From the NCBI RefSeq assembly GCF_029714405.1, contig NZ_CP121650.1, positions 3,663,001 through 3,727,000 of the forward strand: a stretch of DNA of 64,000 nt, read 5' to 3'. The DNA comes from Bradyrhizobium sp. CB82. GTDB taxonomy: Bacteria > Pseudomonadota > Alphaproteobacteria > Rhizobiales > Xanthobacteraceae. How positions within the stretch are numbered: the first letter of the stretch is position 1; every line of letters starts with the position of its first letter. Both the position numbers and the translations under genes were made by a program. Of the stretch, positions 1-64,000 are shown piece after piece. Below the pieces are notes generated by a model. It worked only from the letters and a program-made list of their open reading frames with translations. It was not told the DNA's origin and ran no database searches.

Positions 1-118
1 CCGGAGGGGGCATGGAAGGCGGCCCCGTCAGGAGTGACTCCTCCTTCCGCCCCGTCACGGATTGAACAAAGGCCAGTGTCTGCGCAATCAGCGCATCGCG
101 TTCCCTGATCCACTTCAT
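1..118 (-). CDS. Small hypothetical protein, cut by window edge
   Basis: The reverse strand reads an open frame from an ATG at 118 to the window edge (39 codons), beginning MKWIRERDALIAQTLAFVQ. A good ribosome binding site (AGAGGTGG) lies just upstream on that strand. The amphipathic start resembles short proteins of unknown function that I associate with Bradyrhizobium. The stop codon is outside the window, so the length is unknown. Function unknown. Confidence 0.5.
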   Translation of the reverse strand, partial: MKWIRERDALIAQTLAFVQSVTGRKEESLLTGPPSMPPP

Positions 119-219
119 GGTCCACCTCTGAGCGCGTCCCATTCCAGCAAACCGGCCGCGCCGAATCAAGGCGCTTGCAGGGGATTGCATATTCTTCCCG
201 ATCGCCCGAAACTACGGCA

Positions 220-384
220 ATGAAACCGAACAACGAATGGCCCGACGAGGCCGAGGGCTTGCTCCTGGTGCGCGCCTTCCTGTCGCTGCCGCCCGACAAG
301 CGGCGTCTCGTGCTCAAATTCGCCGATGAGCTGGTACGTGCGCAGGACCGCCACGAGGAGAAGACGGAAGCGTCGCCGACCTGA
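220..384 (+). CDS. Small hypothetical protein (54 aa)
   Basis: An ATG at 220 opens a 54-codon frame, MKPNNEWPDEAEGLLLVRAF..., rich in charged helix-forming residues and ending in an acidic/basic tail. An in-frame upstream start would extend it, but the extension has poor composition, so the internal ATG is preferred. No clear ribosome binding site is visible. No domain recognised. It could be a helical small protein of the kind common in rhizobia, or a chance frame. Confidence 0.4.
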   Translation: MKPNNEWPDEAEGLLLVRAFLSLPPDKRRLVLKFADELVRAQDRHEEKTEASPT

Positions 385-425
385 ACAGCGACGGCGCCCG
401 CACTCAGGCTAGCTGTAGCGTTTCC

Positions 426-668
426 GTGCACAGCTTGCACGCTGGTGCGACCTCGGCTCGGCGGCTTGGGGCCGGCGCCGTGCTGGTGCGTGCGATCGAG
501 GAGCATGCCCGCCGGCGCGGCTTTGCGCGGATTTTCCTCTACACGATCAGCGCCGCCCCGTTCTATCAGCGACTCGGCTGGGACCTCGTCGAGCACACCG
601 ACTGGAAGGGGTTTGGCAAAACCGCCTTCATGTCGCGCACGATCCAGTCAATGTCGCAGCGGTCATAG
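426..668 (+). pseudogene. GNAT acetyltransferase C-terminal remnant
   Basis: The frame encodes GAVLVRAIEEHARRRGFAR, then an FYQRLGW segment and a WKGF end. These are the acetyl-CoA-binding helix and the last strands of a GNAT N-acetyltransferase. Family members are usually about 150 residues. Here only the last 65 or so are present and the N-terminal strands are absent, so this is read as a truncated gene. There is no convincing start codon or ribosome binding site, and the substrate cannot be guessed. Confidence 0.6.
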
Positions 669-818
669 AAACCTTACGCGAAGCTTACAGAACGGGCATG
701 AAAAGCCATTCTTCCGTAATCTTACGCGCAGCAAATTGTATCAAATCTTAACGTCTGTGGGTTCCATTGGCCGGGTCGCTGCCGGGTCCTCGAGTTGGCC
801 CCAACCGGACGAGTTGCC

Positions 819-2516
819 ATGCGCTTTTTGAATAACCTGAAGATAGTCTTGAAAGTCGGCCTGATCGTGGCCGTGCTGGGCTGCGCGCTCCTGGGCGTGG
901 CGGCGTTCAGTGCCGTCCAGCTCTCTTCGACGGTTGATAGCTTTTCGGATTTGACAGGCGCCCAAGCTGCGGCGCTGGGCCTGACGCGTGCGCTGCGGCG
1001 GGCGGAATCCTATCACGCCGCGCTCTATGCCACGCTGACGGAGACCACCGAGCAGGGCAACGCCAGGCGCCTCAAGATCGCGAGCGACAACCGCGATGAG
1101 ATCGCCGGCCTCCTCGATGCCGCGATCAAGGGGGATGCAGCCCGCGCCGGCGAAATCCGCGCCATCGGCGACAAGTTGAAGGGCGTGTTTGCCGCCTGCG
1201 ACCCGGTGCTCGAGGCCGGCGCCAAGGCGAGCACGGCGGAGGAAAACGCCAAGGCTGCCGACCGCGCCCACAAGGAGTGCGATCCGGCGATGGATGCAAC
1301 GCTCGCCGATATCGCCAGCTTTGTGACAGTCACGGTCGAACAGGCGACCAAGCGCAGGCAATCGCTCGGCGCGCAGGCCAGCGCCTCGATCCGCACGATG
1401 ATTGGCGTCAGCGCGGTCGGCCTGTTGATCGGCGTCGCGATTGCGCTCTTCCTCGGCCTCAAGGCGATGTCGCAGCCGATTGCCCGGCTCAAGCTCGCGA
1501 TGGAGGGGCTGGCGCGGAACGATCTCGCCACCGAAGTGCCCGAGAAGGATCGCCGCGACGAGATCGGCGAGATGGCGAAGACAGTCGAAATCTTCAAGAC
1601 CAACGCGCTCGAGGTGGAGCGGCTCAAGAAGGCGCAGGAGGACGCCGAGCGGCAGGCCGCCGCGCAGCGCCGGCGCGACATGGTCGATCTCGCCGATGGG
1701 TTCGAGCGCGCGGTCGGCGAAATCATCGACACCGTCGGCTCCGCCTCCACCGAGCTCGAGGCATCGTCCTCGACGCTTGCCACCACCGCGCAGCGCGCCC
1801 AGCAACTGACGTCGGTCGTCGCGGTGGCCTCGGGCGAAGCCACCGGCAACGTCCAGTCGGTCGCAAGCGCGACCGAGGAACTGTCGTCGTCGGTCAACGA
1901 GATCAGTCGCCAGGTGCAGGAATCCGCGCGGATGGCGATCGATGCGGTGGGTCAGGCGCGCTCGACGACCGAGCGGGTGAGCGAGTTGTCGGCCGCAGCG
2001 AGCCGTATCGGCGACGTCGTCGAGCTGATCAACACGATTGCGGGCCAGACCAATCTGCTCGCACTGAACGCCACCATCGAGGCGGCGCGCGCAGGCGAGG
2101 CCGGCCGCGGCTTTGCCGTCGTCGCCTCCGAGGTCAAATCGCTGGCCGAGCAGACCGCGAAGGCAACCGGCGAGATAAGCCAGCAGATTACCGGCATCCA
2201 GAGCGCCACCCAGGATTCGGTGACGGCGATCCGCGAGATCTCGGCGACGATCGAGCGGCTGTCGGAAGTCGCCTCCACGATCGCAGCCGCCGTCGAGGAG
2301 CAGGGTGCGGCGACGCAGGAGATCGCCCGCAATGTTCAGCAGGCCGCCCGCGGCACCCAGCAGGTCTCCTCGAACATCGGCGACGTGCAGCGCGGCGCCG
2401 CCGAGACCGGCTCGGCCTCCTCGCAGGTGCTGTCGACCGCGAAGATGCTGGCGACCGACAGCAATCGGCTGAAGCTCGAAGTCGGCAAATTCCTGTCAAC
2501 GGTGCGCGCCGGTTAG
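819..2516 (+). CDS. Methyl-accepting chemotaxis protein
   Basis: A 565-residue inner-membrane chemoreceptor. The first membrane segment is at about residues 8-30, followed by a helical periplasmic sensing domain of about 160 residues. The second membrane segment is at about 192-217, then a HAMP linker to about 265. The cytoplasmic coiled coil ends in the conserved hairpin tip around residues 408-437 ([18 protein letters not shown]). Such proteins bind CheW and control the CheA kinase. The ATG at 819 is preferred over an upstream TTG because it begins directly at the membrane helix (MRFLNNLK). The sensed ligand is unknown. No che genes are nearby, so it is an orphan receptor. There is no CheR-tethering pentapeptide at the C terminus. 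Confidence 0.95.
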
Positions 2517-2563
2517 GCTGGGACGGCAGACCCGGCGGCCTTGCGCCGCCGGCGCTGCAGACC

Positions 2564-2680
2564 TCATGGCGCGATCAGAAGGGCGAACGCGACCGCGAAC
2601 AGCATGCCCGTCGCGACGACGGCCGCGATCGCACCAGCGGTGATCTTGGCTCCCTCCTGGCTGGAATATGGATTGCGCAC
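2564..2680 (-). CDS. Small single-span membrane protein (38 aa)
   Basis: On the reverse strand a GTG at 2680 opens a 38-codon frame: a short polar start (RNPYSSQEGAK), then a hydrophobic helix (ITAGAIAAVVATGMLFAV and onward) ending LLIAP. This is the layout of a one-pass membrane peptide with an external or internal N-terminal tail. There is no in-frame ATG. It sits between the chemoreceptor and the hydrolase. Function unknown; the clean hydrophobic profile is the main evidence. Confidence 0.5.
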   Translation of the reverse strand: MRNPYSSQEGAKITAGAIAAVVATGMLFAVAFALLIAP

Positions 2681-2714
2681 TCTACCTCATGTTGAGCTTT
2701 GATCCAATGTGTGG

Positions 2715-3449
2715 TCAGCTGGCGAGCCGCGCCTGAAAGAACTGGCTGACGCGGTCGATCGCATCCGCAGTCATCGGATCGGTATCGGAAAAATCAAAGC
2801 CGTGCGGCTTGCCGGGATAGGGCACGAACTCGGCTTCGGCGCCGACGGATTTGGCGAGCTCGATCAGTTTCTTGCCGCTCGCGATGGAGACGTTCTGATC
2901 GGCTTCGCCGTGCAGCTCGATCATCGGCGGCAGATGTTTGAGCTTGCCGGCCATTGCATCGGGCATGCCGCCATAGAGCACGGCGAGCGCGGCGATGCGC
3001 TCGTCGCGGGCGGCCGTGTTGGCGGCGATGAAGCCGCCGAGCGAGAAGCCCAGCAGGCCGACGCGCCCCGAACTGTCCGGCCGGCCGAGGATGCTCGTGA
3101 CGGTCGCGGAGACCGTGTCTGACCAGCCGTCGAACCGCGTCGCGTCATAGGCCTCGCGACTTTCCTTCGTGCTCGTCTTCGAATGCAGCATCGCCATATC
3201 GGTCTCGGTCATGTAGCGGAGGAGATAGGCATCGATGCCCTTGGCCAAAAGCGCGTCGGCGTATCGTTCATAGGCGCGTCGCCTGAGCTCGATGCCGCGC
3301 GAGCCGTGCAGCAGAATCACGGCGGGCCGTTTTCCGGATGCGTCCGCAGCGTGACGCGTCACGACATCATGACCGGGCTCGGAGCGCGCGGCAGGCGACA
3401 GCGAGAGCAGGGCGAGACCTGCAAGCGTGGTTCGTCGCGTGATCATCAA
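2715..3449 (-). CDS. Secreted dienelactone-hydrolase-like alpha/beta hydrolase
   Basis: A 244-residue alpha/beta hydrolase. The start MMITRRTTLAGLALLSLSPA is a signal peptide with a twin-arginine-like TRRTTL motif, so export by Tat is possible. HGSRG marks the oxyanion loop, GFSLGG carries the nucleophile serine, and the later GEAD and PHGFDF segments supply the acid and histidine of the triad. This matches the dienelactone hydrolase family, which acts on esters or lactones. The actual substrate is unknown. Two adjacent ATG codons could each be the start. It is transcribed alone, convergent with the chemoreceptor. Confidence 0.85.
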   Translation of the reverse strand: MMITRRTTLAGLALLSLSPAARSEPGHDVVTRHAADASGKRPAVILLHGSRGIELRRRAYERYADALLAKGIDAYLLRYMTETDMAMLHSKTSTKESREAYDATRFDGWSDTVSATVTSILGRPDSSGRVGLLGFSLGGFIAANTAARDERIAALAVLYGGMPDAMAGKLKHLPPMIELHGEADQNVSIASGKKLIELAKSVGAEAEFVPYPGKPHGFDFSDTDPMTADAIDRVSQFFQARLAS

Positions 3450-3600
3450 GCAGCCTTCTTCAAGCAGGATACCGATCGGGGAGCGTCGCCTGGTATAGTG
3501 TGCCTGCGACAGAAATTTGACCGTACATTTTTCTCGAGGTCTTGCCCGATGATCCCCGATCGTCCTCCGGCCGGGATTTCGCTTCGCTGTTCTTGCCGGA

Positions 3601-3968
3601 ATGGGAACTATGAAGCTGAACGCGATCGTATTCTTGTTGCTGATCTCTTGCGGCGCTCCTGCGATTGCGCGGCAGGATGGCGCGACACTCTATGCCACGC
3701 ATTGCGCGCAGTGCCACGATAGCGGCGATCCACAGAGCCGGGTGTCGCCGCCTTTCCGCAAAGCATCGACGGGCCGCGCTGGAATGGCCGGGGCGCCGAT
3801 CTCAACAACAGCCGTTTCCAGCCGGCCGGGATGGCCGGGCTGACGGCGGAGCAGGTGCCGCGCCTGACATTGAAACGGGCATATGCGTTTCCCGGCGCGA
3901 CGCGCGCCTTTGCGTGCTGCTGGCGTTCGAGGTGGGGAAATGATGCGCGGAAGGCCTGCGACATATGA
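3601..3968 (+). pseudogene. Broken cytochrome c / PQQ dehydrogenase (polyvinyl-alcohol-dehydrogenase-like)
   Basis: The first frame starts with a signal peptide (KLNAIVFLLLISCGAPAIA) and a heme motif (CAQCH) of a class I cytochrome c domain. After about 50 residues the sense moves to another frame, which reads WNGRGADLNNSRFQPAGMAG and LTAEQVPRLTLKRAYAFPG, the typical start of a PQQ-type beta-propeller. It stops at 3968. Most of the cytochrome domain and nearly all of the propeller are missing. Family members are about 650 residues. It is read as a remnant with an internal deletion and a frameshift. Confidence 0.7.
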
Positions 3969-4258
3969 GCGGGGCGCAGCCGGATTCACATAAGCAAGTG
4001 CGGGAACCCGCGAAGCAGAGCACAGCAGCTTGCCGACGTGCCGTCTCAACACCGGCGTGGGCTTGCGGCCTCAGCATTAAGCCTCCACCAGGGCCCCCAG
4101 ATGCTGAGGCCGTCTTTTATGCTCGTCTCCAGACTGTCCTGCTGCGGGACGAACGCCAATCGACATTATTTACAAGCTGTGAACCATGAAAAATGATCGG
4201 CAAATTTTAGCGAAACGAAGTGCGGGCCCTTCGCGTCAAGTTTGCTGGAGGTGCAGCG
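3969..4258. other. Intergenic stretch with no supported gene
   Basis: A 74-codon frame runs through part of this stretch (3965-4189), but its proline- and cysteine-rich product has no recognisable features and no ribosome binding site. I see no hairpin strong enough to call. Confidence 0.3.
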
Positions 4259-4432
4259 ATGGTCACAGATGCAGGTTTCGACGAGCGTGAAAGCGAGATC
4301 GCCCGCTACAGGATCTTGGCGCAGGAGGTGACGGACCCGCTCGCCGCGCGTCTGTTGCACCACATCGTCATCGATCTCGAAGCCGACCTAGTGCGCGATC
4401 GCGCGGCCCGTCCAGGTAAGGCGGATGGATGA
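4259..4432 (+). CDS. Small hypothetical protein (57 aa)
   Basis: The ATG at 4259 is preceded by a strong ribosome binding site (TGGAGG) and opens MVTDAGFDERESEIARYRIL, followed by TDPLAARLLHHIVIDLEADL. The product is a short helical protein of a kind I associate with Bradyrhizobium genomes. An upstream in-frame start at 4220 lacks a ribosome binding site. The gene ends 25 bases before the attachment repeat of the integrated element, so it belongs to the original chromosome. Function unknown. Confidence 0.6.
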   Translation: MVTDAGFDERESEIARYRILAQEVTDPLAARLLHHIVIDLEADLVRDRAARPGKADG

Positions 4433-4457
4433 GGCGTGCATGTCAGCGCCAAGTAGC

Positions 4458-4478
4458 TGGTGCCGGCTGAGGGGATTG
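4458..4478. repeat. Attachment repeat (far end of tRNA-Thr element)
   Basis: These 21 bases are identical to 19186-19206, which are the last 18 bases of the tRNA-Thr gene plus its CCA. The flanking bases differ on both sides. This is the pattern left when a tyrosine integrase inserts an element at a tRNA 3' end and duplicates the core. Confidence 0.85.
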
Positions 4479-4533
4479 CGATCTCAGTGTAACATACTGA
4501 TTTAAAAAACGAATTTTGTGTACAGCTTGGGCC

Positions 4534-4554
4534 GATACCAACGCAGATACCAAC
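4534..4554 (+). promoter_or_regulatory. Paired integrase arm-type sites (far end)
   Basis: GATACCAAC occurs at 4534-4542 and again at 4546-4554, 12 bases apart. The same motif pair with the same 12-base spacing occurs at 19052-19072 inside the other end. They are probably the arm-type binding sites for the N-terminal domain of the element's integrase. Confidence 0.6.
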
Positions 4555-4666
4555 AGATCGCGAACTTGGGCGAAGTTTTGCCGGGGACAACGCCAGCAGA
4601 GCCCGCCTGCCGGCCGTCCGATCGGTGTAATACGGGCCAGGTTGATCACAACCGTTAGGACTGAGA

Positions 4667-4876
4667 ATGCCCGGCGGAAATACCCTGTGCCCCGTCTGCA
4701 ACGGCAAATGCGTGTGCATAGTCTGCAACGGCCAGATGGAAATCACCAAGATTGGCACAGACGAAGGCGTGCCCTGTCCGGTCTGCTGCGGCGATCCGAA
4801 CAAGCACGAACGCTTGCGCGGCGTTTGCCAAAATTGCGAAGGCGTCGGCACGGTCGACAAGCCGCCAGCCCTCTAA
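4667..4876 (+). CDS. Small cysteine-rich zinc-ribbon-like protein (69 aa)
   Basis: MPGGNTLCPVCNGKCVCIVC is followed by CPVCCGDPNKH and CQNCEGVG. The pairs of CxxC, several followed by G, resemble the zinc-binding repeats of DnaJ-type proteins. The product is 69 residues and has no other domain. AGGACTGAG lies upstream as a ribosome binding site. It is the first gene inside the element and is followed by the Ntn-hydrolase-like gene on the same strand. A nucleic-acid- or protein-binding zinc protein is likely; a specific role cannot be given. Confidence 0.65.
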   Translation: MPGGNTLCPVCNGKCVCIVCNGQMEITKIGTDEGVPCPVCCGDPNKHERLRGVCQNCEGVGTVDKPPAL

Positions 4877-4942
4877 ACCTGGGGAGCGGGGCAATATCGC
4901 CATGGAGGCGCTGCGTTCTACCCACGAGCGGGAGAGACAATC

Positions 4943-5797
4943 TTGACGCTGGTTGCCGTTTGGAAGGTCCAGGGCGATCGCCTGATGGCGATCTCGGATA
5001 GCCGCATCGTTGGTAATCATGGCGTCCTTACTGAGCACGGTCCAAAGCTCCTGCCGATCACAATAAGCTGCAAGCAGCCAAGTGAGAGCGGTTCTTTTGA
5101 CCGGGAGGTTTTCAGAGCCGACGTGGGCTTCGCATATAGCGGCGCGACGCTTAGCGCACTTGCGACCCACGCTCTCTCGAACACTTTTTTGGGAAAGCTG
5201 ATTGGATCTCCCGGCGCACCTCCGCCCTCGATGGCGGACATAGCCCGATTTGTTGCTGGAGCCGGGGCAGAGTACATGCGCGAAGTCGGAAGCATCGCCC
5301 AACAAGGCGCATTCTTCGCCGCAGTCGTTTTCGGATGGTGTCACCGCGAGAACCGCTTGCGTGTGTTCAAGTTGGCCCCCCGCACAACAACGCCCTTGTC
5401 GGTCGATTTTCATGAGAAGGAGTTACTGGAAATAAGCCTAGAACGTCCTGCATCGCAGTCCGTGATTGTCATTGGCAGTTCGCCGGGACTGTTCGAGCAG
5501 GCGATCGAGGACGAACTTGCATCATGCAGGGAGCGTGGCGAAACGCATCCGATCGTTGCCTATGATGCTCCAAAGCGGGTGCTCCGCCGATTGATCGCGG
5601 ATAACGAAGACGAGAAAGTGGGTGGGACTATCCAGCAGGCGTGGGCTACGGCGGGTGGTTTTCAAATTGTCTCGAATATGGAGCCGATCACTCCAACGCC
5701 GCCGTCGACCAGGAACGCCGGGCTTTTCCTGCTTGGGTTCGATACTTTCGATCTCGCGGGAGTTGGTGAATATTTGGTTTCGTCGGAAGGTCGGTAA
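4943..5797 (+). CDS. Ntn-hydrolase-like (proteasome-fold) protein
   Basis: A 284-residue protein. A TTG start at 4943, with GGGAGAG upstream, gives MTLVAVWKVQGDRLMAISDS. In proteasome-type Ntn hydrolases the initiator methionine is removed to expose Thr at position 2. That threonine is present here and is followed by the typical strand-turn-strand reading DGxxLxxxSDSR. Later glycine-rich hydrophobic strands (FFAAVVFGWC, VIVIGSSPGLF) fit an alpha/beta sandwich. The fold assignment is by pattern only, with no family name. It could be a protease or amidase, or a catalytically dead relative. It is element cargo. Confidence 0.5.
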   Translation: MTLVAVWKVQGDRLMAISDSRIVGNHGVLTEHGPKLLPITISCKQPSESGSFDREVFRADVGFAYSGATLSALATHALSNTFLGKLIGSPGAPPPSMADIARFVAGAGAEYMREVGSIAQQGAFFAAVVFGWCHRENRLRVFKLAPRTTTPLSVDFHEKELLEISLERPASQSVIVIGSSPGLFEQAIEDELASCRERGETHPIVAYDAPKRVLRRLIADNEDEKVGGTIQQAWATAGGFQIVSNMEPITPTPPSTRNAGLFLLGFDTFDLAGVGEYLVSSEGR

Positions 5798-5809
5798 AGT
5801 TGGGGCGCC

Positions 5810-6142
5810 TCAGAACACGTTCGCGAGCTGGTCGAGGAGCTCTTCCCACTCGCCGGGCTCGTACGTCACGAGGCGAAAGTCGCCAGCCTTGGACCAGCGC
5901 AGCTCCAGCACTTTCCGACCCAGGTGCCGGATCTGTATCCGTGAAAACTCATCCGGTCGCATCGGGCTTCGCGGCGTCAGGAGCGATCCGGACAACCCTT
6001 GGTGCGCGAACTCGCGCAGGTACTTGTCCTCGCCTTCGATCTCGATGATGCCGACGAGATCCTCAAAGCGAAGCACGTCATACGCCAGCCGCCCGAGCTG
6101 TTTCGCTCGCGTCAATCTCGCTTGGCGGTCGCTCGCTCTCAT
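5810..6142 (-). CDS. Hypothetical protein (110 aa)
   Basis: A soluble 110-residue protein, MRASDRQARLTRAKQLGRLA..., ending EWEELLDQLANVF. A basic N-terminal helix is followed by mixed charged sequence. No motif recognised. It ends 13 bases from the stop of the convergent Ntn-hydrolase-like gene. Composition and length support a real gene. Function unknown. Confidence 0.55.
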   Translation of the reverse strand: MRASDRQARLTRAKQLGRLAYDVLRFEDLVGIIEIEGEDKYLREFAHQGLSGSLLTPRSPMRPDEFSRIQIRHLGRKVLELRWSKAGDFRLVTYEPGEWEELLDQLANVF

Positions 6143-6217
6143 GGGCGGCTCCCTAGCGCGAGGAGCGGCGGCTCGCGCCGCCGCTCCATTGTCCGATCTC
6201 CTTTTCGCGTAACGTTG

Positions 6218-6586
6218 TCAGTTCGTGCCGTACTTGCGAAGAAGCGCCGTTTCGCCCGAAGGCACGACGAACTTCCACAGCGAAGGAAGATCAGCACTGC
6301 GTTGCTCCAGCAAGATGAGCGCACTGCGCAACAACCTCATCACACGCCTTTCGGACGCTAACCGCACCGGCGATGCTTTTTCACCCATGGTCGCGTTCAT
6401 CTCGGACAACGCACACGCGATCTGAAACGCCGCACCCGTGATGCTTTGCGGCGAGAGATGGTCGGCCGTCAGAACGAGGTAGTGGAGCCTCTCGTAGGTG
6501 CGGTCGTCTTCATGTTCGAGCCAGTGCTTGGCAAGCGCGTCGTACTTCAAAGCCAGGGTCAGGACAGGGCAGGTCTGCTGTTGCAA
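6218..6586 (-). CDS. Hypothetical helical protein (122 aa)
   Basis: MQQQTCPVLTLALKYDALAK opens a helical, 122-residue soluble protein with evenly spaced leucines and charged residues. No family recognised. It is divergent from the secreted protein at 6794. The shared intergenic region holds two CTACAnnnTGTAG palindromes, which may control one or both genes. Confidence 0.5.
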   Translation of the reverse strand: MQQQTCPVLTLALKYDALAKHWLEHEDDRTYERLHYLVLTADHLSPQSITGAAFQIACALSEMNATMGEKASPVRLASERRVMRLLRSALILLEQRSADLPSLWKFVVPSGETALLRKYGTN

Positions 6587-6671
6587 GTCGTTTCTCCTCT
6601 CGCGCTGAGCGCGCTGTTGTTCACGAGAAGAAGCGTAACGGCGTGCCTCACAATGCCAAGGGAAAAGCCTG

Positions 6672-6707
6672 CTACAAACTGTAGGTGTGGAATACTACAA
6701 TCTGTAG
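6672..6707. promoter_or_regulatory. Two tandem CTACAnnnTGTAG palindromes
   Basis: CTACAAACTGTAG lies at 6672-6684 and CTACAATCTGTAG at 6695-6707. They are perfect 5-bp half-site palindromes, 23 bases apart (about two helical turns), in the region between divergent genes starting at 6586 and 6794. This is the layout of a dimeric repressor operator. The regulator is not identified. Confidence 0.6.
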
Positions 6708-6793
6708 CCGAGCACACATTTCGTAGTATAGCGAAGCCAACCCGTTTTCGTCTAAGACGATGATGGGCGCTAAAGATGCTTGGGGGTGGCTAC

Positions 6794-7309
6794 ATGAGGG
6801 CGATTGAAGTTTCGGTTCTAGCGACGATGCTGCTCGCTGCAACCGTCTGCGCTCACGCGAAGGATGAACGCCAAGTCGTCGGATCGTGGCTGATTGACAA
6901 CAAAGAAGATCGATTTGGGAATGGTGGGACGTTCATCGCTGCGGTGCCAGATGTGAGTGCTAGCGCCAATTCTGGCACAGCTCTCGTAGTTCGCTGCATC
7001 GAAAAGGATCTTTCTATTGCCCTGCTCGATAGCGCGCAGATTGATCCGAAACCTTTGAAAATTGGCACGGCATACGTCGTGAAGCTACGTACCGATACCG
7101 AACCAGTCATGACTACGGTCGGCAAAGCGATCAACGAGCGCCTAATTCAGGTTGAAACTCAAGCCGACATGGTTCGCACGATACGAAAAGGGCGAGAGAC
7201 AGCGATACGCTTGGAGAACAGCGATGGCGTGTCGCGAACCATCATCTTTCAGACCAAAGGAAATGCGAAGGCGCTCGCACGGATCGCGGCGGAATGCAAA
7301 CTAGACTGA
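6794..7309 (+). CDS. Secreted hypothetical protein (171 aa)
   Basis: The ATG at 6794 starts MRAIEVSVLATMLLAATVCA, a signal peptide cleaved after AHA. The mature part of about 150 residues has alternating strands (FIAAVPDVSASANSGTALVV, RTIIFQTKG) and two cysteines that could form a disulphide. The layout, with short beta-rich sequence and IEKDLSIALL and YVVKLR segments, resembles small periplasmic proteins encoded by phages and islands. No family named. Regulation may involve the palindromes just upstream. Confidence 0.65.
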   Translation: MRAIEVSVLATMLLAATVCAHAKDERQVVGSWLIDNKEDRFGNGGTFIAAVPDVSASANSGTALVVRCIEKDLSIALLDSAQIDPKPLKIGTAYVVKLRTDTEPVMTTVGKAINERLIQVETQADMVRTIRKGRETAIRLENSDGVSRTIIFQTKGNAKALARIAAECKLD

Positions 7310-7319
7310 TGTGATCGCT

Positions 7320-7730
7320 TTATATTTCGCACCCGCACCGGTCCAGTAGCTCGGGCGGCGCGTCGCGCAGCGAGAGCGCCCCCTTCCAGCGGACGAACGG
7401 CAGCGGCCGCGAGTTGGCGAGCACGAACGCGAAGTGCTCGGGTGCGTACCAGCGGCTTGGGTGTGGCCGGACGCAATCGACGATCTCGGTGATGCCGATC
7501 ACGCCACCCAGCTGCTGCTCGTCTGTGAGACGCACTCCGAAGCGCCTCTCGATCTTGTCCGGCCGGATCGCGTCCGGACGCTGGCTTGCGTGGATCAGGA
7601 CCGGACCGCGATAGTTGGTCGCCCAGGAGCGGTTCTCGACGTCCTTGAGCTCGACTGCTCCGGTCTCGACGTCTTTGCCGCCGGTGATGATTAAAGCCGC
7701 CCAGGGCTGGCGTATGGAGATGATCTTCAT
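7320..7730 (-). CDS. ASCH-domain protein
   Basis: A 136-residue protein opening MKIISIRQPWAALIITGGKD, then VENRSWATNYRGPVLIHAS and GGVIGITEIVDCV. These are the signature strands of the ASCH (PUA-like) domain: SIRQPWA, K..ENR.W...RG.., and GvI...e.... ASCH proteins bind RNA or act on modified nucleosides, and they are frequent in phages and mobile elements. The domain fills the whole protein. It is convergent with the secreted protein at 6794, with a gap of 10 bases. Confidence 0.85.
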   Translation of the reverse strand: MKIISIRQPWAALIITGGKDVETGAVELKDVENRSWATNYRGPVLIHASQRPDAIRPDKIERRFGVRLTDEQQLGGVIGITEIVDCVRPHPSRWYAPEHFAFVLANSRPLPFVRWKGALSLRDAPPELLDRCGCEI

Positions 7731-7852
7731 GCCCCGATCAGACTATCGGCTGACCTCGCAAAGCCAACGGAAAAGCCGCTGTTCAACAGCAAAATACGCA
7801 ACGTTGGAGTGCAGCCTCCACTCGACACGCGCAATGCTGAGGATGGTCGCAA

Positions 7853-8404
7853 TCAACGGCGCTCCATCAGCCAGACCTCGAATTCAGGCTTCATCCTGCC
7901 CGTCGACTGCAGATAGAGACCGATGTTGAACCGGCGGTGGCCTTCAATAAGAACGTAGCCTTTCGGCAGAGCGTCTGACGCAAATCTCGCGGTCTCCGCA
8001 TTCACATGCCCATCCCGATTGTCGAGAATGATGAGCGGCGCCGGGAAGTCGCGATGCTCCAGCATGTAAGCTACCGTGCGGTAGGGCTCATTGAAGGGCC
8101 AATCTTCTACTAATTCCTTGCCCTTCCTTACGCATGTCAGGTTGTTCGGGTCGAAGTTGCTCCAAGTCGAGAGAACCTCAAATAGCTTCTGCCCTGACCA
8201 GCGTACCAAGGTGAACTTGTAGTCGGCCGATTTCAGAAAGGCGTAGGGTGAATGGCTCCAATGCTCATGTAGCCAATACCTCGCGACGTTCTCCGGCACG
8301 TTCGGGAAGTGTAATCTAACTTTTGGCCACCATTCGTCAAAGGGGGTCTTGACGGCACCGCTGTTCTCGAACTCAGGGGCGAGATGCTCGGGATAGTCGT
8401 CCAC
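7853..8404 (-). CDS. ParB-like domain protein (183 aa)
   Basis: The C-terminal part reads APLIILDNRDGH, then LPKGYVLIEGHRRFNIGLYL. This matches the ParB/sulfiredoxin-like fold pattern, with a substrate strand followed by an EGHRR loop. The N-terminal half (DEWWPKVRLHFPNVPENVAR) is not recognised. A DNA-binding or nuclease-like role is possible, but there is no ParA partner and no helix-turn-helix. It is a single gene within the element. Confidence 0.55.
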   Translation of the reverse strand: MDDYPEHLAPEFENSGAVKTPFDEWWPKVRLHFPNVPENVARYWLHEHWSHSPYAFLKSADYKFTLVRWSGQKLFEVLSTWSNFDPNNLTCVRKGKELVEDWPFNEPYRTVAYMLEHRDFPAPLIILDNRDGHVNAETARFASDALPKGYVLIEGHRRFNIGLYLQSTGRMKPEFEVWLMERR

Positions 8405-8484
8405 TGGATGCCCTCCGATTGACCATGCAAGTCCTGCAGCGGCTTGCTACCGCACGATGCCGGATCTGCCAACAGGGCTGGTAC

Positions 8485-8685
8485 CTAGCTGCTTCTGCTC
8501 GCCAGCGCCTCCAATAGCGCCGCCTTCTTCGCCTCCATGAACTCCGAGTAACGCAGCGACGGGTCGACCGCACGCGCCTCTTTGAATGACTGGTTCAACT
8601 CCCGCAGCTCGCCCTTGGACTTCATCGCCGTCAGCCGAGCATTCACGTGCGCGACCGCCGCTCGTTCTCGGGTTTCGTTTTTCAC
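8485..8685 (-). CDS. Hypothetical helical protein (66 aa)
   Basis: From a GTG at 8685 the frame reads VKNETRERAAVAHVNARLTA, then SFKEARAVDPSLRYSEFMEA, and ends LLEALASRSS. The strongly helical, charged composition is like small phage or island proteins. An upstream ATG at 8718 is also possible. No ribosome binding site stands out. Function unknown. Confidence 0.4.
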   Translation of the reverse strand: MKNETRERAAVAHVNARLTAMKSKGELRELNQSFKEARAVDPSLRYSEFMEAKKAALLEALASRSS

Positions 8686-8870
8686 GTCGGTCTGTCGGGG
8701 AATACCGGACGCACCCAAAGCTTAGAGGAAATCGCCGCTTGTGACCCAATTCGGACTTGGTTCGCGATAAACGACACAAGCCGATCCGAAAATTAACCGC
8801 CCTCAGTCTTAGTTTTCGCTGTATGCTATGGGCGTTCCAGCTCCGCAACAACATTAGGGAGGAGGCTAGG

Positions 8871-9323
8871 ATGAAAAAGTCCTTTGTCGCCGCCACTTTG
8901 ATCGTGTTGGCAAGTTCTGCGATGGCTCAAGATGCGATGCAGGTGGTCAAGCCCGATGGGCTGACGTGGATAGAACATCCGGTCTTTAGGGGCGCGCATA
9001 CCGCCATCCTGATCGGTAACCCAACAAAGGCCGAGACGATCGTTCAGCGGGTGAAATTCCCGCCGAATTATAAAGTGCCGCCACACACCCATCCTTATGC
9101 CGAGGTCGTCACCGTGATGAGTGGCAGCTTTGGGAACGCCATGGGGGAAAAGTTTGATCCCGCGAAAGGCGAGATATTGAAGCCGGGCTCCGTCTTCGCG
9201 CTGCCGGCAAAGCACCCCCATTATGTTTGGACGACAAACGAAGAAACGATGGTCCAAATTGTGTTCACCGGGCCGGGTGGCATCGAGTTCATCGATCCAG
9301 GCGACGATCCGCGCAATAAGTAA
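8871..9323 (+). CDS. Secreted cupin-domain protein
   Basis: The ATG at 8871 follows a strong ribosome binding site (GGGAGGAGG). MKKSFVAATLIVLASSAMAQ is a signal peptide. The 150-residue product holds one cupin barrel: PPHTHPYAE supplies two histidines and the glutamate of metal motif 1, and KHPHYVW supplies the motif 2 histidine. It is likely a periplasmic metal-binding protein or enzyme of unknown substrate. It sits alone in the element, followed by a possible terminator hairpin. Confidence 0.8.
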   Translation: MKKSFVAATLIVLASSAMAQDAMQVVKPDGLTWIEHPVFRGAHTAILIGNPTKAETIVQRVKFPPNYKVPPHTHPYAEVVTVMSGSFGNAMGEKFDPAKGEILKPGSVFALPAKHPHYVWTTNEETMVQIVFTGPGGIEFIDPGDDPRNK

Positions 9324-9342
9324 AAACGAAGCGCCGAAGCAT

Positions 9343-9376
9343 AAAAAAGAGACCCCCTCAATTGGTGGCCTCTTTC
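9343..9376. terminator. Possible bidirectional terminator hairpin
   Basis: AAAGAGACC at 9346-9354 pairs with GGCCTCTTT at 9367-9375 with one mismatch, with an A-run before and a T-run after. It lies 20 bases past the cupin stop. Confidence 0.4.
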
Positions 9377-9398
9377 TTGGCCAACAGAGGAGCGGAGC

Positions 9399-9569
9399 AT
9401 GCCCAGCGTCTCCGAATGCCGCGAGCTAGCCAGCAGCTATAATACCCAGTCGAGAATAGATGGGATCTCCCCGAGGCGGGCCACTCTGCTTAGAAACATC
9501 GCGCATAGCCTTAGCAGTTTAGCGCACCAATTGGAGATGCTCGCGGAAGATGTCGCCTCGCAAAAGTAA
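9399..9569 (+). CDS. Small hypothetical protein (56 aa)
   Basis: The ATG at 9399 follows AGGAGCGGAG. The product opens MPSVSECRELASSYNTQSRI and continues ISPRRATLLRNIAHSLSSLA, ending in a leucine-rich helix (HQLEMLAEDVASQK). Short proteins with an SPRRAT-LRNI-SxLA-QLE pattern are a kind I recognise from Bradyrhizobium genomes. Role unknown. It was not captured by simple long-ORF criteria but has a good start signal. Confidence 0.6.
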   Translation: MPSVSECRELASSYNTQSRIDGISPRRATLLRNIAHSLSSLAHQLEMLAEDVASQK

Positions 9570-9611
9570 GTGCACACGGAGGCGAGCCGATGCGATGTGT
9601 TTGGAGAGGAT

Positions 9612-9809
9612 TTAGCCGTCTCTTCCCTCACGCTCGTCAGCGGGGACTATTGATGGTGAGCGTTCCTCCAATTCCCGAAGCCGTTCGATTTGGTCTCTAA
9701 GGCTGTCCGGTTGCTCCGGCGTAGGCTTCAGCGACACGCGCAGGTTCTGGCCAATCACTTTCATAATTGCTTGGCTGTGTTTGTGGTCTATGTCGTCGCG
9801 ATATGGCAT
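9612..9809 (-). CDS. Small hypothetical protein (65 aa)
   Basis: An ATG at 9809 on the reverse strand follows AAGGAGA. The product reads MPYRDDIDHKHSQAIMKVIG, then QNLRVSL, then a coiled-coil-like segment (DSLRDQIERLRELEER). The open frame extends further upstream to 9983, but that part has poor composition and no ribosome binding site. It is convergent with the gene at 9399. Function unknown. Confidence 0.55.
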   Translation of the reverse strand: MPYRDDIDHKHSQAIMKVIGQNLRVSLKPTPEQPDSLRDQIERLRELEERSPSIVPADEREGRDG

Positions 9810-10321
9810 AGCGACGTCTCCTTCGACAAAAGGGCGCGGAGATTTAGAAATCAGCGCCTGCCTACCGCAGCTTTTCCGCCTCCGAGCATTCCGTGAAACT
9901 GGAGACCGCCGCTTTTGGCTATCTGCGCGAGCGCTTTGTAGTTGCAGCGGGTCTTGCGTAGAACCTTTGGCTATCCGCGACATGCGCCGTTTAGTTGACG
10001 GCGAGCGACGGTCTCACCGTGCCAAGTCGCGCCGAGACACTTCGTTCCGAATTATCTTAGTGCGAAGATACGTCCGGCTTGCTGCCCAAGACAGCGTCGG
10101 CGCCACAGACTGGCCGGGCCAACACCTGCTCCGACCGACCCAGCCTGACGCAGATGTCTGGGCTCACGCGCTGGAGTGAAGTTCGGAATGGACGTCGGGA
10201 TCTGGCCCTTAGTTGGACGTTCACGCGGACACCGTTGATGTCTGCTTTTGAGGGCACCGCGAACGCCGCCTAGCCGCTCGACATCGTCGCGACCCCTGCG
10301 CGCGGCATTGCCCGGCCTCAC
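9810..10321. other. Gene-poor stretch, possible rhizobial intergenic repeat
   Basis: No supported gene. Around 10057-10257 several frames give KADI-type strings (for example SKADINGVRVNVQ) reminiscent of the spurious peptides read from dispersed repeats of Bradyrhizobium genomes. This is recognition by eye only. Confidence 0.3.
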
Positions 10322-10843
10322 CTAGTGCATCGCAACTACCCGATTTTTACTGTGCCATTCGTTTACTCTTGCGCTCCACCTCTCGTACAAGCTCGTCAGC
10401 TCAAGATATGCCGCCCCGTGACTAGGCCGTTGCCTTAGACGCTTGATCAGAGGCTCGCACTCGTTGCAATGGCGGATCAGAGTATCGGCCCAGAAGTGGT
10501 AGGCAACGTCCTCGTCGATGACGCCCTTCCTGATGCCGACGGCGAGAAGCTCGTGGATATTTAAATACGATCTTACGTGAGCGTAGTCGTCGCTAGCCTC
10601 AAACCTCGCCATCAGCGTTGAGTTATCGGTATGCTTGGCCAAAATCAGCGCAGCCGCTTCATACCTCGCATGCGCGGTAAGCATCGGCTGATCCATCTCG
10701 GTCTTGATGAAAAAGTCGACGGCCGCTCTGTTCTTCGCAATACTGCGCTGCACTCGGATCGCTCGCATTGCCACGAAACTAGCTATCAACGCGATACTCG
10801 CCGTTGCTATCGGCGCGTGCGACGCCCACCACTCCCAATCCAT
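10322..10843 (-). CDS. DUF4760-like membrane protein
   Basis: The ATG at 10843 starts MDWEWWASHAPIATASIALI, an N-terminal membrane helix, for a product of 173 residues. The cytoplasmic part contains FFIKTEMDQPMLTAHARYEA, LNIHELLAVGIRKGVIDEDV and a late AYLELTSLYERW. This is the pattern I know from DUF4760 proteins: one membrane helix and a helical domain of unknown function, common on mobile elements. The open frame extends to 10951, but the ATG at 10843 begins at the membrane helix. It is the last gene of the leftward cluster. Confidence 0.65.
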   Translation of the reverse strand: MDWEWWASHAPIATASIALIASFVAMRAIRVQRSIAKNRAAVDFFIKTEMDQPMLTAHARYEAAALILAKHTDNSTLMARFEASDDYAHVRSYLNIHELLAVGIRKGVIDEDVAYHFWADTLIRHCNECEPLIKRLRQRPSHGAAYLELTSLYERWSARVNEWHSKNRVVAMH

Positions 10844-10905
10844 CGTGTCCCCCCCACAAAAGTCACCAAACGAGGTGTATAAAACTGCCGACACACGTAC
10901 AATTA

Positions 10906-11289
10906 TCATTTGGTTGGAAGGCCATCCGCTTGCCTCGAAGACCTTGCACATTGCGTGTTTGCCTTCACTTGCTCGCTGTTATCGACCACCACTCGAAGCG
11001 ACCTGCGCAAGGCCTGGCAGTCGGCCTCTTCGGGCGAATAGGTCTCCATGAACTGCGCAGCGCTCTCGACGGTTGTCGAGGGTTGAAACGCCAAGATGAT
11101 CAAAGCCTTTTCGAGACCAGGACGAGGCGTGACTTTCTCGAGGATGGAGGCGACCCTAGCGCGCTCGAACTCGATGCCCGCCAGGATCGCGCGTTCAACG
11201 GCGCTTTCGAGCGATCTCTCGCGGTCGTCAAAGACGGCATTCATCACGGCGCAGCGCACATTGGCGATGGTTGTCTCATCAGCGCTCAT
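10906..11289 (-). CDS. Hypothetical protein (127 aa), coupled to S49 peptidase
   Basis: MSADETTIANVRCAVMNAVF starts at an ATG overlapping the stop of the S49 peptidase gene (ATGA), so the two are translationally coupled. The protein is helical and charged with no recognised domain. Coupling to a capsid-protease-like peptidase suggests a partner or substrate role, but nothing in the sequence shows it. Confidence 0.55.
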   Translation of the reverse strand: MSADETTIANVRCAVMNAVFDDRERSLESAVERAILAGIEFERARVASILEKVTPRPGLEKALIILAFQPSTTVESAAQFMETYSPEEADCQALRRSLRVVVDNSEQVKANTQCARSSRQADGLPTK

Positions 11290-12296
11290 GATTTGCGTTC
11301 CGCGAGAGCTGCCGCTGCGCCGGCGCGTACGCCGGCAGCGTGCGCATCCTTAAGACGCTCGATCGAGGCGTCAATCTTTCCGCGCGTGCGCTCTATCAGG
11401 TCGTACTTCGTCCAAGTGCTCCCGGCCTGTTTATGAAAACCTGCCAGATCTTGCATCACCGTTTCCACGGTACCGACTTCGTCGGCGAGCCCGACCTCAA
11501 CGGCTTCTGCGCCGAGATAGGTGCGCGCTTCGGTGGAGCGGAGTGCCTCGACTGAGAGCCTTGGACGGTGCGATGCGACGCTATCGACGAACATCTTGTA
11601 GTGCGTGTCGACTTCCCTTTGGAGGTCAGACTTAACCTCCGTCGACAACGGTTGGAGTTCGTTGCCGTCAACCTTGTGCTTGCCAGCGAAGATGAAGGTC
11701 GGCACCAAGCCGTGGTCGGCGAGCTGCTGTGACCGATCGAGGTGAAGCATCACGACGCCGATGCTTCCGGTAACAGCCGTCTTGGTCACTACGATCTGGC
11801 TGGCCGCTGCCGCAATCATGTAGGCGGCAGAGGCGCAAAGCGAGTTCGATACTGCGACGACAGGTCGCTTTCGTGCGACCGCATGGATGACGTCGGCGCA
11901 TTCGATTGCGCCCGTCGCCGCGCCGCCGGGCGAGTGGATGTCAAGCAGGATAGACGTTACATCCGGATCGGCGTCCGCAGCTCGAACCGCGCCAGAAACG
12001 GCGTCGTAGGAGACGAGCCCACTCTCGGCGTCGAGACCACCGGCGCGGGTCACGAGTGATCCAATCACCGGGACCATCGCGATGCCGCCGCCAATCTTGG
12101 CGTAGCCGTTCGCTGGTCTACTGCGAACCGGCGCGCGGGTGGCCAACGGCGGACCAGCGGACCGCACGAAGGCCGCGAGGTCGCCATCCAGCCCGACCCG
12201 GTTGGCCAGGACAGCCGCGATAGTCGCGGCCTTTCGTGGTTCGAGAAACAGCGGCACCCCGAACAATTCCGCCGCGACGCGGGCGAGGATCTCCAT
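11286..12296 (-). CDS. S49-family (SppA/phage capsid-protease-like) serine peptidase
   Basis: A 336-residue protein with the ClpP/crotonase fold of S49 peptidases. GGIAMVPVIGSLVTR is the first core strand, DIHSPGGAATG forms the oxyanion loop, and SLCASAAYMIAAAA carries the nucleophile serine. VTGSIGVVMLHLD and the following segment match the family; the general base lysine should lie nearby in GKHKVDG. There is no signal peptide or membrane helix, which fits the phage-type enzymes that mature capsids rather than membrane-bound SppA. No capsid gene is present, so its target here is unknown. It is coupled to the downstream 127-residue gene. Confidence 0.85.
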   Translation of the reverse strand: MEILARVAAELFGVPLFLEPRKAATIAAVLANRVGLDGDLAAFVRSAGPPLATRAPVRSRPANGYAKIGGGIAMVPVIGSLVTRAGGLDAESGLVSYDAVSGAVRAADADPDVTSILLDIHSPGGAATGAIECADVIHAVARKRPVVAVSNSLCASAAYMIAAAASQIVVTKTAVTGSIGVVMLHLDRSQQLADHGLVPTFIFAGKHKVDGNELQPLSTEVKSDLQREVDTHYKMFVDSVASHRPRLSVEALRSTEARTYLGAEAVEVGLADEVGTVETVMQDLAGFHKQAGSTWTKYDLIERTRGKIDASIERLKDAHAAGVRAGAAAALAERKS

Positions 12297-12298
12297 CG

Positions 12299-13249
12299 TC
12301 AGTTCCTTTCTGGCGCCTGCATCACGTCCGCAAGCCCGAGCGAGGCTCGCGGGTCGATGTCCGACGGCGGCAAGAGACCGGCCAGATCGGCGAAGGCGGC
12401 TTCCTCGCGCTCGCTGGCGAGAATATCTCCGTCGATCTCCTTGAGCTTTTCGAGCCGCTGGGCAGGCGAAAGGGCGATCGCGTCGTCTGCCGTCGCGTCA
12501 ATCTCTCGCTCGATCGCGGCGCGCAGTTCTGTCGGAAAGATCCAGGCCAATAGTCCCACGACGTCGACGGCGAACACGTCGGAGCTGCCCTGTTGCTCAA
12601 GGCACGCGCGGTTTTTCGGAAAGTAAATCGGCTCAAGCCTGTCGACCAGATTGGTAACGTCCGGCTTCGCTGCTTCGACCCGGGCCTGCATCTGCCGCCA
12701 AGCAAAGTCCTTTGCCATCGCGCTCGGAAAAGGCGCTGCCAAAACTTCTTGACGGTCCGCCCGGAGCGAGCGCGTGCGGCGGGCGGCGCGCTCGATGCCG
12801 GCAAGGGCAGTTTCACCGTTCCTCAACTGCGGAGCGCCGCCCTCGTACATCCTGATCCCGATGGGGGCATTGGCGCGAACGTAGCGTTCGAGTTGCTCGC
12901 TCAGCCTGTGCGCTGCATTCCAAATCGGACCCAGCTTCTCGACCCGGGCGACGAGCTCATGGCGGACCTTTTCGCTGCGGTCAATGTCCGCCTGTTGGCG
13001 CGCCAGCTGAGCCTTGTCGCGTTTTCCACGCTCCAATTCACGAAGCCGCTCCCGGTCAGTTTGTAGCTTGGTTATTGCCTCGCGCATCTGGGCGGAAGTC
13101 TCGAGCACCGCCGCATGGCGCTGCGCGGCGATATCTCGAAAGGTCTGGAGCCGCTCCCGCACAGCGTGCGGGATGGTCAGTGTATCGAGCAGGTCTGTCA
13201 CAACGTGGTTCTCCAACATGACGTTGGAGGTCATCCTGACGAGTTGCAT
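12299..13249 (-). CDS. Hypothetical coiled-coil protein (316 aa)
   Basis: A large N-terminal coiled coil (residues about 30-120, with SAQMREAITKLQTDRERLRE and RQQADIDRSEKVRHELVARV) is followed by a helical C-terminal half. No catalytic motif recognised. It ends three bases before the S49 peptidase start, so the two are probably co-transcribed. The order coiled coil, S49 peptidase, small protein resembles scaffold/protease blocks of phage head modules, but no similarity can be claimed by eye. Confidence 0.6.
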   Translation of the reverse strand: MQLVRMTSNVMLENHVVTDLLDTLTIPHAVRERLQTFRDIAAQRHAAVLETSAQMREAITKLQTDRERLRELERGKRDKAQLARQQADIDRSEKVRHELVARVEKLGPIWNAAHRLSEQLERYVRANAPIGIRMYEGGAPQLRNGETALAGIERAARRTRSLRADRQEVLAAPFPSAMAKDFAWRQMQARVEAAKPDVTNLVDRLEPIYFPKNRACLEQQGSSDVFAVDVVGLLAWIFPTELRAAIEREIDATADDAIALSPAQRLEKLKEIDGDILASEREEAAFADLAGLLPPSDIDPRASLGLADVMQAPERN

Positions 13250-13252
13250 TGC

Positions 13253-13642
13253 TCATCGCGAATGCGCAAGTATTCGCCTGATTTGTCCGGCGCTTAGAGC
13301 GCGTGGGAATATCCGTGTGATCTCCCAGAGCGCGCCGCGGATCGTCCCAATGTGTCGTACGGGACAGGTTGTCGACGAGCGATCGCGTCGCCATGCTGTG
13401 TCAACATAGCGGCCCCACTGAGAGGCGATTTCGTGTGCCGCATCATGATCCGAGCGATCCGCATAAAATCGCCCCCGGCACTCCACGATCAGCGCATCCC
13501 GCTTTACGTACATCGCTGCTGACAGCATCGCCTTGCGCAGCGCCGCCGCGACGCGGCGCTTCGACGCGGTCAGCTCCTCGCCGGCTTCGACCGCTCCAAG
13601 GATGCGTTGGAGGTCGCCAGTGTCGCCTCGATCAGCCATCAA
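13253..13642 (-). CDS. Hypothetical protein (129 aa)
   Basis: MMADRGDTGDLQRILGAVEA is followed by KRRVAAALRKAML and a basic C-terminal part. No domain recognised. It overlaps the start of the gene upstream at 13632 and ends four bases from the next start, which fits a tight leftward operon. Two adjacent ATG codons are possible starts. Confidence 0.5.
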   Translation of the reverse strand: MMADRGDTGDLQRILGAVEAGEELTASKRRVAAALRKAMLSAAMYVKRDALIVECRGRFYADRSDHDAAHEIASQWGRYVDTAWRRDRSSTTCPVRHIGTIRGALWEITRIFPRALSAGQIRRILAHSR

Positions 13643-13949
13643 TGGGTCCGAGATCGAGCGGCGGGAAAGGGCGATCCGCGAGCGCGAATAGCAAGCGTCG
13701 CCGGTGACGACCGACGACGACCACCCGTCCTCTGGCGACCAGGTGACTGAGCGCGCGGCGGGCCGAATTCAGCTGCGACCGCGTGCAGGACGGCGGTCGC
13801 GATCGGCAGATGCGGCCAGCGAATGCGAAGCCGGCGATCTCTCGGACCGAGAGGCGGTCGACCCGTTCGAGAACGCGGATTAGCTCCCGTCGCAAGGCGA
13901 GCGGACGACCCGAAAAACATCGCCGGGAGCGGTTCGGGCCCTCAGGCAT
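13632..13949 (-). CDS. Hypothetical basic, winged-helix-like protein (105 aa)
   Basis: From an ATG at 13949 the product reads MPEGPNRSRRCFSGRPLALR, then RVLERVDRLSVREIAGFAF and LNSARRALSHLVARGRVVVV. A helix-turn-helix followed by a hairpin (VVVVGRHRRRLLFAL) is consistent with a winged-helix DNA-binding fold, but this is inference. It overlaps the next gene by 11 bases. An upstream ATG at 13970 is possible. Confidence 0.45.
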   Translation of the reverse strand: MPEGPNRSRRCFSGRPLALRRELIRVLERVDRLSVREIAGFAFAGRICRSRPPSCTRSQLNSARRALSHLVARGRVVVVGRHRRRLLFALADRPFPPLDLGPIDG

Positions 13950-14495
13950 GGACCACCGGGAAGGAAACAAAACCTCGGTTTTTAAAATCCCAGATACGGT
14001 GATTTACCGGGCCCATCGCGCTCGCATGGCGGCGGCGCGGTGAAAGATACTTACCGAAATTCCGCGGCATTCGCGGGCGCAGCGCGGCTGGCAGCGGCGC
14101 TGGTGCGGGTTCACCGGTCCTGGCGTCGAAACACTGAGCACGCGGCGCACCGCCGCCAGTGAGCGGCGCAGGAGAGGCAATGCCGCTGATGAGAGAGGCA
14201 CTGGTGGCTCTCCGTCCGGTCCGCGTCTCCACAACTCCACGCCGAGCCAGCTCGCCAGCACCCTGCGCTCGCTCGCGCACGCGCGTTCTTTCTATCGTCT
14301 TGGCGTGCTGGTGGTGAAGACGGGCGGTTTCGCGGTGAGCATTGAACCCATCGCCGGTGCTCGGCGGCCGGACGCGCTGGGGCGCGCCGGCCTCGCTGAT
14401 CTGGTTGGAGGGCCGGCGGCGATCAGCCGACCGACCCTTGCGCTCAATCTCGACCGCTGTGCAGCCCGGCAGTCCGCTATCAGTTATATAAGAAT
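13950..14495. other. Stretch with no supported gene
   Basis: Long frames exist on both strands (for example the reverse frame 13942-14640), but their products are arginine/proline-rich and featureless, and one runs through the hairpin array. I see no ribosome binding site. It may be the non-coding region around the hairpins. Confidence 0.35.
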
Positions 14496-14612
14496 ACTGC
14501 GGACGCACTTTCCCTATCGATAGGATTTCCGCGTCCGCAGTCTGAAATCCAGACTGCGGACAGCCTTTTTCTATCGTGATCCTACCGATAGGATTTTGTG
14601 TCCGCAGTCTGA
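14496..14612. repeat. Tandem double hairpin array with nested palindromes
   Basis: Unit 1: ACTGCGGACGC (14496-14506) pairs perfectly with GCGTCCGCAGT (14531-14541); its loop contains the palindrome CCTATCGATAGG (14513-14524). Unit 2: AGACTGCGGACA (14551-14562) pairs perfectly with TGTCCGCAGTCT (14599-14610); its loop holds the near-palindrome CCTACCGATAGG. Between them CAGTCTG (14538-14544) and CAGACTG (14550-14556) form a third stem. The right halves of both units are near-identical direct repeats. The array lies just past the stop of the gene at 14637. It could be a replication origin, a binding array for an element-encoded protein, or a strong bidirectional terminator. Confidence 0.8.
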
Positions 14613-14636
14613 GCAGGGGAGCGGTTGGAGCCACAC

Positions 14637-15395
14637 TCACGGGTTGCTCCGCCGGATCTTAGCAACCTGAAATCTCGGTCCAGGGATGACCCTCTTTTCG
14701 AGCTGACCTTGGGCGAGGCCGAGTTTCACGGCATCATGAACTGCGGCCGCTAGATGCTTCCCGGTCTTGCCGGCGAAGTGAGTGGGGCTCTTGCGCTTAG
14801 CCTCTGCGCCGGCGGTCTTGATGCTCACCCAGTTGGACGGAAGGATCCTCAAGATTGCCTCCAGCCGGCGGGCGACCACGCTAACCTTAGGCTCCGGATG
14901 CAGTCGAGCCTCAGCTCGCTCCCTTCGCTTGCGGTCTCGATCGTTGGCTCTCGACAAGACCTCCATCGCCTCATCAGACATACCAGCAGCTCGGAAGGTT
15001 CGGATGCGAGCCCGCTTGCGCTCAGCCTCGGTGACATCGAGATCGTTTCCCAAGGCCTCGGCAGACCAGTAGCGCTGACTGTGGAAAGCCTCTCCGACCG
15101 CTGCCGCCCGCTCGTCAGGCGTCATCCAGCTGCAGCGCAGGGCCAGGAAGTTGTCGGCTCGCCGTCGCCCTTCGCTCCCGCAGAGCGCATAGGTGTCGAG
15201 CACTCTGTCCCGGAAGCGAGGGCCAGCTTCGTCGTTGGGTATCTTGCGGCCGTAACGGATTGCCATCAGGCGAAGCAGCTCTGGTGGGCGAAACCGCGCA
15301 ACATGGTCGTCTGTTCGGCCTGGTCGGCCAGCACTCTCAGGTCGATCGGCGTTCTCTGTCGCGTTGACGTCGTGGGCGAGGTTGGTGCTCCTCAT
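14637..15395 (-). CDS. Hypothetical protein (252 aa) next to the hairpin array
   Basis: A basic, helical protein: PPELLRLMAIRYGRKIP, then ADNFLALRCSWMTPDERAAA, then a long charged helix (NDRDRKRRERAEARLHPEPK), then a C-terminal part with NWVSIKTAGAEAKRKSPTHF. The basic composition and the C-terminal half, which could hold a winged helix, suggest nucleic-acid binding. Its stop is 25 bases from the hairpin array, so it is a candidate for the protein that binds the array. Its start overlaps the upstream gene by four bases. No family recognised. Confidence 0.55.
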   Translation of the reverse strand: MRSTNLAHDVNATENADRPESAGRPGRTDDHVARFRPPELLRLMAIRYGRKIPNDEAGPRFRDRVLDTYALCGSEGRRRADNFLALRCSWMTPDERAAAVGEAFHSQRYWSAEALGNDLDVTEAERKRARIRTFRAAGMSDEAMEVLSRANDRDRKRRERAEARLHPEPKVSVVARRLEAILRILPSNWVSIKTAGAEAKRKSPTHFAGKTGKHLAAAVHDAVKLGLAQGQLEKRVIPGPRFQVAKIRRSNP

Positions 15396-15733
15396 TGATC
15401 ACCATCCCGGAGCAAGACCCGCCGCCAGAGCTCGGCTCTCACCGCGCCCTCGAAGCGGCGCACCTCGCGTTCGGCTGTCGCCGGCGTGACACCCAGCTCA
15501 TCTAGGGTTCGGCGGAGAGCCCTCAGGTTTCTTTGAACATGTTGCTCGCCTCGTTCGGCGTCGAGCGTGAGGACAAAGTCGACGTGACGTTTGACGTGAT
15601 CTGCGCCGCGGAAGCGTCCCGGGAGTAGGAGGATCTTCGCCTTGCGCTGGGCGATCTCGACATGGAGCCGAGGTGGAGGAGGTGTTGCTACAGGTCGGTG
15701 ACTTGCGGCAATGGCGGCGAACCGTTCGGTCAT
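15392..15733 (-). CDS. Hypothetical protein (113 aa)
   Basis: MTERFAAIAASHRPVATPPP, then RLHVEIAQRKAKILLLPGRF, then a helical C-terminal part with a REVRRFEGAVRAELWRRVL tail. It overlaps both neighbours by four bases (ATGA-type junctions), so it is part of a coupled block of three genes. Function unknown. Confidence 0.55.
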   Translation of the reverse strand: MTERFAAIAASHRPVATPPPPRLHVEIAQRKAKILLLPGRFRGADHVKRHVDFVLTLDAERGEQHVQRNLRALRRTLDELGVTPATAEREVRRFEGAVRAELWRRVLLRDGDQ

Positions 15734-15972
15734 GCTGCACCTGCCTCAAGTTGCAGTTGCTGCCAGCGCTGCCAGGCTGCCCGCGCCAAATCGTGACATT
15801 CTCGGTCGATGTCGCCTTCAGCGACGCCTAGGTCCTCAAGCCTGCCGGCGATGACTTCAAGCACGAACGCCAGTTCATCCTCGGCATCATCAACCGAGCC
15901 CTTCGTCGACATTTGCGCCGCCACTCGGTTCACCATGCCGGCGTTCCGAGAGTTGGGGAATGCAAGCATCAT
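15730..15972 (-). CDS. DUF6074-like small protein (80 aa)
   Basis: MMLAFPNSRNAGMVNRVAAQ followed by a helical region (DELAFVLEVIAGRLEDLGVA) and WQRWQQL. The FP-R--MV--VA opening followed by a W-containing tail is what I recognise as DUF6074, a small protein family of rhizobial prophages and islands. The role is unknown. It is coupled to the gene at 15392. Confidence 0.55.
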   Translation of the reverse strand: MMLAFPNSRNAGMVNRVAAQMSTKGSVDDAEDELAFVLEVIAGRLEDLGVAEGDIDRECHDLARAAWQRWQQLQLEAGAA

Positions 15973-15983
15973 CGTCCGTCTCC

Positions 15984-16226
15984 TCAGAAAACTTCGTCGT
16001 CCACCGTCGTGGGCTCGGCGGCGCGCGCTTTCGGCGTGCGGACGCCGAGCTGCTGAAGCCAGCGCAGCGCGTCCGCGAGTTGACGCTTGATCTCGAAGAG
16101 CTCAGCGTACGTCATGCCGCCAGCCAGATCGCGATGCTGATGCTCTCGGCAGAACGACGACAGGTCGCGTGCAAGGCCGATCAGTTTGCTTGCGCGGCGA
16201 ACGGGGCTCGGATGGCGTTCACGCAT
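15984..16226 (-). CDS. Hypothetical protein (80 aa)
   Basis: From an ATG at 16226 the product reads MRERHPSPVRRASKLIGLAR, then MTYAELFEIKRQLADALRWL, with an acidic end (EPTTVDDEVF). An upstream ATG at 16271 would add 15 residues. Helical; no family recognised. It leads the block of genes running to 14637. Confidence 0.45.
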   Translation of the reverse strand: MRERHPSPVRRASKLIGLARDLSSFCREHQHRDLAGGMTYAELFEIKRQLADALRWLQQLGVRTPKARAAEPTTVDDEVF

Positions 16227-16367
16227 CCTCAGATCCTCGATGGTGGGGAAGGGAAGGGCGCCCCCAGGCACCGGAGCGGACCTGGGGGCGTTTGCCGCCG
16301 GCGTACTTCCGGCCGGCGGCGGCTGCGCCGGCGCCGGAGACTGCCTCGGCGCGGCTGCAAGTCGATC

Positions 16368-16673
16368 TCATGCGGCGCGGGAGCGCGCGGCAGCGATCAA
16401 CGACCTGTAGTATTCGTGAAGGTTTTTTGCCGCGACGTTTCGCCGGCTGCCATTTGGGACCAGCACGAAAACGCCCTCGGCCACGAGTTCGTAGAAGCGC
16501 GTCATCCCGACGTTCGCCACGCGGCAGGCTGTCTTGATGTCGTTGAGCGGAGAGAGACTATGCGCTTTGACAAAGTCCTCGTAGCTCAGATCCAGATCGT
16601 GAGCTGGCTCGGTTTGCTGTTCGATGTTCGTCGCGTCTTGCGCCCGATCCCCGCTTTTCGTGTTCTTCCGCAT
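16368..16673 (-). CDS. Probable excisionase-type helix-turn-helix protein
   Basis: From an ATG at 16673 the 101-residue product has an acidic/polar N terminus, then SPLNDIKTACRVANVGMTRF, YELVAEGVFVLVPNGSRRNV and an AAKNLHEYYRSLI tail. A helix-turn-helix that reads 'xxFYxLVxxG', then a wing and a basic turn, is the pattern of MerR/AlpA-like excisionases and element regulators. Its position near the integrase supports a role in excision directionality. The open frame extends to 16748 but the extension is unlike the family. Confidence 0.6.
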   Translation of the reverse strand: MRKNTKSGDRAQDATNIEQQTEPAHDLDLSYEDFVKAHSLSPLNDIKTACRVANVGMTRFYELVAEGVFVLVPNGSRRNVAAKNLHEYYRSLIAAARSRAA

Positions 16674-16753
16674 TGCCCCGTCCACGTTCGTTGTGTGTAC
16701 GAGATCGCTCCTACAGAAGATCGGAACATTCGATAAGGACGCACCCAAGCCTA

Positions 16754-17617
16754 TCAGGGGCTAAGGTGTGTCTGGAGCCAGGCCTCACCCTTGCGCTTGA
16801 TGGCGGTCTTGATCGGCCGCTCCCATTTCCATTCCTTGGGCGCGGGCTCCTCGAGACTGTTCCAGATCGCTTCGATGAAGCCGACGAAGGCTCCCTGAGC
16901 GGTTGGTCGCTCCCCAACGAGCCAAATCCACGTATCCCCTAGCTGGGACACAAACTCGACGCGCCAGACGTTCTTTGCGTCCTCCTCGCTTTTTACGACT
17001 TGGGAGAGCGCGAGGTGATGTGCGCTAACTTCGGCCCGCACCGATGGGAGAAGCTCGCCCAATTCTGCGAGCAATTCGGACGCGCGCTTCGTTGCTTCTA
17101 GGCCGGAGAAGTCCGGCTCGAGCAGTTGGTTGTGGGCAACACGCAATGACGCCAAGTTGGCGACCTGCGAAAGGTCCGACGCGTGCTTGGTGACCACGTC
17201 GGCGATGTTCCCGATTTTGCTGCTGCGCGCGGCAGCGCTGGTGAGGGGTGACCGGATCGTCTTGGCTATAGCTTCGGCTTTTCGTTGCTCGCTGCACGCG
17301 CGCGAAAGAGCGTAGCTCGCACCGCGGCGCGCAATCTCATACGGGCAATGAGCGCCGAAGGTCGCGGCGTCGCGGAGCTGAATAACCCTGTTCCGGCCGC
17401 GCACGTTGCCCTTTATCAGGCCCGTTACAAATTCATCGATTGGAAGTGCTCTCTTCGGTTCTTTCCAGGGCACCCAGCCCGGTGGTGCGGAGAAACTGCT
17501 GTCTGTGAAGTCGAGGTCGCCGTCTCCCCAAAGTCGCCGCTCGATCCTGGCGAGCGACCACCGCATTTTGCGATCGCCGAAAACGGCAGGGGCATCGTTC
17601 CAATGAAGCACCACCAT
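16754..17617 (-). CDS. Hypothetical protein (287 aa) behind the integrase
   Basis: From an ATG at 17617, three bases after the integrase stop, the product reads MVVLHWNDAPAVFGDRKMRW, with a middle helical part (ASDLSQVANLASLRVAHNQL) and a C-terminal WIWLVGERPTAQGAFVGF segment. It is soluble and no family is recognised. The tight spacing means it is probably co-transcribed with the integrase. It could assist integration or be unrelated cargo. Confidence 0.6.
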   Translation of the reverse strand: MVVLHWNDAPAVFGDRKMRWSLARIERRLWGDGDLDFTDSSFSAPPGWVPWKEPKRALPIDEFVTGLIKGNVRGRNRVIQLRDAATFGAHCPYEIARRGASYALSRACSEQRKAEAIAKTIRSPLTSAAARSSKIGNIADVVTKHASDLSQVANLASLRVAHNQLLEPDFSGLEATKRASELLAELGELLPSVRAEVSAHHLALSQVVKSEEDAKNVWRVEFVSQLGDTWIWLVGERPTAQGAFVGFIEAIWNSLEEPAPKEWKWERPIKTAIKRKGEAWLQTHLSP

Positions 17618-17619
17618 GT

Positions 17620-18987
17620 TCAAGCTCTCAACTGCACCACGCGGCCAAACCCGCGGAGCTCGTCGAGATAGTCGGCCCACCATTGCGACAGTCTGCGCCG
17701 CTGCTCGTGGTACGCCGCGTCGTTGTACGTGCCGCGCACAGCATCCTCGTCCATATGGTTCAACGCGGTCTCGATGACGTCGGCTCGCGCAGCGTGAGCT
17801 TCGTTCGCCAACGTCGAGAACGCGCTGCGGAAGCCGTGACCCACGTGGTCACTGTTTGCGTAGCCGAGCCGCCGCAGCGCCGAATTCATCGCGCTTTCCG
17901 ATAACGGGCGATACCGGGATCGCTTCACCGGCTGCCCGTCCTTTCCAACGGTGCGGCGCGGTTGCTGGCATGGGAAGAGGAAATCAGCGCCGGCAGCCAC
18001 GCGCTCGGCGCTTTCCGCCGTCCACCCGGTGAGTTGCCGAAGCTCTTGCAGCAACGCCACTGCCTGCCGGCTGAGGTAAACCGTGTGGCTCTTGCGCATC
18101 TTCATGAGCGAGGGCGGCAACGTGACGACCGGCTCGGCGCTGTCAGCGGCGATCCAAGACCAGCGTAGTCGCCTCAGTTCGCCCGGCCGCAGCCCAGTCA
18201 GCGCGAGCAATTCGAGCGCTAGGCGGGTTTGCGGCGCGCCGTGATAGCCGCGCACGTCGCGGAGGAGCTTGCCGAACCGCCGCGCCGCGTCCCCGTCGCG
18301 GTCACCGTCGCGCGCATCCGTGACGCTGGCGTGGTGCTGCACGGCCTTGGCGCCCCTAATCGTGATGTCGCTGTTCCTGGTATCGCCTAGCGGGTTGACC
18401 GGGATAGCGCCACGTCTGGCTGCACGGGCAAGCACGCGGCTGACCGTCGCGCGGCATCGGTGGGCTGTATCACGTTGACCGCGCGCACCGATGCGATCTA
18501 GCGCGTCCACGATCTGCGCAGTGGTCAATGTGCGCGCATCGAGCTTGCCGAGCTGGGGCCGAACCAGCGACAGCAACCAATCCAATTTTTCGATCGTCTC
18601 CGGCGACTTTTTGCGCTGGTCTTTAGGCGCGTCTAGTCCACCTGTGAGGCTGCGCTGATCCTCGAGCCAATCGTCAGCGATGCGGTCGAACGTTGTCAGA
18701 TGCGCTACGGCCGCGGCCTGCTTATCGGCCCTCCGTTTCTCGGATGGATCGATCCCCGCTGCCAACATTTTCTTGTTGGCGTCGCGCGCGTCGCGCGCGG
18801 CCGCGAGGCCGACGTGGGGATAAACACCCAACGAGATCGTCTTCTGCTTGCCGCGGAACCGGTATGCCTGACGCCAGAGGCGTGATCCTCCCGTCTCCAC
18901 CAGCAAGTAGAGCCCGCCGCTATCGCTCAGCTTGTACGGCTTTTCGGATTTCTTGGCGGCTCGACAGGCTGCGTCCGTCAGTGCCAT
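17620..18987 (-). CDS. Tyrosine integrase, P4/DUF4102 type
   Basis: A 455-residue integrase. The N-terminal arm-binding domain (residues 1-90) reads LTDAACRAAKKSEKPYKLSD and GGLYLLVETGGSRLWRQAYR, typical of P4-like integrases. The core has the SAM-like domain with FDRIADDWL. The catalytic domain has TGLRPGELRRLRW (first Arg), HGFRSAFSTLAN (His-x-x-Arg) and a tyrosine in NDAAYHEQRRRL. All catalytic residues appear intact. It lies 200 bases from the tRNA-Thr gene whose 3' end is duplicated at 4458, so it very probably inserted this element. Upstream lie paired arm-type motifs (19024-19072) that may also repress its promoter. Confidence 0.95.
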   Translation of the reverse strand: MALTDAACRAAKKSEKPYKLSDSGGLYLLVETGGSRLWRQAYRFRGKQKTISLGVYPHVGLAAARDARDANKKMLAAGIDPSEKRRADKQAAAVAHLTTFDRIADDWLEDQRSLTGGLDAPKDQRKKSPETIEKLDWLLSLVRPQLGKLDARTLTTAQIVDALDRIGARGQRDTAHRCRATVSRVLARAARRGAIPVNPLGDTRNSDITIRGAKAVQHHASVTDARDGDRDGDAARRFGKLLRDVRGYHGAPQTRLALELLALTGLRPGELRRLRWSWIAADSAEPVVTLPPSLMKMRKSHTVYLSRQAVALLQELRQLTGWTAESAERVAAGADFLFPCQQPRRTVGKDGQPVKRSRYRPLSESAMNSALRRLGYANSDHVGHGFRSAFSTLANEAHAARADVIETALNHMDEDAVRGTYNDAAYHEQRRRLSQWWADYLDELRGFGRVVQLRA

Positions 18988-19023
18988 CGCTCACCTTCGA
19001 TTTTTCGCGTTTCCCGAACGTCT

Positions 19024-19072
19024 GTTGGTATCTCCTCCGCCCGCGACCACACGTACCAACAGAGATACCAAC
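19024..19072. promoter_or_regulatory. Integrase arm-type sites (tRNA end)
   Basis: GTTGGTATC lies at 19024-19032 (inverted), CGTACCAAC at 19052-19060 and GATACCAAC at 19064-19072. The two direct copies are 12 bases apart, matching the pair at the far end. They sit between the integrase start and the tRNA core site. Confidence 0.6.
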
Positions 19073-19185
19073 AAAAAGCGCGGTGGCTGGCGGAGGGGTA
19101 CGAACGCAAACGAAGGGAAAATAGCGACGTTTCAGCGGCTTATGCCGCTCAAACGAAGACTAGCGAAAGCGGGTGAATAGTCAAT

Positions 19186-19206
19186 TGGTGCCGGCTGAGG
19201 GGATTG
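19186..19206. repeat. Attachment repeat (tRNA-Thr 3' end)
   Basis: Identical to 4458-4478. It covers the encoded CCA and the last 18 bases of tRNA-Thr, so integration at this site restored a complete tRNA gene. Confidence 0.85.
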
Positions 19207-19260
19207 AACCCCCGACCTTCGGTTTACAAAACCGCTGCTCTACCGCTGAGCTAAGCCGGC
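19186..19260 (-). tRNA. tRNA-Thr (anticodon TGT)
   Basis: The reverse strand folds as a complete tRNA: acceptor GCCGGCT pairs with AGCCGGC, the D arm has GCTCAGCGGTAGAGC, the anticodon loop is TTTGTAA with anticodon TGT (Thr, ACA codons), and the T arm is GGGGG-TTCAATC-CCCTC-like with the conserved TTC. CCA is encoded at 19186-19188. It is the integration site of the element to its left. Confidence 0.95.
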
Positions 19261-19390
19261 CACTTTCAGGGAACAACAAGCCGGCAAGGCCGGCGGGTCC
19301 GCTTGGGTGCGGTCGCAATACCAGACTTGTCTGAAAAGTGCCAGAACCGAGGGCGCTGTCTCCCGGGAGCCGGTTCAAGCGCAAGCGGTC

Positions 19391-19418
19391 AAAAAAAAGG
19401 CGGCCCGAGGGCCGCCTG
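19391..19418 (-). terminator. Rho-independent terminator
   Basis: On the reverse strand AGGCGGCC-CTCG-GGCCGCCT is followed by eight T. It ends the secreted-protein gene at 19444-19917. Confidence 0.85.
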
Positions 19419-19443
19419 AACAATTCAGCCTGACAGCGAACGT

Positions 19444-19917
19444 CTACTGGCAGAGGTGCTGGCGGCCGTCGTCGCCCTTGAACAAGGTGCCAGGCCTGCA
19501 AACGATGCCGTTGCGGGCGGCGTAGCTGTTCCAGTCGCCGTGCCAGGCGGGACCGCCCTGGTCATAATAGGCGTAGGAATTATTCCAGCCGCGGAACGGG
19601 GCGGTTGCGATTGCGCCTGCGGTGCCAACGGCAGCGCCGGTGACGGCGGCCGCGGTGCCGACGGCGGCACCGGCAGTCGCAGCTGCCGCGTCTGCCGGCC
19701 AGAAGCCCGTCTGATCATTCGGACGCGCTTGCCGATAGGCGGTGCGTTGGTGACGATAGTGCCTGCCCGTGGCCGTGCCGGGGGCGACGTTCTGGCAAGC
19801 AGGATCCTTGAAGAGGCCCGCGCAGCGGTTCGGGTCGGGCGCCATTTGCGCGAAAGCAGGTGTCGCCAGCGCGGACGCGAGGATCGCAGCCGCGGCAAGA
19901 AGCTTCAGGCTCGTCAT
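19444..19917 (-). CDS. Secreted hypothetical protein with glycine/alanine-rich hydrophobic segment
   Basis: From an ATG at 19917 with GGAG upstream. MTSLKLLAAAAILASALATP is a signal peptide (cleavage near AFAQ). The mature part has CAGLFKDPACQN, then an alanine/glycine/threonine hydrophobic stretch (AAAATAGAAVGTAAAVTGAA) resembling a glycine-zipper membrane segment, then an aromatic region (GWNNSYAYYDQGGPAWHGDW) and a C-terminal cysteine pair. Total 157 residues. Envelope location is likely; role unknown. It is followed by a strong terminator, so it is a single-gene unit. Confidence 0.75.
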   Translation of the reverse strand: MTSLKLLAAAAILASALATPAFAQMAPDPNRCAGLFKDPACQNVAPGTATGRHYRHQRTAYRQARPNDQTGFWPADAAAATAGAAVGTAAAVTGAAVGTAGAIATAPFRGWNNSYAYYDQGGPAWHGDWNSYAARNGIVCRPGTLFKGDDGRQHLCQ

Positions 19918-20232
19918 GGCGTTTGCTCCATGTGATTGAGACGTTTGGTAAGTGCGGCGTGCGGCCGTGGTTCCGCCGTTTGTCGCCGGTGGGGTCACAT
20001 CGACGTGAGCCCGTGCAGGGTGTGAGTTTGTTGCTGCGCAACCACATCCGGGCGGCGTCATGCGACGGGCCGAGCGCGCGGTTGCCGTTAACGCTTCGAT
20101 AGCGCCGGTGCGCGCATTTGAGCGCCCGCCAATCCTTACGCGTTAGGCTTACCAGAATTTCAGCGGCCTGCCTTAACACTCTGACTGTGGTGATCGGATA
20201 GGTTCTCGGCCGATTAATCCGGGACCCCTTTC
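19918..20232. other. Intergenic region between divergent secreted-protein genes
   Basis: No supported gene. It should hold the promoters of the genes at 19917 (leftward) and 20233 (rightward). I see no clear operator. Confidence 0.4.
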
Positions 20233-20727
20233 ATGCGCGCTGTCGCGCTCCTTGCGTTTTTGGCCGGACTGCCCGCGACGGCGCTTGCCGGTGACGGCTT
20301 CGACATCGTGATTCCTGGCCGTCCCGGCGTGCCCGTCATCATCAATGGCATCGATGCGTCCTATACCGTCGTCGAAGGCGAATGGGGGCTGGCGAAAAAC
20401 GTGCAGGTGCAGCCCACGATCTATGGCGGGCGCTACATCGGCGAGCGGCAGCCGAGCGATGTCGGCCATTATTATCCGAGCATGGGCTTGCGGCCCGGCT
20501 ATGGCCGTCTCGAGGTCGAGCCGCCCACGAATCGCAAGTCGCCACAGCCGGCCGAGAGCTACTACCGGAGCTGGGGCGTGCAATCGGCGCCGCTGCCGCC
20601 GCAGGTGGATGTGCCGGCCAATCCGCCGCCGGTGATCCTTGCTCCGCAGATCGACGTCGATCCGCATCGTCATGTCCGCCCGTCGCCTCACGCGGAGGCA
20701 CCCGGCAATCCTGAGCTGCACAAGTAG
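20233..20727 (+). CDS. Secreted hypothetical protein, proline-rich C terminus
   Basis: MRAVALLAFLAGLPATALAG is a signal peptide. The mature part begins with FDIVIPGRPGVPVIINGIDA, has YGGRYIGERQPSDVGHYYPS and ends in a proline/histidine-rich tail. The protein has 164 residues and no cysteines in the mature part. It resembles short periplasmic proteins of Bradyrhizobium that carry VPVIINGxDA. Unknown function. It is followed 58 bases later by another secreted protein on the same strand. Confidence 0.7.
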   Translation: MRAVALLAFLAGLPATALAGDGFDIVIPGRPGVPVIINGIDASYTVVEGEWGLAKNVQVQPTIYGGRYIGERQPSDVGHYYPSMGLRPGYGRLEVEPPTNRKSPQPAESYYRSWGVQSAPLPPQVDVPANPPPVILAPQIDVDPHRHVRPSPHAEAPGNPELHK

Positions 20728-20785
20728 TCCGGGCAGATCAATACCAAGCAAAATCCAACAAACCGAAAATCGACAGGAGAAAGTA

Positions 20786-21268
20786 ATGCGTCAGATGATT
20801 TCAGGACTGGTCGCGGCGGCAGCCGTGATGGTGGTGGGGGCAGCGCCCGCAATGGCCTGCGGCTGGAGCCCCTGCGCGGCGCCGATCGCACCGGTCTATT
20901 CGGGCTGCGACGTCGGCTGCGGCGGTGGCTGGGGCTTTGAGCGCCTCGCTGAGCCGACCGCGCAGTACTACTACGTCAACCAAGGCCCGACCTACACCGG
21001 CCCCGGCGCTTTCGCGCCGTATCCGACCTATCGGGAAGACGCTGTCGTGAATTACGGCCCACGGTCTTACGGCTATGGCGCGGCCGTCGCAGCGCCCGCC
21101 TATTCCTACTACCACCACCGGCCGTATTACCGTCCGTATCGCTACGGCTACGGTCCGCGCTACGGCTATCTGCCGCGCGTGCATTATGGCTATGGCCCGC
21201 GCTACGGCTACGCACATCGTCCCGCGCCGTACTACTACGGCCACCGCGTGCTGCGCCGCTATTACTGA
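20786..21268 (+). CDS. Secreted Tyr/Gly-rich protein
   Basis: The ATG at 20786 follows CAGGAGAAAG. MRQMISGLVAAAAVMVVGAA is a signal peptide. The mature N terminus is cysteine-rich (ACGWSPCAAP, YSGCDVGCGGG). The C-terminal half is a low-complexity run of Tyr, Gly, Arg, His and Pro built from YGYGPRYGY-like repeats. The 160-residue protein is probably exported to the envelope; a structural or surface role is likely but not shown. A strong terminator follows. Confidence 0.75.
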   Translation: MRQMISGLVAAAAVMVVGAAPAMACGWSPCAAPIAPVYSGCDVGCGGGWGFERLAEPTAQYYYVNQGPTYTGPGAFAPYPTYREDAVVNYGPRSYGYGAAVAAPAYSYYHHRPYYRPYRYGYGPRYGYLPRVHYGYGPRYGYAHRPAPYYYGHRVLRRYY

Positions 21269-21298
21269 TCGCACGATCGGTTGAGTTGAGTTTCGAGG

Positions 21299-21329
21299 CG
21301 CCCGTTCGCATCACGCGGACGGGCGTTTT
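21299..21329 (+). terminator. Rho-independent terminator
   Basis: CGCCCGTTCGC (21299-21309) pairs with GCGGACGGGCG (21315-21325), with one G-T pair, and is followed by TTTT. It lies 30 bases after the Tyr/Gly-rich protein gene. Confidence 0.8.
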
Positions 21330-21343
21330 GCCTTGCCTTGAAC

Positions 21344-22174
21344 TCAGCGCTTCATCAGCCCGAGCCGGCTCGCGCCGACATACAGCGACAGCACGGCGGC
21401 GTTGGAGACGTTGAGACTCTTGATCTCGCCGGGCATGTCGAGCCTCGCCACCACGCTGCATGTCTCGCGCGTCAATTGCCGCAGACCTTTGCCCTCGGCG
21501 CCGAGCACCAGCGCAAGCGGCTCGCGCAAAGCGACCTCGGAGAGATCCTCGCTGCCTTGGCTGTCGAGGCCGACGGTCTGGAAGCCGCGCTCGTTGAGCG
21601 CGGTCAGCGCGCGGGCGAGATTTTGCACGGTCACGATCGGCACGAGCTCGAGCGCGCCGGAAGCGGCTTTCGCGAGCACGCCGGTCGCCTCGGGACTGTG
21701 GCGCGCGGTGGTGACGATCGCCTTCACGGCAAAGGCCGCGGCCGAGCGCAGGATCGCGCCGACATTGTGAGGGTCGGTGATCTGGTCGAGCACCAGCACC
21801 ATGCCTTGCTGCTCCAGGGTCTCGATGTCAGGCGAGGGCAGGGCATCGGCCTCCGCCAGCAGGCCCTGGTGGACGGCATCGGGCGACAGCAGCCGGTCGA
21901 TCTCCTGGGGACGGACGATCTCGGGGGCGATGCGGGTCTCGATGTTCTCCTCGGCGAGACGGCGGGCCGCATTCTCTGTCAGCGTGAGCTTGCGGATCCG
22001 CCGTTCGGGGTTTTGGAGCGCCATCGTGACGGTGTGCCAGCCATAGAGGATGACCGGTCCGTCGGGGTGCGAGTCGCGGTCGCGCCAGGAGGTGCGGGAC
22101 ACCGATTTTGGGCCCTTGTTGAAGGGCTTAGCCCCGCCGCGCCGGGGTCTTTGAGCAAATTTGCGATCGTTCAT
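21344..22174 (-). CDS. rlmB: 23S rRNA (guanosine-2'-O-)-methyltransferase RlmB
   Basis: From an ATG at 22174 the 276-residue product is a SpoU-family methyltransferase. A basic N-terminal tail is followed by the substrate-binding domain beginning LYGWHTVTMALQNPERRI. The trefoil-knot methyltransferase domain follows, with its three motifs: LDQITDPHNVGAILRSAAAF, VLGAEGKGLRQLT and IKSLNVSNAAVLSLY. RlmB modifies G2251 in the P loop of 23S rRNA using S-adenosylmethionine. The open frame extends to 22327, but the ATG at 22174 fits family length. It is followed on the other side by tRNA-Tyr, an arrangement usual in this group. Confidence 0.92.
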   Translation of the reverse strand: MNDRKFAQRPRRGGAKPFNKGPKSVSRTSWRDRDSHPDGPVILYGWHTVTMALQNPERRIRKLTLTENAARRLAEENIETRIAPEIVRPQEIDRLLSPDAVHQGLLAEADALPSPDIETLEQQGMVLVLDQITDPHNVGAILRSAAAFAVKAIVTTARHSPEATGVLAKAASGALELVPIVTVQNLARALTALNERGFQTVGLDSQGSEDLSEVALREPLALVLGAEGKGLRQLTRETCSVVARLDMPGEIKSLNVSNAAVLSLYVGASRLGLMKR

Positions 22175-22387
22175 GGGCTCGCTTGTCTCACGGGTTCCGA
22201 AAGTTGGCAATTTGGGTGTCCAAAGAGGCGATTTTAGCTGCTTAGCTCGGTTGACTTTGCCCCGCCGCTTCGCCCATAAACGCGCCCGGCCGCGCCCCGT
22301 GTCCCTTCGGGCCGTCGCGGTCTTCACGTCTCCATGGCCGTTTTCGGTCCACCGGCAAGGTCCGGTCCGATTGTGTTGCCGTCGAGC

Positions 22388-22473
22388 GGGGGAGTGTCCC
22401 GAGTGGCAAAGGGAGCTGACTGTAAATCAGCCGCCTCATGGCTTCGCAGGTTCGAGTCCTGCCTCCCCCACCA
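22388..22473 (+). tRNA. tRNA-Tyr (anticodon GTA)
   Basis: The acceptor GGGGGAG (22388-22394) pairs with CTCCCCC. The anticodon stem-loop GCTGA-CTGTAAA-TCAGC gives GTA. A long variable arm and the T arm (GCAGG-TTCGAGT-CCTGC) follow, and CCA is encoded at 22471-22473. The 86-base length with a long variable arm fits a class II tRNA. No second copy of its 3' end was found in the window. Confidence 0.95.
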
Positions 22474-22608
22474 TTGATTCTACTTCACAATTTCTTGTTT
22501 CAGTGATTGCGCGGCGCTGGCCATTCTGCAGGGGTAACAAAGGGGGTAACCAGCCGATCAGTCCGGCGGCCCACCTTCACTCCGCGAGTGCCGCGGGCGA
22601 GCGAATGT

Positions 22609-22655
22609 GCTCTCTCAAGGCTGAAACAGGGGTTCGATTCCCCTAGGGAGCGCCA
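22609..22655 (+). repeat. 3' half of a tRNA-Glu (CTC) gene
   Basis: The segment reads from the anticodon loop (CTCTCAA, anticodon CTC) through a T arm (AGGGG-TTCGATT-CCCCT), an acceptor strand AGGGAGC, G and CCA. The 5' half is absent. It is typical of the core site left by an element that integrates in tRNA-Glu, so it probably marks a boundary of the accessory region that follows. Confidence 0.7.
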
Positions 22656-22813
22656 GTGATTTCAATTAGTTGGTCGGGTTTTCGCGCTGGTCACTTGGCG
22701 CTTCTCCAACTTTTCTCCAATACGCGATTGCGTTGACAACGCTTGCTCCGCAGCGGGGGTTGCGTCCGTCGCATGAGCTCGTGGGCTCGAAGCATGATGG
22801 ATGAGCATCGGCT

Positions 22814-23585
22814 TCACATCATGCCGAATAGCGGACCTGCCACGGCCAACATCTCCGAAACGGCTTGCCTCACGTCGCCGAAACTCGGCAGTCGCTCGCA
22901 GGTCTGTTCATCCATATAAAGCCGTCGATTGATCTCGATCATGATGGCCCGGACCTTCGGCTCCCGCCGGTAGTGTGTTGCAGGGACCAGAGCGCCGGCG
23001 AATGGTCGGGTCGACGAGGACCGAGAACCCGCCAGCGGATGCCGCGGCAACCAAAGCGTCGCGCAGTTGTACGGGCGTATGCCAGTCGTCAGTCCCGATG
23101 CAGATGTCAGGTCGGACCGGGTCCTGGTCGGGTTCATGCGGCAGAGGTCGCGACGAAAAGCTGTGGCAATCGACGATGACACAGGTCTTCCCGTCGGCGA
23201 TCGCCTGCTCCACCGATTGTGTGAGCCTCTGATGATGGGGGCGGTACCAGGTTTCGATGAGGCGAGCCCGCTCGGCAGGCGTCAGGTGCTCGCGCAAAGG
23301 CCGTCCATCGGTTGTTCTCACATAAATAGCGCCCATGCCCCGCAACGCCATCGGTTCGTCCGCGTCCTCGGGAAATCGCTCGACGTCGCAGACCAGACGG
23401 CTGACTGGAAAGACCACCCTTGCAGCTTCGAACTCTGTGGGCGCGAACAGGTCGTCTGTGAACGCATCCGTCATGCGGAGCAACTCCAGCGCCAGCGTCC
23501 GATCGTCCGGAGCAAGTTGGACCCTCTCTTCGGGCGGAATGAGCCGAGAACTGTGGGGGATGTGGAGAATGAGATGTGGTGACAT
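22814..23585 (-). pseudogene. N-formylglutamate amidohydrolase, one frameshift
   Basis: The first frame starts MSPHLILHIPHSSRLIPPEE at 23585 and runs through CVIVDCHSFSSRPLP and GGFSVLVD, the metal and substrate motifs of N-formylglutamate amidohydrolase (the last step of histidine degradation). Near 23010 the sense moves to another frame, which supplies the expected end: RPFAGALVPATHYRR, then IMIEINRRLYMD. A single extra C (GACCCG instead of GACCG on the reverse strand) explains the break. Full family length, about 255 residues, is reached when the two frames are joined. It is probably inactive, or the break is a sequencing error. Confidence 0.75.
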
Positions 23586-23601
23586 GCCGCCCCTGGCGTC
23601 C

Positions 23602-24158
23602 TCAGGCCCGCGATTTCGGGACGGCCAAGGACCGCTCGGCTTCCTCGACGGCGCGATCGAACTGTTCCTCGAGCCACGGGCAGACGCCCCGAAGACTTTG
23701 AACGACCTCTTGGCCCAGTCGATATATTCGAGCCGGCGTTTGACCGACCAGTCGGGAGAGGGGGCAAACCCAATCGCGCGCACGTTACTGGTCTTGTCTG
23801 CGAGCTTGATGATCTTTGCTGCGTCACTCTTATTGGGCGCGTGCTCGACTTGCAGCCGTTTCCGCTCCACCTTGTCGAGTGATTTGTCGTCCGTCACTTC
23901 CGCAACGAGTGCAGCAACCCTGGTCCCGAACTCCCGCGCGATGAGTTCGGAGGGAACCTCCTGGTCTTCGATGGCATCATGCAAGAGGGCTGCAATGACC
24001 AGCTCAGGATCTCGGCCATGTGTAGCGTCAGCCGCAAGGCTTGCGACTTCGAGCAAGTGGTTAATGTAGGGCTCCTGCGCTGCGCCCTTTCGTCGCTGGT
24101 GAACGTGCCATCGCGCCGCCGCGTCAGCAGCCCTCAACACCGCAATCCATTCCTCCAT
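23602..24158 (-). pseudogene. HD-domain (p)ppGpp-hydrolase-like protein, one frameshift
   Basis: From an ATG at 24158 with AGAGG upstream: HVHQRRKGAAQEPYINHLLE, then VIAALLHDAIEDQ (His-Asp metal pair), FGTRVAALVAEVTDDKSL and IIKLADKTSNVRAI. This is the HD hydrolase pattern of SpoT and of small alarmone hydrolases (MESH1-like). At about 23710 the frame breaks. The family end, VVQSLRGVCPWLEEQFDRAV..., is in another frame and stops at 23602; loss of one G restores EYIDWAKEVVQ. The catalytic part is upstream of the break, so a shortened or extended product might still fold. Downstream the wrong frame runs by chance into the amidohydrolase gene. Confidence 0.75.
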
Positions 24159-24433
24159 AATAACCTCTGAACCACTACTATACGGTTTCGGCTGATCGAC
24201 TTTGCCTTTTTGCGCGTTGACCTCCATCTAGCAGCATGTCAGTCAGCACTGTCTAGACAACGATACGAATCGCGAGAAACGTGGCCAAGAATAAGAAGCC
24301 GCCCATCATGACATCGCAGGGCTCGCAGCTCAAATCGGACTAAGGTCCTATCCGCTCAGTCTGCACGCAAGAATTGCATTCCGCGACGAAAGATGTTTGA
24401 AAAGAGGCCTAGCTCGCGCTGGTAGGGGCGACA

Positions 24434-24766
24434 ATGAATGAACAGATTCCGGCCGTGGGCGACGGCCAGTTTGCATTGCAAGATGCGCCGCGGGACGAGC
24501 ACGAATTGGTCGACTGGTACGTTAACGAGGGGCGCCCGTGCCTTGCAGTTCACATTCCCGATCGTCAGCTGCCCGACAATGAGATCGATCGAATCAGGAG
24601 CTTAGCTCCAGATCGGACTATGGCTTGTTTCCTGGGCCATTCGGGCATCGGAAAGAGCGCACTTCTGAATACTCTTGCCGCGCGTCGGAGCCATCCTTAC
24701 CATCCGATCGTCATTGTGATGGCAGTTGACGAGTTGAGCGTAGGTGATGGAGCGCCCAAAGATTAG
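24434..24766 (+). CDS. Short P-loop protein at the head of the BREX operon (possible fragment)
   Basis: A 110-residue frame with ELVDWYVNEGRPCLAVHIPD followed by DRTMACFLGHSGIGKSALLN. The GHSGIGKSALLN segment is a Walker A loop in the style of RsgA-like or other P-loop NTPases. The protein ends about 35 residues later, too early for a full NTPase domain: no Walker B or switch motifs are seen. It overlaps the brxE start by 20 bases. It may be a truncated gene or a small nucleotide-binding partner of the operon; I cannot decide. Confidence 0.4.
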   Translation: MNEQIPAVGDGQFALQDAPRDEHELVDWYVNEGRPCLAVHIPDRQLPDNEIDRIRSLAPDRTMACFLGHSGIGKSALLNTLAARRSHPYHPIVIVMAVDELSVGDGAPKD

Positions 24767-25313
24767 TTTCGAGAAAATGCTCAAGCTTCGCACGTTAGTC
24801 GCCCGATTTGGTGAGCTTGACGTTGCTCGATGGTGGAACAGCAATGGTCAATTGGGTCGACTGGGCGCGGTGGTGTTACGCCGCGGCTTCCCACGCACTT
24901 ACCGTTTCGCGCAGGCTCGTTCGGTGTTTGCCATTGCTGCGCAGAGATGTGACGAAGTCTTTAACCCGCCAGGCTGCGTGACGCTGTGGAAGTTGCCTGA
25001 TGCCATCGAAGAAGAGTTCGACGCGCGATGGGAGCAATGGCTTGATCGGGCAAGCGAGTGGAATTCATTCTTCGATCGAGTTGAAACTCTCGGCAGCACC
25101 GATCTAGTCGAACTTCTGCGAACGTTCGAACTGGTTTCTGATGCCGAGCTTGATGCTTATGCGCGTCTCCGTCGGTCTGCGGAAGGGCGCGCGGTGCCGT
25201 TGCCTGCAGTCTTTGGTGGAACAGATTCGGACATTGCATTGCTTGCTCTTGGCTTCGCGCGCAGCGAGCCGGCAGCTGTGGCTGTTCCGTACGCCAAGAG
25301 ACCAGACGCATGA
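24747..25313 (+). CDS. brxE: BrxE-like protein, BREX type 6 marker
   Basis: A 188-residue protein opening MERPKISFEKMLKLRTLVAR, then WWNSNGQLGRLGAVVLRRGF, PRTYRFAQARSVFAIAAQRC and PPGCVTLWKLP. I recognise this pattern (LVARxGExDxxxWW, then RGFPRTxxFAQARxxFxxAxxRC) as the BrxE family of type 6 BREX systems. Its biochemical role is not known. A GTG just before the ATG could be the start. It overlaps the brxA start (ATGA), so it is translationally coupled to the rest of the BREX operon. Confidence 0.7.
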   Translation: MERPKISFEKMLKLRTLVARFGELDVARWWNSNGQLGRLGAVVLRRGFPRTYRFAQARSVFAIAAQRCDEVFNPPGCVTLWKLPDAIEEEFDARWEQWLDRASEWNSFFDRVETLGSTDLVELLRTFELVSDAELDAYARLRRSAEGRAVPLPAVFGGTDSDIALLALGFARSEPAAVAVPYAKRPDA

Positions 25314-26095
25314 CTGCGCGCTCCAAGGCGAACATTGTGTCGTCGTTCACCATAATCAAGGGAGCGATGATTGAGGAAACCTACGCTGTCTTCTCTGCCT
25401 GGGATTTCGATCGCTCTAAGCGCGAGAACCTTGATCGCCTTAGGGCAGAGAACTTCATCGGTGCTGGTAGCGCGACATGGCTCAGGGACGTCGCCAAAGT
25501 GCTGAACCGCAGGTTTGATCCAGGCGGACGCGATCAACCCCTCGTCATGCTGGCCAAGCGTGGCGTCTCGCTTGATGAGTGGAAGCCGCTTCTCCTCTGG
25601 CACATGACGCGCGACGAGTTCCTGGTCCGCGACTTCCTTGAGACGTGGCTGTTTAGTGCTTATGAGGCAGGCACCTTGCGCGTGCGATCTGAAGAAGTCG
25701 AAGCGTACGTCGGTAGCATCGGCAATCGCGGAGGAACCGTCGAGCACACCTGGTCCGAGGAGACGACAAAGCGGGTCGCGGCGGGCCTGCTCAAGATCGC
25801 CGTCGACTTCGGGCTTTTGCGCGGATCGACCGCGAAGGAGTTCGCCTCCTATCACTTGCCGGAGCAAAGCTTCTTGTATCTGCTGCACGCGATGCGCGAC
25901 GAGAAGCTCAACCCTAGCAAGGTTCTCGCTTCCAAGGAATGGCACCTGTTCCTCATGAATTCTCTCGACGTCGAGCATGAGCTCCTCAGGCTACACCAGT
26001 TTAGAAAGCTTGATTATCAGGTCGCTGGCAGTCTCGTGCAGCTGTCCCTGCCGTGCACAAGCACCCGCGAATACGCAGAGAGGATGGTTGCATGA
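25310..26095 (+). CDS. brxA: BrxA (DUF1819), BREX component
   Basis: A 261-residue protein. After a short N-terminal tail: SSFTIIKGAMIEETYAVFSA, then RRFDPGGRDQPLVMLAKRGV, LLLWHMTRDEFLVRDFLETW and the C-terminal YHLPEQSFLYLLHAMRDEKL. This is the DUF1819 pattern of BrxA, a small DNA-binding helical protein needed in BREX systems. BrxA is usually about 200 residues, so this one is on the long side. It overlaps brxE and brxB by four bases each. Confidence 0.85.
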   Translation: MTARSKANIVSSFTIIKGAMIEETYAVFSAWDFDRSKRENLDRLRAENFIGAGSATWLRDVAKVLNRRFDPGGRDQPLVMLAKRGVSLDEWKPLLLWHMTRDEFLVRDFLETWLFSAYEAGTLRVRSEEVEAYVGSIGNRGGTVEHTWSEETTKRVAAGLLKIAVDFGLLRGSTAKEFASYHLPEQSFLYLLHAMRDEKLNPSKVLASKEWHLFLMNSLDVEHELLRLHQFRKLDYQVAGSLVQLSLPCTSTREYAERMVA

Positions 26096-26667
26096 GCGAC
26101 CTCGAACAGCGCATCAGACAGAGCCTCGAGCCCGTTCTGGAGCTCCCGGATCCGCGACAACGGATCAGCGCGTATCACGATATGCCTTATGCCCTTTTCC
26201 GCTACAATCCCGAGGAAGAATTTGAACTGCGGAAGGAAGTGACGCTGCTCGAAACTCGCCTTTCTCAGAAGGGCAAGCGCATCAAACGCATATCGCTGGC
26301 CGAGTGTCTGGATGAGGCGATGCGATCACAGCGTCCGCTCGAAGAATGGTTTCTTGCGGAGCGAGAGCAAGGCGTCGAGACCATCGTCGAGACGGTCCAC
26401 TCTGTGCTCTCTGAGTATTCGCCGCTGGTCGATCTCGTTGCGGCGCGGATGCCGGAGACACCAGACCCCCTGAGTGACGTCGTCTTCATTCTACGGACGG
26501 GTGCCCTGTTTCCGGTCTACCGCACTTTCTCGCTACTGGAGCAGCTTAAGGGGCGCGTGAGTGTCCCGACCGTTCTCTTCTACCCCGGCGATCTCGATGG
26601 CGCGGCCGGCCTGCGTTTTATGGGGGTGCTCGATGCCGAGCACAATTACCGGCCAAAGATCTTCTGA
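26092..26667 (+). CDS. brxB: BrxB (DUF1788), BREX component
   Basis: 191 residues from an ATG overlapping the brxA stop: MSDLEQRIRQSLEPVLELPD, then MPYALFRYNPEEEFELRKEV, SLAECLDEAM and the late part DVVFILRTGALFPVYRTFSL, ending RGRVSVPTVLFYPGDLDG-like and FMGVLDAEHNYRPKIF. This matches DUF1788, the BrxB family, of typical length. Its role within BREX is not defined in detail; it is thought to act with BrxC and PglZ. It is followed 13 bases later by brxC. Confidence 0.85.
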   Translation: MSDLEQRIRQSLEPVLELPDPRQRISAYHDMPYALFRYNPEEEFELRKEVTLLETRLSQKGKRIKRISLAECLDEAMRSQRPLEEWFLAEREQGVETIVETVHSVLSEYSPLVDLVAARMPETPDPLSDVVFILRTGALFPVYRTFSLLEQLKGRVSVPTVLFYPGDLDGAAGLRFMGVLDAEHNYRPKIF

Positions 26668-26680
26668 CGAGGATAATGCG

Positions 26681-29600
26681 ATGACTGCTCAGATGCCCAT
26701 CAAGACGCTCTTCGCGAACGACATCCATCGTCGTATTGAGGAAGTTATCAAGGTCGACCAGACGGATGAGGAGATCATCCGGGACGAAATCGACGAGTAC
26801 GTCGTCACCCAGGCGATCCGTTCGCACTACACCAACATTTTCGACGCTTATCAAGCAACGCCAAACAAGCCTCACGAGGGCATCGCGATTTGGGTTTCCG
26901 GTTTTTTCGGCTCTGGCAAGTCGAGCTTTGCCAAGATGCTCGGGCTCTCGATCGCCAATCGCGTCTTCGCAGGCCAACCCGCCGCCGAGCGTTTTGCCGA
27001 GCGTGCAGGTGACAACAAGCTTTCCGTTCTGCTCAAGGCGATCAACGAGAAGATCCCTACCCACGCTGTTATCTTCGACGTCTCGACGGATCGCGGGATT
27101 CGCAGCGGTAACCAGACTCTCACGGAAATCATGTATGGGCTCTTTTTGCAGAGTCTTGGCTACGCGAAGGATCTGGACTTATCCGAGCTCGAGATCGGAC
27201 TTGAGGAGAAGGGTCAACTCGATCGTTTTGAGGAAGAGTACAAACGGCTCTTCAAGAAAGATTGGGCCGCCGAGAAGGGAAAGGTTGCATTCGCCCTCTC
27301 GGAGGCGAGTCGCGTCTTGAACAGCTTGGATCCCGAGACATATCCGATGGCGGACTCCTGGGTAAAAGCCGTCAAGAATAAGGCGGACATCACGCCCGGC
27401 AAGCTCGCAGAACGCGCCGGCGAGCTCATGCAGCGCCGCCAGCCTGGCCGCTCACTTATGTTTGTAGTCGATGAAGTTGGTCAGTTCGTTGCGCGTGACG
27501 TCCAGAAGATGCTCGACCTGCAAGCGATCGTCCAAAGCCTTGGCGTCAAGGGCCGTGGCAAGCTCTGGGTGGTCGTGACCTCGCAAGAGAAGCTTGGCGA
27601 ACTGGTCAGCGGGTTGGACGACAAGAAGATTGAGCTTGCGCGCTTGATGGATCGGTTTCCGCTGCAAGTGCATCTCGAGCCGTCCGACATTTCCGAGGTG
27701 ACCAGCCGCCGCGTTCTCTCGAAGAACGCCGCGGCTCAGACCGCCCTCGGTAAGCGCTTCGAAGAGCATCGTGGTCGCCTCACCGAGCACACGCGGCTCA
27801 CGGCTGATATCAAGCTCCCGGAGGTCACGCGCGATAACTTCGTCGATCTCTATCCCCTGCTACCCTACCAGATCGAACTCATCATTCAGGTCGTGTCGGG
27901 TCTGCGGACGCAGGGCGGCGCCAGCAAGCACGTTGGCGGTGCGAACCGTACTATTATCAAGCTCGCACAACAGCTCTTGATCAATCCGGCGGTAAATCTC
28001 GCCGACGCACCGCTCGGCGCGCTCGTGCGCCTCGACCAGGTCTATGATCTCGTCGAGGGGAATATCAGCTCCGAAGTGCGCGCGAAGATCGCGGCAATCG
28101 CGAAGGAGCTGAACCATCCACTCGCTCAGCCCGTAGCGAAAGCGATCTGTCTGCTCCAGTACGTGAAGAGTGTTCACCGCAGCCCCGAGAACATTGCGGC
28201 TGCGCTCCATCCGGACGTGGGAGCCGATTCCCAGCTAGCGGCGGTAAAGGAGGCGCTGCGAGAGCTCGAGGCCGCACACAAGGTTCGTCACGGCGATGAT
28301 GGCTATCGCATACCGACACCCGCCGAGGACGACTGGGAACGGCTCAGGAACGGTATCAGTCCCAAGCCCGGTGACTCGCACCGCCTGTACTCAGAGGTGC
28401 TGTCCGCGTTCTGGCAGCCGCAGCCCTCCCACATACTCTTTGACACCAAGACGTTCAAGGCAGGCCTCGCCATTCACGGCCGCGAGTTGGTGAGCGGTGA
28501 TATTATCTTCCAGCTCCATCTCGCAGAGGATGGGAAAGACTTCGATTCGCTTGCCGCCGAACTTCGCACGCGCAGCCAGCAGGAGCGCAAGCACATCTTC
28601 TGGGCCATCGCACTGACCGACACTATCGACCGCGAGACGGTCGAGCTTTTCCGCTCGAAGGAGATGCTCGCACGCAAGGAGCGGGAAACAAAGGCCGAAG
28701 ACACTCCTGCGCTCATCGCTGAGGAGCGCGTTCGTCAGCGACGCCATAACGATGAGCTGCGCAGGCTCCTCCGTGCGGCCTGTCTCTCGGGACGCATCTA
28801 CTTCCGGGGTAACGACCGCAGTCTAGGCGATCGAGCCACCGACGTGGGAAAGACCGCGGCAGAAGTGCTTGGACAGGTGTTGCCAGAGGTGTTCGACCGC
28901 TTTGGGGAAGCGGCGGCGAAGGCCGCCGACGTCAAGAAGGGCACAGATGCGCTCTTCACTGCGGAGAACCTTCAGGGTCTGCCGACGGTCTTCGGGGGCC
29001 TGGGCCTACTCCGTGACGAGAAGGGCAAGACCGTTTTCCGCGCCGAAAGCGGGCCGCTTAAGGAGGTCCTTGCTCGCATAGAGGAGCGGGCAAACTACGG
29101 TGACACTGCGAGTGGTCGATACCTTACCGATGAGTTCGCCAAGGAGCCCTTCGGCTGGGAGTTCGAGGTCGTGCGCCTTCTCGTCCTGTCGCTACTTCGC
29201 GCCGGCAAGATCGAGGCTACGAGCAAGGGTCAGACGCTTGACACCGTGACCAGCGTCGAAGCGCGCGATACCTTCTCGAACAACAATCTGTTTCGGCAGG
29301 CGTCCTTTCGACCAAGAAAGGGCATCGAGTTTGAGGAGTTAGTGAAGGCCTCGGAGGCCTTCCGCGACACGTTCGGCAGCGAGGTCAAGGAGCTGAACGC
29401 AAGCGCAATAGTGGCCGAGCTCCGCAAGGAGGTCACTCGCCACGAGGACACGGTCTCCTCCGCTCTCGCGATGCTCACCGCGCATCGCCTGCCCGGTGGA
29501 GCGGTGCTCGACTCCGCCATCGGCCAGATGAAGGCGATCCTGCGAGGTTCGGAGGATAACGCCATCGCGACCTTCAATACGAGCCACCGCTCCATCAAGG

Positions 29601-30226
29601 ACGCCATAAAGCGCGCCGTCGAGCTCGAGCAAGTGCTGTCCGAGCCCCGTCTCCACGACCTGGAGCGAGCACGAAAGGCGCAGTCGAGCCTCTGGAACTT
29701 CTTGAACCAGGAGGCAGATATAGCCGACGACCTGCGCGGGTGGGCGATGGCTCTCGAGGACCTCCTCGCCCGTGAGACTTTCTTCAAGGAGCTGCCGTCG
29801 ATCGAGCAGCATACGAAGGCCATCGAGACGGAGTATGCGCGCCGCTTCGACGAGGCGCTTGAAGCACGCGTCACGGCGTACACCAAAGCCTTTGGCGAGC
29901 TTGTCAAGTCCCCGGGTTGGTCAGAGGTCGACCAGGATGAACGGCGCCTCCTCGCTGAGCCATTCGAACGCGGGCAGAAGCGCGATGCGGAGCACGTGCC
30001 CATCCCGCAGCTCCGGGCCGACCGCGATGCATGCGAGGGGCGACTCCGTGTAGCCATCGCGGAGCTTCTGCGCATCATCGACGGCGAGCGCGTCGTCGCA
30101 GTGAGTGTCAGCGGCTACTTTGCTGGCGGCATAGAGACCGAAGAGCAACTTGATGCGGCGCTCGATGGGGTTCGTGAGGAATGTGCGCGTCTTATCGGCG
30201 CGGGCAAGAAAGTCATCGTTCAGTAG
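26681..30226 (+). CDS. brxC: BrxC, large BREX P-loop ATPase
   Basis: 1181 residues from the ATG at 26681. KTLFANDIHRRIEEVIKVDQ opens the protein, as usual in BrxC. Walker A GFFGSGKSSFAK lies at about residues 73-84 and Walker B LMFVVDEVGQFVARD at about 258. The middle and C-terminal parts are helical with coiled coil (residues about 950-1100). BrxC is the largest ATPase of BREX (DUF499-related) and is needed for defence. The upstream extension of the frame overlaps brxB in another frame and is not used. The next gene starts 8 bases after the stop. Confidence 0.92.
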   Translation: MTAQMPIKTLFANDIHRRIEEVIKVDQTDEEIIRDEIDEYVVTQAIRSHYTNIFDAYQATPNKPHEGIAIWVSGFFGSGKSSFAKMLGLSIANRVFAGQPAAERFAERAGDNKLSVLLKAINEKIPTHAVIFDVSTDRGIRSGNQTLTEIMYGLFLQSLGYAKDLDLSELEIGLEEKGQLDRFEEEYKRLFKKDWAAEKGKVAFALSEASRVLNSLDPETYPMADSWVKAVKNKADITPGKLAERAGELMQRRQPGRSLMFVVDEVGQFVARDVQKMLDLQAIVQSLGVKGRGKLWVVVTSQEKLGELVSGLDDKKIELARLMDRFPLQVHLEPSDISEVTSRRVLSKNAAAQTALGKRFEEHRGRLTEHTRLTADIKLPEVTRDNFVDLYPLLPYQIELIIQVVSGLRTQGGASKHVGGANRTIIKLAQQLLINPAVNLADAPLGALVRLDQVYDLVEGNISSEVRAKIAAIAKELNHPLAQPVAKAICLLQYVKSVHRSPENIAAALHPDVGADSQLAAVKEALRELEAAHKVRHGDDGYRIPTPAEDDWERLRNGISPKPGDSHRLYSEVLSAFWQPQPSHILFDTKTFKAGLAIHGRELVSGDIIFQLHLAEDGKDFDSLAAELRTRSQQERKHIFWAIALTDTIDRETVELFRSKEMLARKERETKAEDTPALIAEERVRQRRHNDELRRLLRAACLSGRIYFRGNDRSLGDRATDVGKTAAEVLGQVLPEVFDRFGEAAAKAADVKKGTDALFTAENLQGLPTVFGGLGLLRDEKGKTVFRAESGPLKEVLARIEERANYGDTASGRYLTDEFAKEPFGWEFEVVRLLVLSLLRAGKIEATSKGQTLDTVTSVEARDTFSNNNLFRQASFRPRKGIEFEELVKASEAFRDTFGSEVKELNASAIVAELRKEVTRHEDTVSSALAMLTAHRLPGGAVLDSAIGQMKAILRGSEDNAIATFNTSHRSIKDAIKRAVELEQVLSEPRLHDLERARKAQSSLWNFLNQEADIADDLRGWAMALEDLLARETFFKELPSIEQHTKAIETEYARRFDEALEARVTAYTKAFGELVKSPGWSEVDQDERRLLAEPFERGQKRDAEHVPIPQLRADRDACEGRLRVAIAELLRIIDGERVVAVSVSGYFAGGIETEEQLDAALDGVREECARLIGAGKKVIVQ

Positions 30227-30234
30227 GGACCGCC

Positions 30235-31323
30235 GTGACGATCTCTGACGACACCATCAAAAAAGCCCTGCAGCGATATCATCGTGAGTACGATCGCTAC
30301 CTCAAACTTTCGGCACGCATCGCTGAAATATGCCGCTCGGAGATCGTCGAGGGAAATGCGATACGCGCCCAGGTCACGTCACGCGCGAAAAGTCCCAAGA
30401 GCCTAGAGGGCAAACTCCGCCGTTTCGCGGCCACGGGTAAGAAGTCGATCCCCGATGTCGACGCTGTCTTCGATCAGATCCGTGATCTCGCTGCCGTGAG
30501 AATTGCAACGTACGAGCAAAGGCACGAGGATCAGGTTGTGCAACTTGTCTGCAAACGTTTCATCGATGCGGGCGGTCAAAGACCATTTCACGAGCGGAAG
30601 GATAAGAATCAAGGCGATCCCACGAACTTCTATCGTGCTAGCCACCTTGAGGTATTTCTAACGCCTGGAGATGGGGTTGGGACTTATACAAATGTGATGG
30701 ACGTGCCTTGCGAGGTGCAAGTGTGCAGCATGATGGCACATGTCTGGAACGAGATTGAGCACGACCTCGGTTACAAGCCGGCTGCCGGCGAGCTCTCAGA
30801 GCAGGAGCGCAATTTCCTTATGATGCTCGGCCAGTCGGTTCGCATGGGCGACGGTACCATCTCGAGCCTGTTCGCCGAAACTGAGCGCCGACAGAGGGAG
30901 CAGGAAGGTGCATTCACGGATGTTTACGATTTCGTTGCCCGGATGCGCGGATCCTTTCCGGGTGTTGATTTTGGTCGCAACGCTGGAGCTCTCTTTGAAT
31001 CGTTACGACCTATCAGGCTCGTCAGCCCAGATGGCATTAGGCGCCTTCTCGATCAACCTGAGCCACTGACAGAAGGGGGGCGTAACGCATTAGAGAATTT
31101 CGCCTGCCGCCTTCATGCGCAAGGGAACACGCGTTTCGCTCTAGAGCCGGACTCCTCAGATCTGCTTCTTGTACTGCTTCTACCCAAGATTGCCCGGCAT
31201 CTTGTCTCGCCGCTGGCCGATGCTCCTTCAGACGGAGTCGTCCGGGTTCGATGGTTAGCAGAGCGGTTCCCACAGGGACGGTCGGAAGCAACCATCGCCA
31301 CGGCACACGACGAGGAACGCTGA
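30235..31323 (+). CDS. RelA/SpoT-family nucleotidyltransferase inserted in the BREX operon
   Basis: 362 residues from a GTG at 30235, 8 bases after brxC. The RelA/SpoT synthetase signature is complete: RAKSPKSLEGKL at about residue 50 (ATP-binding loop), IRDLAAVRIATYEQ at about 83, FYRASHLEVFL at about 132 and CEVQVCSMMAHVWNEIEHDL at about 158. There is no HD hydrolase, TGS or ACT domain, so it is a single-domain synthetase with a C-terminal helical region of about 180 residues of unknown role. Relatives make (p)ppGpp or, in toxSAS toxins such as CapRel, pyrophosphorylate tRNA and stop translation during phage infection. Its stop overlaps the pglX start (TGATG). The product here is unknown. 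It is not part of described BREX core gene sets. Confidence 0.85.
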   Translation: MTISDDTIKKALQRYHREYDRYLKLSARIAEICRSEIVEGNAIRAQVTSRAKSPKSLEGKLRRFAATGKKSIPDVDAVFDQIRDLAAVRIATYEQRHEDQVVQLVCKRFIDAGGQRPFHERKDKNQGDPTNFYRASHLEVFLTPGDGVGTYTNVMDVPCEVQVCSMMAHVWNEIEHDLGYKPAAGELSEQERNFLMMLGQSVRMGDGTISSLFAETERRQREQEGAFTDVYDFVARMRGSFPGVDFGRNAGALFESLRPIRLVSPDGIRRLLDQPEPLTEGGRNALENFACRLHAQGNTRFALEPDSSDLLLVLLLPKIARHLVSPLADAPSDGVVRVRWLAERFPQGRSEATIATAHDEER

Positions 31324-34300
31324 TGGACAAGGAGACTCGCAACGCAATCGAGCGCGCCACGCAGTGGGCACGAAATCTCCTCGAGGAGGACTTCGCCTCG
31401 CAGCTCGAGGGCGATTTCGATGTGCACCGCGACGGGGTTGTGGCTGCGAAGCCCAGTGGACACCTCTCGGCTCGTCAGGTCCTCCAGCGTGAGCGCATCG
31501 TCGCCGCTATCGACCACAAGCGCGCCGCCGGCATGAACGCATCGGACGCCGTGTGCGACTACCTGCGCGACGCTGCTTTCACCACGCTCAACCGTTTCGT
31601 TGCGCTCAAGATGCTCGAAGCACGCGAGCTGGTGCAGCAATGCATCACAAAGGGCGAGCAGTCCGCCGGCTACCGCGAGTTCTGTGGCATGGCCCAGGGC
31701 CTGCCACTCTTGCCCAACAATGCGGGCTACCGGCTTTACGTCGAGTCGCTGTTCGACGAGCTGGCGACCGAGGTGAAGGTTCTCTTCGACCGGCGCGATC
31801 CGTCGAGTGTGCTTTGGCCGAAGCGCGCGAGCTTTGAGCAGCTCCTCGAGATACTGAATGCCAGCGAGCTCGCTCGCGTATGGGGAGAGGACGAGACCAT
31901 CGGGTGGGTCTACCAATTCTTCAACGGCCAGGACGAGCGGCGGAAGATGCGCGAGGAGAGTCAGGCGCCGCGAAACAGCCGAGAGCTGGCGGTACGTAAT
32001 CAGTTCTTCACGCCTCGTTACGTGGTCCAATTCCTCACAGACAATACGCTCGGCCGGATCTGGTACGAGATGCGCGGCATGAACACGGTCCTCGCTGAGC
32101 GATGCGAGTACATGGTCCGCAAGTCTGGTGAGGCATTCGAACCGCGAGCGAAGAAGGATCCGCGGGACCTGCGACTGCTCGATCCAGCTTGTGGCAGCGG
32201 GCACTTCCTTCTCTATGCTTTCGATCTTCTGCTCGAGATCTACGAGGAGGCATATGCCGATCTCGAGAGCCCGAAGAGCGAGGAGACGGGCCGCACGTTG
32301 GCAGAGGATTGCCCCAGCCTAGACGCACTCCGTAGGGCTGTTCCGGGCCTTATCCTCGCGCACAATCTGCACGGCGTCGACATCGACCCTCGCTGCGCGC
32401 AGATCGCCCAGCTCGCACTCTGGATGCGTGCGCAAAAGGCGTACCGCGACTTTGGGGTTGGTCGCGCGGAGCGCTTGCAGGTTCGCCGCTCCAACATCGT
32501 TGTCGCGGAGCCGCTGGTAGCCGATGACCAGATCGCGAAGGAGTTTGTCGCGAAGCTTGGTGACGCAGAGCTGGGCCGCGTGTTCACCGGACTGGTTGAC
32601 GCGCTAAGCCTTGCGGGGGACCTCGGGCTCCTGTTGCGCGTCGAGACGCTATTGGCAAGTACTCCGAAGCGGGGGCAGTCCAGCGATATCTTCGCGCCGC
32701 CCGAAGAGCGGATTCGTGAGACGCTATCCCTGTTCATCCAGGAGGAAGGCGAGCGAATGAGCACGAGGCGTAGGCTATTCGCAAACGACGCTGCTCACGG
32801 CATTGGTCTTTTGGAGGTGGCGGAGAAGAAGTACGACGTCGTGGTGATGAATCCGCCCTTTGGGGAGCCTTCATTGCCTAGCAGGGCGACCGTGTACGAG
32901 TCGTCACCGGCGGCGACCGCTGATTTAGGCGCCGCCTTCATTGACCGCTTTTCCGGAATGTTGCGCGCTGGCGGAGTGCTTGGAGTTCTTAAGAGCCGAG
33001 CGCTTCTTTTCCACGACAATCTTGAATCGTGGAGAAATCAGGTTTTTCTCGGTGGAACCCTGAGCGCTACGTGTCTTGGAGACTTGGGATATGGAGTGCT
33101 TGACGCGGTCGTAGAGGTGGACGCGGCTGTCCTGGCGAACCGACCTCCCGGCGAATGTGTATTCATCTCTTGTCTCGCAGGCAAAGACAAGGGAGAGCTG
33201 TTGCGCGCAGGAGTCAGGGGTGAGGAGGGGGCATCGGTCTATGCACACGCGCTCGACCGATTCAAACGTGTGCCTCTTTCGAAGATAGTCTACTTTCTGT
33301 CCGACCGATGGCTCGATTATTTTCAGAATAATGCGCTGGCATCATGGTTTACCAGCAAGGCCGGATTGGCCAGTGGAGATGACGAGCGCTTTGTCCGCGC
33401 ACATTGGGAGGTGGCTCCGAGCGAAATAGCTTCGGATCGCTGGCGATGGTTTGCCAAAGGCGGTGATTTTGGCCGATACAAGTCAGATCTACACTTGGTT
33501 ATCCGGTGGGGTAACCACGAGCTCTTTCGGAGGCCAGGCAACGCTGAGCTCTATGGTCGTCCAGGCGTCACATATACGGAACGCACGACATCCAATCTCT
33601 CCGTTCGCGCGCTCGCCGCAAGATCTAGCTTTTCTTACGCCGGCCCAGCTATCATCCCAGAATTCTCGGAGAGTCTTCCGTATCTGCTGTTCATTCTTAA
33701 CTCGTGGTTTGTGACGTACCTGGTCGAGGCGCTGTCTGGATCCGGTGATCATTCGGTTCGGGGATCTGCCGCGCGTCACTTTTACCCAAGCTATTTTGAG
33801 CGCATCGCCATTCCGAAGCCCGATAGCAAGGATTGCGACTGGTTCAAGAAGCGAGTGGATAGGCTCTTTGCTACGTTGAGCCCTTGTATCACCGATGAGA
33901 CTGACGCGTCCTTTCTCGGTCCAAGAGTATCGCCAGGGGACACCATTTTGGGTTGGAGTCAGCGGCTCGAAAGATCACTATATGGCGCCTACCGTCAAGC
34001 ATACGCGATGATACGCGAATCGGAAGAAAGAATCGCCGTTAGCGTTCAGTTGATGCCCACGGACGTGCGCCAGGGATTTGAGTTCACCGGGTGGCCGTGG
34101 CCCTCGGCAGACAAAGTGCCCAGCGAAGCCGCAGGGTATGTATCGCGATATTCTCCGAGCGATGCCGCCCCGCCTGAAGCGATCGAGAAGCTTGGCGGCG
34201 TGCGTTTCGCCAATAAGCTCTCGCACTATCTGTCCGCTTCTATCGAGTCAGTCGCGCACGCCTGGAGTGTATCTCCTGAGGCGCTGTGTGCGTGGGGCGA

Positions 34301-35438
34301 AGTGCACTGCGTTCCAAGTCCCGCTCGCAATGCGGAGATGTGTGTCGATCTGCTTCAATGGTCGATGGGAGTTGCATTCGGCCGGTGGGACATCAGACAT
34401 GCGTCATCAGAGGTCGATGCCCAAGAGTCCCAACATGCGTTTCAACAGCTCCCTGCGTGCGCCCCTGGTGTGCTCGTTGGAGATAGCGGCCTCCCTGTTC
34501 TGGATCCGCCCTTAAGTTATCCGATTGCTGTCCCAGCAGACGGCATTCTTGTGGACGACCTCGGTCATCAGCGTGATGTGAGGCGCGCGATTCAGGCAGT
34601 ATTCGAATGTATTTTTGACCGTGCGGATGATCGGCTAAACGAGGTCGCTGAGTGTCTTGGGGTGCAGAGTCTTAGCGAGTGGTTCGCTCGAACCTTTTTC
34701 AACGTTCACGTTAAGAGATACAGTAAGAGCCGGCGCAAGGCGCCGATTTACTGGCAGCTCGCGACACCCTCGGCAAGCTACTCGATCTGGCTATATGTCC
34801 ATAGCTTCAGTAGAGATACACTTTTCCGTGTCCAGAACGACTACGCTGCGCCGAAACTCGCCCATGAAGAGCGCCGCCTGGAATTGCTAACCAGCGAGCT
34901 TCGCGAAAGAGCTACCGCCACACAGCGTAAGGAGTTGGCCGCCCAGGAGACCCTGGTCGGAGAGCTCCGCGCCTTCCTCGAAGAGGTGAAGCGTGTCGCT
35001 CCGCTCTGGAATCCAAACCTCGATGACGGCGTTATGATCAACTTCGCGCCGCTGTGGCGACTGGTGCCGCAGAACAAGTCCTGGCAGAAGGAGCTGAAAT
35101 CGACGTGGGACGCACTCTGCGAGGGAAAGTACGACTGGTCGCATCTCGCGATGCGCCTCTGGCCTGAGCGGGTGGTACCGCAGTCTGCGAAAGACCGAAG
35201 CGTAGCCATAGCCCACGGTCTTGACGATGTGTTTTGGGTCGAAGGCGATAGTGGCAAGTGGACAGCACGCAAAACGCCTGCTCGCAGCATCGATGAGCTC
35301 GTACGTGAGCGCTCGTCGCCTGCGGTTAAGTCCGCGCTCAAGAGCGTGCTAGAGGCACCCGCCGCAGCAGGAAACGGGACGCGCGGGCGGGGTAGTCGAC
35401 GGCGATCCACTGTCACTGCTGATGGAGGAGATGCCTGA
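31323..35438 (+). CDS. pglX: PglX, BREX adenine-specific DNA methyltransferase
   Basis: 1371 residues. MDKETRNAIERATQWARNLL starts at an ATG overlapping the stop of the RelA/SpoT-like gene. Motif I LLDPACGSGHFLLYAFDLLL lies at about residues 285-304 and motif IV VVMNPPFGEP at about 506-515, the arrangement of N6-adenine methyltransferases. Large helical and target-recognition regions follow (residues 600-1300), and the C terminus is basic. PglX marks host DNA and distinguishes phage DNA. An open frame extends upstream to 31251, but the ATG at 31323 fits family starts. It is coupled to pglZ by a TGATG overlap. Confidence 0.93.
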   Translation: MDKETRNAIERATQWARNLLEEDFASQLEGDFDVHRDGVVAAKPSGHLSARQVLQRERIVAAIDHKRAAGMNASDAVCDYLRDAAFTTLNRFVALKMLEARELVQQCITKGEQSAGYREFCGMAQGLPLLPNNAGYRLYVESLFDELATEVKVLFDRRDPSSVLWPKRASFEQLLEILNASELARVWGEDETIGWVYQFFNGQDERRKMREESQAPRNSRELAVRNQFFTPRYVVQFLTDNTLGRIWYEMRGMNTVLAERCEYMVRKSGEAFEPRAKKDPRDLRLLDPACGSGHFLLYAFDLLLEIYEEAYADLESPKSEETGRTLAEDCPSLDALRRAVPGLILAHNLHGVDIDPRCAQIAQLALWMRAQKAYRDFGVGRAERLQVRRSNIVVAEPLVADDQIAKEFVAKLGDAELGRVFTGLVDALSLAGDLGLLLRVETLLASTPKRGQSSDIFAPPEERIRETLSLFIQEEGERMSTRRRLFANDAAHGIGLLEVAEKKYDVVVMNPPFGEPSLPSRATVYESSPAATADLGAAFIDRFSGMLRAGGVLGVLKSRALLFHDNLESWRNQVFLGGTLSATCLGDLGYGVLDAVVEVDAAVLANRPPGECVFISCLAGKDKGELLRAGVRGEEGASVYAHALDRFKRVPLSKIVYFLSDRWLDYFQNNALASWFTSKAGLASGDDERFVRAHWEVAPSEIASDRWRWFAKGGDFGRYKSDLHLVIRWGNHELFRRPGNAELYGRPGVTYTERTTSNLSVRALAARSSFSYAGPAIIPEFSESLPYLLFILNSWFVTYLVEALSGSGDHSVRGSAARHFYPSYFERIAIPKPDSKDCDWFKKRVDRLFATLSPCITDETDASFLGPRVSPGDTILGWSQRLERSLYGAYRQAYAMIRESEERIAVSVQLMPTDVRQGFEFTGWPWPSADKVPSEAAGYVSRYSPSDAAPPEAIEKLGGVRFANKLSHYLSASIESVAHAWSVSPEALCAWGEVHCVPSPARNAEMCVDLLQWSMGVAFGRWDIRHASSEVDAQESQHAFQQLPACAPGVLVGDSGLPVLDPPLSYPIAVPADGILVDDLGHQRDVRRAIQAVFECIFDRADDRLNEVAECLGVQSLSEWFARTFFNVHVKRYSKSRRKAPIYWQLATPSASYSIWLYVHSFSRDTLFRVQNDYAAPKLAHEERRLELLTSELRERATATQRKELAAQETLVGELRAFLEEVKRVAPLWNPNLDDGVMINFAPLWRLVPQNKSWQKELKSTWDALCEGKYDWSHLAMRLWPERVVPQSAKDRSVAIAHGLDDVFWVEGDSGKWTARKTPARSIDELVRERSSPAVKSALKSVLEAPAAAGNGTRGRGSRRRSTVTADGGDA

Positions 35439-37990
35439 TGCATCCGCTTCACGATTATGTAGCAAAGCAGCTCGCCGACAAGCTGAAGTCGCGTTGGGTC
35501 GTCGTTTGGTATGACGAGCGCAGCGAGTTCCAATCCTTCGTCAATGAAATGCGCGGCGGTGCGCGAGAGACGGGCGAGCTGGTGGCGATCACGGTGAATG
35601 GCATAGCTACGCGGCTTGCGGAGTATGCCGGCTCGATGTTCGAGTTACGTGCGGCTGTCGAGCCGCATATAAACGGCGATACCGCGACGGCGCTCATCGT
35701 GTACATGCCAGGGTGCGCGCGCGACCGACGGGCTTCTGTGCTTATGGAGCTCGAGAAGGCCGGCACCACCTGGGAGCCACAGCTTAAGCAGCTCGCGAAG
35801 CATGTTCTCCTGCAGCAGTACACTTTGGGGATCGTCGACGAGATGATCCCCTATGACCGCAAGGTCTCATACGACGACCTTGCGCGCGCGGCGGCGGGCA
35901 GCGCGCATGGGGAGCTCCCCTCAATCCTGAAAAGCATCTTCCACGACACCAGCGGGAACGACGCGCTCCTGGCAGCGTGGATCGTGAGCGACGGCCGCGA
36001 CGCGGAGATCGGGAGCAAGGACGCGACGCGGGAGCTTGAAAAGCTCATCAAGGTTCGTCTTGGCCTCGAGCTGCCAACGGAAGTAGCGCTACCGAAGCTG
36101 CGGGCGGTGACGCTCCGATACGTGCTCGCAGGGGAGCTCAGGCAGGACCTCTCCTGTGAGCCACCCACGTCCCTCGAGGGGATTCCGGAGCCCGCAACGA
36201 GGGACGAGAAAGCGGCCGTTCGCGAACTCACGCGACGACTGCGCAGCAGCTACCCGGACGCTTATGCGGCGCTGGCGGATCGCGTCGAGGAAGAGCTCGG
36301 CCTCAAGGCGGCAAAGCTACTTCCTGGCGCGCTCAGCGCGATCGATACCTTCCGCTTCGAGGAGAGAGCTCTCCTTCGCTACGCAGGTGACCTCATCGCG
36401 GCTAGGAAATTCGGCGATGCCCTCGAGCTCGTTGCGAAGTGCGAGCAGAGCTTCTGGATTGACCGAGACGTTGGAAGAAAGGCCCAGTGGGAAGCAACTC
36501 GACGCATGGCTGAGCTCGGCAATCTGGCGATCGAAATACAAAGTGCGGTCGACAAGATGTCGGGCGACGCAACGGCCTGGCTCAACGCCTACGTTAGCAA
36601 GGACGGCTGGTACCGGCTCGACCAGGCGCAGCGTCGCCTCGAAGCTTGGGTAGCCAATCTCGAAGATGAACCAGAGGAACGCCCGCTAGGTGTCGTTCGG
36701 CGGGCCTACGAGGACGCCTGTTACGCGATGGCGGACGGCTTCACGAAGGCGCTAATGAAGGCCGGGTGGACGATCGCAGGGATGCTCCACCAGACGCGCG
36801 TCTTCAGCGAGGTTGTGTCCGAGCGGCCGAAACCCGTAGCCTATTTCCTCGTAGACGCGATGCGTTTCGAGATGGGCGTCGATCTCGCGGAGCGTTTGCC
36901 AAAGTCGTCAGAGGTAGCCATCCGCGTTGCAGTTGGAGCGCTGCCTAGCATAACGCCCATTGGTATGGCGGCTCTGATGCCGGGAGCATCATCGAGCTTC
37001 TCCGTTGTCGCGCAGGGGGAGAAGCTGGGAGGGCGTATTGAGGATAGCTTCCTGCCTGACCTCGCGAGCAGGAAAAAGTTCGCGGCTGCGCGCGTGCCGG
37101 GGCTTGTCGATTTCGCGCTCGATGAGCTGCTCAGCCAGCAGCCATCCAGGCTGACGAAGAAGCTCGATGGGGCTCACGTCGTCGTCGTTCGGTCGCAGGA
37201 GATCGACCACGCGGGCGAGACAGGGTTCTCGTTCCAGGCTCGCCAAGTCATGGACACGGTGATCGACAACCTCGCCCGAGCGATCCGTAAGCTGGCGGTC
37301 GCCGGTATCGAGCACGCCGTGGTTACGGCGGACCACGGGCATCTATTCTTCGCGAGCGACCGGGACGACTCGATGCGCACCGATGCGCCAGGAGGCGACA
37401 CGGTTGAGCTGCATCGCCGCTGTTGGATTGGTCGCGGAGGGAGCACACCGCCGGGATGCGTGCGCGTCGCGGCTTCTGCACTTGGGTATCCGTCCGACCT
37501 CGAGTTCGTCTTCCCGGCGGCATCGGGAGTGTTTTTGGCCGGCGGGGACTTGGCGTTTCACCACGGCGGACCATCCCTCCAGGAGCTCGTGATCCCGGTG
37601 CTGACGGTCCGAACGAAGGCCCGGGAGTCTGCCCGGCCGTCCGCGGGCCCGATTACGGTGACTGCGCTTCCTGAGGCGGTAACTAACCGTATCTTCAGCG
37701 TAACATTCACGTTCGGCGAGAAACAGATGATACTCGGCGCGATAGGGATTCAGGTCCGGCCGCTGCTGATGGCTGCAGGAAAGCAAGTCGGCACCGTTGG
37801 GTTGGCGGTTGATGCGCAGTTTGATCGCGCGACCGGCTGCGTGGAGCTCGTACCGAACAGACCAGTAACGGTCGCCTTCCTGCTCACCGACGAGAGTGCG
37901 CCCTCGGTCCGCGTAGTGGTGCAGGACCCGGCGACCGACGCTGAGCTATACAGATCGCCCAACGACATCCCAGTTCGACTTGGAGTGTAA
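35438..37990 (+). CDS. pglZ: PglZ, BREX alkaline-phosphatase-superfamily protein
   Basis: 850 residues: MHPLHDYVAKQLADKLKSRW and VVVWYDERSEFQSFVNEM open the N-terminal domain. The phosphatase-fold domain has VAYFLVDAMRFEMGVDLAER at about residue 467 (a metal-binding Asp) and VVTADHGHLFFASD at about 627 (Asp-His-x-His). A C-terminal beta domain follows. PglZ is a core BREX protein, predicted to have nuclease or phosphodiesterase activity and to work with PglX and BrxB. It overlaps pglX and is followed three bases later by brxL. Confidence 0.92.
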   Translation: MHPLHDYVAKQLADKLKSRWVVVWYDERSEFQSFVNEMRGGARETGELVAITVNGIATRLAEYAGSMFELRAAVEPHINGDTATALIVYMPGCARDRRASVLMELEKAGTTWEPQLKQLAKHVLLQQYTLGIVDEMIPYDRKVSYDDLARAAAGSAHGELPSILKSIFHDTSGNDALLAAWIVSDGRDAEIGSKDATRELEKLIKVRLGLELPTEVALPKLRAVTLRYVLAGELRQDLSCEPPTSLEGIPEPATRDEKAAVRELTRRLRSSYPDAYAALADRVEEELGLKAAKLLPGALSAIDTFRFEERALLRYAGDLIAARKFGDALELVAKCEQSFWIDRDVGRKAQWEATRRMAELGNLAIEIQSAVDKMSGDATAWLNAYVSKDGWYRLDQAQRRLEAWVANLEDEPEERPLGVVRRAYEDACYAMADGFTKALMKAGWTIAGMLHQTRVFSEVVSERPKPVAYFLVDAMRFEMGVDLAERLPKSSEVAIRVAVGALPSITPIGMAALMPGASSSFSVVAQGEKLGGRIEDSFLPDLASRKKFAAARVPGLVDFALDELLSQQPSRLTKKLDGAHVVVVRSQEIDHAGETGFSFQARQVMDTVIDNLARAIRKLAVAGIEHAVVTADHGHLFFASDRDDSMRTDAPGGDTVELHRRCWIGRGGSTPPGCVRVAASALGYPSDLEFVFPAASGVFLAGGDLAFHHGGPSLQELVIPVLTVRTKARESARPSAGPITVTALPEAVTNRIFSVTFTFGEKQMILGAIGIQVRPLLMAAGKQVGTVGLAVDAQFDRATGCVELVPNRPVTVAFLLTDESAPSVRVVVQDPATDAELYRSPNDIPVRLGV

Positions 37991-37993
37991 GCC

Positions 37994-40036
37994 ATGACGA
38001 CCGACGGTGCTCCTTCGCGAGACGGTCTTGACGACAAGGTTAATCGGCTGTTTGCGGGCAAGGTCGTTCGAAAGGATCTAGTTCGGAAAGTAAAGGTTGG
38101 TGCAAACGTCCCGGTTTTCGTCCTGGAGTTTCTTCTTGGAAAATATTGCGCGTCATCAGACGAAGTGGCGATTCAGATGGGACTGCAGGTCGTCAACGAT
38201 ACCCTTGCAAACAATTACATTCGCCCAGACGAGTCGATGAGGGCGCAGGCGATCGTGAAGGATCGCGGCCGTCACACCTTCATCGACAAGGTGAAAGTCC
38301 GCCTTGTCGACTCGGACTACTGGGCTGAGGTTACAAACTTTGGCCACAAGAACGTGCACTTACCCGAGCACTACGTGCGTGAGTACGAGCGTCTCGTAAT
38401 GGGCGGCGTCTGGGCTCAGGTGGATATGCGGTTCGAGTATGACGAGGAGTCGCGGGGGAAGAATCCGTTTTGGATCGATAAGCTGACCCCGATCCAGATC
38501 GCGACTTTTGATCTCGAGGAGTACCGTCGAATTCGGAGTGAATTCACGACGGACGAGTGGCTCGATCTCATCATGCGAAGCATGGGATACGAACCGGGGG
38601 AGATGTCGCGGCGGTTGAAGCTGCTGTTCCTTATCCGCCTCATCCCGCTCGCCGAGCGCAACTATAATCTCGTCGAACTCGGACCGAGAGGTACGGGCAA
38701 GAGCTATGTTGTCCAGGAGGTGTCACCGTACTCGGCCCTGCTTACAGGAGGCACCACGGTCGCGAACCTCTTTGGCCACATGTCCGGTCGCCAGAAGGGG
38801 ATGGTGCAGATCTGGGACGTTGTCGGTTTCGACGAGGTCGCGGACCTCCAAAAAATGCCCAAGGAAGTCATCACGACAATGAAGACTTACTGCGAGTCTG
38901 GGACGTTCCAACGCGGGCAGGAGGCCGTTTCGGGTGACGCAAGCATCGCCATGTTTGGCAACACGAACCAACCTGTCGACGTGATGGTGCAGACAGGCCA
39001 CCTGTTCGCACCAATGCCTGACATAATTCGCGACGATATGGCGTTCATTGATCGCATGCACTTCTATCTCCCGGGTTGGGAGATCCCTAAAATGCGGAAC
39101 GACCTCTTCACGAACCACTACGGATTTGTCGTGGATTACCTTGCCGAGGCTCTCCGCGAGATGAGGAAACATAACTTCACGGAGATCATCGACCGCTATT
39201 TCTCCCTCGGTGCCCACCTGAATGCCCGAGACCGAAAGGCGGTCCGCAAGACTGTCTCGGGTCTCATGAAGATCCTTTTTCCGCACGGCCAGGTCACGCA
39301 GGAAGAGCTCGCTGAGCTTCTCGAGCTGGCGCTCGACGGACGCCGGCGCGTGAAGGAGCAGCTCAAGAAGATGGGCTCCTTCGAATATTACCACACATCC
39401 TTCAGCTACACGCTTCAGGAGACTGGTGAAGAAAAGTTTGTCGGGGTACCCGAGCAAGGCGGACGCGATCTCATTTCGACTGATCCACTAGCGCCCGGCA
39501 CTGTCTACAGCGCCGGCGTCACGTCGGATGGCACAGTTGGCCTCTATCGCGTCGAGGTTTCCATTTCAAACGGAACTGGAAAACTGAAACTCGCGGGCGG
39601 GGTAGCCGGAGCGATGAAAGAATCGGTGCAGCGGGCGTTCAGCTTCCTGCAGGCAAAGAAGACCGATCTCAGCGTGGCTCGTGATCTTGACGTATCGGAC
39701 TTTCATGTGGAGGTAATTGATCTTCTTGCGAACCGTGTCGAAGCCGAGCTCGGCGTTGCGTTCTTCGTGGCCTGCTACTCCGCACTGCGGAAAGCGCCCG
39801 TGAGTCCCGCGCTGCTCCTCCTCGGAGACATGAGCGTCCAGGGAAACATCAAGCCGCTCCGCTCACTCACAGAGCCCCTTCAGGTAGCCAAGGACAATGG
39901 CGCTAAGCGCGCGCTCATCCCGATAGAGAACAAGCGAAACTTCCTCGATGTGAGCGCCGATATCATGGAGCATGTCGACCCGATCTTCTACGGAGATCCG
40001 AAGACAGCAGCCTTGAAGGTGATTGGAGCAAACTGA
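37994..40036 (+). CDS. brxL: BrxL, BREX AAA+/Lon-like protein
   Basis: 680 residues. The N-terminal domain (1-220) contains KVVRKDLVRKVKVGANVPVF and VPVFVLEFLLGKYC. The AAA+ domain has Walker A LGPRGTGKSYVVQE at about residue 228 and IWDVVGFDEVADLQ (Walker B). The C-terminal Lon-like domain from about 500 has SDFHVEVIDLLANRVEAELG, LLLLGDMSVQGNIKPLRSLT and RALIPIENKRNFLDV. The Lon serine motif (PxDGPSAG) is not present in its canonical form, as is usual for this family. BrxL is the signature of type 1 BREX and forms DNA-binding hexamers or dodecamers. It is the last gene of the operon. Confidence 0.93.
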   Translation: MTTDGAPSRDGLDDKVNRLFAGKVVRKDLVRKVKVGANVPVFVLEFLLGKYCASSDEVAIQMGLQVVNDTLANNYIRPDESMRAQAIVKDRGRHTFIDKVKVRLVDSDYWAEVTNFGHKNVHLPEHYVREYERLVMGGVWAQVDMRFEYDEESRGKNPFWIDKLTPIQIATFDLEEYRRIRSEFTTDEWLDLIMRSMGYEPGEMSRRLKLLFLIRLIPLAERNYNLVELGPRGTGKSYVVQEVSPYSALLTGGTTVANLFGHMSGRQKGMVQIWDVVGFDEVADLQKMPKEVITTMKTYCESGTFQRGQEAVSGDASIAMFGNTNQPVDVMVQTGHLFAPMPDIIRDDMAFIDRMHFYLPGWEIPKMRNDLFTNHYGFVVDYLAEALREMRKHNFTEIIDRYFSLGAHLNARDRKAVRKTVSGLMKILFPHGQVTQEELAELLELALDGRRRVKEQLKKMGSFEYYHTSFSYTLQETGEEKFVGVPEQGGRDLISTDPLAPGTVYSAGVTSDGTVGLYRVEVSISNGTGKLKLAGGVAGAMKESVQRAFSFLQAKKTDLSVARDLDVSDFHVEVIDLLANRVEAELGVAFFVACYSALRKAPVSPALLLLGDMSVQGNIKPLRSLTEPLQVAKDNGAKRALIPIENKRNFLDVSADIMEHVDPIFYGDPKTAALKVIGAN

Positions 40037-41032
40037 CGGAGCGCGGTTGCTTCCGTGGAGAGCGTCTTTGTCTTAGATACTGACGAGAGCCAACGCGCGC
40101 CGGTTCATTCTCGAAGAACCTGGCAGCCACGGCGATTTGGAGCTCATGCAGTTGGGGCCAGTCGCCAAAGTGGGTTGAATTCGTGACTGTAGAATTACGC
40201 GACCAGGAACTGACGATTCCGACGGATGTATAAGGGCATCAATCGATTCTTGACGCGCATCAAGACAAGCGTCGCGGATTTCGCGAAGCTTGTCCGCCAC
40301 TCTTCGTTTAAGCAAAAGACCCCGCCAACGAGGGATACAGCCAACGGGGCTCCGGGGTGGTCCACTCAGATATCAAAATCTTTTCGGCTACGGCCTAGGG
40401 TGGCTGCGTCCTCACAGGTCATTCAAGATGATCAAATTCCTGCAATTGGCTTCCTGAAGGAACATCGTATCGCTTTGTACATCGGCGAAAGCAGCGAATC
40501 CGCGTGGAGCTTCGTTCGCGAGGCATCGGGCGCTATTCTGGCACGGCCTGATTTGCACAACGGAAAATGCAGCGCGATCGCAAAGCATCTCAATAGTCTG
40601 GGCATTGCAATGCCGCGCACGGGGAAATGGGATGATAGTTTAGTCTATCATTTTACAAGGCACTATATGAGCATACGTCCAGGATTTTTTTAACGGCGGC
40701 GGCTCGCCTTTTCTCGCATTTGTGCGGCTCCACGCCGTCGCTAAGGAGTAGGTCTCCGAGGAGATCCTCCGGACGGATGGTTGAGGACTGTACGTATGGA
40801 CTCCCGCCTTCATTCGATCCTCTTAGCAGCTCGAGGACGAAAGGGCGCATGATCTTCGCGACGGACGAGCGCCATCTGTACTGAATCTGGCCTATACTGA
40901 AAACCTCTCCCGACCATCGCTTGAAAGATCCTGGTTTTTCAGGACCCGCCAACGCGGCGAGCTGCCATACGGAAAACACTTGATTTCGGTATGAATAGGA
41001 TTATATCTAGGGCCTCGGCAGAGGGCTCGATC
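40037..41032. other. Region after BREX, no firmly supported gene
   Basis: A plus-strand frame (40226-40693) ends AIAKHLNSLGIAMPRTGKWD, which resembles the recombinase-domain pattern of large serine recombinases ('LNxxGixtPrgGkW'), so it may be a remnant of one. A 108-residue reverse frame (40653-40979) has no recognisable feature. I see no terminator. Confidence 0.35.
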
Positions 41033-41617
41033 ATGAAGCGCGTCGGCATTTATCTCAGAGTCAGTACCAACGGGCAGACGACCGAGAATCAGCGTCGCGA
41101 ATTGGAAGCTGTCGCGGCGCGTTCTGGATGGGAAATTGTTGGGATCTACGAGGATGCCGGAATCTCGGGCGCCAAGGGCCGAGATGAGCGGCCGGGGTTC
41201 GATCGTCTCCTGAAGGACGCTACCGCGCGCAAGATCAACATGATCGCAGCCTGGTCAGTAGATCGGCTTGGCCGCAGCCTGCAACACTTGGTTGGTTTCC
41301 TGACAGATCTGCGGGCGCTCGGCTGTAATCTATATCTGCACCAGCAGGCGCTAGACACAAGCACGCCTTCGGGACGGGCCATGTTTCAGATGTGTGGCGT
41401 CTTCGCCGAATTCGAACGCGGCATGATCCGTGAGCGGGTCAACGCTGGGCTCGCCAGGGCAAGGGCGAAGGGGACGAAACTCGGCCGCCGTCCGGTGAAG
41501 TCGGCGATTGAGGTCCGAATTCGCGAGCTTAAGGCCGAAGGCATGGGCATTCTTAAGATTGGGCGCACGGTCGGCGTCGGCACCAGTGTCGTGCAGCGGG
41601 TCCTTAAAGCGGGATGA
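41033..41617 (+). CDS. Serine recombinase (resolvase/invertase family)
   Basis: 194 residues: MKRVGIYLRVSTNGQTTENQ has the catalytic serine in RVS; GISGAKGRDERPGFDRLLKD, INMIAAWSVDRLGRSLQHL and CGVFAEFERGMIRERVNAGL are the family's remaining catalytic-domain and E-helix motifs. The C-terminal part (LGRRPVKSAIEVRIREL) is a helix-turn-helix of the Hin type. This is a complete small serine recombinase that could resolve or invert DNA. A second partial copy with very similar protein sequence lies at 53354-53878, and a 34-base remnant at 44678. An upstream start at 40991 is possible but not needed. Confidence 0.9.
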   Translation: MKRVGIYLRVSTNGQTTENQRRELEAVAARSGWEIVGIYEDAGISGAKGRDERPGFDRLLKDATARKINMIAAWSVDRLGRSLQHLVGFLTDLRALGCNLYLHQQALDTSTPSGRAMFQMCGVFAEFERGMIRERVNAGLARARAKGTKLGRRPVKSAIEVRIRELKAEGMGILKIGRTVGVGTSVVQRVLKAG

Positions 41618-42159
41618 CGACGCATCGCAGGTGAGGGCGAAATGCACCGCGACGCCGCCATGCTTTTAAAAGGCAAGCAGGCCCTGACGATGTCGTCAAC
41701 GCGGGTTGTCGACCGCGGCAATGTCCGCCGTTCGCATTCGCGGATAACCATCTGCAATCCGGCCAGGGTACGCTCAATGTCAGACATGTTGCGGCTCCGA
41801 GCGGGATCAGAGTCGCACGTCGCCCGGCGCCGGACCTAGGCGGCCCAACGCAATCCCCAGAAAAATCGTGCCAGCGGAAGCGGGCCTCGCTGCTGGCAGG
41901 GACAAGAGGAGACCGACGGTGGCTGCCTGGACGGCTGCTCGGGCAGTCACGAAGCCACGTGCGCCCCATGGCCGCCAATGCCGAGAATAGGCACACAAGG
42001 GAAGTCTGGGCACACATGCGGGAGCGATCCCTTGCTGGGGCAAGGCTCAGCCGAGGGGGCCATGCAGCGCGAGCGTCTGAGAGGTTTTGGCGGTTCGTAG
42101 TCACTCCGCTGAGCGGCAATCGTTGAAACAATGGTCGCAGGGCCGACCGCAAAGGACGA
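41618..42159. other. Stretch with no supported gene
   Basis: A reverse frame starting at 41787 (MSDIERTLAGLQMVIRECER) looks gene-like for its first 45 codons but then runs antisense through the recombinase gene. Nothing else is supported. Confidence 0.35.
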
Positions 42160-44382
42160 TCAACTTACGACCGATAGCTGAAAGTCGTGCGGCGATTCGA
42201 CGGGGCGGAGTTCGGTGCTCGTATTTGCCCGCGGAGCCAGCGCAAAGAAGCCGAAGACGGGCACCACCATCTCAAGTTCTCGGCGGTAGGCTTCGTAGTC
42301 GGGCGCACCGGGCCGAATGAAACCAAGTTGAGGCGTCTGATCGACCACGCGTCGGAGAACGATCGGAGCGCTCGCTGGCGTAAACTGTGCACCACCGGGA
42401 TTTGAGAGCGTCGTGATCAGACCGCGCGCGGGCTCGTCACTCGTTTCGGGGCGCGACACCATGATCAGACGTATCGCTCCCTTTTCGAGTGTAACGAAGT
42501 TCACGAATGGCCGCCCGTCGGGGATGTAGACTCGGCCCTTCTGCGTGTGCCCAGCATCGACACGTTCTCGTTCCTCGAACATGAGGCAGGACTCGGTCTC
42601 GTCCCAATGAACGGCCATGAGGTAAGCATTGATAATCTCGGGGTTCGAGAAGGCCGGCCTAAAGCATACATAATTCCCCTCAAATGCTTCTACACTTGCA
42701 CGAGCGTAGCAGCCGAGATCGTAGGCGGCGTCGGATCTGGATGGCATTAGATGTTCGAGATCGTCAGCAATGGGGGGCGCATCATGCAAGGGACAATCCT
42801 TGTGCGGGTCGTTGCCCGCCCGCTCGGCGGTAACCTTGCGTATGCGCTCCGACTCGTTGAAGACCGCGAGAACCATGCCACCGACGATGAGGCCGGTTAA
42901 GCCCGTGCTTAGCGCCACTAGATGAACCGCGTCCTCCGGATGTGCATAGAACTGAGCCAGCACTTGCTGGCCGACCATATGCGCGACCAGCCACCCCGCG
43001 CAGGTCAGTGCAACACCGTTCCCCAGAGCCCCGAGGGCGGCGACGCGGTACCAGCTCCAACGCGAGCATCCCAGATAGGAACAAATAAGCCCAAGCGAGA
43101 CCGTGCAGATGAAAGGCGTAATGACCCCATATAACCGTTCAATGAACTGCTTAAGAACGTACTGATATCCTTCGCCTTGCATCAAGGCGGACACGAGCGG
43201 AATACCGATACGGAGGGCAATCGATAGTCCCACAACAATGAGACCTGCGACTACCAACTCGGCAATAGGCGGGTATGTTGGCGAGTCGCCCTCTTTGCGT
43301 CCAATGAAACGTTGTGCCACGACGATCGCACCTGAGACTGCGAAACCGATTGAAATCCCAAATGTAATTGCAATCGTTAGGACTTTTCCTACGTCGAGCG
43401 GGAGCGTCCCCGGCATAAACACCATCGTGCCAATGCTCCAGGCAATGACGAGGAAGATCGTTGTCGCCCATTGATCCAGTCCAAACGTCGGGCCGGGACG
43501 GTAGGCGAAGCCCATCTTCGCAAGGCGCTGCAACCGACCGCTGTGAGTCCTTTCGCAAAAGAGGACATAACGAGAAACGAGGCTGCAAGTGAGGTTCGTG
43601 ACCTCCGCAATGTTGCGGTTCAGCGCTTCTTTCAATTCGGGGGTAGGCAGCGCGGAAGTGAAAAAGGCAAGACCGGTGTGCATCAATTCTTCGTAGCGGG
43701 CATCTGCACGCGTGGCCACCGAATCGCCCATTTGCATGATCCTTGCGTAGACCGATCGACCATATCCATTTCCGGCGAATTCAAGTGTTGTAGCGTTGTG
43801 TCTGGGCCCGATGAACAGGTTGTATAGGCCGACTGCCCTTGTGAACCGTTCGGGAAGCGTACCATCCCTATTGAAACTTAGTGCCTGCGGACTGATATTT
43901 TCCGAAATGATATTGATGATTTCACTTCGAACGTGCCCCTGCGGGGCAAAACCGGCGGTTTGCGCGAGTTCAATCGCGAGCCGGTCGGCTTCTCGCGGAA
44001 TAGCGGCCAATTTGACGCAAAATGCCCGCGCGGCCCTATCGATCCGTGCCACCTCCCGGAAGTGCGAAGCGACAACGATCATGAGCACGGCTACAATCGG
44101 AGCATATTGAGCGAGCTGCGCTTGCGCTTCGGGATTAACGTGTATCAACGTGCTGACAATGAAGTCGAACCCGATGCTACCCTGCACCAGTCCAATCATC
44201 ACGACGATCCACAGCGGTATCATCAAGGCGTAGTAAAATATCACGCCCCAGAAGAATAGTGCGAACGTAGTACCGGAGCGATTGGTAGGTGGAGAGTTGA
44301 AGCGGGCCCAGGCGACTACAAAGAGTGCCGAGACCGCAATAATCCATTCGCTCTTCGCAACGATTTCTCGAATGATGTCCAT
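42160..44382 (-). CDS. Unknown multi-pass membrane protein with large C-terminal domain
   Basis: 740 residues from an ATG at 44382 (the frame is open to 44646, but the upstream part has no sensible sequence). An N-terminal membrane block (WIIAVSALFVVAWARF, FFWGVIFYYALMIPLWIVVM, YAPIVAVLMIVVASHF) is followed by about 170 soluble residues. A second block of about six membrane helices from about residue 290 follows, then a C-terminal soluble domain of about 210 residues containing CLMFEERERVDAGHTQKGRV and FVNFVTLEKGAIRLIMVSR. No transporter signature is seen. The layout, a membrane body with a sensor-like tail, could be a signalling or immune effector protein, but no family is recognised. Confidence 0.65.
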   Translation of the reverse strand: MDIIREIVAKSEWIIAVSALFVVAWARFNSPPTNRSGTTFALFFWGVIFYYALMIPLWIVVMIGLVQGSIGFDFIVSTLIHVNPEAQAQLAQYAPIVAVLMIVVASHFREVARIDRAARAFCVKLAAIPREADRLAIELAQTAGFAPQGHVRSEIINIISENISPQALSFNRDGTLPERFTRAVGLYNLFIGPRHNATTLEFAGNGYGRSVYARIMQMGDSVATRADARYEELMHTGLAFFTSALPTPELKEALNRNIAEVTNLTCSLVSRYVLFCERTHSGRLQRLAKMGFAYRPGPTFGLDQWATTIFLVIAWSIGTMVFMPGTLPLDVGKVLTIAITFGISIGFAVSGAIVVAQRFIGRKEGDSPTYPPIAELVVAGLIVVGLSIALRIGIPLVSALMQGEGYQYVLKQFIERLYGVITPFICTVSLGLICSYLGCSRWSWYRVAALGALGNGVALTCAGWLVAHMVGQQVLAQFYAHPEDAVHLVALSTGLTGLIVGGMVLAVFNESERIRKVTAERAGNDPHKDCPLHDAPPIADDLEHLMPSRSDAAYDLGCYARASVEAFEGNYVCFRPAFSNPEIINAYLMAVHWDETESCLMFEERERVDAGHTQKGRVYIPDGRPFVNFVTLEKGAIRLIMVSRPETSDEPARGLITTLSNPGGAQFTPASAPIVLRRVVDQTPQLGFIRPGAPDYEAYRRELEMVVPVFGFFALAPRANTSTELRPVESPHDFQLSVVS

Positions 44383-44892
44383 GTTATGCGCTCCCACATA
44401 GCAGGCGACGCTTGCATAATTGGCTCTGCCCTCGCCGAGGCAGGGCGCAATTTCTAATGAGGGGGCATCATGGAGGCGCGTCTCGCATCTGCACACGTGC
44501 CCCGAGTAACTTAGAAAGGTACACCGAGCGACCAAGCTGTAATGTGAAGTGCCCCACACTTGGCTAGATCTATGCTCGGTTGAGTCGGCCATCGCTGCGG
44601 TGGGCGCATCAGAAAAGGGTGGGGGACCGTTACCAGGCTGCGGCAAGCGAACAACATCCAGCGTCGCTGCCCCGAACTTCAGATGTGCGGGGTATTTGCC
44701 GAGTTCGAGCGTCGAAAGGTAACGACGGCGATACGCTCTACCAGACGTCTGATCGACGTATTAACCCGCAGTTCAGCCACCGTGGCGACTCGCGCCCGCT
44801 TGTCGACGCACCCAACCTTGGGTAGTTTTACTTTTGTTATCCTGCGATATTCGCTGATCATAGCTTTTAGTTCATTCAGAGGGAGGCCACAG
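44383..44892. other. Intergenic region holding a recombinase remnant
   Basis: Contains the promoter region for the membrane protein (leftward) and the gene at 44893 (rightward), plus the recombinase fragment at 44678-44711. No gene is supported. Confidence 0.4.
44678..44711 (+). pseudogene. 34-base remnant of serine recombinase gene
   Basis: The bases read QMCGVFAEFER, as in the recombinases at 41033 and 53354 (MCGVFAEFERGM). The similarity ends abruptly on both sides. It is the debris of a third copy. Confidence 0.6.
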
Positions 44893-45258
44893 ATGAAGGA
44901 AATTAAGCCGGTTCATATGGGCGACAGTGGTCCCAAAGTAGCCAACCTGCAGAATGGCTTATTGTTTCTTCTATTCCATGAGCCCGGCATTTCGGACAAC
45001 AACCGTGAATCTCTTCGACGGCTTCTCGGACCCGAGCTACGCACGCGGACGTATGGGAGAGCGACCGCGGAACTTGTTGGGATATACCAGTATCAGCTGA
45101 AGAACTGGCCTGACTACCTGCCCCGGGCCCCTCAATGGCTTAAAGAAATAGTGCGAGACATGCCGATTTCGACCAATACCGGCAGAGGCAACGGTGACGT
45201 CGACGGGGGGACGGCGAGGGCTCTAAACTGGCTTCTCAAAAAATTCGGCGCGCTCTAG
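44893..45258 (+). CDS. Peptidoglycan-binding-like domain protein (121 aa)
   Basis: From an ATG at 44893 with GGGAGG upstream: MKEIKPVHMGDSGPKVANLQ, then TYGRATAELVGIYQYQLKN and NGDVDGGTARALNWLLKKFG. The pattern 'GDxGxxVxxLQxxL ... YGxxTxxxVxxxQ ... G.VDxxTxxaLN' is the peptidoglycan-binding fold (PG_binding_1). There is no signal peptide and no catalytic domain. It may be a solitary domain or the N-terminal piece of a formerly larger protein. Confidence 0.6.
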   Translation: MKEIKPVHMGDSGPKVANLQNGLLFLLFHEPGISDNNRESLRRLLGPELRTRTYGRATAELVGIYQYQLKNWPDYLPRAPQWLKEIVRDMPISTNTGRGNGDVDGGTARALNWLLKKFGAL

Positions 45259-45302
45259 CTAGTGGCCATCAGCGTGGTGCTCTCAATAGACAACACCACG
45301 CG

Positions 45303-45672
45303 TTATCGATCATTGATCACTTCGATGAGGTGCTTGACGATGCCCCGTTCCGGCTTGTGATGCGTTCGTGCGGCCGGTCACCTGAACGAACAAGCTCGAC
45401 GAATTTGACGTGCCAATCAAAGCCCCCAAGAAGGCCCACACTCGATCCGGCTGGTTCACTATTTCATGGGACATGCGGTACAGAGTGATTGTGCAGCCGC
45501 CACTGGCGATCAATCCGCCAAACGGCGATCTGGTGGCTGACTCTGGGTCGACGTGAAATGGCCACAGGTCGTTTGTGCGACCATACGCCAGCATTTCCTC
45601 GTGATCGACGGTGTACTCCGCCGACGTCCAACTATCTCCAACATTCAAGTCCTCGAAGTAGACCATACCCAT
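45303..45672 (-). pseudogene. MaoC-like acyl dehydratase, frameshifted
   Basis: From an ATG at 45672: MGMVYFEDLNVGDSWTSAEY, then MLAYGRTNDLWPFHVDPESA and FGGLIASGGCTI, the hot-dog fold and Asp/His motif of MaoC-like enoyl hydratases. After DRVWAFLG the sense jumps to another frame (GFDWHVKFVELVRSGD), then to a third (KPERGIVKHLIEVIND) ending at 45303. At least one single-base loss and a further break or short deletion are needed. The enzyme would be inactive as written. Confidence 0.7.
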
Positions 45673-46683
45673 GAACGAACTCCATGCGCCGCCTCCCCGG
45701 GTGAAAGCAGGAAGGCGCACGGCCCGGCCCAGCTGTGGACCACAATCGGAGCAGGCGCGCCTCAAGACGACATCGCCTCTAATCGTTCAAGGCGCCTCGA
45801 AAACAAGGCGAAGCTGAAGCTTAACATCTTGACAAGAACTCGAAAACAGCGCCGGTGAATGCTGCCCGATCACGGCTCGGCTCCTCATGGCCGACAATTT
45901 TGAAGTACAACCAACTGAGCCCCGGGATGCATTTGCTGATCGCCTTACTGACTAGACTAGCGCGTAGATGGCGGCGTTTCTCGCCGCATGACAAGCGTCG
46001 GTTGGGACACTCAGCAGGTCGCATGTGATGGCCGGCGGTGCCGGAGCGGCTAACAGCAGCGGCATCGTCAGGGCATTGTCGAGGCAGCCTTGTCTGCCTC
46101 GCATGCGGCTCGCGGTCGAAGCCGCCAGGTCCGCGATCCCGAGAGGATGCGACGGCTTTCGGCCAACTGCCGCGAGCGCTGCAGCATGCAGCGCGGGCGG
46201 TTTAGAGATCGACGGCTATTCAAAATTGCCTATTGATGCTCCGCTTTGACTCAGGGCTGCAGCGCTTCGGATGAGGGCGACCGGCACCGGCAGCAGCGCC
46301 GCGGACCTCGATACCTGCCATCAAAAAATTCGGCCCCTTACGAAGTGTGATCCCATTCACATTCGGTCTGGCGAACGGGGTCTAAGATCAAACTTGGTAG
46401 ACTTGGGCAAGGATGTCCGTCCTGCTTAGGAAAGACAACGCGTTCGCGGTGCATCAGTCTACGATAAAGGCTGCATTCATCGTTAGGTTTCGGTCTCGAC
46501 AGACATATTGAAGTCGATGTGGCGCGCGGTCCTGGAATGGATGGCGAACGCTCTTGTTGACAGCCTTCGGCGACGGTACGAAAATTGTCATGAACCATAG
46601 AAGTGCTTCGGTGAGCCATCGAACGTAAGGATCAAGCTCAACGAGGACCATGCCGCTCGGTGTTTCAACCTGGAGGCAGGATC
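45673..46683. other. 1-kb stretch with no supported gene
   Basis: Only short frames. One reverse frame (46454-46651, MVLVELDPYVRWLTEALLWF...) has a protein-like start and could be a fragment, but I do not recognise it. The stretch looks like decayed sequence. Confidence 0.3.
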
Positions 46684-48480
46684 ATGCGTTCAAGATCTCA
46701 GATTTGTGCAGCGCTCCAGGGCGTCCCTGTCATGACACGGGAAGCCGCGGCGATTTTAGTCGTGGACATGGTCGAGTCGGTACGTTTGATAGGGCAAGAC
46801 GAGGAAGGTGTCGTCTGTCGCTGGCTGAAGCTTGTCGATCGGGTGGTAACGCAGGTGCTTCCTGCCCGTGGTGGCCGTCTTGTTAAGAGTCTCGGCGACG
46901 GGATGCTGCTCGAATTCGGCGACGTCCGGCTCGCGGCCTCAGCGGCGTTTGCAATCCAGCAGGAAAGTGCTCAGGCAAGTTCCGGATTGCCTGCTGATGA
47001 ACAAATGTTTCTGCGAATGGGCATAGAGGTCGGCGACGTGATTGTCGATCATCACGATATCTATGGACGAGACGTCAACTTAGCAGCTCGATTGGCGTCC
47101 CTCGCCGGCCCAAACGAGGTGGTCATCTCGGCGCAGGCTCGGGACCTGTTAACCCCAACCCTGGATGCCGAAATCGAAGACCTTGGCGAATGTTACGTCA
47201 AGCACATCCAGCAACCCCTTCGGGCCTACCGGATCGGCCCAGCCGGCCCCAGGCCTGTAGTCAAATGCACAGCGTTACTGGGTGAGTTACGGCCGTCGAT
47301 TGCGATTATTCCCTTCGTACCTCGCCCCCAAGCAATCGACCAGGAACTTCTTGGCGAGGTGCTAGCCGAGGAAATCATCAGGGCGTTTTCCCGATGCCCG
47401 GACATTGCCGTGCTCTCGCGCCTTTCGACGACGGCATTTCGATGGCGTCAATTTAACATGGAAGACGTCCGTCAGCACCTCGGTGCGAACTTTGTGCTGT
47501 CAGGATCTTATCGTGCCGACGACCATCGTGTGACGCTAAACTTAGAATTGGCTGAGGTCAGGTCCCAACGTGTCGTATGGGCCGACCAACTGGCCCACAG
47601 CATTCCAGGCATTCTGAATGGGCAACAGGAGCTGATTAGCCAGATCGTCTCCAAGGTCGCGAACGCAATTCAATTTTGCGAATTGCAGCGAGCGCGCTCC
47701 AGCCCCCTCCCAACCTTGGAGAGTTACTCGCTCCTGATGAGCGCCATTACGTTGATGCACCGAATGTCGGCTGCCGACTTTTCGGAAGCCCGGCACCTGC
47801 TACAGGCCCTTATTGAACGCGCGCCGCGTCATGCAGTTCCCCATTCCTGGATGGCTCAATGGTATGTCTTGCGGATCCAGCAAGGATGGACCGAGGATTC
47901 AACTAAGGACCGGAGTTGTGCCCTCGATTGCACAAAGCGTGCGCTCGACACAGATCCGGACAGCTCTCTTGCTCTAGCAGTTAGTGGGTTGGTCCACACT
48001 CATATGACCAGGGAGCTTGACATTGCTGCCGAGCGCTACGCGCTGGCGGTGCGCGCGAACTCAAATAACTCGCTTGCCTGGTTGCTCAAGGGAACACTGC
48101 ATGCATTCAGGGATGAGGGAGCTCATGCCGTCGCTGATACACAGAGGGCGATCAGATTGTCACCTCTCGATCCCCATCGATATTACTACGACACTCTGGC
48201 AGCGACCGCTTATCTTGCCGCTCGTAAATATGAGCTTGCGCTCAAATATGCCCGCCGCTCGCTCAAAGCCAATCGCCGTCACACCTCGACACTGAGAGCG
48301 ATGGCAATCGCACAGTGGCAACTTGGACACGACCTGGACGCACGTCAAACCGTGGCCGAATTGATGAGCTTGGAGCCCGGGTTGACGATAACAGGATATC
48401 TCAGGCGCACCCCTAGCGCTGGATGCAGGACTGGCCAGGAATGGTCCAGTGCACTGCGGCAGGCTGGTGTTCCAGGATGA
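46684..48480 (+). CDS. Class III adenylate/guanylate cyclase with TPR domain
   Basis: 598 residues. The class III cyclase domain (about 20-190) reads AAAILVVDMVESVRLIGQDE (first metal Asp), GGRLVKSLGDGMLLEFGDV (second metal Asp), then GIEVGDVIVDHHDIYGRDVN and LAARLASLAGPNEVVISAQA. A TolB-N/FlgO-like domain (about 205-330, RPSIAIIPFVPRP and LGANFVLSGSYRADDHRVTL) follows, then tetratricopeptide repeats to the end. It should make a cyclic nucleotide from ATP or GTP. The architecture is common in Bradyrhizobium. An open frame extends to 46660; the ATG at 46684 is chosen. It begins a run of three genes on one strand, with a 75-base gap to the next. Confidence 0.9.
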   Translation: MRSRSQICAALQGVPVMTREAAAILVVDMVESVRLIGQDEEGVVCRWLKLVDRVVTQVLPARGGRLVKSLGDGMLLEFGDVRLAASAAFAIQQESAQASSGLPADEQMFLRMGIEVGDVIVDHHDIYGRDVNLAARLASLAGPNEVVISAQARDLLTPTLDAEIEDLGECYVKHIQQPLRAYRIGPAGPRPVVKCTALLGELRPSIAIIPFVPRPQAIDQELLGEVLAEEIIRAFSRCPDIAVLSRLSTTAFRWRQFNMEDVRQHLGANFVLSGSYRADDHRVTLNLELAEVRSQRVVWADQLAHSIPGILNGQQELISQIVSKVANAIQFCELQRARSSPLPTLESYSLLMSAITLMHRMSAADFSEARHLLQALIERAPRHAVPHSWMAQWYVLRIQQGWTEDSTKDRSCALDCTKRALDTDPDSSLALAVSGLVHTHMTRELDIAAERYALAVRANSNNSLAWLLKGTLHAFRDEGAHAVADTQRAIRLSPLDPHRYYYDTLAATAYLAARKYELALKYARRSLKANRRHTSTLRAMAIAQWQLGHDLDARQTVAELMSLEPGLTITGYLRRTPSAGCRTGQEWSSALRQAGVPG

Positions 48481-48555
48481 CTCCTTTGGCCGCGGATTGC
48501 GCCGGTGCGCTATGGCATCCAGTGCAATCCTCCACCCCAAGCGTAGGAGGCAAGT

Positions 48556-49722
48556 ATGAGCAGCTTCACCGTTGGACTTAGTGGCGCAAGCGGAGCAAGT
48601 GGCGCCAGCGGCGCGAGTGGCGCCAGCGGCGCGAGTGGCGCGAGCGGCGCCAGCGGAGCCGCGGGCGGCGCCATCGGCGGATTTGTGTTCAGTGGTCCGG
48701 GTTATAACCCGCTTTACATCGATGCGCTGATTACCAACCGCGATGGAATTGTGGGGGCATGGTCGCGCCCGGAGCGGGTACCTCGGCCACTCACACTTGA
48801 GGATGACCGCGAAGTAAACCTCGCACGACTGGGAGCCGGCGAGCGGGCGAGCATTTTTGATTTCGAACTCATCTCGCGCATCTCATTTCTTGCGGATGGA
48901 GAGGGCGAGGGTCGTACAATGTCTATCGTGAGCGGCGACGGCCTCCTTGCAAGCTTCCGCCGTCCCGACCCGAAAATCTTTCTGGATCAACTGGCCCTCG
49001 TCGCATCCTACGCTGATCTCCGCCCCGATCGTGCAGTAGAGATCGTGTCTCAATTGAGTGTTCCGCAGGCTTTCTTCGGATCCATCACATTTTTGCACCC
49101 GGAGCGAACACGATGGACGATGGAGCTGATCCTCGCAGCTCTGCGGTTCGCCTACACGGTGGAGATGCGCATTAAGCATGCGCTGGCCTGCCGCCGGCCA
49201 CATGAATACTCGCCTCAAATACAGCCCATAATAGCTTGTCCGCTGCACGGTACGTTGCCCAGCGGCCATGCGACTGAGGCCTTTATGTTCGCGCATCTGT
49301 TGGCGGTTCTCTCCAACGACCCGGAAAGATCGCAAAGCGTTTGGGCGAATCAGCTTATGCGGCAGGCAGCCCGCATTGCAATCAACCGCACGGTGGCCGG
49401 CGTGCACTTTCCGGTCGACAGCGTCGCCGGCACCCTCTTGGGCCTGACACTGGCCGAATACCTGGTGAGTCTCTGCAGAGGAAAACGAGAAGAGTGCCAC
49501 TTTTGTGATTTCAATGGACCGAGGTATCCGCTTCACGGCGATGGCGGCATTTCTGCCGATTTCAATTGGCAGAACTTCTATGACGTCGAGGCGCGAAGGC
49601 TTAGATTGAAGGAGGCTGTCGTCGGGCGCTATGCCACGGTTAAGGCGAGACCTCTCTCCGCAGCAGCCTCGAAACCACTAGAATGGCTCTGGGAAAAAGC
49701 AACGAGCGAGTGGTCCGAGTAG
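48556..49722 (+). CDS. PAP2-like phosphatase / haloperoxidase-fold protein with (Ser-Gly-Ala) repeats
   Basis: 388 residues. After MSSFTVGL come nine Ser-Gly-Ala repeats (residues 9-35) and a glycine-rich segment. The C-terminal half is an acid-phosphatase (PAP2) fold: KHALACRRPHE at about residue 207, LPSGHATEAF at about 236 and NRTVAGVHFPVDSVAG at about 277, giving the K..RP, PSGH and H..D motifs; the usual Ser of the third motif is Asn. There are no obvious membrane helices, so it is closer to soluble vanadium haloperoxidase-like proteins than to lipid phosphatases. The substrate is unknown. It follows the cyclase by 75 bases and precedes the subtilase by 32. Confidence 0.85.
   Translation: MSSFTVGLSGASGASGASGASGASGASGASGASGAAGGAIGGFVFSGPGYNPLYIDALITNRDGIVGAWSRPERVPRPLTLEDDREVNLARLGAGERASIFDFELISRISFLADGEGEGRTMSIVSGDGLLASFRRPDPKIFLDQLALVASYADLRPDRAVEIVSQLSVPQAFFGSITFLHPERTRWTMELILAALRFAYTVEMRIKHALACRRPHEYSPQIQPIIACPLHGTLPSGHATEAFMFAHLLAVLSNDPERSQSVWANQLMRQAARIAINRTVAGVHFPVDSVAGTLLGLTLAEYLVSLCRGKREECHFCDFNGPRYPLHGDGGISADFNWQNFYDVEARRLRLKEAVVGRYATVKARPLSAAASKPLEWLWEKATSEWSE
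48580..48660 (+). repeat. Nine 9-bp tandem repeats encoding Ser-Gly-Ala
   Basis: Nine in-frame copies of a degenerate AGYGGNGCN unit. The repeats differ mainly at third codon positions and in the serine codon (AGT or AGC). The number could vary between strains by slippage. Confidence 0.9.
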
Positions 49723-49754
49723 CCTAACAATATTCATGTCCGCCCCGGGAGGGA

Positions 49755-51974
49755 ATGATGGCAGCGAAAGAGGCACTTCAATGGAAAGATGACTTGCCGG
49801 TGCTCGTTGACGCGTACATTGATTGGGTACGAGTTGCTGCCAAGTGGCTGCTAGACCCAAAGGATGAAGCAATCTCTGTCCCCGTTCTCGTCAGTCTGCA
49901 GCCGGGCCATAGAGAAGGAGATTTTCTCAATCTCTTGTATGCTAAACTTAGCGAGACCGAACTTAGCAAGACCGCAAGAGATTTTCTGAGCGAACTTCGA
50001 GACCCCGGCAAGCTTAAGGGTAACGGCGTCCGTTCTGATCTCGAATACAGCCAATTTACATTAGTAATGCCTCATGAAGCTCTTAAGCTTCTTGAAGACG
50101 ATTCCTCAATTGCCCAACACATTCATCGGATCGCAATTGCGCACAAATTGCCTCGTCACGCCACCCACAAAGTCCAGCGTGGCGAGGCAAAACGGCCTCT
50201 TCCCGAGACACAACATAGTATCGGGAAACCCGAACAGGGCAAAGAAATCCCCGTCGTGATGGGGATTATTGACGAAGGCATTGCATTTGCGAATCAGCGT
50301 TTTCGGAGAGGCCCGGACGAATCTCGAGTGGAGTACGCCTGGATTCAAGATGGTCGATTCAAAGGCGAAGTTCCCTATGGCCTAGAGCTGACAAAAGCCG
50401 ACATCGACAAATCACTTCGCGAGTGTATGAGCGCAGGACAGGTGGATGAAGACCTGTTCTACAGTGCAACCGGCGTTGTCGATTTTGGCCAATCTGCGCA
50501 TAAGGCTGCAGCAAGGCGTATCGGGCATGGCACGCATGTGATGGACTTGGCATGCGGGTATGATGAGGCTTCGCCGCTGGCCCGCGACGGAAAGCGGCCG
50601 ATTGTTTGCGTGAAATTGCCGACGGTTACGGTTGCGGACACGTCCGGCCTCGGCCTCGAATATTATGTTCTTGATGGCGTCGACTACATCCTGCGCAGAG
50701 CTCAGGATATCGCGCGACAGCGCCAGTTCGATGCGTTGCCGGTGGTGATTAATTTTAGCTCCGGTATTTTGGCTGGCCCCCGCGATGGCACCCACCCGAT
50801 CGAGCTTGCAATCGACGCTCGAATCAACGGCCGGGAGTCGCCAACCGATGTAGTGCTACCGTCAGGGAACAGTCGTCTGTCCTGCCTGCACGCTAAGATC
50901 TCGCTTCCTCCAAGTGATGGCAAAAACGGACACGAGAAAAAGTTGCAGTTCCGTGTGTTACCGGATGACAGAACATGCAGCTATCTGGAGATTTGGTTGC
51001 CGGCTCTGCCTGAGCCCCCGCGTGCCGGCTGGATGGCGCTCACACTAGAGCCCCCCGGTGGGCAGAGAAGTTTGCCTCTAGTCGCTGGAGCACGTAAGCG
51101 TGCGATCGAGTGGGCTCCAAATGACGATGTTGTTCTTTGCAAGGTATACTACGAATTTATCGGCCCTCCCACGAACAGAGGGAGGTACATGATTGCCCTA
51201 CTGCCCACGGCTTTGCACGATTCTGCGCGACAACTTGCACCCTTCGGCACGTGGACGATTGGGCTCAAGAATCTGACTGACAAAGAGATTGGAGACGTGG
51301 AAGCTTCGATTCAATGGGATGATCGGCCACTTGGCTATCCGCAGAACGGTAGGCAATCGTATTTCATCGACGACCGCTACCAGCGATTTGACGAGATTTC
51401 TGGCAGAGAAGTGGAAGTAGATAATGACAGCACAATTAAGCGTGATGGATCAATAAATGCCATTGCGACTGGTTTTCGCACAATCGTTGCTGGTGGTTAT
51501 CTGTACAACGAAAATCGAGCTGTAAAGTATTCCTCCGGTGGCCCGACATCACCCGCCAGAGGTGCCGCGGAAGCAATTGACCGCGAGGAGTCGGATACCC
51601 TCGAACGGACGGGGCCAGATGCTTTGGCACTCAGCGACCAGTCGAGTGTCTATCAAGGCATCCTCGCAGCAGGAACACGCAGCGGGTCGGTTGTCCGCAT
51701 GAACGGCACCAGTGTTGCGGCGCCGCAGATCGCGCGTCAGCTTGCGAATGCACGAGAAAGGAAGGGGGTAGGTTCAGGGCGCGAAATTGTGCAGCGTTTG
51801 GCTAGACCGCTTGTAACCATTCATGAAGGATCGGGGAAAAATCAAGATGACGACCCTGCGCGGACATCACAGGTGCGCGTTGGTTCGGGCCTCGTCATGC
51901 CAGCGAACGAGCGCCCGAACCTGCAAGCCGCATCCAAAAGCGATCCAGGACAGGTCAGACGCCCGACAAAGTAG
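49755..51974 (+). CDS. Cytoplasmic S8 (subtilisin-like) serine peptidase
   Basis: 739 residues with GGGAGGG upstream of two adjacent ATG codons. The catalytic triad of the S8 family is present: Asp in VVMGIIDEGIAFANQRF at about residue 170, His in RIGHGTHVMDLACG at about 256 and Ser in MNGTSVAAPQIARQ at about 651, with the oxyanion Asn in VVINFSSG at about 332. About 260 residues, containing a beta-rich insert, separate the Asn from the Ser. There is no signal peptide or secretion domain, so it acts inside the cell or is exported by another route. The N-terminal 160 residues are unlike a normal subtilase propeptide. It follows the PAP2 gene closely and may work with it. Confidence 0.88.
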   Translation: MMAAKEALQWKDDLPVLVDAYIDWVRVAAKWLLDPKDEAISVPVLVSLQPGHREGDFLNLLYAKLSETELSKTARDFLSELRDPGKLKGNGVRSDLEYSQFTLVMPHEALKLLEDDSSIAQHIHRIAIAHKLPRHATHKVQRGEAKRPLPETQHSIGKPEQGKEIPVVMGIIDEGIAFANQRFRRGPDESRVEYAWIQDGRFKGEVPYGLELTKADIDKSLRECMSAGQVDEDLFYSATGVVDFGQSAHKAAARRIGHGTHVMDLACGYDEASPLARDGKRPIVCVKLPTVTVADTSGLGLEYYVLDGVDYILRRAQDIARQRQFDALPVVINFSSGILAGPRDGTHPIELAIDARINGRESPTDVVLPSGNSRLSCLHAKISLPPSDGKNGHEKKLQFRVLPDDRTCSYLEIWLPALPEPPRAGWMALTLEPPGGQRSLPLVAGARKRAIEWAPNDDVVLCKVYYEFIGPPTNRGRYMIALLPTALHDSARQLAPFGTWTIGLKNLTDKEIGDVEASIQWDDRPLGYPQNGRQSYFIDDRYQRFDEISGREVEVDNDSTIKRDGSINAIATGFRTIVAGGYLYNENRAVKYSSGGPTSPARGAAEAIDREESDTLERTGPDALALSDQSSVYQGILAAGTRSGSVVRMNGTSVAAPQIARQLANARERKGVGSGREIVQRLARPLVTIHEGSGKNQDDDPARTSQVRVGSGLVMPANERPNLQAASKSDPGQVRRPTK

Positions 51975-51996
51975 CTTACTTGGGTTGATGCGCCAT

Positions 51997-52349
51997 TCAG
52001 CCCTTTTCATCGCCTTTGACGCCGGCGCGAATTCGTCGAATGGCTAACATTAATGTCCGTGCGATATCGGCCAGGACCTCGCCTACGAGCGTAAGTAGTT
52101 CGGACAAGAAGGGCTCGCGCGAGGGATGACCGCTCGCACTCTGTTCAGGTGAATCAGAGCGCGCCGAATTTCCGCATGGATAGGTCCAAGATGCGTTTGA
52201 TACCAAAGGCGCGCCAGCTCCGGGTCCGCAGGCCATCCGGAATTGCGGAGCTTTCCGACCATCTCAACGAAGGACGCAGCGGTGCGGCCATTCAGCGGAT
52301 GCTCCTCGCATTCGCGACCGTTAAGTTCGTGCAGCACCGAGGCGGCCAA
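51997..52349 (-). pseudogene. UvrD/Rep-type helicase fragment
   Basis: The reverse frame from 52349 reads TAASFVEMVGKLRNSGWPAD, PELARLWYQTHLGPIHAEI and ALIHL, then another frame supplies EQSASGHPSREPFLSELLTL. This resembles an internal piece of UvrD-like helicases ('WYxxHLexih...RadL.QLeqiaxxypSRErFLteL'). Loss of a single G (CTGGAACAG to CTGAACAG) accounts for the frame change. The ATPase motifs are absent, so it is a remnant. Confidence 0.55.
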
Positions 52350-52373
52350 ACCCGCAACCGTAAAGCTCCGTCC

Positions 52374-52416
52374 TTGACAGTAACTGTCAAAGGTGGTAGA
52401 CAGTAACTGTCAAAGG
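52374..52416. promoter_or_regulatory. Two tandem palindromes upstream of merR-like gene
   Basis: TTGACAGTAACTGTCAA at 52374-52390 is a 17-bp palindrome. GACAGTAACTGTC repeats at 52399-52411 within an 18-base direct repeat (52376-52393 and 52399-52416), 23 bases apart. They lie just upstream of the MerR-type gene and probably are its operators. Confidence 0.65.
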
Positions 52417-52442
52417 GAGGTGCATGCAAGAGGGAGGGCGAG

Positions 52443-52889
52443 GTGGACATCAAGGAGCTGGCGCAACGGGCGGCAATGCCGATCCGAAATGTCCGCTACC
52501 TGATTTCCGAGAATTTCGTGGATCCGCCGCGCACTGACGAGGGCGGGAAGGCGCACGCGCATTACGGAGAGGAGCACCTGGCCCAGATCCGGGTGTACCA
52601 GCACTTGCGGGACGCCGGAATGTCCCAGCGGGAGATCCGCGCGCACATCGAAGGTCGCTCCGCGCACGAGGTAATCAAAGGAATCGATGAGGTCGTGCGC
52701 CAGCTGGCTCCGGGTCTCAAGCTCAAGGTAACTGCTTCCCTGATTCGGGGAGATGTCGATGTCGACGAGGTGCTCGCGCGCGTTCGCAGCATCCTCGAAA
52801 CGGTGAAGCACGGTAAGTCGGTCAAGTCGGCCAGATCAGGCAAATTGAAAGGAAGGCGCAATGCCCGCTCGGAAGCCGAAGATCGTTGA
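52443..52889 (+). CDS. MerR-family transcriptional regulator
   Basis: 148 residues from a GTG at 52443 with GGGAGGGCGAG upstream. The winged helix-turn-helix is at the N terminus: MDIKELAQRAAMPIRNVRYL, then FVDPPRTDEGGKAHAHYGEE and HLAQIRVYQHLRDAGMSQRE. The C-terminal part is a helical dimerisation region and a basic tail. It lacks the cysteine set of metal-sensing MerR proteins, so the signal is unknown. It overlaps the start of the broken VIT-domain gene, its likely target. Tandem palindromes sit in front. Confidence 0.85.
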   Translation: MDIKELAQRAAMPIRNVRYLISENFVDPPRTDEGGKAHAHYGEEHLAQIRVYQHLRDAGMSQREIRAHIEGRSAHEVIKGIDEVVRQLAPGLKLKVTASLIRGDVDVDEVLARVRSILETVKHGKSVKSARSGKLKGRRNARSEAEDR

Positions 52890-53275
52890 TTCTCTTCAGC
52901 CCTTCCGCGAGGGTGTGCGGGCGCTGGTCCGAGGCGACGAGCAGCCAGTGCCGCTGATCTCGACCGCGTTCGCCGTGGAAATCCGCGGTGGGTGGCATCG
53001 CAGCGGTGACGTCCGTGCGCACGTTCCGTAACCAGGAGAGCCAGGACATCGAGCCGACGATGACCTTTCCGGTTCCGGTCGACGCGGTACTCTGCTCACT
53101 CAAAGCCCGGATCGATGGCCGGGAGCTCATTGCCGTGGCTGCACCTAAGGAGGAAGCCCGCGAGACCTACGAGGTCGCGATCGACGGCGGCAGGTCAGCC
53201 GTATTGCACGAGGAGCTGATCAGCTCCGAACTAGCGTGGAAGCAGTTTACTATGCCGAATTCTGAAGGAAGTTGA
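52861..53275 (+). pseudogene. VIT-domain protein, frameshifted and truncated
   Basis: From an ATG at 52861 that overlaps the regulator's end: VDSLQPFREGVRALVRGDEQ, then STAFAVEIRGG. The sense then moves to another frame: IAAVTSVRTFRNQESQDIEP, TMTFPVPVDAVLCSLKARID and APKEEARETYEVAIDGGRSA, the VIT (inter-alpha-trypsin inhibitor) domain. The domain stops after SAVLHEEL and is followed by unrelated residues. Full proteins carry a von Willebrand domain downstream, which is missing. Truncation near 53230 lies about 120 bases before the recombinase fragment. Confidence 0.65.
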
Positions 53276-53353
53276 AGTGGTCGTGGCGACCTAGGTAGGC
53301 AGGAGGTTATTCTGATTAAGTCGGCAAGCAGATGGGCAACTTTCCATATCGCG

Positions 53354-53878
53354 AGCTCGGGCGCCAAAGGGCGCGACAAGCGCCCGGGGTTCGATCGACT
53401 GCTCAAGGACGCCACCGTGCGCAAGATCAACATGATCGCTGCTTGGTCGGTCGATAGGCTTGGCCGCAGTCTTCAGGATCTGGTGGCTTTCCTAACCGAC
53501 TTGCAGGCGCTTGGATGCGATCTCTACCTGCACCAGCAAGCGCTTGATACCAGCACGCCGTCGGGCAGGGCGATGTTCCAGATGTGCGGCGTCTTCGCCG
53601 AGTTCGAGCGCGGCATGATCCGGGAGCGCGTCAACGCGGGTCTCGCGCGAGCCAAGGAGCGCGGCGTCAAACTCGGTCGGCGTCCGGTGAAGCCGGCCAT
53701 TGAGGCCCGCATTCGCGAACTGAAGGCTGAGGGGATGGGCATTCTCAAGATTGGCCGCACTGTGGGGGTGGGCACAAGCGTGGTGCAGCGGGTCCTTGGC
53801 CAGCGAGCGACAGGCGGCGCTGTGGTTGGTCGACGAGCGTACTGCGGAGGCTCGGGAACGGGACATCGCTGTTCCTGA
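53354..53878 (+). pseudogene. Serine recombinase, N-terminally truncated
   Basis: The frame reads SSGAKGRDKRPGFDRLLKDA, then INMIAAWSVDRLGRSLQDLV, CGVFAEFERGMIRERVNAGL and GRRPVKPAIEARIRELKAEG, close to the intact recombinase at 41033. The first 40 or so residues, including the catalytic serine, are absent. It also differs at its C terminus. It is therefore a catalytically dead fragment unless it complements another protein. Confidence 0.85.
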
Positions 53879-54346
53879 AGAAAAGGACAGGTGAGAGTGA
53901 CTCGGGTCCATCCATCCTCGTCGACGGTACTGGAAGGGGCGATCGAGCGACTTTTGCAGCAACGTATACGTCGCCACTGAGCAGTAATCGGTGCACGGTT
54001 TGGTGACGACGAGCGCAATAAGACGGCAGAAAGTATATCCTACAGTTGCGGCCGGCTCTCGCCTTGGACACCGCTGACCAGCAGCTCAGTGGACGTGAGG
54101 GCTATGAGGAAGTCGCGAACGCACTCGCCGCCGGAAGGGCACTCGCGGCTCGGAACAAAAGCTAGCCGGTGCGGCCAGCAAAGCTGGAGAGCTTTCGGAT
54201 CTGCTTTCTGAAGCTTTGGGGTAAGAAAGCCGCGCGTCGCGGCACGCCTCCGCATGCCCTCAATTGCTGCTTCGAGCGCGCCCTCTGGGCTGGGTATAAG
54301 CGATGCGGTCAGGGAAGCGCGCGAAGCCCAACATCTTACCCCACGA
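53879..54346. other. Stretch with no supported gene
   Basis: Only poor-quality frames. A plus-strand hint near 54170 and a reverse frame 54040-54594 overlap the pseudogene that follows. It looks like decayed sequence. Confidence 0.35.
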
Positions 54347-54594
54347 CTATTGTTCGCTGTCCTTGGCGTCACGTGCCTGGAGAAACCGGCCGCTCTTGAC
54401 CGGGTCAATCCGATCGGCCTCGGGGGGCGCCGCGCCCACTGCGCCCAACGCTCAACCTCGTCGTCCTGAGCTTCGATCGCCGTCCGGAAGGCCGGTTTGA
54501 CCGCACGAACGTAAGCGCGGATGTCGGGGGCTCGCCGCATCGTCGCCGCTTTGTCAAGCAGCCGGCAACTCGCGCTTAGGCGCCGCTGGCGCAA
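54347..54594 (-). pseudogene. C-terminal fragment of a rhizobial hypothetical protein
   Basis: The reverse frame reads RAPDIRAYVRAVKPAF and EVERWAQWA, then in another frame EADRIDPVKSGRF, ending at 54347. This matches the end of a hypothetical protein type I know from Bradyrhizobium ('WA.WALxxADRIDPVxSGRFL'). The frame change marks it as broken. Confidence 0.5.
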
Positions 54595-54719
54595 AGCTGT
54601 TGACTGGCGGCTCCAAACGCGCCGCGGCGAGTCAAGTCGACCTCTTTACAACCGGCGACATGTAGGCCCATGATGCCACAACAGCTGAGCCGACCACTCG
54701 GCAGGAGTGATCGCTTTCC

Positions 54720-57320
54720 ATGCCCAAGATCGCGCACATCTCTGATATCCACTTCGGCAAGACCTTTGACGTAGACGTTTGGAGAAACGTGCGCAGGCGG
54801 ATCCAAGAATTCAACCCCGATCTCCTTATAGTTTCTGGCGACGTCGTTGATCACCCGCGGCCGTTTCAAATGATGGCCGTAAAGGCCGAACTGTTAGACG
54901 TCTGCGCGAGCTGCTCCTCGGAACCGGAGCTGTTCATTGTCCCAGGTAATCACGATGTCCGGCTTTGGGGAAATTTGCGTCTCCGGGTTTGGCCGAGGTG
55001 GCTCGAACGTATCCTCCTCCCGGAATGGTTCGAACGGATTATGTTCAGCGATATAAATGAGGCGAAGGAGAAAATCGAAGCCGAGCTTGGCATCTCGCTC
55101 GGGTTAAACGAGAACTGCAAGAAGTTGACGTGGAGACGCAGACTCAAAGGGCTAAAGCCCGGCAATTGGATCCGCCGCTACGTCAAAGCGAGTACATGCG
55201 ATGGGCGTGTCCAAAGCTGCGATAGGTGCCGCAACGGGGGTATTTGGCCGACCGAGAGCTTACATCGCCGCATCACAATCGTATGTTTCGACTCAAACCC
55301 GGCGAAGGGACGCGGCCGCGCGTTTGCGTCTGGCGAGGTTGGCCAAAGTCAAATCACACGATTGGATCACGGTCTCAGAGCGGAGCAGAGCCAGGCGTGC
55401 CCAAAAACGTGTAAAGCAAAAAATACCGACGCCGTTCTGCTTCGCATAGCCGTTCTGCATCATCATCCGCTACCGATTGCAGTTTCCGCTGCGTCGTTCC
55501 GAACGATTGCTCGTGAGGCGAAGCTCGAACCTTATCTCGTGCTTCGCAACAGCGGAGACCTTCTCCAGCAGCTCCAGAACCACAAGTTCGACCTGGTGTT
55601 ACATGGCCATAAGCATAGACCTCAGTTCGCGCGACTTGAACTAAACACCGATGGAGCGGATCCGTACCCCTTAACGGTGCTCGCAGCCGGCAGCACAGCG
55701 AAGGCCGACGAGGACAAGGCGAACAACACCCTGCGGCTGCTTGAGACCGAACCCAACGGACGCCTTGCAGTACGCACCATAGAGCGCGGCGAGATTTGGA
55801 GCGACGACGAAGAACCGTACAGGGAGGAACTTCCTAAGCTCAAACAGCGCGCATTCAGCCGCGCACGGGAGCTCACCAAGCGCACTGCCGGCCTTCTGCG
55901 CTGGGAAACTCGAATCGATGCTGTCGGGAACGTCAATATGACGACCGAGGTACGCAAGATCAGATTGTTACATGGCGCGGAAGTTGTGAAAGGCTTTCCC
56001 TTTCTGGTAACCATTCCATCCCATGGGCAACGCTTTAATGACCTGATCCAGCTCGATCGACAATATCAAGATGCCATGGAATTGATGTGGCGGGCCGAGG
56101 ACAATAACCTCTACGCATTGGACGATGTTCCGCAAGGTCAGCGTGGATATTGCTGGATCCAACTGAAACAACCACTCGAGCCCGGATCGTCGCGAGCTAT
56201 TGACTACCGAATCCACCATGCCGTCACCAACAGCATTGCCATGAACAGCTGGGAGCTTGCCGAGCGGGCACGACTTGATGCCCGTCTAAAGGGGCGAGAC
56301 CACGAAAGTGTCCGACGCTATGTTGCTTATCCCGCCGATCGGCTGTTGTTCCGATTGGTTTTGCCGCCCAGCCTCGCCGATGTCCATCCAGAGCTTCGCT
56401 GCCGCCGAGCTCCTCGGTACCCTGAGTTTCCGCTCACTTTCCTGCCAGATGTGGCGATGGAGACCGCGACGGCCGATCCCAGGTTCAGGACCTTTGATCA
56501 CTTCGAGATCGACGACGATTTACAGGGGGAAGAACAGCACAAGCTACGGTACATCCCGCAGGAATTGGCTTGGGAGCTTGACATCGAAAACCCGGTGCCC
56601 GGCTACGTATACGAGCTGCGCTGGAAGGTACCCAAGGGCAACATAGCCGACGTTCCCGTACGCGACGGCACCACTGTGCGGCAAAAAATACTTTGTGATT
56701 TCCGCGACCGGATCCGGGAATACAGCGAAGCCGAGAAAAGCGGGGCCGGTAGCCCCAAGCTGGCTGAAGTGGACAGGGAATGCTGTAATTTGTTTAAGGA
56801 CTTTGCCGCAACGTTGATGCAAGACCTCGCTGGCGTTGACCCATCCGAACGTCAGGCAGTCTTCCTCATGGTCTACGATAGCTCCAATTTGGAGCTCCAT
56901 GCGGTGCGCTCCTGCCTCTCATGGTCAATCGAACCGCCACAATCATTTGCTGTACCTCTGGGAGGAGGCATCGCCGGAGCGGCGTTTCTCCAAAACAAGG
57001 TAATAGCTTGGGGGAAGGCGCCCGACAGCAAGAGCCTGATAAGGCCAAAGCCCCTGCCCGGTCTTGACCCGCAATACGTTCTGGCGCTGCCGATCTTCTA
57101 CATCGGACAGAACGAATTGGTGATCAAGACAGGCGCCGTGATCGGCGTAGTGACCGTTGCTTCTGACTCTGTCGGATCTCAAATCGCCGACTGTTGTGGT
57201 GAGACCGCGGAAGCTGTTAAGCGCCGAGCGGACCTTCAGCTCAGCGCCCAGGCCGTCGTGACCACGATGTTGCATCGCCTTTCGCGGCAGTCGGTGCCCA
57301 ATTCCCGTCCAACCCCATAA
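54720..57320 (+). CDS. Large metallophosphoesterase with C-terminal GAF-like domain
   Basis: 866 residues with GGAG upstream of the ATG. The N-terminal calcineurin-like phosphoesterase has DIHFGK at residue 9 (Asp-x-His), SGDVVDH at about 40, PGNHD at about 74, HHHPLP at about 247 and VLHGHKHRPQF at about 294, so all metal ligands are visible. Residues about 385-690 form a beta-rich region (LLHGAEVVKGFPFLVTIPSH, RGYCWIQLKQPLEPGSSRA) that I do not recognise. Residues about 730-840 resemble a GAF domain (PLGGGIAGAAFLQNKVIAWG, then GAVIGVVTVASDSVG). It may be a sensor-controlled nuclease or phosphodiesterase. It stands alone between decayed genes. Confidence 0.75.
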   Translation: MPKIAHISDIHFGKTFDVDVWRNVRRRIQEFNPDLLIVSGDVVDHPRPFQMMAVKAELLDVCASCSSEPELFIVPGNHDVRLWGNLRLRVWPRWLERILLPEWFERIMFSDINEAKEKIEAELGISLGLNENCKKLTWRRRLKGLKPGNWIRRYVKASTCDGRVQSCDRCRNGGIWPTESLHRRITIVCFDSNPAKGRGRAFASGEVGQSQITRLDHGLRAEQSQACPKTCKAKNTDAVLLRIAVLHHHPLPIAVSAASFRTIAREAKLEPYLVLRNSGDLLQQLQNHKFDLVLHGHKHRPQFARLELNTDGADPYPLTVLAAGSTAKADEDKANNTLRLLETEPNGRLAVRTIERGEIWSDDEEPYREELPKLKQRAFSRARELTKRTAGLLRWETRIDAVGNVNMTTEVRKIRLLHGAEVVKGFPFLVTIPSHGQRFNDLIQLDRQYQDAMELMWRAEDNNLYALDDVPQGQRGYCWIQLKQPLEPGSSRAIDYRIHHAVTNSIAMNSWELAERARLDARLKGRDHESVRRYVAYPADRLLFRLVLPPSLADVHPELRCRRAPRYPEFPLTFLPDVAMETATADPRFRTFDHFEIDDDLQGEEQHKLRYIPQELAWELDIENPVPGYVYELRWKVPKGNIADVPVRDGTTVRQKILCDFRDRIREYSEAEKSGAGSPKLAEVDRECCNLFKDFAATLMQDLAGVDPSERQAVFLMVYDSSNLELHAVRSCLSWSIEPPQSFAVPLGGGIAGAAFLQNKVIAWGKAPDSKSLIRPKPLPGLDPQYVLALPIFYIGQNELVIKTGAVIGVVTVASDSVGSQIADCCGETAEAVKRRADLQLSAQAVVTTMLHRLSRQSVPNSRPTP

Positions 57321-58069
57321 CAGCCCGCTATTGATCGTTAACGCTTTCCTCAGAACGGTGGTTGATAATTGAGATAGCGAGAGACCGCCGCCTCGAGGAC
57401 TGGGCCGGTGCGGATTGTCGTCAGGTTTCGAAAAACATGAAGTGAAGCAATAGCTGGTAGTGTGTATGATAATGCGCCGGCCAACAATTCGCCGGTACAA
57501 GCGTGATCGCGGGTACAGACCGAGCGCACAGTTGCAAGTCACTGCTGGCAGGCTTACCTTCCGAAAGCGGTCGCCGCCTAGGCCCGTTTGGTATGAAAAA
57601 TGGAGCGAAGGATGATCACGAGTCTTGCTAAGAATGTAGAAGCCTATGATCCGGAAGCCGATCCAGCCAAGATTGATTGCGACTCGCTACGTAGCCGTGG
57701 ATGGCCATCATCAGTACTGGATTGTGTACGAGCGCTTCAGATGTCCAGTTCGCATAGCTTGGAACTCGAGACGCCGCAGTCGCCGCATCCTGTGAACAAA
57801 TAGAACGGGGCCTCTCTTCGGCCATTCAGAACGCCATCAGTTCGTCCCGTGGCGCTAGTCACGTCGCCATTAACTTTGCGCCAGTGCATCGGTTCGAACT
57901 GGTGGGGTGTGGTCGAAAGGGTGTAAGGTCGGCATGAGGCTCGGGTGTCGGCTCCAGGCTCGCGTCGATCACGCAGGCATCCTGTTCATGACGCGCCCCG
58001 TTTGGCCTTTGGTTGGAACCATACGCGAAAAGGCGCCCGCGAACAACTTGCGCGTTTGCACATTGCAAC
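57321..58069. other. Stretch with one doubtful small frame
   Basis: A 67-codon frame (57600-57803, KNVEAYDPEADPAKIDCDSL...) has plausible composition but no recognised family. Otherwise I see nothing. Confidence 0.3.
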
Positions 58070-58553
58070 CTACGCAAAGCTGTCGTGCAGGTTTCTGCAC
58101 AACCTCTGGTCGTTCCCCTGAGGCGGAACGCACATCCGGTAATATTGATTTCTCAGGTACGCGTTGTTTAGCCCGGGATCGACGTAGGCCAGTTCGTTCA
58201 ATGACGGTGTCCGACAGATTGGCCTGTCCCGTGACACCGCCGCCTAAGCCGGCCGAGAAGGACTGACTAAATGTACCTTTTCCTGCCAACGTGACGGTCT
58301 TCAAAGGCTCAATCACGGAGACTCCGGGACTAAGGCCGGACTGCTCGTTGACGATAAGCGTCAGATCGACCGTCGCGTCCCACTTCTTCAGAAAAGCGAA
58401 GTAGGGATCAGCTAACCGACCCTTGGTCGCTAGCCTGATTTCGCATTTCACGCGCTCGACGATTTCGGAAACGGGTACTTGCCTCGTCTCCGTCTCGATT
58501 GAAGGCGTGGTCGTGCACCCCTGGAGCAACAAAGAATAACGGCCGAACCACAT
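58070..58553 (-). pseudogene. Lipoprotein gene, frameshifted
   Basis: The reverse frame from 58553 has a lipobox-like LLLQGC close to the start, then VPVSEIVERVKCEIRLATKG, VDLTLIVNEQSGLSPGVSVI and KTVTLAGKGTFSQSFSAGLG. Near residue 110 it continues in another frame: LAYVDPGLNNAYLRNQYYRM, ending CRNLHDSFA at 58070. The first part resembles outer-envelope lipoproteins frequent in Bradyrhizobium. The signal peptide is short in this frame, and the break makes a truncated or altered product. Confidence 0.6.
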
Positions 58554-58921
58554 GCCTGGGTGGTAACGCTCGATTGGAAACAGCGATGATGCGCTCCGTT
58601 CTCAATATTCCCAAAGCCGCGCGAAATCCCATCGCGGCCGGGTTTGATGTCCCCCGCATATCCCTTCCCCCCAAAGGGCACTCAACTAAAGATTTAGCAT
58701 TGTTGAAGCACGCGCCTCGGCTGCCGAGCGCAATTTCTTTGGCGAGTGATGAAGTTCGCAGCGTCTCTCAAAACTGGACGTTCCGGCCTCGACGCCCAAC
58801 CTCGCGAATCTTCGCGCCACCAGTTTGCCCGCAGTTTCGACAGAGATGCCTTCGGATGTGATGTTTTGGTCTACTCGAATTTGCCGTAAACTGCGGCTGG
58901 ACTGGAAAAGGAAGCAAACAC
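58554..58921. other. Intergenic stretch
   Basis: No supported gene; it should contain the promoter of the gene at 58922 and that of the broken lipoprotein. Confidence 0.4.
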
Positions 58922-59191
58922 ATGGCTGACATGGACACCCGATTTGTGCGCGCCTGCCTCGATGCTCTAGCTCCCTCCCTTTCCGATGAAGAGGCGATCA
59001 TGTCGGTCGAGAAAGGCCAAACCCGTTACGGTCGCCAGACCTACTTGTACTACCGGGTTCAGATAGCGACATTCGTCGCCAAGACCGGGAACTCTCCGGT
59101 CAATCCACGTGCCGTCTGTGTCGCGGTGAACGTCGATACGCCAGACAGCGCCGCGCTGGCTCCGCTTTCAGAGTGGGTGCCGTTTCCCTAG
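58922..59191 (+). CDS. Hypothetical protein (89 aa)
   Basis: MADMDTRFVRACLDALAPSL is followed by SVEKGQTRYGRQTYLYYRVQ and IATFVAKTGNSPVNPRAVCV, ending AALAPLSEWVPFP. A ribosome binding site (AAGGAAG) lies upstream. It has a mixed helix/strand composition of a small globular protein, without a signal peptide or known motif. It precedes the glycoside hydrolase genes by about 150 bases on the same strand. Confidence 0.6.
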   Translation: MADMDTRFVRACLDALAPSLSDEEAIMSVEKGQTRYGRQTYLYYRVQIATFVAKTGNSPVNPRAVCVAVNVDTPDSAALAPLSEWVPFP

Positions 59192-59347
59192 GCATCGTCA
59201 TGCTCTCTGTCGCTCTGTTCGATCTGTCCGAATTTTCTTGCGCGCCCGGAAATCGCCTGTTCTACTTGCGGCTGTTCTTTCTAATTCGTTCATTGATGCC
59301 GGCTCGATCGGCGGCAAGCTGGTTTGGCCTCCAAGTAGGAGCACGAG

Positions 59348-61282
59348 TTGATCTCGCAAGACTGGATCAGTCTAGATACACCCATGGGTGCCACGCTCAC
59401 CCAAGGGGGCGCGACCTTTCGGGTCTGGGCTCCGCGCGCGACTGCGGTTCACGTGTGTGGTGAGTTCAACGGCGCTGCTCAATGGGACCCGCAACCTGAC
59501 AATCTCATGCGGGATGAAAGCGGGTATTGGACGGGATTTGTACCCAATGCCAAAGACGGAGATCTATACAAGTTCTATGTCGTAGGCATGGGAAGTAGCG
59601 GATACAAGCGCGATCCGTACGCCCGGGATCTCAGCATCGATCCGCCATTTCCCCACTGCAATTGCATCATTCGAGATCCGTCATCTTACACCTGGCACGA
59701 CCAGGCGTTTGTGACGCCTGATTTTTCCGACATGATCATTTACCAGTTGCATGTGGGCGCCTATGCGCCCCCTTCAGTTGGTGCCAGAGGTACCTTCCTC
59801 GACGTACTATCTAAGATCGAGCATCTGGCTGCGCTTCGCGTGAACGTCCTGCAACTGCTTCCGATCGATGAAGCCGAAACCGATCCCACCATGGGCTACA
59901 ACGGCTCGGACTATTTCTCGCCTGACTGGGGTTATGTTGTCTATGACAGGCAAGTGCTTCTTTCGCATTTTGTGACGGTGAACAGGCTCCTCACCGCGCG
60001 TGGCCAGCAGCCGCTAGCCAGCGCGACGGATCTCGTGCCGGGCCCGAACCAACTGAAAGTCCTTATAGACCTTTGCCATTTGTACGGTTTAGCGGTCATC
60101 TTTGATGTCGTCTACAATCATGCGGGCGGCTTCATCGGAGATGATGAGGCGATCTATTTCGGCGATCGCTTCACTGACAGCAATAACAACAATTCTCTCT
60201 ATTTCACGGACCAGCCAATGGCCGGAGGCCTGTCCTTCGCCCTATGGAATCGGGACGTCCGTCAGTTTCTAATCAACAGTGCAGGGTACTATCTCGACGA
60301 ATATCATGTTGATGGATTTCGGTATGATGAGACCAGTGCGTTGCTGCGGTTGAATCAAAGCACCGGCTTCGCATTCTGCCAGGATCTTACAAATACGGTT
60401 CGGTGGAAGAAGCCTCGTGCGCTACAGAATGCTGAGCACTGGCCTGTCACCTCTGCCATCACGGAAACGCCACCCGCAGGAGCGGGATTTGACGTGATTC
60501 AGCACGACGGTCTTCGCACCAGTTTGCGGAATGCAATCCAGCAGGCCTCCTATGGGGGTAACTTTCCTTTGCCTCTCTTAGCGGTCGCTTCGAACGTCAA
60601 TCCGTCTTCCGTTTCTATTCCCTGGAAGGCGGTCACCTGCGTTGAGAACCACGACATCGTCAAGCAGGGCGAAGAACTTCGGATTCCTGCTTTGGCCGAT
60701 GGCTCCAACGCGCGCTCCTGGTATGCGCGCAGCCGCGCTCGGGTTGCCTCCGCTCTGCTGTTGTTTTTGCCCGGAATCCCGCAAATATTCATGGGGCAGG
60801 AATTCCTTGAAGATAAGCAGTGGAGCGAAGTCCCGAACTCGCCGCTGCATATTTGGTGGGCCGGCCTTGAGAGCGGCGACCGCTCGATGAAGGATCATCT
60901 TCACTTTATGCAGGATGCCGTCGAGAAGCGCAGACGACATCCCGCCCTTCGAGGCTTCGAGGCAAGACCGTTTTATGTGTGTGAGAAAGATCGCGTGATT
61001 GCCGTTCATCGATGGATCGAGGCGGTTGGGCGTGATGTCGTAGTTGTCTCCAGTCTTAGCGATTCAACTTACTACGACTACGAAATTGGATTTCCAAGTG
61101 CGGGCCGCTGGCTCGAAGCCTTCAATTCCGATGCCTACGATCATTGGGAAAATCCATGGATCGTCGGCAATGGTGGCCAGATTTTTGCTGAGGGGAGGGG
61201 ACTTCATGGATTCTCGGCGAGCGCATCATTGGTCGTACCTGCGAACTCGGTCTTACTTTTTACTCGCGACGAGGGTGACTAG
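59348..61282 (+). CDS. GH13 family alpha-amylase/branching-enzyme-like protein
   Basis: 644 residues. A TTG start with AGGA at 59337 gives ISQDWISLDTPMGATLTQGG. An N-terminal CBM48-like domain (residues 15-110, FRVWAPRATAVHVCGEFNGA) precedes a GH13 barrel with the four usual regions: DVVYNHAG at about 256, DGFRYDETSAL at about 324 (nucleophile Asp), NAEHW at about 360 (acid Glu) and CVENHDIV at about 434. A C-terminal beta domain follows. The layout fits glycogen branching enzymes and maltooligosyl-trehalose trehalohydrolases. There is no signal peptide, so it is cytoplasmic. Its stop overlaps the next gene's GTG start by eight bases. Confidence 0.88.
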   Translation: MISQDWISLDTPMGATLTQGGATFRVWAPRATAVHVCGEFNGAAQWDPQPDNLMRDESGYWTGFVPNAKDGDLYKFYVVGMGSSGYKRDPYARDLSIDPPFPHCNCIIRDPSSYTWHDQAFVTPDFSDMIIYQLHVGAYAPPSVGARGTFLDVLSKIEHLAALRVNVLQLLPIDEAETDPTMGYNGSDYFSPDWGYVVYDRQVLLSHFVTVNRLLTARGQQPLASATDLVPGPNQLKVLIDLCHLYGLAVIFDVVYNHAGGFIGDDEAIYFGDRFTDSNNNNSLYFTDQPMAGGLSFALWNRDVRQFLINSAGYYLDEYHVDGFRYDETSALLRLNQSTGFAFCQDLTNTVRWKKPRALQNAEHWPVTSAITETPPAGAGFDVIQHDGLRTSLRNAIQQASYGGNFPLPLLAVASNVNPSSVSIPWKAVTCVENHDIVKQGEELRIPALADGSNARSWYARSRARVASALLLFLPGIPQIFMGQEFLEDKQWSEVPNSPLHIWWAGLESGDRSMKDHLHFMQDAVEKRRRHPALRGFEARPFYVCEKDRVIAVHRWIEAVGRDVVVVSSLSDSTYYDYEIGFPSAGRWLEAFNSDAYDHWENPWIVGNGGQIFAEGRGLHGFSASASLVVPANSVLLFTRDEGD

Positions 61283-64000
61283 CCGTCCTGTCGGTTTGTG
61301 CCGCAGAGCGACGTTGTGGTTTGCCGCGCTGACGCTCGGAACAGCTGCGATCTCTGGCCCATGCCTTTCTCAGAACGCCACGAACGTTTTGACGTTTCAC
61401 AACGATGTGCAACGGACGGGGGCCAATCTTAAGGAGACGATTCTCAATACATCCAACGTCAATACCAAGAGCTTTGGAAAGCTGTTTTCGGTTCCCTTGG
61501 ACGGCAACTCATTCGGCCAGCCACTCTACGTGACCTCCGTCGAGATCGGAGGTGCAGCCAGGAGCATGGTGTATGTGGCGACTTCCAGTAATGGCGTCTA
61601 TGGCATCGACGCCCACACGGGAACGACCGTATGGCACATCAATCTGGGCAGCCCAATACCTCGTCTCGATGTGAGCGCGTATAGCCATGATCACATGCCG
61701 AGTTATGTCCCCCCGTACTATGATCTCTATCCGAACATTGGAATTACTTCGACCCCAGTGATCGACACTCAGAACCAAACCCTATTCGTGGTCGCGAAAT
61801 CCAAGGAAGTCAAAGACGGCAAGCCCTCCTATAACTACTACCTTCACGCGCTGGATCTCCGCGATGGATCCGAAAAGAGCGGCGGCCCGATTAAGATCGA
61901 CGCCCACATCAAGCCGGATGGGACTGTTACCTCGGCGGGGAGTGCGACTATCGATTTCGATCCATTCTTGGCGCTGAACAGGTCGGCGCTCTTGCTCCTG
62001 AATGGCCGTCTTTACGTGGCGTTTGCGTCGCAGGGGGACGTGGAGGACAAAGCGATCCGGCGATTTCACGGATGGATATTTGGTTTCGACACACATGACC
62101 TGAAAAAGGATCCTTGGATCTTTTGCACGTCGCCGACGAGTCAGCAGGCGGGAATTTGGCAATCGGGCGGGGGGCTGGCGGCGGACGAGAGCGGGCATCT
62201 GCTCACGGTCACCGGTAACGGCCCCGATATCGCGGGTAGTTACGGAAACAGCGTTCTAGATTTTTCGACCGCGCCCGTAATGAAGCTCGATGGTTGGTTC
62301 ACGCCGGACAACACGGATTTCTTGAACACCTGGGATCTTGATCTCGGGTCGTCAGGTCCAACTGTGCCGCTCGGACCGGATGTGAAGGACCTTGTGATTA
62401 CCGGTGGCAAAGACGGCATCCTGTATGTCCTGAAGCGGTCAGCCCTCGGGCAAGGACGCGCGACTACTGCATCCGCAGTTGTACAAGCGATCCGGATTAC
62501 GCCCGAGCCGAAGCCTTTGCCTGCGCCACCTCACTATAAAGGACCGCCGCGCTACCATGGTCCAAACGACTGGCACCATCTCCACGGTACCCCTGTCTAT
62601 TGGAAGGGTCCAAAGGGACCTATGCTTTACCTCTGGCCCGAGATGGACAAGCTCAAGGCATTTTCTTTTGAGCAATCCAAGCTCGGAAAACTTGTTGAAG
62701 GAAAAACGACCGCCGCTATGGGCATGCCAGGTGCCTCTCTCTCGCTGTCCGCAAATGGCGATCAGCCAGGCACCGGGATCCTCTGGGCATCGCGACCCCT
62801 GAATGCAGACGCAAACCGGCACAACGTGCCGGGCATACTTGAAGCTTATGATGCAGCGAACATAGCTGGCGCCGAACCGATATGGACCAACAGGCAAAAG
62901 GATGGGGGCGGGTTCTTCGCCAAATTCTCACCACCCACTATCGCTGACGGCCATGTCTACCTCTCGACTTTTGCCCCAGAAAATCCGGACCGCACCCCGA
63001 CCGGCGCCTCGGCTGAACTAATCGCCTACGGCCTGCTCCAAGCCCCTCCGAAAGAATCTCAACTCAACGAGACGATCGATACTGGCGTGGTGCGCTTCTT
63101 TGCGGATAGTAAGTCACGCGAACAAGCCGAACCATCCTACGCCTTGCAGAAGGATTTTGCGGGTACTGGCCCGGCGCCGAAGGACTTCCCAGTCGTACCG
63201 AAGTTCAGCCAAGGCGCAGCTTCGATCCACATCGAACCCGGGACATCACTTTACGGGACCGGCATGGTCTTCGGTCATCTGCTACGCAATGGCCAATCCA
63301 CCACCGCGTGGAACATGGATAATTACGGGTATCCCTACTACAACGATCACGCTACAAACCTCTACGAATCCCATCCTTGGATACTTGCGGTTCGCGCGGA
63401 TGGATCTGCGTACGGAGTGCTGGCCGATACCACGCGGAAGGTCGTCATAGATACGACCACTGATATCACCTTCCGCTCTGACACGCCGTTCCCATTGATC
63501 GTCATTGACCGGAATTCGCCGCAGGACGTTCTGCGCGAGCTTGCCAAACTGACAGGTTATATGCCTCTCCCCCCGAAGTGGGCCCTCGGATATCACCAGT
63601 CCCATTTCTCCTACACACCCGAGCTTAAGGTCCTCGCGGAAGCATCTAAGGCGCGACAGGCGCGCATTCCGCTCGATGCCATCTACATGGACATCGATTA
63701 CATGGATCACTATCGGATCTTCAGTTTCTCTCCGAAAACCTTCGCCGACGCGCCGGACCTCAACCGCGATCTGGCGGCTCTTGGGGTGCATAATGTTTGG
63801 ATGATCGATCCAGCAGTGCGAGCGGAGACCTCGTCCGGTGCAAGTCCCGTGTTCGACACCGGCGTGGCTCAGAACGTTTGGGTCAAGGCCGCGGATGGCA
63901 AGGGGCCTTTTCGAGGTAACCAATGGCCGATCCAGGATCCTGACAAGACCATGAGGACATATTCACTGTTTCCGGATTTCACTTCTCCATCTGTTCGGAC
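61275..64000 (+). CDS. Secreted PQQ-like beta-propeller / GH31 glycosidase fusion, cut by window edge
   Basis: From a GTG at 61275, overlapping the end of the GH13 gene, an open frame runs to the window edge (more than 900 codons). LCRRATLWFAALTLGTAAIS is a signal peptide. Residues about 35-590 read like a quinoprotein propeller (NVLTFHNDVQRTGANLKET, YVATSSNGVYGIDAHTGTTV, VITGGKDGILYVL). From about 630 the sequence turns into glycoside hydrolase family 31: a beta-sandwich (EPGTSLYGTG, WILAVRADGSAYGVL), then PPKWALGYHQSHFSYTPE and IPLDAIYMDIDYMDHYRIFS. The catalytic Asp residues lie beyond the edge. The combination of propeller and GH31 is unusual. It is probably an exported alpha-glucosidase or related enzyme. 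Confidence 0.8.
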   Translation, partial: MTSRPVGLCRRATLWFAALTLGTAAISGPCLSQNATNVLTFHNDVQRTGANLKETILNTSNVNTKSFGKLFSVPLDGNSFGQPLYVTSVEIGGAARSMVYVATSSNGVYGIDAHTGTTVWHINLGSPIPRLDVSAYSHDHMPSYVPPYYDLYPNIGITSTPVIDTQNQTLFVVAKSKEVKDGKPSYNYYLHALDLRDGSEKSGGPIKIDAHIKPDGTVTSAGSATIDFDPFLALNRSALLLLNGRLYVAFASQGDVEDKAIRRFHGWIFGFDTHDLKKDPWIFCTSPTSQQAGIWQSGGGLAADESGHLLTVTGNGPDIAGSYGNSVLDFSTAPVMKLDGWFTPDNTDFLNTWDLDLGSSGPTVPLGPDVKDLVITGGKDGILYVLKRSALGQGRATTASAVVQAIRITPEPKPLPAPPHYKGPPRYHGPNDWHHLHGTPVYWKGPKGPMLYLWPEMDKLKAFSFEQSKLGKLVEGKTTAAMGMPGASLSLSANGDQPGTGILWASRPLNADANRHNVPGILEAYDAANIAGAEPIWTNRQKDGGGFFAKFSPPTIADGHVYLSTFAPENPDRTPTGASAELIAYGLLQAPPKESQLNETIDTGVVRFFADSKSREQAEPSYALQKDFAGTGPAPKDFPVVPKFSQGAASIHIEPGTSLYGTGMVFGHLLRNGQSTTAWNMDNYGYPYYNDHATNLYESHPWILAVRADGSAYGVLADTTRKVVIDTTTDITFRSDTPFPLIVIDRNSPQDVLRELAKLTGYMPLPPKWALGYHQSHFSYTPELKVLAEASKARQARIPLDAIYMDIDYMDHYRIFSFSPKTFADAPDLNRDLAALGVHNVWMIDPAVRAETSSGASPVFDTGVAQNVWVKAADGKGPFRGNQWPIQDPDKTMRTYSLFPDFTSPSVR

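Follow-up and report, generated by a model that had tools for sequence, protein, structure and literature searches.

CapRel, the model of mechanism used here, is a fused sensor-toxin with a C-terminal antitoxin domain; in the protein of Salmonella phage SJ46, a fused toxSAS, this domain is a beta-sheet pseudo-zinc-finger (PMC9712102). RelQ/SAS1 and RelP/SAS2 have chains of about 209 to 237 amino acids, without a C-terminal domain like that of the protein studied here. In BREX islands, BrxU is described as a separate defence layer (PMC8565348), and a BREX survey of 2026 describes nuclease backup effectors in BREX loci, among them tRNA-cleaving effectors of the PARIS type (PMC12839542). The words RelA, SpoT, alarmone, ppGpp, pyrophosphokinase and synthetase do not occur in the main text of that survey, and among the literature titles and abstract openings listed, none tells of a RelA/SpoT-type synthetase (RSH) in BREX, Dnd or DISARM loci.

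The RSH gene analysed here lies inside a BREX operon, whereas the SJ46 CapRel gene is alone in its phage, and unlike RelQ and RelP its product has a C-terminal domain. As an accessory effector gene within BREX loci it resembles BrxU/GmrSD and the PARIS-like OLD-TOPRIM, HEPN and Schlafen effectors (PMC12839542, PMC8565348), but these are nucleases, while RSH is by homology a nucleotidyl pyrophosphotransferase. It also differs from them in having a sister clade that adjoins Dnd/CxC operons.

The BREX operon and its additional gene

The window, that is, the whole stretch of 64,000 nucleotides, contains brxA, brxB, brxC, pglX, pglZ and brxL all together, as in a BREX type 1-like system; PglZ scores under the NCBIfam PglZ subtype cut-offs. 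The operon order is brxE-like, brxA, brxB, brxC, RSH, pglX, pglZ, brxL (Table 1). The original prediction had placed a 362-residue synthetase 8 nt after brxC and overlapping pglX, and this was borne out: the brxC stop ends at 30226, an 8-nt gap precedes the RSH start, and the RSH stop TGA shares 1 nt with the pglX ATG at 31323 (TGATG). The frame has a GTG start and no internal stop. RSH exceeds the cut-off of the Pfam RelA_SpoT profile (27 bits) over residues 49-182, which places it in the superfamily; it matched no PADLOC family at E <= 0.01.

Table 1. Features of the BREX operon and of the RSH gene (positions in the window)
Feature	Position	Strand	Remarks
brxE-like, first operon gene	24744..25313	+	weak PADLOC BrxE match, 14.4 bits, E 0.006
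brxA	25310..26095	+	PF08849, over Pfam cut-off
brxB	26053..26667	+	PF08747, over Pfam cut-off
brxC (P-loop ATPase)	26681..30226	+	NF033441 895.7 bits, cut-off 400; ATG start inferred
RSH (RelA/SpoT-type synthetase)	30235..31323	+	362 aa; PF04607 45.7 bits; embedded in BREX operon
RSH synthetase core	30367..30780	+	residues 45-182; RelQ/RelP-like fold; ATP-loop, G-loop, E160/Q162 conserved
RSH C-terminal six-helix domain	30913..31269	+	roughly residues 227-345; evolves faster; may be a sensor or autoinhibitor
pglX (brxX) methyltransferase	31323..35438	+	NF033452 565.6 bits, cut-off 500, BREX-1
pglZ	35438..37990	+	PF08665 over Pfam cut-off; PADLOC PglZ 1307 bits
brxL	37994..40036	+	TIGR02653 994.7 bits, cut-off 628; also over Pfam cut-off

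A homologue of the brxE-like gene precedes brxA in 10 of the 12 closest relatives described below, in the flank of L012 and in all three sister loci lacking RSH; the stretch of L015 begins downstream of this position. In the window, a 110-aa P-loop ORF (24434-24766, plus strand) overlaps the brxE-like gene, which lies 3' of it, and resembles the N-terminal part of a larger ATPase.

Relatives in BREX operons and beside other defences

A protein search gave 669 RSH homologues at E <= 1e-3, the details of which come from the best 120. A species scan covered 84,980 genomes, one per species; it required either of two exact peptides taken from a 20-sequence alignment, and sees only part of the RSH family. 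It returned 28 loci, 12 at 52-72% identity (L007-L018) and 16 at 40-47% (L019-L034). All 12 relatives at 52% identity or more sit inside the same BREX type, four of them between brxC and pglX, as in the window, and eight between pglX and pglZ (the stretches of L009, L014, L015 and L017 end at contig ends). Since the same in-operon position recurs in 12 of the 12 closest loci, the placement is more than chance.

Spacing was compared in 13 BREX loci including the window, neighbour starts being taken from alignments (in L018 the alignment puts the start of pglZ at a non-start codon). The upstream gap to RSH is at most 9 nt, with an overlap in seven loci; downstream, RSH overlaps the next gene in 11, and the other two gaps are 0 and 2 nt. 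None of the 13 has room for an adjacent antitoxin gene. This tight packing suggests coordinated expression. As judged from gene placement, RSH is not a stray insertion.

Some of these operons show further rearrangements. Seven of the 13 loci (L008, L011, L012, L013, L015, L016 and L018) have a pglX split into a methylase half of about 608-644 aa and a specificity-like half; L015 has two specificity-like genes in tandem, and L014 ends before this region. In L012 some 2.4 kb seem to break up brxC around residue 41-46; the frames of RSH and of the genes downstream remain open there, and brxE, brxA and brxB are found in the flank (L078).

Within the stretches examined, none of the 16 next-closest RSH loci contains a BREX of the window's type. 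In 14 of them (L020-L033) RSH lies on the same strand as a Dnd-linked CxC-ATPase operon (PbeABCD-type) and just upstream of it, at an estimated 30-615 nt. The products of this operon are a helicase, an ATPase and a protein with sigma region 4; most loci also have its small protein and its last ORF. A match to dndC, dndD or dndE was present in nine of the 14 stretches examined, a cysteine desulfurase only in one, and neither in four. In the copy from a Rhizobium plasmid (L004), PADLOC identifies the helicase as PbeA and the ATPase as PbeC; the other operons were recognised by tblastn to L004. PbeA/PbeC-type systems are the CxC-type systems of a Dnd/CxC review, in the main text of which RelA, SpoT, alarmone, ppGpp and pyrophosphokinase do not occur (PMC10853773). 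The gene that follows RSH in L003, L004 and L020-L033 encodes a large protein with a sigma-70 region 4 (in L004 it has 764 aa and matches MzaA weakly), and an RSH-sigma pair is possible in the Dnd/CxC loci. In L034, RSH directly precedes the genes for DrmD, which scores above its NCBIfam cut-off, and for a DrmMI/type IIG-like methylase, the two genes from which the locus is called DISARM-type; in L019 it follows a type IIG-like methylase at a distance of 2.5 kb.

More distant relatives were found on a Rhizobium plasmid (L005), on a Bacteroides phage-plasmid (L006) and in an island with integrase-like genes (L056). Full-length relatives stand alone in the prophage-like contigs L065 (capsid and portal genes) and L066 (primase gene), which shows that BREX is not needed for the protein to travel. 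A search of viral contigs gave two prophage-like contigs with RSH and none with BrxC. Phage records held no RSH match at E 1e-5, and 13 had weak matches at E <= 10. Among plasmids there were six RSH records, none above 46% identity (contexts taken from H1, H2, H3 and H6, with H4 and H5 left out), and eight BrxC records, all below 30%.

Distribution and history of the BREX-linked lineage

The nearest relatives of the RSH-bearing loci that the BrxC searches turned up are three sister BREX loci of otherwise the same gene order (L049, L048 and L067, with BrxC 61, 60 and 54% identical). RSH is absent from three of these three, and from all 10 loci at 25-28% BrxC identity in the fetched stretches, those of L054 and L069 being cut by contig ends. 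The gene is thus not present throughout related BREX loci, as a core BREX gene would be. It is therefore, on these comparisons, an accessory of one BREX lineage, and one that has long been retained.

BrxC searches were made in 385, 391, 146, 219, 220 and 218 genomes, partly overlapping. Six genomes matched at 79% or more and all had RSH, but every one was a prior known carrier or a search centre, so that no true RSH rate follows; what was new were matches at 54-61% and 25-28% only. The BREX set as a whole was collected via RSH itself and so does not tell how often close BREX relatives carry it. An RSH profile run on 398 genomes of the phylum matched two, the strain's own genome and G707.

The records with a BREX-linked RSH, MAGs among them, carry the labels Myxococcota and Pseudomonadota. 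Such a spread, together with the modification-based nature of the systems linked to RSH, could point to a gene that holds back growth or the restriction arm for as long as the DNA of a new host is unmarked, avoiding self-damage after transfer. The sister BREX loci manage without RSH, however, and we regard this explanation as highly improbable.

In a tree of 36 RSH sequences (long branches were flagged in its outer rows), the 13 BREX sequences form one clade (support 99/96) and the 16 Dnd sequences, including L003 and L004, another (99/97). The 13 RSH-bearing loci are also one clade in the BrxC tree (99/99). Mapped on the BrxC tree, the position of RSH in the operon shifts a single time; on the RSH tree it shifts twice. 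The two trees disagree on the placement of L016/L017, suggesting that RSH was exchanged within its operon slot. In a mirror-tree comparison that is exploratory only, the correlation with the RSH core across 11 of the 13 loci was 0.67 for BrxC, 0.56 for PglZ, 0.42 for BrxB and 0.32 for BrxL, the rest being around zero or negative.

This tree conflict, the empty slot in the three sister loci and the relatives standing alone or on mobile elements would suit an autonomous, CapRel-like anti-phage gene for which BREX operons are a landing slot, with no functional link to BREX. BrxU offers a precedent for such nesting (PMC8565348), and in the distant BREX loci L052, L053, L068 and L070 long extra ORFs occupy the brxC-pglX or pglX-pglZ slots. 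A guest of this kind would hardly be expected to fall into separate, well-supported BREX and Dnd lineages, to sit in BREX in all 12 close relatives and, in the stretches examined, with this BREX in none of the next 16, or to retain its tight spacing whichever neighbour comes next. We therefore think it unlikely.

Catalytic core, C-terminal domain and proposed role

The RSH model (pLDDT 87.5) has a core whose fold is nearest to that of RelQ/RelP, which are (p)ppGpp-making enzymes. R50, K52, K60, D84, R89, Y133, H137, E160, Q162, H176, Y180 and K181, whose roles are assigned after the RelQ literature, are kept in 36 of 36 sequences, as expected of the catalytic residues of the superfamily; the ATP-loop and the G-loop are conserved. 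C159 and C164 (about 30709-30726 in the window) flank the catalytic Glu/Gln and are near-invariant (34 of 36 sequences have both), a difference from RelQ and RelP; RelQ and CapRel have other residues at these positions. Six close copies were compared in pairs. Of the 15 pairs, 11 gave a finite dS, and their dN/dS was 0.034-0.068; dS was above 1 for eight of them, which makes the ratios rough. As far as codon comparison goes, the copies are under purifying selection. By homology RSH is predicted to be a small-alarmone-synthetase-type pyrophosphokinase, and presumably an active one.

With such a fold, RSH might make regulatory amounts of a (p)ppGpp-like product that slow host replication and transcription, or act on the defence proteins, and so, without killing the cell, give a slow modification-based restriction time to work. 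Such modulation would agree with the coordinated expression suggested by the packing in BREX, and with the occurrence of the same family by three kinds of system (BREX, Dnd/CxC, DISARM-type) that have DNA marking in common and no obvious shared partner. Given Cys159 and Cys164, unlike RelQ and CapRel, the product may differ, and we hold a modulator of this kind to be doubtful.

The original prediction had grouped toxSAS and CapRel together as single-domain enzymes, which does not fit CapRel, with its C-terminal antitoxin domain (PMC9712102), and had proposed to compare the C-terminal structure with CapRel. A domain of six helices could indeed be modelled for RSH (all-helical, pLDDT 91.8), but resemblance to CapRel was not found: hhalign gave no significant match between RSH and SJ46 CapRel, and the C-terminal domains did not match each other, a missing match not being proof of difference. 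CapRel remains a model of mechanism, but its beta-sheet C-terminal domain differs from the helical one of RSH. In sequence comparison the RSH domain varies more than the core and evolves faster. Fold searches found no convincing match to a solved structure, which does not by itself mean that the fold is new. With roughly 120 residues, a high-confidence model and no match found to a solved structure, the domain makes a concrete candidate for a sensor.

The absence of room for an antitoxin, together with the retention of the catalytic positions, implies that RSH is harmless at rest, gated by its C-terminal domain, or gated by defence proteins. Because it stands with BREX, with Dnd/CxC, with a DISARM-type locus (no obvious partner being common to these) and by itself in the prophage-like contigs, the economical choice appears to be an enzyme that gates itself, responds to a phage-related trigger and is specialised to each host system. 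Most likely, then, RSH would be a self-contained growth- or translation-arrest effector, gated by its C-terminal domain and serving modification-based defences. In the resting state the six helices would keep the synthetase off; upon infection, a phage product, or stalled or inhibited BREX machinery, would engage them. The activated enzyme would transfer pyrophosphate from ATP to GTP or GDP, or alternatively to ATP/ADP or tRNA 3' ends, and growth, replication or translation would halt, so that a phage escaping or outpacing BREX could not complete its cycle. Activity, gating, trigger, product and abortive outcome are all putative here. The more specific version, a pyrophosphokinase with its own C-terminal control domain acting as a dedicated accessory arrest effector of one BREX lineage, we consider evenly balanced between right and wrong. 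The original interpretation, a second, abortive layer or an alarmone-based adjustment of BREX, is in this way partly supported.

The occurrence of RSH relatives by several DNA-marking defences suggests a shared growth-arrest layer, so far undescribed. As a tentative extension, possible but not probable, two-domain alarmone-type synthetases would serve modification-based immunity as a common signalling layer, BREX, Dnd/CxC and DISARM-type systems each having taken up a lineage of their own. Detection of foreign DNA that is unmarked or protected, or of a phage anti-restriction protein, would raise a nucleotide alarm leading to growth arrest. The logic would be comparable to that of CBASS or Thoeris, with (p)ppGpp-like chemistry instead. 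If RSH is a conserved alarmone-type enzyme, it would add to BREX a chemistry other than that of the nuclease backup effectors (PMC12839542), tie the stringent-response enzyme family to epigenetic self/non-self defence, and give a testable prediction for more than one defence system at once.

A small alarmone hydrolase was also considered as a conserved antidote to RSH. The window encodes an HD_4 domain resembling such hydrolases at 22908-24227 (minus strand), sharing its frame with an N-formylglutamate amidohydrolase, the end of which is in another frame (22814-23182); this ORF is divergent from, and about 200 bp away from, the ORF preceding the brxE-like gene. The candidate was rejected, tblastn finding no HD_4 copy beside RSH in the RSH loci and 18 flanking stretches (10 of the 12 BREX relatives were covered; two stretches came from sister loci lacking RSH). 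Elsewhere, the host genome (10.1 Mb, two contigs) has another copy resembling small alarmone hydrolases (54%) and, in a PF04607 search, one further RelA_SpoT protein, an ordinary long Rel of 762-766 aa. A tyrosine integrase adjoins tRNA-Thr at 17620-19260 of the window and a serine resolvase lies downstream of brxL at 40991-41617; the BREX operon may be on a mobile island.
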